From assembly GCA_030453435.1 (NCBI GenBank), contig JAKDKI010000007.1, positions 1-19,976 of the forward strand: a stretch of 19,976 nt of DNA, given 5' to 3'. The notes beneath the pieces were generated by a model. It was not told where the DNA came from and did not search any database. It was given only the letters and a program-made list of their open reading frames with translations. Source of the DNA: Kocuria sp. GTDB lineage: Bacteria; Actinomycetota; Actinomycetes; Actinomycetales; Micrococcaceae. The stretch's first letter is position 1. Each line of letters begins with the position of its first letter. Both the position numbers and the translations under genes were made by a program. Positions 1 to 19,976 of this stretch are shown one piece after another.

Positions 1-1002
1 CTACCCGCCCCCTGTGACACGACACCGGCACCGCTCGCGTGTCAGAGATCTCCTTCTCCAGTGCAGCCCACCCCGTGGCTAGCCGCTCGGAGTTGATGTG
101 CTCCGTGGCTCGACGCGTTGCCGTCGGATTGTCGAGATAGGACGCTCACTGTTGCGCCCAGGACTCGAAGTGTCGATCGAACGCCGCCAGTCGCTGCATC
201 TGTTCGACGTAGGTCCGATCGAAATACGCCTCTAACTGTTCGCTGAGGTCAGATGAAGCGGTCTGCTGGCCGAACGGACAGACACCGTGCGTGTGTTCGA
301 GATGGGCGCGCCCGTGCTGCACCCAGTCGGCATTGCTGAGCTGCTGGATAGAGGGCGTGAGGTGCACATCCCCGCTACCCACGACAGCCACGCCCAAGAG
401 CGAGTGGCCGGGCGCGTCTTCGATCCTGATGTCGCGTCCAAGAGGAAGTTCTTGGATCGGTTGCGCCTCCTCGCTAAGAACCGCTGCTGCCTCGGGCGTG
501 AGCGCCTCAAAGTCCTCGGATGCGGAGCGGTTCGCCACGGCGACCTCGAGCAGTCGGTCGAGAAGCCGGTCCTTGCTGTTGTTGTACCCGTGAACATCTC
601 ACGCAGTTCTGCAGGGACTTAGTTGCGCTTCGCCCGCGCCGTCTCTTTCAGCGAGGTACGACCATCCTCGATTTCACGGTTCTTTGCAGCTAACCAAAAC
701 TCGTGTTGAGCGAGCCTCTCCTAGTAGGAACACCCCGTCGAGGTGGTCTGCAGACGTGAGCGTCGCGTTGATGTAGTCACGGTTATAGACCTTGGTGCCG
801 AGCACGCTGGTCGCTGGATTCCGCTCCAGAGTGATTCCAGTGAACTACGTCGAGTCAGCGAAGGCACGGCTGATGGTCGTGATGCCGGAACCGTTGGGCC
901 CGAAGAAAAGTTCACCGGTTTGAGCGGGCCAATATCTGCGCCAGATGCAGGGTCAAACGCAGGGGCACCGCGTGGCCGAAGGTACTCAAGCATCGTTTTC
1001 AT
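1..1002 (-). pseudogene. Decayed AAA_13-type ATPase (PrrC/RloC-like), runs off window
   Basis: This is the 5' part of a broken gene, readable only by joining frames. The ATG at 1002 overlaps the stop of the Res gene as ATGA, so it was the last translationally coupled gene of the operon seen here. The first frame reads MKTMLEYLRP...LKPVNF. A T-run at 906-909 appears one base short, and the next frame continues FFGPNGSGITT, a Walker A motif with its Lys changed to Ile. A TAG follows at 845-847, then VYNRDYINATL...DGVFLLGE. The frame shifts again near 715 (ERLAQHEFWLAAKNREIEDG), meets TAA at 619-621, continues VPAELREMFTG, and shifts near 590 to YNNSKDRLLDRLLEVAVANR. That frame contains VCPFGQQT near 265-285, which resembles the CPFC half zinc-hook of AAA_13 proteins with the second Cys changed to Gly. 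A TGA lies at 146-148, with coding-like sequence beyond it. PrrC and RloC, the known anticodon nucleases of this family, carry the RNase domain at the C-terminus, which is outside the window. Confidence 0.8.
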
Positions 1003-4000
1003 ACCCCCACGAGCTGCATTAACTCGGTGTAGTCGGTTACCACGTCGTAGGTGACGTCATTACCGTTCTTCGCGTTGAGTGAGGCAAAGAACTTGCGGGC
1101 ACACTCGATCTTGGCGTCCTCGACACCCTTGAGCTGGAGTGTCGACAACGAGCCCTTCGTTTCAGCGACGAAGTAGACATGCTTGACGCTGCCGTCGGTG
1201 AACGCGATGGCCCAGTCCGGGTTGTATTCGCCAAGAGGAGTGGGAATGAAGAACCCTCGCGGGAGCTTCGCGTAGACGGCGATCTCGTGGCTGGTGTCCA
1301 GTTCGGTGACAAACTCGCGCTCAACCTTGGAGTCGGTGACCACGTAGTCATAGACGTGCTTCTTGAGCTTCGACCCGGCCTTCGAAAAATCTTGGGCGGC
1401 CTGGTTTTCGGTGAAGATCGCAGAGTCGAAGCGGTCTTCGAGCGCGTCATAGGCGAGGTGCTCGACGATGACCGTGGCCTTCTGCTCGTTGATGAGCCGG
1501 GCTGCCTCGGTGATGAACTGCTCGGGGTTAAGGCGGAACTTGGCGAACGTTCCTGGCGTGACGCCGCGGAGGATCACAGCGATCGTGCGACGGGTGAGCT
1601 GGGTCTTTTCGGTGATCTCGCCCAGCAGGTCATACTTCACCTGCGAGCCCGCGCTCACGGCCTCGGTGTGTGTCTGCGTATTCTGCACTGCGAAACCGGC
1701 GCCGCTGGTCAGATCGTCAGCCTCCAACTGCTCGCGTTGCTGGCCCGCTTGTACGACGTATTGCAGCGCCGCGACGTTGAGGTGCTTGTCGAGGTGGTCG
1801 ATCGCCTTGCGGATCAGCTCTCCGGAGTCGAACTCGACCTGGTAGACGGCGCGGTGGTTGATCCTGCCCCACAAGGCTTGGAACTCCTTGCGGGCGAAGT
1901 TGGCCTCGTTCAGCGGGATCTTCTTCGGCTTGCGGTCATTGGTGGGCACCGGCAGGTCGAGATAGAGCACGTCGATCACCGGCCACACGAAGTCAATCAC
2001 TGGTAGCAGCACCTCGGAAGTCGGCGCGGCGAGGGTTCCATCTTCTTTTGCCTGCTTGTATGCGTCGGAGATGGTGTCGTCGTCGTTCACGTAGTCGTTC
2101 TTGACCAGGTACTTGTAGAGCGCCTGGGCGACGGCTTCTTCGATGACCGACTCGCCCGAGAGCGTCTGGATGGTCTTGCCGACGAAAAACTTGGCGCTGG
2201 CCTTGCGCGGCCGCGCGGCGAGCGATTCGGAGATTTCGCGTTGGAGACCGGTTACGAAGTCGGTATAGGACTCGTCGGTGACGACGGTCAACTCGTTGAT
2301 GTCGTGCACTGTGACGGGATTGTCCATCCGCTCACCGTGCTGGTCGACGGCCAGCCGCAGGCCGCGTCCGATCTCCTGACGGCGGGAGACGGTGTTGTCA
2401 CTCTTCTTGAGCATGCCCATGACGAACACGTTGGGGTTGTCCCAGCCCTCGCGCAGTGCGGAGTGGGAGAAGATGAACCGGACGGGTTCGGCGAACGACA
2501 GCAGACGTTCCTTGTCTTTGAGGATCAGGTCGTAGGCGTCAGTGTCCGTCGAAAGTCCCTTCTCGTCACCTGTCTTCTTGATTGCCTTTTCGTTGTCGAC
2601 GAGATGTTTGGTCTTCTTGTCGATCGAGAAGTAGCCCTCGTGAACCTGACCCACGCTGTCACGGCGCAGATACGCCTGGTACTCCTCGGCCGCCTGGTCG
2701 ATGGCGAGTTCGCCGAGCACCTCGTTGCGGATCGCGGTGTACTCCTCCTCGAAGATAAGCGCATAATCGCCGAGGGTGTCCTCGCGGCTGTAATCGCGAT
2801 ACTTAGCGACCTCATCGATGAAGAACAGCGAGAGCACCTTGATGCCTTGGCTGAACAGCTCGCGTTCCTTGTCCAGATGCACGCGGACGACCTCGCGAAT
2901 CTGGATGCGGCGCTTGCTCTCCTCGGTGACATCCCGGTCGGCGAGCTGTCCCGCCACGACCACATCGCCGTTGCTCAGCTCAATCACATCGCGGTTGGCA
3001 TCCACCTCGGTGATGAACAGTCCCTTGTATGCCTCGATCCCGTTGGAGACATCGTGGAGGTTGGCGCCCATGTCGAGGCGCTTGACCTGCCGTTTGATAC
3101 CCGAGGCCATCTGCACTTCAATCTCGACCCGCGCCCGAGGCTTGGCACCCTTCGCGATCTCGATGGCGTCCAGGTACAGGTAGGCGGTCGATCCGGCGAG
3201 TCCCCTCACGGTGATACCTCGCACGGCGATCTTCTTCACGAGCTTCTGGTTGTAGGCGTCCAGCGCGTCGAGGCGGTGCACTTTGGTGTGATCGACCTTG
3301 TGCGTGGCGGAGTACCGCAGCAGCATCAGCGCGTTGAAACGAGACAATGCTTCCAGCGACTTGGGCGCTCCGATCTTCTGCGGCTCGTCGATGATTACGA
3401 TCGGCCGGTTGGCGCTGATGACGTCGATTGGACGGCGGGACTGGAAATCATCGAGCTCGTCGTAGATGCGGCGGTTGTCCTTACCGGTGGCGTTGAACGC
3501 CTGGATGTTGATGATCATCACCTGCACCCCGGCATCCGAACTGAACCGCTCCAGCTCGTGCAGCTGGGAGGAGTTGTAGATGAACGAGCGCGGCTTGGTG
3601 CCATAGAGCTGCTGGAAGTGCTCGGCGGTCACGTCGAACGATTTCTTCACGCCCTCGCGGATCGCGACTGAGGGCACCACAATGATGTACTTCGACCAGC
3701 CGTACCTCTTGTGTAACTCCATGATCGTCTTGATATAGACGTAGGTCTTGCCCGTCCCCGTCTCCATCTCCACGTCAAGGTTCGGTGCACCTGGAGCGGC
3801 AGCGCTGGAGGCGAGCTTGGCCGACAGCGGGAGGTTTCGTGACCGCTGTACCGCGTGCACGTTCTCCAGCAATTGCGCGCCCGACAGGACGATCTCCGCG
3901 TTGCGCAGACCGGCCTCCGGGCGCTCCTCGGCCCCGAACAGGGCCGGGTCCGCCACAGGGCGGACCTTGCCGGGGTCGATCCGGTAGGAGATACCGTCGT

Positions 4001-4082
4001 GCTTCGGCTGCCCGGCGAATGTCTCGACGACAGCATCGACGGCATCGGTCTGGTACTGCTGGACCTTGAACTGGAGCTTCAT
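999..4082 (-). CDS. res: Type III restriction enzyme Res subunit (DEAD-like helicase plus PD-(D/E)XK nuclease)
   Basis: 1027 aa, usual length for type III Res. It starts MKLQFKVQQYQTDAV, a typical family N-terminus. The frame is open up to 4202, but that would overlap the upstream gene, and the ATG at 4082 follows GAAAGAAAG. Helicase motifs: METGTGKTY at about 106-114 (Lys112), DEPQ at 232-235, SAT at 258-260, and in the second RecA-like domain EGWDNPN followed by RRQEIGRGLRL. The C-terminal nuclease reads NPDW (Asp956) ... AETKG (Glu974, Lys976), a complete PD-(D/E)XK site. Known family role: ATP-dependent translocation and cleavage in complex with Mod at unmodified sites. Its gene lies 76 bp after the AlbA_2 gene rather than directly after mod, which is unusual. 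All catalytic motifs are intact, so the protein is expected to be active. Confidence 0.93.
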   Translation of the reverse strand: MKLQFKVQQYQTDAVDAVVETFAGQPKHDGISYRIDPGKVRPVADPALFGAEERPEAGLRNAEIVLSGAQLLENVHAVQRSRNLPLSAKLASSAAAPGAPNLDVEMETGTGKTYVYIKTIMELHKRYGWSKYIIVVPSVAIREGVKKSFDVTAEHFQQLYGTKPRSFIYNSSQLHELERFSSDAGVQVMIINIQAFNATGKDNRRIYDELDDFQSRRPIDVISANRPIVIIDEPQKIGAPKSLEALSRFNALMLLRYSATHKVDHTKVHRLDALDAYNQKLVKKIAVRGITVRGLAGSTAYLYLDAIEIAKGAKPRARVEIEVQMASGIKRQVKRLDMGANLHDVSNGIEAYKGLFITEVDANRDVIELSNGDVVVAGQLADRDVTEESKRRIQIREVVRVHLDKERELFSQGIKVLSLFFIDEVAKYRDYSREDTLGDYALIFEEEYTAIRNEVLGELAIDQAAEEYQAYLRRDSVGQVHEGYFSIDKKTKHLVDNEKAIKKTGDEKGLSTDTDAYDLILKDKERLLSFAEPVRFIFSHSALREGWDNPNVFVMGMLKKSDNTVSRRQEIGRGLRLAVDQHGERMDNPVTVHDINELTVVTDESYTDFVTGLQREISESLAARPRKASAKFFVGKTIQTLSGESVIEEAVAQALYKYLVKNDYVNDDDTISDAYKQAKEDGTLAAPTSEVLLPVIDFVWPVIDVLYLDLPVPTNDRKPKKIPLNEANFARKEFQALWGRINHRAVYQVEFDSGELIRKAIDHLDKHLNVAALQYVVQAGQQREQLEADDLTSGAGFAVQNTQTHTEAVSAGSQVKYDLLGEITEKTQLTRRTIAVILRGVTPGTFAKFRLNPEQFITEAARLINEQKATVIVEHLAYDALEDRFDSAIFTENQAAQDFSKAGSKLKKHVYDYVVTDSKVEREFVTELDTSHEIAVYAKLPRGFFIPTPLGEYNPDWAIAFTDGSVKHVYFVAETKGSLSTLQLKGVEDAKIECARKFFASLNAKNGNDVTYDVVTDYTELMQLVGV

Positions 4083-4158
4083 CGAGTGTCTTTCTTTCTG
4101 CAATAGGCGCTGTTCGTCGTCGCTGCTAGAAGGTTGCGGGCGGCGGAGATGCGTGTGT

Positions 4159-5904
4159 TCACGCTGATCCCAGCCCTCTAGCGGTACCGCTGGAATCGTC
4201 ATCCTTCTTGCGCGGAGGCTCGGACCGCCCGCTTCCGTCGCCTACGGAAGAAAGCTCCCATCGTGGTTTCGTGCGGGTACCGCGGTTGATGATGACACCG
4301 CGGCGTCGCAACTTCGTCAGGAGATTCGTGATCTTGGTTGTCTTCTGCTGCTCGGTGAGCGCTTCGCTAAGTGCCGGCCGGAGCAGTGCCTCCACGTCGC
4401 CGCGGTCTGCGTGTCCCTGCGCGCGGAGGAAGTCAGTCAGCAGGGCAGCGTAATGCGCGTCTGCCTGGGGCCGGGTGCGGATGTAGTCGGCCATCGCCCC
4501 GGTCGCCGCTGCGACACGAGGAGTGATCCGGCGGTGAGGCTTGCGGCCCTCGATCAGCCCAACTCTGCGCAGATGACGGGCGGCTTTCTCGCTGATGTCG
4601 AGCCCCTTCTGCACTCGATCCAGCGCAAGCAAATCTTCAAGAGGAAGATCGGTTCGGACCATAAGCAGCTGGGAGTAGGACTCTTCGATCACCCCGCCCG
4701 GAATAGTGAGCTTCACCTCGCCAGCGGTGCTGAGGTCGTAGTCAGGCAACGGGAGGAACCGTCGGACCTGGTCCTGCACCATGCGGTGGATTCCGTAGCC
4801 CATCTGGTCGATGAGGTTCAGCTCTGTCATCGCCTCGACGAGGAAGGGGTTGCGGTACTGCCGTGGGGTGCGCTCGTCCAGGGCGTAGTCGTCGGGCGCG
4901 CCATCGAAGAACTCGCCCACGCTCTCGAACACGATGCGGTCGGCGTGCTCAGTGACGATGATCCGGGAGTGTCGCGTGTAGTCCTGGTGCGCGATGCAGT
5001 TGTAGAGCGCTTCGAGCAGGCTACGTTCGTCGTACTTACTGATCTCTCGATAGATCAGCTCGTCAGGTGGCAGGAGTCGGAGCTGCACGTTGCGGATACG
5101 CTTCGCGAGTGCCGTCGTTTTCAGCAGGAACGGCAACCGGAAGTGCTCGTTTGCCCGCTGCTCGCCAACGAGCTTCCAGGTCATTTGCGCCGGGTGCGGG
5201 GTCAGCAGATGCGTCGAGGTGTCGGCACCGAGCAGAAGGAGCGCGGCTCGGGTGATCCGACCGTCGCGAGTCAACCTCGCCTTGGCCAGGAAGGTCGCGT
5301 CATCCCACGCGTCGATGTCGGCAGCCGGGATGCGAGAGGCGTACCGCTCGGTGAACCCCTGACGCGCGCGTGTGATCGCCGCCGGATCGAGGTGAGCGAG
5401 CGTCGCGTCAGGAACCACGACCGCCGACCAGTCAGCGCTGATGGTCTGCCGCCGAATCTCATCCAACTTGTCGAGCGAGAGCGGCACCAGGCTCTCGCCG
5501 GAGCGAGCTCGGTAGTCACCCTTCCACGAGATCGGGATGCCGCGAGGCGCCGCCGGCACCTCAAGCAGAACCGCGCGCTTGCCCGAGTACATGACCTCGT
5601 AGACCTCGCGGACGGTCAGCCCCTGATCGATGGACTGATGGATGTGGTGCTTCAACGTCTGGCGCTGCTGCACATCAATGAGATGGGTCGTGCCCACAAC
5701 CTGCCGAGCGTTCGAGACGCCGAAGACGAGCCACCCCGACGCGAGTCCGCGTAGGTTCGCCTCGTTGCTCAGCGCCGAGACATACTCACCCGTCTTGTCC
5801 GCAGAGAACTGGCGTGCAGCCTCCTTGAACTCGACAACCTCGTTCTCCCAACCGGCTAGCAGCCGATCGAGGAGTTCGGTGAGTTCGTCGTGGGTCAAGG
5901 TCAT
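4159..5904 (-). CDS. AlbA_2 (Schlafen-like) / GHKL-ATPase-like regulator protein
   Basis: 581 aa. The N-terminus (about 15-120) has the AlbA_2 signature: EVVEFKEA at 22-29, then SALSNEANLRG and SGWLVFGVSNA. The middle holds a HATPase_c_4-like block, YDERSLLEALYNCIAHQDY at about 291-309, in which Glu298 and Asn302 fit the GHKL N-box. The C-terminus (about 430-560) looks like winged-helix DNA-binding segments, including TEQQKTTKITNLLTKLRRRG. Such proteins are often annotated as RecG-related or putative transcriptional regulators; the biochemical role in this setting is not established. The ATG at 5904 is preceded by GAGGA at good spacing and lies 8 bp after the mod stop, so the gene is in the same operon. 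Placement between mod and res is the odd point. Residues 560-581 are low-complexity and charged. Confidence 0.85.
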   Translation of the reverse strand: MTLTHDELTELLDRLLAGWENEVVEFKEAARQFSADKTGEYVSALSNEANLRGLASGWLVFGVSNARQVVGTTHLIDVQQRQTLKHHIHQSIDQGLTVREVYEVMYSGKRAVLLEVPAAPRGIPISWKGDYRARSGESLVPLSLDKLDEIRRQTISADWSAVVVPDATLAHLDPAAITRARQGFTERYASRIPAADIDAWDDATFLAKARLTRDGRITRAALLLLGADTSTHLLTPHPAQMTWKLVGEQRANEHFRLPFLLKTTALAKRIRNVQLRLLPPDELIYREISKYDERSLLEALYNCIAHQDYTRHSRIIVTEHADRIVFESVGEFFDGAPDDYALDERTPRQYRNPFLVEAMTELNLIDQMGYGIHRMVQDQVRRFLPLPDYDLSTAGEVKLTIPGGVIEESYSQLLMVRTDLPLEDLLALDRVQKGLDISEKAARHLRRVGLIEGRKPHRRITPRVAAATGAMADYIRTRPQADAHYAALLTDFLRAQGHADRGDVEALLRPALSEALTEQQKTTKITNLLTKLRRRGVIINRGTRTKPRWELSSVGDGSGRSEPPRKKDDDSSGTARGLGSA

Positions 5905-5912
5905 GTCGTTCC

Positions 5913-7895
5913 TCAGATCGTCCGTACCTCGGTCGCGGGTGACACCTCGCGGAATACCTGCTCGGCGTTGATTCGCGCGGCATCGGTGGCGAAGCCTGAA
6001 TCCAGGAAGACAGCTCGCAGAGGCTGCCGTCTTGCGACCTCACTGATGATGGTCGGATTGATGTCTCCAGAGAAGCAGGCGACGAGGGCTCCCTCAGCCA
6101 CCGACAGAATTTCACGGCCATCAACTTGTTCGGCGACGACGGGTTCGCTCAGGTCCAAGGCCCAGTCGAGTAGCACTTGGAACAGCAGGTCGTACGTGTC
6201 GCGGTCCGGCCGGACGCTGTTGATGGCCCCGGACAGCATGTCTTGCGAGAGGCTGTCCGGGACTGCCAGGGTGTCGATCAAGTTCGAGGTGTCCACTCGC
6301 AGCGCGCGGAATCCGCTATCCGCCAGCAGGTCGCCCGCAAACCTCTCGTGCGAGAGCCGCATTCGCTGCTTGGTGATCTCAGCAACGGTCTCCGGACGCC
6401 CGAGGCACTTGAGGTGACGAATTGCGTTCATAGTGATTTTCTTCGCAGCTCCTTTCGCCGTCTTCAGCGACTCATTCAAGTCCTCGGCAACCTGGATTCC
6501 GATGAAACGGCATGACATCGACTCAGTGCTGTTGAGTTCGAGAACGGCCTGCATCGCCGATCCCGAGCCCGCGAACATGTCGAGCACGATGTCATTGCCA
6601 GACACGCCGACTGCGCGATAGATGTCCCGGAGCAAAAGCTCGTCCTTGGGGTTCGTGAAGACCTTCTCGCCGAATAGCGCCGCTAGCCGCTTCGAGGCCG
6701 CGCGGCCATCGGCGTAGCGGATGCTCGTGAGGCTCTGGTACTCGGTGTTCTTGAGGTAGGTCTTGTTCTTCGGCACACTGGTGTGGTCGTCCCCAAAGTG
6801 GACAAGGCTGTCCGAGATGCGACGAAACATCTCCTCTTTCGGGTAGCGCCAACCGGAAGCCGGCATTTTCACTACTTCGCCGGTCACAGGATGTGTTACG
6901 TCGTAGACGTACTGACTGTCGTTTGGACCAGAGATGTCGGATGCGAAGTAGATTCCGCGCTCGTCCATCCACTCGTAATGCCTACTTCCGGCGACTGGAT
7001 CACTTGCTTGGAAGGTCTTGTACCAGGCCTTCGCTTCCGCATTGATGGCCGCCCAGTCGTTACCGTGCTTCCTGTGAAACTCGTCGAAGGCCGCGTATAT
7101 CTTGTCGAGCCCCTCCTTCTTCTCACCCCAGTCGCCTCCGTTAGCCGACCGGTTCTTCACGAAGAAGACGATGTACTCATGCTGGATTGAGACGTACGCC
7201 TGGTCGTTCTTGCTGCTGTTCTTCAGCACGATCTCTCCGACGTACGACGCGTCGCCGAGAACCTCCTCGCCCAAACGCACGAGGTTGGCGTGTTCGTTCT
7301 CGTCGATCGACACAACAAGCACGCCGTCGTCGGTCAGTAGGTTCCTGGCCAACTTGAGCCGCGGGTATATCATGCTTAGCCAGTCAGAGTGGAAGCGGCC
7401 GTTCGCCTCGGAGTTCGCAACCAGCCGCTCACCGCTCTCCATGCTTTGACCAGAGCGGGCGAGGTACTCGGCGCTCGACTCGGCGAAGTCATCGTCGTAG
7501 ACGAAATCGTTTCCCGTGTTGTAGGGCGGGTCGATGTAGATCAGCTTGACCTTGCTGAGATACGACTCCTGAAGGAGCTTGAGAGCCTCCAGATTATCGC
7601 CCTCAATGAAGAGGTTCCTCGTCGTATCAAAGTCAACCGACTCCTCGCGAACGGGGCGGAGGGTCTTCGCGATCGGAGCGTTCGCCGTGAAGGCGGCAGC
7701 GCGCTTACCAGGCCAGTCGAGCCGGTACCGTTCCTGTGGCCCCTCCACGATGTGGTCGCTGAGTTCTTGGCGCAGCAGGTCGAAGTCGACCGCTCGCACG
7801 AGCTTGCCGCCCGCGTCGGAGCTCTCGGTGACGACGTTGGGGAACAGTTCATTTATCTTGTCGATGTTGGCCTGTGTGAGGTCGGGTGATGTCAT
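5913..7895 (-). CDS. mod: Type III-like site-specific DNA methyltransferase (Mod)
   Basis: 660 aa. An amino-methyltransferase of the beta-type order: catalytic motif IV DPPYNTGN at 122-129 comes before the SAM-binding motif FAGSG at 441-445 (DIVLDMFAGSGSA). DPPY predicts N6-adenine or N4-cytosine methylation. The stretch between them (about 150-430) would hold the target-recognition domain. A long C-terminal tail (about 480-660, RDTYDLLFQVLLDWALDLS...) is typical of type III Mod subunits. The frame is open to a GTG at 7910, but GGAGAG at about 7903-7908 sits in the right place for the ATG at 7895 (MTSPDLTQ), so I use that start. The gene begins 18 bp after the DUF4391 stop. Mod is expected to confer site recognition on Res and protect host DNA. 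The recognition sequence cannot be read from the protein. Confidence 0.93.
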   Translation of the reverse strand: MTSPDLTQANIDKINELFPNVVTESSDAGGKLVRAVDFDLLRQELSDHIVEGPQERYRLDWPGKRAAAFTANAPIAKTLRPVREESVDFDTTRNLFIEGDNLEALKLLQESYLSKVKLIYIDPPYNTGNDFVYDDDFAESSAEYLARSGQSMESGERLVANSEANGRFHSDWLSMIYPRLKLARNLLTDDGVLVVSIDENEHANLVRLGEEVLGDASYVGEIVLKNSSKNDQAYVSIQHEYIVFFVKNRSANGGDWGEKKEGLDKIYAAFDEFHRKHGNDWAAINAEAKAWYKTFQASDPVAGSRHYEWMDERGIYFASDISGPNDSQYVYDVTHPVTGEVVKMPASGWRYPKEEMFRRISDSLVHFGDDHTSVPKNKTYLKNTEYQSLTSIRYADGRAASKRLAALFGEKVFTNPKDELLLRDIYRAVGVSGNDIVLDMFAGSGSAMQAVLELNSTESMSCRFIGIQVAEDLNESLKTAKGAAKKITMNAIRHLKCLGRPETVAEITKQRMRLSHERFAGDLLADSGFRALRVDTSNLIDTLAVPDSLSQDMLSGAINSVRPDRDTYDLLFQVLLDWALDLSEPVVAEQVDGREILSVAEGALVACFSGDINPTIISEVARRQPLRAVFLDSGFATDAARINAEQVFREVSPATEVRTI

Positions 7896-7913
7896 TCGTA
7901 GTCTCTCCACGGG

Positions 7914-8579
7914 TTACCTTTGCCGTTCCAGTTCGTGTTGCTTCGTCTTGAGTGTGCGCCGGAGTTCGACCTTGCGGTTGAATTGTGGCTCGGTACGGAG
8001 CTTGCGCTCTAACGCTGCGACCTCACGTTCGAGCTTGCGCACAGTGGCCAGTCTGTCGGCGACCTCTGACATTTCCTCGCCCGGGCGTGCGGTGATCGGC
8101 GTCAGCGGCTGCAGGAGCGCGGCGTAGAGGGCGGGCAGTGTGATCGCCGTCGGTAGGGCCCGCCGCCACGTGTTGCCTGGATGCCAACCGGTCGAGTAGT
8201 AGGCGCTGGTCTTCGGCGCTCCGGCTCCGAGCTGCTTGTGCGCTGCGACTGTCCGAGTCTCCGGCTGCCCGGCGGAGCGGCGCGTGATCTCGAAGATGAT
8301 AGGGAACGGGATGGCCTTGTCGATGGCGCCCAGAACGGCGTCGCTGACCTCATCGGTCTTGGCATGAATCGTGAAGACCTGAATCTCGGGCACCGCTGGT
8401 GTGCCGGGGAGATTCATGGTGGCCTCGGCGAGCTTGTATGCCCAGGTGATGCGTTGGACCTCATTGATGAACTTCTCGCGCACAGCGGAGCTGACGGTGC
8501 CGTGCTCGTAGACCTTCTCTTTGGGTACTCGTCTGCCGAACCTGGTTGCCTCCGGCCAGCGGTAGAGGATGTCAGTCAT
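7914..8579 (-). CDS. DUF4391 domain-containing protein
   Basis: 221 aa, intact. The N-terminus (MTDILYRWPEATRFGRRVPKEKVYEHG) and the body (about 30-165, including QVFTIHAKTDEV and PFPIIFEITR) match my recollection of DUF4391. That family has no known enzymatic role but is frequently found between helicase and methyltransferase genes of restriction-like operons. Residues 168-221 (EVADRLATVRKLEREVAALERKL...) are a charged heptad-like coiled coil, suggesting oligomerisation or docking on a partner. The ATG at 8579 overlaps the end of the upstream helicase gene by 8 bp, so translation is probably coupled. A scaffold or adaptor role is inference. No catalytic motif was seen. Confidence 0.8.
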   Translation of the reverse strand: MTDILYRWPEATRFGRRVPKEKVYEHGTVSSAVREKFINEVQRITWAYKLAEATMNLPGTPAVPEIQVFTIHAKTDEVSDAVLGAIDKAIPFPIIFEITRRSAGQPETRTVAAHKQLGAGAPKTSAYYSTGWHPGNTWRRALPTAITLPALYAALLQPLTPITARPGEEMSEVADRLATVRKLEREVAALERKLRTEPQFNRKVELRRTLKTKQHELERQR

Positions 8580-11500
8580 CGGCGCCGCCCCCGTTGGGGT
8601 CTACGACAGCGATGAACGCCGTCAACTCGAAGTCGTCGAGACCGGCGATGGTCTGGGTCAAGGCCGTGGTGCTGCCACCGGTGAAGAGAGTGTCGATGTC
8701 GCGCTCCTCGGTGACATCGACCATCGAGCGGATCGCGTCGGTGAGCAGCTCCGAATACTTCCCCATCTGAGCACCCTCGCCGGTCGCGGCGTTGAGCGCA
8801 TTGACGACATCGCTGACCGGCTCCTCGTAGGGTCGGCAGCCGGCGCGCAGCAGGTCGAGGAGGTGCTTGGATTTGGTGTGATTCGCGATGACCTCGCCCT
8901 GATCATCGAGGTAGACGAGATAATGCGGGTGGAGCCGGTTGCCTCGGTTGACGTGCTCATCCGCTGTGAGGTTACGGAGGGCGAAGATAACGCCAGGTCG
9001 TAGCCCCTTGCTGAGGTCGGCGGGGATCACGGCGTGGAGGCCGCGGGGCGCGGTGTCGAGGTCGCCGTGTTCCTTGATGTAGCCAAGCAGGTCCATGCGG
9101 AAGTCGTTGAGCCCGAGGTCGGTGATCGAGACCCCGGTGCGGACATCTTCGAGCTCGATGACCTCATCTTGGAGCTTGCGGAGCTGCTCCTTGCGGAAGG
9201 CGGCGTCTGAGTCCTCGAGGGTGAGGACGTTGTCGTCTGCGGTGCTAGCGAGGTCAGCGATGACCATGCGGTTCTCGACGCGTTCCTTGAGGTTGATGTA
9301 CTCGTCGAGAGAGATGTCGGGCCAGAAGTTCACGAGCTGAATCTGGCTGTTGGTGGAGCCGATGCGGTCGATGCGCCCGAAGCGCTGGATGATGCGCACC
9401 GGGTTCCAGTGGATGTCGTAGTTGATCAGGTAGTCGCAGTCCTGGAGGTTCTGGCCCTCGCTGATCACGTCGGTGCCGATGAGCACATCCAGCTCGCGCG
9501 TCTCGCGCGGCATCGTGAGGTGGCGCTGCTTGGAGCGCGGTGAAAACAGAGACATGACCTGCTGGAAGTCGAAGCCCGTACCGAACGTCGTCTTCGCGCC
9601 GTGGCTACCGCCCGTGATCACCGCAGTGTCGAGCCCCGCCGCAGCGAGGGTGGGCGCCAGCTCTCGGTAGAGGTAGTCGGCGGTGTCGGCGAAGGCGGAG
9701 AACACGAGCACCTTGCGGTTGCCGTCGTTGATCGGGTGCTGCGCCTTGTCCTCGATGAGCTGCTTGAGTTTGCGGAGCTTGAGGTCGTGCTCGGGAGTGA
9801 CCCTGCGCATCTCATCGAGAAGCTCGCGCAGGGTCCCGCGGTCGTTCCACAAGTCACGCTGCCAGGACTCGAGGTCGAGGTCGTCGAGGTCGATCTTGAT
9901 CTTCTCGCCGAAGGAGAGCGCTTCGATGTTCGCGTCGTCTTCGTCATCGACATCGAAGTCGAGCCCCGCGAGCTCGGGGCTCAGGTCGGCGAGGTTGCCC
10001 GCATGGTTGCTGATGCGCCCGAGCATGTGGGTGACGGCGCCTTCGATCTTTCCCAGGGTGAGGCGGAAAGCGTCGACCGAGCTCTCCAGACGCTTGAGCA
10101 GGTTCACGGTCATGAGCTTCTTCAAACCCTGCTCACGTCCTGCCTGCCCGAGATTGGATCGGGCGCTCCCGGCGGTGACGTTGTAGAGGTCTTCGTACTT
10201 GGAACGACGACTCGGGAACACATATGCCAGCGGGGTGTAGACGGCGAGGTTCAACGCCTGAAGCTGCTCGAAGATGTCATTGAAGCCCGGCACATCCGGG
10301 AGGTCAGTGAGTGGCTCACGGATCGAGAGCGGTGGGCGTCGTTCCGGGAAGGCGCCGATCTCGGTGGTGTCATAGAACGCTTGGATGTGCTTGCGGGAGC
10401 GGGCGATGGTGACCGAATCGAGCAACTCGAAGAAGTCGAAGTCGAGCATCTGGAGGATGCGGTCGGTGGTGCGCTGCTCTGGGTCGAGCTTGGACCACTC
10501 GTTGAACACGCGCTGCGCGTCGGAGAACACCTTCTCGACCGTCGTGGACAGGCTCAGGTGCTGGGCGAGGTTCTCCGACTCGCCCTCATAGGCGAGCTGG
10601 AGCTGGTTCTTGAGGTCGTTGAACCGGTTGTTCACCGGCGTGGCTGAGAGCATCAGCACCTTGGTCTTCACGCCCTCGCAAATGACCTGGCGCATGAGGC
10701 GCTGGTAGCGCGACTCCTTCTCCTCGGCATAGTCGGCGTTGCGGAAGTTGTGGGACTCGTCGATCACAACGAGGTCGTAGTTGCCCCAGTTGATCCGATC
10801 CAGCCGCAGGCCGAGCGACTCACCCTTCGTGCGGGAGAGATCGGTATGCGCGAGCACGTCGTAGTTGAACCGGTCGGAGGTGAAGATGTTGGTCGTGAGG
10901 TTGGCGTTGTAGTTCGTCCAGTTCTCGGCGAGCTTCTTCGGACACAGCACCAGCACGGACTTGTTGCGCAACTCGTAATATTTGATGACCGCGAGCGCGG
11001 TGAACGTCTTACCGAGGCCGACAGAATCGGCGAGGATGCACCCGTTGTAGGTCTCCAACTTGTTGATGATGCCGGTGGCCGCGTCGCGCTGGAAGTTGTA
11101 GAGGCTCTGCCAGACCTTCGTCTCCTGGTAACCGGTGCGGTCGTTCGGCAGAACGTCTTCATTGATGTCGCCGAGGAACTCTGCGAACAGGTTGTAGAGG
11201 ATCAGGAAGTAGATGCGTGCCGGGGAGTTCTCGGTGTACACGCTGGCGATGTGGTCGTGGACGGCCTGGGTGACATCGCTGACTTGCTCGGGGTTGTTCC
11301 AAATCTGGTCGAACAGTTGCATGTACTGCTCGGTCATCGGAGCTTCGTCGAGCCGGTTCACGAAGCTCGACACGGCGTTGCCGCGTTCGTAGCCGAGATC
11401 GGCGGTTGTGAACCCCTGGAGTTGCGTGTAGGCAGCCTTGTCATCGATAACAGCGAACTGTTGCATCGGGTTCCCAGTGGCGTTCGAGCGAAAGGTGACC

Positions 11501-11844
11501 TTCCGGCGAACCCAGTCCGCGCACTCCCGGGCGATCGCGCGCTGGGTAAGCTTGTTGCGCAGCCTGATCTCGAAGTCGGACCCAGCGAGGCCCGACTCGG
11601 CCTGCCCTCCGGGAATGAAGAACTCGCGCCGCTCCTTGCGGAGCTTGTCCGTGACCTTCTCGGTCACAAACGACGGCGACGTGAAAATGAACTCCAGTTC
11701 GCTGACCTTCTCCAGTTCCTTGCGGAGTGCTTCGAACGCGAAGATGGAGAACGTCGATGCGGCGATGCGGACCTTGGAGCCCGGCGCGATTTCAGCCTTG
11801 AGATCGTCACCCAGAAGGTCGCTGATGTTGTTTATGATCCTCAC
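8572..11844 (-). CDS. SNF2-family helicase with N-terminal PLD-like region
   Basis: 1090 aa from a GTG at 11844 (VRIINNISDLLGDDLK), 4 bp after the HTH gene's stop. A TTG at 11859 is an alternative, and neither has a clear Shine-Dalgarno, so translation is probably coupled. Residues 1-165 resemble the phospholipase-D-like region found before many defence-associated helicases, but I find no HxKxxxxD motif, so it is probably a structural or binding domain. SNF2 motifs: ADSVGLGKTF with Lys279, DESHNFRN from about 362, LSATPVNNR from about 399, and in the second half VLVFSAFADTADY, GTDVISEGQNLQDCDYLINYD and RIIQRFGRIDRIGS. This is a complete RapA/SNF2-like motor. Family knowledge supports ATP-driven translocation on duplex DNA. 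The last ~250 residues are family-specific. Likely the DNA-scanning motor of the system (inference). Confidence 0.9.
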   Translation of the reverse strand: MRIINNISDLLGDDLKAEIAPGSKVRIAASTFSIFAFEALRKELEKVSELEFIFTSPSFVTEKVTDKLRKERREFFIPGGQAESGLAGSDFEIRLRNKLTQRAIARECADWVRRKVTFRSNATGNPMQQFAVIDDKAAYTQLQGFTTADLGYERGNAVSSFVNRLDEAPMTEQYMQLFDQIWNNPEQVSDVTQAVHDHIASVYTENSPARIYFLILYNLFAEFLGDINEDVLPNDRTGYQETKVWQSLYNFQRDAATGIINKLETYNGCILADSVGLGKTFTALAVIKYYELRNKSVLVLCPKKLAENWTNYNANLTTNIFTSDRFNYDVLAHTDLSRTKGESLGLRLDRINWGNYDLVVIDESHNFRNADYAEEKESRYQRLMRQVICEGVKTKVLMLSATPVNNRFNDLKNQLQLAYEGESENLAQHLSLSTTVEKVFSDAQRVFNEWSKLDPEQRTTDRILQMLDFDFFELLDSVTIARSRKHIQAFYDTTEIGAFPERRPPLSIREPLTDLPDVPGFNDIFEQLQALNLAVYTPLAYVFPSRRSKYEDLYNVTAGSARSNLGQAGREQGLKKLMTVNLLKRLESSVDAFRLTLGKIEGAVTHMLGRISNHAGNLADLSPELAGLDFDVDDEDDANIEALSFGEKIKIDLDDLDLESWQRDLWNDRGTLRELLDEMRRVTPEHDLKLRKLKQLIEDKAQHPINDGNRKVLVFSAFADTADYLYRELAPTLAAAGLDTAVITGGSHGAKTTFGTGFDFQQVMSLFSPRSKQRHLTMPRETRELDVLIGTDVISEGQNLQDCDYLINYDIHWNPVRIIQRFGRIDRIGSTNSQIQLVNFWPDISLDEYINLKERVENRMVIADLASTADDNVLTLEDSDAAFRKEQLRKLQDEVIELEDVRTGVSITDLGLNDFRMDLLGYIKEHGDLDTAPRGLHAVIPADLSKGLRPGVIFALRNLTADEHVNRGNRLHPHYLVYLDDQGEVIANHTKSKHLLDLLRAGCRPYEEPVSDVVNALNAATGEGAQMGKYSELLTDAIRSMVDVTEERDIDTLFTGGSTTALTQTIAGLDDFELTAFIAVVDPNGGGADD

Positions 11845-11848
11845 GTGG

Positions 11849-12049
11849 CTACTTAACAATCTGGTTCAGAGTTGTGAGGGCCACGCCGCCACGCCGTACC
11901 CAGTTGTCGACCTCGCTCGCCTGACACTTCCACAGGCAGCCAATCTCCTGAGCGGGCGTGCCCTTCTCGATGATCCAGGTTTCGACTTTATCCTTGATGG
12001 CACCAAGTTGGGAGTCGATGTCATCAGCTGACAACCATGGCTCAGTCAC
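11849..12049 (-). CDS. Excisionase-like helix-turn-helix protein, first gene of the operon
   Basis: 66 aa. WLSADDIDSQLGAIKDKVETWI and then EIGCLWKCQASEVDNWVRRGG fit the short MerR/excisionase HTH_17 fold: recognition-helix region, a beta-wing with G-x-LWK, and the closing helix SEVDxWVRxGG. The start is GTG at 12049, fixed by a GAGGAGGAGG Shine-Dalgarno 6 nt upstream, the strongest in the operon. The stop lies 4 bp before the helicase GTG. Such small HTH proteins often head methyltransferase/helicase defence operons and may act as autorepressors or as DNA-binding subunits. Both roles are inference. Two Cys residues (GCLWKC) replace residues that are usually Gly-Arg and Phe-type, a small oddity. 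Confidence 0.82.
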   Translation of the reverse strand: MTEPWLSADDIDSQLGAIKDKVETWIIEKGTPAQEIGCLWKCQASEVDNWVRRGGVALTTLNQIVK

Positions 12050-12055
12050 AAAGGT

Positions 12056-12065
12056 CCTCCTCCTC
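12056..12065 (-). promoter_or_regulatory. Strong Shine-Dalgarno of the defence operon
   Basis: Reading the minus strand, GAGGAGGAGG is followed by ACCTTT and the GTG at 12049. The near-perfect anti-SD match at 6-nt spacing makes GTG the clear start of the HTH gene and implies efficient initiation at the head of the operon. Confidence 0.7.
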
Positions 12066-12684
12066 GGCCACCGCAGGGCCTAACCTTTTCATGATATCGG
12101 TGCAATTCCGGGTTCAGGGGGGTTTCTCTGGGTGTCGTACGTCGATCTATAGGAGGCCAGTCGGCAACGCATTCCTTGAGCCACGGGATGGCCAGCGTCC
12201 CGGCGAATGAAGGGGACCTGAGCTTGACATCTTGTACGGATCGCCGCGCACCATTCAAGGATCAACGAGTCGAGGACGGGCACGCGCGATAAATGACCGC
12301 CTCTCGAAACACTGCGCTATTGCGAACGCGATGGCGCTGCCAATCAAGTATTCGAATAGCACGGTGCGTGCAGCGCCCCATCGGGCTTCAATGTTGGCCG
12401 CAGCTTCGACATCCGTTGCTATGGTCTCTGGGAGGGCCGAGTGCCCGTAGCCTACGGTTTGGGGTGAACCAGGTCTTAGGCGTCGCCTGCGACGCCGAGT
12501 CCGCTCAGGAGGCATGGCTGACACAGCACGAAGGGACCATTGCACGTATCAACATTTGCCTTTAGGCAACGTAAAGGCCAGGTACCGCTAAACACGGGAA
12601 TCCTGACCTTTACTTCTTTATCCCCCGCAGGAGGAAATCTACAACCGAGTTAACTCCAGCTACTGCGTTTGTCTACCCAACGAC
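12066..12684. other. Intergenic stretch between defence operon and IS
   Basis: About 620 bp with no convincing gene. It must contain the promoter of the leftward operon, but I found no well-spaced sigma-70-like pair; TATAGA near 12145-12150 and TTGCAC near 12100 are only weak candidates. An open frame on the minus strand (12545-12255, GTG start, ending FIARARPRLVDP) has mixed third positions and no recognised domain, and is at best a remnant. The right part contains small inverted repeats and an isolated AGGAGG at about 12630-12635 with no start codon behind it, which could be a 5' leader cut off by the IS insertion. Confidence 0.5.
12571..12613. repeat. Inverted repeat (12-bp arms, 19-bp loop)
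   Basis: GTAAAGGCCAGG at 12571-12582 pairs with CCTGACCTTTAC at 12602-12613, 11 of 12 positions. Directly upstream a second small palindrome, TTGCC-TTTA-GGCAA, lies at 12556-12569. No T-run follows on the plus strand apart from the short TTCTTTAT. It may be a terminator, an operator, or the residue of an older mobile-element end. Confidence 0.45.
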
Positions 12685-12715
12685 GAGACTCACTTAAAGT
12701 CCCCGCGTTACAGGG

Positions 12716-12745
12716 GCCGTGCCTCAGCTAAGAATCCCCGCGAAA
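12716..12745 (+). repeat. Left inner terminal inverted repeat of the IS
   Basis: It begins GCCGTGCCTCAGCTAAG and ends TCCCCGCGAAA. It pairs with 14076-14105, with about four mismatches in 30. A weaker direct copy of the motif lies about 35 bp to the left (12685-12710). Confidence 0.85.
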
Positions 12746-12781
12746 TCTTCCGTGGTGTCCGTGGCCCGGTGACGATGGGGT

Positions 12782-14074
12782 ATGGCTGATAGGGACGTGT
12801 CGATGAGGACCCGCATCGAAGTGACCAAGAAGTATGCCAAGGCCTATGCGGCGGCTTCGAAGAAGCAGAAGGGCGCGATTCTAGACATGGCCGTGTCGAT
12901 CACCGGCTGGGACCGGGACCACGCCCGCCAGCAGCTGCGCCGCCGCGCTAATCAGCCGCCCGGGCGGGCGACCGCGACGGTCGCGGTGCTGGACCGGCGC
13001 AAGACCCAACCCCGCAAGTACTCCTACGGCGCCCTGATGGTGCTGCGGCGGATCTGGGCCAGCTCCGGAGGGCTGTGTGGGAAATACCTCGCCGCCTCGA
13101 TGTCAGAGTGGATCGAGGCGATGGAACGCCACGGTTCCCTGGTGGATGGCGAAGACCGATATTGCCCGGTGGTGCGGGCCGAGTTGCTGACGATGAGTCC
13201 GGCCACGATCGACCGGTACCTGGCCCCGACCCGGGCCAAGGACCCGCTGCACGGCAAGTCCGCGACGAAGCCGGGGACCTTGCTGCGCAACTCGATCACG
13301 ATCCGCAAGGCCGGGGATGAGGTCGAGGACGAGCCCGGGTTCTTCGAGGTCGACACCGTCGCCCATTGCGGGCCCACCTTGAAGGGAGAGTTCATCCGGT
13401 CGGTGAACCTCACCGATGTGCACAACGGATGGGTGTTCACCTGCGCGATCCGCAACAACGCCCGCGTGCACATCCTCGCCGCCCTGCAGTCCGGTGTCGA
13501 TACGATCCCGTACCTGCTCAGCGGCCTAGACTTCGACAACGGATCCGAGTTCATCAACCACGACGTGGTCAACTGGGCCGCCGACAAAGACATCTACTTC
13601 ACCCGGTCACGGCCCTACCAGAAGAACGACCAGGCCACCATCGAGTCCAAGAACGGACACCTGGTGCGCCGCTACGGGTTCTATTACCGCTACGACACCG
13701 GCGCCGAACTTCAACTGCTGAACCGGCTTTGGCCCCTGGTCAACGACCGGTTGAACTACCTGTCTCCCACGAAGGAACCCACCGGCTGGAGCACCGACGC
13801 GGCCGGCCGGCGCAAACGTCTCTACGCCGCCCCACAGACCCCATACCGCCGGCTGCTGGACTCCGGGACACTCAGACGCGCCCAGCAAGCCGAACTCAGG
13901 ACGCGCCATGACAGTCTGGATCCGGTGGCCATCGCCACTGAGATCGACCGGATCCAGCAACAACTAATCCGCCTAGCCGCCGAGAAAACACACCACCTCG
14001 AACGGGAAGTCCAAGCCGCCTCCGCCCTGCCCCACCCCGCCGGCATCGAGCTCCACCACCGGCAGGCCAGCTAG
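12782..14074 (+). CDS. DDE (rve-type) transposase
   Basis: 430 aa, full length. The N-terminus (MRTRIEVTKKYAKAYAAASKKQKGAILD) is a helical DNA-binding region. The integrase-like core carries Asp191 (FEVDTVAHCG), Asp252 (LDFDNGSEF) and Glu288 (ATIESKNGHL), giving a D-61-D-35-E triad as in rve-superfamily transposases. The C-terminus is basic with QQQLIRLAAEK-type helices. I would place it in an ISNCY/IS1202-like or IS481-related group, but the family is not certain from memory. The ATG at 12782 has a poor leader. An in-frame ATG at 12803 is preceded by AGGGA and may be the true start. It is the only clearly plus-strand full-length gene in the window, and its catalytic residues are intact, so the element may still be mobile. 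Confidence 0.88.
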   Translation: MADRDVSMRTRIEVTKKYAKAYAAASKKQKGAILDMAVSITGWDRDHARQQLRRRANQPPGRATATVAVLDRRKTQPRKYSYGALMVLRRIWASSGGLCGKYLAASMSEWIEAMERHGSLVDGEDRYCPVVRAELLTMSPATIDRYLAPTRAKDPLHGKSATKPGTLLRNSITIRKAGDEVEDEPGFFEVDTVAHCGPTLKGEFIRSVNLTDVHNGWVFTCAIRNNARVHILAALQSGVDTIPYLLSGLDFDNGSEFINHDVVNWAADKDIYFTRSRPYQKNDQATIESKNGHLVRRYGFYYRYDTGAELQLLNRLWPLVNDRLNYLSPTKEPTGWSTDAAGRRKRLYAAPQTPYRRLLDSGTLRRAQQAELRTRHDSLDPVAIATEIDRIQQQLIRLAAEKTHHLEREVQAASALPHPAGIELHHRQAS

Positions 14075-14075
14075 A

Positions 14076-14105
14076 TTTCCCGGGGACTTTTATCTGAGGC
14101 ACGGC
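14076..14105 (-). repeat. Right inner terminal inverted repeat of the IS
   Basis: It begins TTTCCCGGGGAC and ends CTGAGGCACGGC, starting directly after the transposase stop. It is repeated imperfectly at 14111-14138, where TTCCCGGGGA and TGAGGCA are both conserved at 35-bp spacing. Confidence 0.85.
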
Positions 14106-14242
14106 ACACCGTTCCCGGGGAATTGACTATGAGGCATCACGGTGGATCTGCCGGGTTGGTACCAAGACCGCGTTCGCCGTCACGATCAAATCAGCGGCAA
14201 TCGCAATCATCGTTACGCTCACCGCGGAGGACGCCTCTTACC

Positions 14243-14281
14243 GACCCCAGCATGTGGTGGTCGGTAGCCACCTAAGGGGTC
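14243..14281. repeat. Two-part hairpin between IS and lipoprotein gene
   Basis: The outer arms GACCCC (14243-14248) and GGGGTC (14276-14281) enclose an inner stem GGTGG/CCACC with a 7-nt loop. It lies just past the 3' end of the leftward lipoprotein gene but has no T-run on either strand. It could be a weak terminator or a structured RNA element. The rest of 14139-14327 shows no gene. Confidence 0.4.
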
Positions 14282-14327
14282 AGGCTCGGTATACGTTGGG
14301 TTGCGGCGGGGGGTTCCTATTTCTTGC

Positions 14328-15026
14328 TTACCCCCACTGCATGGAAGCGAGGCGTTCACGATCGCCGTCCGTCTCGAACTGGGCCACGATTGGCTTGATG
14401 TCCACGGGTACAAGCTCCTGAGCAGGGTCTGTGATGCGGTGGACTTGAATCCACACCACGCCGTCGGGCCGAGATGTGACTGGCTGTGCCACAGTCAGGG
14501 TGAGCTTGTAGCTCTCATGCGTGTCGTCTATTGGCGACATCTGAACCTCGCCCTGTTCGTCGAGATGAAAGTCGCTGTGACCGTCGATGGTCTGGTTGAT
14601 GACCGACGCGTTCCACCATTCAAAGCCCTCGGTCGTGTAAAGACCATCGAATCGAGGGCGCCGCGTATCAAAGTCCTCCACCAACAGGGCTTCGCTGAAT
14701 TGTGGACCGTTCTCCCGGGCAATCTCCATGGCCGTCTCGGCGATGACCTGTGGGGTGGCGTTCTCCGGTAGGCGCTCCTCAAGCTCTTCTTCTCCATATT
14801 GGAACCACTCATTCAGCGCGTCGACGAAGTCAAAGGCGAGTTCCTGGTCCGACTGACCGGCTTCAAGCTGAGGTAGGGCAACCGCTGGGGGTGTCGCTGT
14901 GGCACTGGGCTGAGTCGCTGGCGCTGTCTCATCACCACCTCCGGAGCCTGTGCTTCCACCGCATGCTGTCAGCAGGAGTGAGACCGCACAGGAACTAGTG
15001 ACGATCTTCAGGGCCGTGGTTCGCAT
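14328..15026 (-). CDS. Secreted lipoprotein of unknown function
   Basis: 232 aa. A standard lipoprotein signal: MRTTALKIV, a hydrophobic core SSCAVSLLL, and the lipobox LTAC|G with Cys22, followed by a Gly/Ser/Thr/Pro/Ala-rich linker (about 23-52). The mature domain (about 55-232) is acidic, with DFVDALNEWFQYGEEELEERLPE and a beta-rich C-terminal half. I do not recognise a family; the helical start loosely resembles actinobacterial lipoproteins such as DUF6318, which is only a guess. The ATG at 15026 is fixed by TCTGGAGG just upstream; the longer open frame to 15200 would overlap pycTM. It is 77 bp downstream of pycTM and has its own promoter-like sequence, so it may be independent. Expected location: outer face of the cytoplasmic membrane. 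Confidence 0.8.
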   Translation of the reverse strand: MRTTALKIVTSSCAVSLLLTACGGSTGSGGGDETAPATQPSATATPPAVALPQLEAGQSDQELAFDFVDALNEWFQYGEEELEERLPENATPQVIAETAMEIARENGPQFSEALLVEDFDTRRPRFDGLYTTEGFEWWNASVINQTIDGHSDFHLDEQGEVQMSPIDDTHESYKLTLTVAQPVTSRPDGVVWIQVHRITDPAQELVPVDIKPIVAQFETDGDRERLASMQWG

Positions 15027-15062
15027 GCAGCCTCCAGAGGTAGCGTCTCTCCTGTTAAATTG

Positions 15063-15091
15063 AGCATATGGCGAGGAACGCCTGGTGGGAA
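15063..15091 (-). promoter_or_regulatory. Candidate promoter of the lipoprotein gene
   Basis: On the minus strand, TTCCCA (15086-15091) and TATGCT (15063-15068) are separated by 17 bp. Each matches the sigma-70-like consensus at four of six positions. It lies in the 77-bp gap after pycTM and would give a leader of about 30 nt before the ATG at 15026. Confidence 0.35.
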
Positions 15092-15103
15092 TAGCTGTGG
15101 AAT

Positions 15104-15604
15104 CTAGCTCGCCACAGCCATAAGGGAAGCAGCGAACAACGAGAGCACTCCGGCGCCGATTAACCAAAGGGACCAGCCAACTTTGAGGTGCTTTTTCCAC
15201 GCTATACCGGCCATGATCACAATTTGCCGAGACAGTACTAGGGTGACGTCGTCTGTCCTGAGCTCGGTCTCAAGAAACTCCGGTCGCCAGTCCTTTGCAT
15301 GTCCGAAGAATATAAAGTTGTCGTGCCGTTCGGCTTTCATCTGACGCACACGGAGCGAAGGAGCTACTGCCGAGAGCGCCAGGAAGCCGCCGAGAATGAA
15401 GAGCGCAACGCTCGCCCAATACGGGAAGCGTACCCAGTTGTTACTGATATCCGCGAAAATCATTCTCTCCGCTGACAGAGCTACAAGCGCGGCGATGGCA
15501 GCCGAATCAAGGGCTACTGCAAAGCCTGCTTTGGCGTCTACCTTGCCAGTCCAGTCCAACTGAGCGGAATGGATCTGCCAGGCATGCTCGGCAGGAGTAG
15601 TCAC
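15104..15604 (-). CDS. pycTM: Pycsar membrane effector PycTM (DUF5706-like)
   Basis: 166 aa. The start is GTG at 15604, sharing one base with the cyclase stop (TAGTG) and preceded by GGAGG at 4 nt; the longer frame to 15682 runs inside pycC. The N-terminus HSAQLDWTGKVDAKAGFAVAL is the usual opening of DUF5706 effectors. Three hydrophobic spans are visible: about 26-46, 60-82 and 142-164. The middle (about 83-140, RVRQMKAERHDNFIFFGHAKDWRPEF...) would be cytosolic and is the likely nucleotide-sensing part. In the Pycsar systems described by Tal and colleagues in 2021, such proteins are activated by cyclic pyrimidine nucleotides and damage the membrane, stopping phage growth by killing or arresting the cell. 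Assignment rests on the domain layout plus the adjacent cyclase. Confidence 0.85.
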   Translation of the reverse strand: MTTPAEHAWQIHSAQLDWTGKVDAKAGFAVALDSAAIAALVALSAERMIFADISNNWVRFPYWASVALFILGGFLALSAVAPSLRVRQMKAERHDNFIFFGHAKDWRPEFLETELRTDDVTLVLSRQIVIMAGIAWKKHLKVGWSLWLIGAGVLSLFAASLMAVAS

Positions 15605-16299
15605 TAGACCTCCATCCAACCGGTGCTGTGGAACGTCGTCGCATAGCCACCTAGTACGTTGCGGCCGTGGGACGCCGTCCAAAATGATTCACCTTCCAAG
15701 GTGAGAAGTGTTTGGTTCAAGTCGTCGTGGACTGCCTTGGTGACGTTAACGGTAGAGCCCCGGTAATCACTGAGTCTGGCAGCGTCATTGGGTGCGTCGC
15801 CGATAGATATTAGATCGTTGCTATTGCGAACACCGCCTCGCACAATTAAAGCCTCCCCGGTGTCAATACCGATGCCGTGGCCAATTTGATATTGCTTAGA
15901 GACATCGTTCCATTTGTTTTCGATGGCGGGTTTGATGACCTGATGCACGGCCCAGTTGATGCCGAAAGCTGCCCGAACTGCCTTGCGGTTCTTGTCTTCG
16001 CCCATGAAAATCGCCATGACCCGGTCGCCGTCGAAGCTCCGAATCTCACCTCCGTACTGGCGAAGAATCCTTGATGCCGAGTTAATGTACGCCCGAATGA
16101 TGATGGCGGTGGCTTCTTTTGTGAAGCGGTGAGCTAGCCTGCTGGAGCCGGCCAGATCTGCGTACAAGTAAGTTGCATCGACGAGCTTGCCGCCGTTCTT
16201 CATGACCACATCGTCGGTTTCGGGCACCTTGGTGCCGTTGCTAATGTTCCAACCGGCATAAAAAATGTCGCGCACTGACGACTCAATGGTGGGGTACAT
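15604..16299 (-). CDS. pycC: Pycsar nucleotidyl cyclase PycC
   Basis: 231 aa, a single class III (AC/GC-type) cyclase domain with the short N-terminal lead seen in PycC proteins (VRDIFYAGWNISNGTKVPETDDV). Metal-binding aspartates are Asp48 (TYLYADLAGSS) and Asp92 (SFDGDRVMAIF). The late motif SIGDAPNDAARLS supplies Asn171 and Arg175, the conserved transition-state pair. Pycsar cyclases make cCMP or cUMP on phage infection. Here no adenine-type specificity residue is evident to me and the base product cannot be read reliably, though the pairing with PycTM favours a cyclic pyrimidine. The ATG at 16299 has only a weak GAAAG-type leader and is overlapped by an upstream small ORF. This stretch is visibly less GC-rich than its neighbours, consistent with transfer. 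Confidence 0.87.
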   Translation of the reverse strand: MYPTIESSVRDIFYAGWNISNGTKVPETDDVVMKNGGKLVDATYLYADLAGSSRLAHRFTKEATAIIIRAYINSASRILRQYGGEIRSFDGDRVMAIFMGEDKNRKAVRAAFGINWAVHQVIKPAIENKWNDVSKQYQIGHGIGIDTGEALIVRGGVRNSNDLISIGDAPNDAARLSDYRGSTVNVTKAVHDDLNQTLLTLEGESFWTASHGRNVLGGYATTFHSTGWMEV

Positions 16300-16420
16300 G
16301 GCTCACTTTCTTGTGGGCTGTTTGCTTATGTGTCGAATCTAGCGATGCCCTCGGACAAGCTGACCCTGCAGGACCATCCTGCGTGCGCCGTGGCGGAAGC
16401 CCAGAAGGCGTGCTTGACAT
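16283..16420 (-). CDS. Possible 45-aa leader ORF overlapping the pycC start
   Basis: On the minus strand, AGGAGG (16426-16431) followed by CCATC precedes an ATG at 16420. The frame encodes 45 residues (MSSTPSGLPPRR...HVPHH) and stops at 16283-16285, 17 bp inside pycC in another frame. The Shine-Dalgarno is far better than that of pycC. The peptide is polar, basic and shows no domain. It may be a leader that couples or meters translation of the cyclase, or chance. Confidence 0.35.
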   Translation of the reverse strand: MSSTPSGLPPRRTQDGPAGSACPRASLDSTHKQTAHKKVSHVPHH

Positions 16421-16616
16421 GATGGCCTCCTATTAGGTCGGGCAGGCGCGGGTGCTTCCACAAACAATTTGATACGTCAACATAATGAGAGTGGGCTGGT
16501 GCGTGTTCTCTAAGGCGGCTTGGGAAGTGCTGGGTAGCGTGTGAGGAAGATTTCCGATCTCACTCAGAAGACCCCCCATGGCCCGAGCCCGTAAGAGGAC
16601 ATAAGTCAAGGGGTAG
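16421..16616. other. Intergenic stretch upstream of Pycsar
   Basis: About 200 bp with an AT-rich patch (16466-16488, including CAATTTGATACGTCAACATAATG) that is the most likely location of the Pycsar promoter, though no well-spaced hexamer pair is clear. No gene is supported here. Confidence 0.4.
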
Positions 16617-16766
16617 TTGAGCAGTGATGCCTTTCTCCTCCCGGAACCCCAGGAGGTTCGTGATAACACATACGGCAAGTTCGCTCAGGAAGCGTGGAGG
16701 ACGACCGCGCCCGAGAAGTACGCCCAGATTCCGGATCTGGACGCGTGGTTTGAGGCGTTGGGGGCA
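16617..16766 (+). pseudogene. N-terminal fragment of a conserved actinobacterial hypothetical gene
   Basis: A plus-strand frame starts at TTG 16617 behind AAGGGG and reads MSSDAFLLPEPQEVRDNTYGK, then FAQEAWRTTAPEKYAQIPDL and DAWFEALG with coding-like GC-rich third positions. The style recalls a short (~130 aa) actinobacterial family often found on mobile elements. After about 16766 the frame turns into sequence without that character (MDRGPSFMRSSRT...) and runs antisense into the MFS gene, ending at 16892. I infer a truncation at a rearrangement junction close to the 3' end of the MFS gene. Confidence 0.45.
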
Positions 16767-16842
16767 ATGGATAGGGGACCATCGTTCATGAGATCGAGTA
16801 GAACACGCTGCTTCCTGTCTGAACAGCCCTTACCACCCGATA

Positions 16843-18300
16843 TCAACGCGGCGACCCCAGGGGCTCATCTCCGGCGCGGGTCTCACGGGTGAGGCCTGTG
16901 CCGTCACTCATCTCCGGCACCCCATCCCGGTCCCCCGCGGCCCGATCCTCGGCCGCCGCGCGGGCATACTCGGCGGAGACACGGCGATAGACCGGAGTGA
17001 GGAAGGCAAGGGCCGCAGCCAAGATCATCAACGCGCCGGCGCACAGGAAGATGAGCGCGATTCCCCGGGCGGTGCCCTCTCCCAGCAGCGGTTCCAGTGC
17101 TGCGGCCCCGGCGTCGCTGCGGGCGTAGGGGATGATCCAGAACTCGGCCAGCGGCGCCACCACGAAGGCGGTGACGGGCGCGGCCGAGGACTCGAAGGCC
17201 ATGGCGAACCCGAACACGCGGCCCTGCCGGGCCAAGGGCACCACGCGCTGGATGACGGTCTGCTCGGCCGCCTCCACAGCGGGGAACAGCGCCATGTACA
17301 GCCAGGTGCCGGCGATGTACAGCCACCCCCACTCCCGGATCGTGAACAAGGCACCCAGCAGGCCCAGCACCATCACCACCAGCAGCATGGTGCGCAGGGG
17401 GTTGCTGCCCAGCCCCACCTTCCCGATCACCGCGCCGCCCACGATGAACCCGGTGGACGCCAGGGCGAAGAGGCCACCCCACATCTCCACGGAGAACAGC
17501 TCCAGTCCGTAGGGATCCATCAGGGCAATGTAGGCGCCTCCGATGAAATTGTTGAAGGTGCTGAAGATGATCAGGGCGAACAGCCCGGCCACCGCCATGA
17601 CCGCGCGCCAGGAACCGGCCAGATCGAACCCGCCGTGGGCGTCCGACGGCGCGGGCTCGGCTTCTTCCGGCATCCTCACCGTGAGCAGGTGCCCAAAGGC
17701 CAGGGCGGTGAGTACGACGGCGATGACCACCGTGGCGCCCATGCCCAGCAGGCCGATGGACAGCCCCGAGAGCACCGAGGTGACCATGAAGGCGATCCCC
17801 TGGACCATCCCGACCAATCCGTTGGCATTGGCGCGCCTTTCTGGTTCCACGAGGATGGTCACCGTGGTGGACAGGGCGATGTTGCGCATGTTCTCCACCA
17901 CGGCCCCGATGAGGGTCACGGCCGCGAATCCCCAGAACCACGGACCGTCCAGCCGAGCGATCTGGCCCTCCGGGGCGAGGAGAAAGACCGCACCGGCGAG
18001 CAGGAACATCACCAGGGTGAACAGTGCGGCAAAGCGCATGACCGCCAGCTTGCGGTAGCGGTCCACCAGCGTGCCGAAGCTGATGGAACTCAGGGCGAGC
18101 AGCAGCATGTAGATCCCGCCGACCACCCCGGTGGCGATCACGTTGCGGGTTTCCAGGTAGATCCAGAACGTCAGGGCGAACCACAGGTAGCTCGTGGTCA
18201 GGTTGGCCACGGCCGTGTTCACCAGGATGTTCACAAACGTGCGACGCCGCGACGGCTCGGATCGTGCCTCGGAAACCGGTGACGTTCGGTTCTCGGTCAC
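16843..18300 (-). CDS. MFS efflux-type transporter
   Basis: 485 aa from a GTG at 18300. About twelve hydrophobic spans are visible between residues 25 and 445. The loop between TM2 and TM3 has GTLVDRYRK (about 76-84), the MFS motif A (GxLxDRxxR-like), and FGFAMAFESSAAPVTAF fits a later antiporter-like segment. The C-terminal ~50 residues are hydrophilic and acidic. The overall style is that of drug/H+ efflux or MefA-like permeases; the substrate is unknown. No Shine-Dalgarno precedes the GTG; instead TACGCT lies 6 nt upstream, so the mRNA could be leaderless. The frame extends to 18357, but that part lacks support. The last residues (EPLGSPR) may have been altered by the junction next to the fragment at 16617. 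Confidence 0.88.
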   Translation of the reverse strand: MTENRTSPVSEARSEPSRRRTFVNILVNTAVANLTTSYLWFALTFWIYLETRNVIATGVVGGIYMLLLALSSISFGTLVDRYRKLAVMRFAALFTLVMFLLAGAVFLLAPEGQIARLDGPWFWGFAAVTLIGAVVENMRNIALSTTVTILVEPERRANANGLVGMVQGIAFMVTSVLSGLSIGLLGMGATVVIAVVLTALAFGHLLTVRMPEEAEPAPSDAHGGFDLAGSWRAVMAVAGLFALIIFSTFNNFIGGAYIALMDPYGLELFSVEMWGGLFALASTGFIVGGAVIGKVGLGSNPLRTMLLVVMVLGLLGALFTIREWGWLYIAGTWLYMALFPAVEAAEQTVIQRVVPLARQGRVFGFAMAFESSAAPVTAFVVAPLAEFWIIPYARSDAGAAALEPLLGEGTARGIALIFLCAGALMILAAALAFLTPVYRRVSAEYARAAAEDRAAGDRDGVPEMSDGTGLTRETRAGDEPLGSPR

Positions 18301-18402
18301 ACATTGAGCGTAGTGGAACTCGGAACCGCCGGACAGAGCCTCGCGCCGCAACAACACACTTGGACACGTTGCGCAGGCCCGGCGGGGCGGTACGGCCCTT
18401 GG

Positions 18403-19182
18403 TCACCGCCTCGCGAGCAACTCCCCCAACCCCTCCCCATCCAGCACAACCGCCGGATGGGGGCCCGCGGCCTCGAAGTACCCCGCCCACTCCCGCGGCA
18501 ACAGACGCCGCCCGCCCACCAGCACCAGATTCCCCGCGTGCTCACGCGTGAACAACTGCCGATCCGCCAGGCACCACACGTCGGCAAACACTGAGCGCAT
18601 CACTCGGGCTTGGTCCGTGAAGAACTCCAGTCCGGCGTCGTCGCCCACGTTGACCACCATGACCCCGCCCGGGGAAAGCAGCTGCGCGGCCTCCTCATAG
18701 AACGAGGCCTCCGTGAGGTGGGCGGGCGCAGCAACGCCGGTGAAGACGTCGAGCACCACCACGTCCACGGTGCCCGGTGCGGCCACGTGCGGGAGTGCCG
18801 CGCGAGCGTCGTCGACGACCACCCGCACGTCCGCACCCGCGGGCAACGGCAGTGCCTCCAGTACGAAACCGGGCAATTCCGGCTCCACCTCCACAGCTAC
18901 CTGCACCGATCCGGGGCGCGTGCCCGCAATGTAGCGGGCCAGGGTCAGGGCGCCCGCGCCCAGGTGCACCGCGGTGATCGGGGTGCCCACCGGTGCCACG
19001 ACGTCCACCACGTTGCCGACCCGCCGCAGGTACTCGTAGAAGATCTCCTCCGGGTGCGCGAGGTTCACGTGTGACTGCTCCGCGCCGTCCAGGGACAGCA
19101 CCCACCCGCCGTCCGTGAACTGATCCGGGGCGATCTCCGCGTGCGCTCCGGCCGCCGTGAGGTACCTGCGCATGCCGTTCAT
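18403..19182 (-). CDS. Spermidine synthase-like (PABS-fold) protein
   Basis: 259 aa from the ATG at 19182. A Rossmann-type SAM-binding fold as in polyamine aminopropyltransferases: AVHLGAGALTLARYI (about 71-85), the acidic VEVEPE after beta-2 (97-102), VVVDDARAAL (121-130) and VVVLDVFTG (141-149). The GGGDG and DSTDP motifs of true SpeE are replaced by GAGAL and DVFTG, so it may act on another substrate or be non-catalytic; such proteins are common in Actinobacteria under the spermidine synthase name. The start is uncertain because no Shine-Dalgarno is seen: an ATG at 19173 and a TTG near 19221, overlapping the end of the upstream gene, are alternatives. It lies 28 bp after the DUF2945-type gene, so co-transcription is likely. 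Confidence 0.8.
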   Translation of the reverse strand: MNGMRRYLTAAGAHAEIAPDQFTDGGWVLSLDGAEQSHVNLAHPEEIFYEYLRRVGNVVDVVAPVGTPITAVHLGAGALTLARYIAGTRPGSVQVAVEVEPELPGFVLEALPLPAGADVRVVVDDARAALPHVAAPGTVDVVVLDVFTGVAAPAHLTEASFYEEAAQLLSPGGVMVVNVGDDAGLEFFTDQARVMRSVFADVWCLADRQLFTREHAGNLVLVGGRRLLPREWAGYFEAAGPHPAVVLDGEGLGELLARR

Positions 19183-19210
19183 CGAGCCGGTGAAGCCGGG
19201 CCTTCCCCGC

Positions 19211-19753
19211 TCACTCGTCGTCAATTTTCTGGGACTCGGCCCAGTCCCGGCCGGGATCTCCACCCCACGCATCCCACGCCACACGACCCGGAGAGGGGTA
19301 ACCGTCCTCCCCGCCGTGAAAGCCCTCGGCGGAGCGGTCCACCTCATGACGCTGGAAATACGCGCGCATTTTCTTGATGACCTCGTCATCCACGGCCTCG
19401 CCCTCGGCCAACTGGTGCGCGCGGTGCTCACCGGTGTCCGTGAAACCCTTCCCGGCCTTGCCCTTGTCGATCCATTTCACGGCGCGCTGGGCCGCCTCCT
19501 GCACCTTTTTGGTCGGGTGGTGACCTGAATCGTCGTCCTTGTCGCCATCCGTGGCGTCCGAGAGCGCGGACTCGTGATGGGCGGCCTGGGAGCCGGTCCT
19601 CTCGGATTCCACCACGTACATGGGATCGTCCTTGTCGGCCCGGAATGTCTGATTCTTGAATTCCAAATCATCCGTGTGAACGGACTGCACGGTCCCGTAC
19701 GTGGAGCCCTGCGCGGTGTTCCATCCAACCCGTTCACCCTTGCTGAAAGCCAT
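19211..19753 (-). CDS. DUF2945 (HVA/Tudor-like) protein with extra C-terminal domain
   Basis: 180 aa. Residues 4-60 (FSKGERVGWNTAQGSTYGTV, then YVVES) form the small beta-barrel DUF2945 'hypervirulence-associated' Tudor-like domain. A charged linker follows (about 55-90). The C-terminal part (about 120-172), with VIKKMRAYFQRHEVD and GYPSPGRVAWDAWGGDPG, is a motif also seen in phage and bacterial hypothetical proteins. Function unknown. The ATG at 19753 is preceded by GAGAAAGG at good spacing; the longer open frame to 19852 has no support. Probably first gene of a short operon with the spermidine-synthase-like gene. Confidence 0.82.
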   Translation of the reverse strand: MAFSKGERVGWNTAQGSTYGTVQSVHTDDLEFKNQTFRADKDDPMYVVESERTGSQAAHHESALSDATDGDKDDDSGHHPTKKVQEAAQRAVKWIDKGKAGKGFTDTGEHRAHQLAEGEAVDDEVIKKMRAYFQRHEVDRSAEGFHGGEDGYPSPGRVAWDAWGGDPGRDWAESQKIDDE

Positions 19754-19926
19754 GTGAACGCCTTTCTCGTCATCGACCGCAGATCTTGTCGAGCCGGGGT
19801 TGCGTTCCGGCCGGCCTCGTCCGCGGGCCTTCAGTAGACCACACCGGACCACACCGCGTCACCGGTACCTACCTGCCGCTGACTCATGGATTTATGGTTC
19901 CCTATTCCCGTAAAACGTCCCTGTTA

Positions 19927-19976
19927 TGTCTCAGGACATCGGTGACAGTTCTGTGTCAGGACATCGGTGACGGTTT
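19927..19976. mobile_element. End of a second IS (IS481-like), truncated by window edge
   Basis: Two tandem 25-bp units (19927-19951 and 19952-19976) share TCAGGACATCGGTGAC and differ at about three positions. The TGT...TCAGGACATCGGTGAC style is familiar from terminal repeats of IS481-like elements in Actinobacteria. The transposase would lie beyond the right edge. Confidence 0.6.

Follow-up and report, generated by a model that had tools for sequence, protein, structure and literature searches.

Why should a restriction operon hold two motor genes? This question is raised by positions 999-12049 of the window, i.e., the whole 19,976-nucleotide stretch of Kocuria sp. DNA that was analysed. According to PMC8259958, the type III enzymes EcoP15I and EcoP1I are made up of Mod and Res. 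The operon studied here shares with them Mod, Res, their motifs, and an allele-variable recognition region; however, it adds an SNF2-family gene and a DUF4391 gene before mod. As judged from its genes, it is a type III restriction-modification system of long-known kind, with an added SNF2 motor and a DUF4391 partner.

Gene content of the operon

Six minus-strand ORFs were found, all intact and in the order given by the preliminary description. The most upstream one (11849-12049) encodes a 66-aa excisionase/MAD1-like HTH protein, a probable regulator; its NCBIfam scores were 22.9 bits for MAD1 (cut-off, 80) and 19.6 bits for excise, neither of which reaches the cut-off. It is followed by the gene for an SNF2-family ATPase with a degenerate N-terminal PLD domain (8572-11844), whose ORF is open to 11859; since GTG 11844 is the start site of many homologues, it is the most likely start. 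Then come the DUF4391 gene (7914-8579; PF14335, 169.2 bits) and mod (5913-7910; PADLOC type III MTase, 634.1 bits), which encodes the DNA methyltransferase/specificity subunit. The slot between mod and res is taken by a gene (4159-5904) for a Schlafen-type protein with SLFN_AlbA_2 and HATPase_c_4 domains (54.1 and 43.5 bits). The last gene, res (999-4082), encodes the restriction motor-nuclease (PADLOC type III REase, 1086.1 bits; PF19778, 114.8 bits); its ORF is open to 4202, and the start is most likely M41 of the ORF (position 4082), since the family match begins there. With the corrected SNF2 and Res starts, the intergenic gaps are 4, -8, 3, 8, and 76 bases.

Mod residues 54-481 matched EcoP15I Mod (4zcf_A, 262.5 bits) and Res matched EcoP15I Res (4zcf_C, 223.1 bits; best stretch, 59-684); the core was therefore assigned to type III restriction-modification. 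By eye, the DPPYNTG and FAGSGS motifs of Mod, with the recognition region between them, are intact, and so are the Walker A motif and DEPQ box of the Res SF2 helicase, its C-terminal PD..ETK motif of the PD-(D/E)XK nuclease type, and Walker A, DESH, and motif VI of the SNF2 ATPase. The preliminary description held all catalytic motifs to be intact. This stands for the SNF2 ATPase, Mod, and Res. The exception is the PLD region at about residues 6-190 of the SNF2 protein (11290-11844), in which the histidine and lysine of the HKD motif are missing.

Column conservation among 107 linked Mods marked a hypervariable target-recognition region at about residues 220-440 (6591-7253), and two E. coli mod alleles differ mainly in codons 143-407. 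Such a concentration of variation is typical of restriction-modification. The mod gene in the window is itself mosaic, its 5' side resembling the tandem gene mod1 and its 3' side mod2 of two-mod relatives, with an approximate crossover zone at codons 100-124 (7539-7613).

Conservation of a four-gene core

The order SNF2, DUF4391, Mod, Res on one strand was kept in 66 of the 68 GTDB loci that reach far enough downstream, a sample that leans to close relatives because it was drawn from the top 80 of over 585 matches. Conclusions were rested on these 68 loci, since the initial set of 110 contained six plasmid loci picked via DUF4391 as well as near-duplicate viral contigs (e.g., L004/L005, L009/L046, L014/L015). 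The fixed order and strand span many phyla and, together with profile scores far above the cut-offs, argue that the operon is more than a chance arrangement. The earlier reading of a type III Mod/Res pair with a second motor was supported, and the arrangement is conserved as a unit.

The same cannot be said of all six families. Of the 66 GTDB operons, 14 carry the Schlafen gene in the slot after mod and before res, and the HTH gene was detected upstream in at least 22 of 79 GTDB loci, a lower bound because its profile was built on 15 short sequences. In relatives, the same slots are taken by other genes, RhuM and Fic among them. Hence, the proposed co-occurrence in a set order holds for the four core genes, while the HTH and Schlafen genes are optional. 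It is true that the window genes overlap or adjoin closely, and that two close relatives (L061 and L067) carry the same six genes in the same order plus an extra mod; nevertheless, given these counts, a single six-gene defence machine in which HTH and Schlafen are essential, as first proposed, is extremely unlikely. The unit is the four genes SNF2, DUF4391, Mod, and Res, which are present in many bacteria, and the Schlafen gene is best classed as optional cargo outside it.

The linkage was also scored from Res. In 398 Pseudomonadota genomes, 18 of the 42 strong Res places had a DUF4391 gene no more than 8.5 kb away on the same strand of their contig, as paired by hand from match coordinates; excluding the centre genome, selected because it has the operon, the count was 17 of 41. 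At the remaining 24 places, DUF4391 was not matched on the contig that holds Res, although some of these contigs are short. Of these loci, 23 were retrieved, many on short contigs; in ten of them 5.5 kb or more was read on the 5' side of mod, and of these ten, eight were without SNF2 and two had a DrmD-like SNF2. In one Res clade nearly all members were linked (62 of 66), and another 3 lay on truncated contigs. The SNF2-DUF4391 pair and Mod-Res are nevertheless separable in some genomes (L066 and L218). Since L218 holds a Mod-Res of the same clade alone, the pair is dispensable.

Could two unrelated defence systems simply be travelling together? Defence genes cluster in islands, and the separable loci would fit this explanation. 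However, order and strand are fixed across many phyla, one Res clade is nearly always linked, and DUF4391 was found beside SNF2 wherever this could be examined (56 of 56 places, see below), which makes mere co-travelling very unlikely.

The SNF2 motor and its DUF4391 partner

The HKD motif was kept by none of 96 operon-linked SNF2 proteins, a set which included the window copy, viral duplicates, and plasmid loci; in one of them (L136), the histidine was retained but the lysine was not. In six HKD-intact relatives, no DUF4391, Mod, or Res was detected. Owing to a misalignment in the HKD columns, the proteins of L050 and L051 were scored as lacking the motif, although by eye it is kept and the other genes are absent; they were therefore excluded from the Fisher test, which compared 0/96 with 3/3. 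By sequence, the PLD domain of the operon SNF2 proteins is accordingly a dead nuclease, and the PLD-like N-terminus of the preliminary description does not amount to an intact one. PADLOC model C3a139 (HKD+Snf2) gave the window protein 388.7 bits overall, yet the intact HKD residues that mark this class, as in the loci L034, L035, and L042, are absent.

In a separate sample of 993 genomes, this SNF2 family was found within 1.5 kb of DUF4391 at 56 of 56 testable places, which were drawn without reference to SNF2; nearness was scored within the 1.5-kb flank irrespective of side or strand. The 61 DUF4391 places include single-gene fragments (L174/L176, L199/L205) and three centre genomes picked for carrying DUF4391, and at several places the Pfam-found gene was missed by the custom DUF4391 profile. 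The predicted DUF4391 structure consists of an alpha/beta body and a C-terminal helical hairpin (model pLDDT, 94.8).

Three HKD-intact relatives (L034, L035, and L042) share the SNF2 family with the window and adjoin an Eco57I-type methylase and an SMC-like ATPase; they differ in their intact HKD motif, and no Mod, Res, or separate DUF4391 was detected there. The SNF2 proteins of L034 and L042 are 38-40% identical to that of the window over most of their length. Sets resembling these are described as CxC ABC-ATPase systems (PMC10853773). The methylases of the three loci contain an internal DUF4391-like stretch, with Pfam matches in 3 of 3, all below the cut-off. In local hhalign, the DUF4391-methylase score was 43.1 over 86 columns, against no more than 24.1 in 40 column-shuffled controls; the match was lost in global mode (probability, 2.1%), and the custom DUF4391 profile gave only 0.9 to 11.3 bits on these methylases. 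Since these sister systems hold a similar stretch within the methylase itself, we infer that DUF4391 may be a coupling piece, which would join the SNF2 motor to Mod while Res cuts.

Known systems and possible roles of the second motor

An SNF2-type helicase near a methylase is also a feature of DISARM. However, the window SNF2 scored 159.9 bits with NCBIfam DrmD (cut-off, 610), and no match to DrmB (DUF1998) was reported in profile scans of 7 and 10 window proteins, nor to PglZ or BrxC/PglY of BREX among the scanned window proteins; for SNF2, the PADLOC matches listed were the best 25 of 47. Within this scope, the earlier statement that the operon is neither DISARM nor BREX was supported. As for MADS, the MAD1 score of the HTH protein is given above, and no other MAD model was reported in the NCBIfam scan, a library that may not hold all of them.

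The closest precedent comes from Murray et al. (2021), who described three-gene type III systems, Eco86II and BspHIV, in which mod is preceded on its 5' side by the gene of an additional SF2 helicase, and placed such systems in more than 500 genomes (PMC8259958). Eco86II methylation was independent of the extra helicase, which was undetected by mass spectrometry in the partly purified, DNA-cutting enzyme (PMC8259958). The window operon is alike in having an extra helicase gene upstream of mod. The E. coli NCTC86 locus that fits the Eco86II description, however, encodes a DrmD-like helicase of 963 aa, which has no PLD domain and scored 114 bits with the window-family SNF2 profile, versus 1237-1337 bits for the HKD relatives. 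The Mod of this locus has 1040 aa, DUF4391 was not detected there, and its Res was unmatched by our Res profile. The window SNF2 thus belongs to another family, with DUF4391 between it and mod. As to whether the arrangement was already catalogued, an extra helicase 5' of mod has been reported, but of another family and, at the fitting locus, with no DUF4391. Among the papers listed in our literature searches, none was found naming the SNF2-DUF4391 pair beside type III genes, and no experiment was found on the SNF2 or DUF4391 proteins of this operon.

The best explanation as a whole, a functional-looking type III system with a built-in second motor, is to us an evenly balanced proposition. Mod would mark host DNA and locate its asymmetric site, and DUF4391 would tie the SNF2 motor to the methylase subunit. 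At an unmodified site, SNF2-DUF4391 would work on the assembly of Mod, Res, and DNA, either by pumping the DNA or by removing proteins bound to it, so that Res could encounter a further complex and make the cut. A back-up for failed restriction would be provided by the Schlafen protein, as it is by PrrC beside a type I system. Sensing and degradation might, as the preliminary description suggested, be divided between the two motors. PrrC, RhuM, and Fic are optional effector-like genes inserted within restriction-modification operons (PMC3710099, PMC12707154), which the slot cargo resembles: RhuM and Fic also occur in relatives of the window operon, whereas here the slots lie within a type III operon and the window cargo is a Schlafen-type gene. 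We hold this two-motor mechanism, Schlafen back-up included, with moderate confidence. In its favour stand the conserved order and strand, the constancy of DUF4391 beside SNF2, the loss of HKD in operon-linked SNF2 proteins only, the DUF4391-like stretch in the sister methylases, the variable recognition region of Mod, and the intact Res motifs. On the other side, the Eco86II precedent, though it concerns another helicase family, weakens the case for a stable complex; the dispensability of the pair and the low scores of the DUF4391-methylase link also speak against the model.

Two other roles for the pair deserve weight. SNF2-DUF4391 might be a safety device that strips or resets Mod-Res complexes on self DNA (restriction alleviation), much as the SNF2-family protein Mot1 removes DNA-bound protein. 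The dead PLD nuclease would suit such a role, as would the observation that the pair nearly always precedes Mod and Res, while Mod-Res occurs without it; so would the Eco86II preparation, which cut DNA with no extra helicase detected. Nevertheless, many type III systems do without the pair (24 of 42 strong Res places lacking DUF4391 on the contig, some contigs being short) and hence without any such device, and we consider this role unlikely. Alternatively, the pair might be a second, Res-independent effector that blocks phage replication in the manner of BREX or DISARM, with Mod methylation as the self mark. The three HKD-intact loci, which adjoin a methylase and SMC-like ATPase with no Res in the loci read, suggest that this SNF2 lineage is able to pair with a methylase alone. 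However, the window lineage has lost its nuclease and nearly always has Res downstream, so that an independent effector is rather improbable.

Returning to the two-motor reading, a bolder and tentative form, which we think less probable than its opposite, may be sketched. A large type III branch could be a two-motor enzyme whose ancestral helicase-nuclease ceded cutting to Res, lost its own nuclease, and stayed as a DNA pump tied by DUF4391 to the methylase; it could restrict DNA without the two inverted sites that classical type III enzymes require, and its slots could hold the exchangeable back-up effectors Schlafen, TIR, SIR2, Fic, and RhuM.

Most accounts of type III restriction name two proteins. 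In the 398 Pseudomonadota genomes, 18 of 42 strong Res genes lie in this four-gene operon. That two distinct SNF2 families, those of the window and of the Eco86II type, stand beside type III genes suggests that both kinds of system have use for a motor. Should SNF2-DUF4391 prove to be a true subunit, a large proportion of type III enzymes would call for revised rules of DNA finding and cutting, and a function could be given to DUF4391. Should the pair instead serve for safety or back-up, this would go some way towards explaining how some cells tolerate such an enzyme.

Conservation of the operon in the window and across genomes

The six intact genes reported in the preliminary description were present in the window on the minus strand, running from 12049 to 999 in the order 66-aa HTH protein, SNF2-family ATPase, DUF4391 (PF14335) protein, Mod, Schlafen protein (AlbA_2/HATPase_c_4) and Res. 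With the likely gene starts, the intergenic gaps were 4, -8, 3, 8 and 76 bases. Mod (262.5 bits) and Res (223.1 bits) matched the EcoP15I subunits in the PDB.

An SNF2 alignment was searched against one genome per species, and the best 80 of more than 585 relatives were analysed with operon-derived profiles. DUF4391, Mod and Res followed SNF2 in this order and on the same strand in 66 of the 68 loci having at least 7.5 kb downstream. The exceptions were locus L066, in which Mod and Res are both absent, and L099, in which a truncated mod is followed by IS21-type transposition genes (judged by eye). By record titles, the loci span Actinomycetota, Pseudomonadota, Bacillota, Acidobacteria, Planctomycetota, Verrucomicrobia, Spirochaetes, Bacteroidota and others; where a title omits the phylum, it was assigned from the genus. 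The six-family co-occurrence considered in the preliminary description was thus borne out for the four-gene order, but not for the Schlafen gene, found in just 16 of 93 loci.

In the reverse direction, PF14335 was sought independently of SNF2 in three phyla (296, 398 and 299 genomes) and was present in 7, 23 and 25 genomes, respectively, each count including the centre genome. Of the 61 DUF4391 places, 56 had at least 300 bases upstream, and at all 56 this SNF2 lay inside the 1.5-kb flank; therefore, DUF4391 partners this SNF2 motor in a dedicated manner. Mod was seen at 51 of the 59 places with at least 1 kb downstream.

Mod-Res is not in turn dedicated to the pair. PF19778 gave 42 strong Res places (>70 bits) in the 398 Pseudomonadota genomes, and 18 of these had DUF4391 within 8.5 kb on the same contig and strand. 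For ten of the other Res places, at least 5.5 kb of sequence 5' of mod was read: SNF2 was absent from eight of them, and two had a DrmD-like helicase. In a FastTree tree of 90 Res sequences, a clade of 66 (support 0.963) comprised 62 copies linked to the SNF2-DUF4391 pair, three on cut contigs and one without the pair (L218); linked and unlinked copies were intermixed in a second clade.

A Pycsar pair lies at 15104-16299 (-), where the cyclase PycC (PADLOC, 251.4 bits) overlaps the membrane effector PycTM (Pfam, 54.4 bits against a cut-off of 27.2), and this pair makes the stretch resemble a defence cluster. An integrase-core transposase at 12782-14074 (+; rve, 35.5 bits against a cut-off of 32.6) is transcribed away from the operon, and an MFS transporter (70.4 bits) occupies 16843-18357 (-). 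In the region 3' of res (1-998) the frames listed were all short, the one scanned (721-1002) had no Pfam match, and the similarity of two close relatives to the window ends near 1008; positions 1-998 look decayed.

Mod variation, mobile carriers and cargo

Across 107 linked Mods, residues 1-220, 441-480 and 521-665 were well conserved and residues 221-440, approximately, poorly so. Between two E. coli operons, L053 and L054, a single stretch inside mod (codons ~143-407) fails to align, and the sequences flanking it are 97.5% and 97.7% identical. In these alignments, Mod behaves like a specificity subunit. The window mod is mosaic. Up to about codon 100 it is similar to mod1 of the two-mod operons L061 and L067, the pairs compared in detail, and beyond that point to their mod2. 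This reflects recombination via the common 5' part, which yields a new or reduced specificity set. Among the best 80 of more than 585 relatives, two mods occurred in 4 of 66 GTDB operons (L058, L061, L067 and L073). These four and two further two-mod operons, L006 and L041, each have only one res; such operons may form a Mod heterodimer or have dual specificity.

DUF4391 was found on 38 of 72,556 plasmid records. Of 5426 E. coli genomes, 10 had a match to the L054 operon, and in nine the match covered 80% or more of the operon; 10 of its 11 places in E. coli were on plasmids. E. coli pEC21Z137-115K (L054/L234), in which the four-gene operon lies near repA, also bears capsid, portal, terminase and tail genes and is therefore a phage-plasmid. 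In Erysipelothrix phage phi1605 (L235), SNF2 precedes a gene at the position of DUF4391, after which come Mod and Res. That gene (6457-7170), a DUF4391 by position alone, carries the annotation methyl-accepting chemotaxis protein, for which a helical tail may be the reason.

The DUF4391-mod space exceeded 600 bases in 20 and the mod-res space in 42 of 93 loci, duplicates and second mods counted. A scan of 20 cargo representatives, of which three lay downstream of res, identified RhuM, Bro-N, Fic, TIR, SIR2, SieB, PLD, subtilase, UvrD and other ATPase proteins, with GmrSD and HerA 3' of res; three of the 20 had no family match. Schlafen was the commonest family (cluster of 18) and, judged by best match, occupied the mod-res slot in all 16 of the 93 loci carrying it, the L110 copy being a remnant. 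L002 and L143, which represent the same viral contig, have a Schlafen-related 434-aa protein 3' of res, and another AlbA_2 protein is in the DUF4391-mod slot of L043. Between DUF4391 and mod, L128 bears a SIR2 protein and a relative of the L090 HerA-type ATPase (14014-17032), another defence-like pair carried as cargo. Earlier reports describe R-M operons with PrrC, RhuM and Fic, PrrC being an effector set off by inhibition of restriction (PMC3710099, PMC12707154).

The SNF2 motor, DUF4391 and Eco86II

The window SNF2 has neither the histidine nor the lysine of the HKD motif. When 135 SNF2 proteins were aligned, none of the 96 from DUF4391+Mod+Res loci kept both residues. Four proteins (L034, L035, L038 and L042) have them at the aligned columns, and no DUF4391, Mod or Res was found at their loci, three of which have more than 7.5 kb downstream (HKD retention vs operon linkage, Fisher p = 6e-6, kinship ignored). 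The more distant L050 and L051, misaligned at these columns, retain HxK and SNFT by eye; DUF4391, Mod and Res are likewise absent from their loci. By sequence, the PLD domain of the window SNF2 is thus dead.

Downstream of SNF2, L034, L035 and L042 encode an Eco57I-type methylase (1200-1358 aa) and an SMC-like ATPase. Pfam DUF4391 scored 22.8, 23.0 and 19.5 bits in these three methylases, all below the cut-off of 29.9, between residues 105 and 228. In local profile comparison with the N-termini of four methylases (L038 included), DUF4391 scored 43.1 (probability 78%, 86 columns), against 10.7 to 21.0 for other operon families and 24.1 for the best of 40 column-shuffled controls. It is suggestive of one domain, fused to the methylase in the HKD relatives and free between motor and mod here. 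The confidently predicted DUF4391 model (pLDDT 94.8) combines an alpha/beta body with a helical hairpin at the C-terminus; Foldseek against the PDB returned nothing at E <= 0.001. In the literature searched, outside which lay most subscription papers and REBASE, DUF4391 appeared in a single paper, in an unrelated table.

The E. coli NCTC86 chromosome, in the parts examined, holds one SNF2-methylase-helicase set. We presume a vector of about 2.8 kb for the published Eco86II plasmid. On this assumption, the NCTC86 mod length agrees with the plasmid size in Murray et al. 2021 (PMC8259958), and we identify the set with Eco86II. The helicase of this set shares 98% identity with the L238 protein, a match to PADLOC DrmD. 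The NCTC86 helicase lacks the PLD part of the window SNF2 and scored 114 bits with the window SNF2 profile versus 1237-1337 for the HKD relatives. No DUF4391 was detected at the NCTC86 locus, and its Res was unmatched by the window Res profile. Because of these differences, the window system is a variant separate from Eco86II, and two SNF2 families have joined type III genes. As to whether the arrangement was already catalogued, that paper (PMC8259958) reports that Eco86II, BspHIV and over 500 genomes have an additional helicase-like ATPase gene 5' of mod, but the NCTC86 helicase is DrmD-like and no DUF4391 was detected at its locus. Parallel operons in E. coli (L239) and Salmonella (L237) read HTH, DrmD-like SNF2, Abi-family cargo, Mod, Res; in L239, the HTH protein (annotated mads1) scored 46.5 bits with the window HTH profile.

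Possible roles of the SNF2-DUF4391 pair

We favour, at about even chances, a model in which DUF4391 would couple the SNF2 motor to Mod, Res would cut DNA and the Schlafen protein would serve as a back-up. The Eco86II precedent counts against it, since that report describes the extra helicase as dispensable for methylation and undetected by mass spectrometry in partly purified enzyme (PMC8259958). L218, where the pair is dispensable, also speaks against it, as do the weaker results of comparing DUF4391 with the methylases (global-mode probability 2.1%; 0.9 to 11.3 bits for the operon-built DUF4391 profile on the four methylases). The pair might instead be a safety device that resets Mod-Res complexes on the cell's own DNA, which we consider unlikely, or, slightly less probably, a second, Res-independent effector using Mod methylation as a self mark. 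It is improbable that two unrelated defence systems merely travel together, and most improbable that all six genes form one machine with HTH and Schlafen essential.

Apart from the coupling model, the picture established at the level of sequence is that of a type III core with a nuclease-less motor, a fixed partner and optional cargo.
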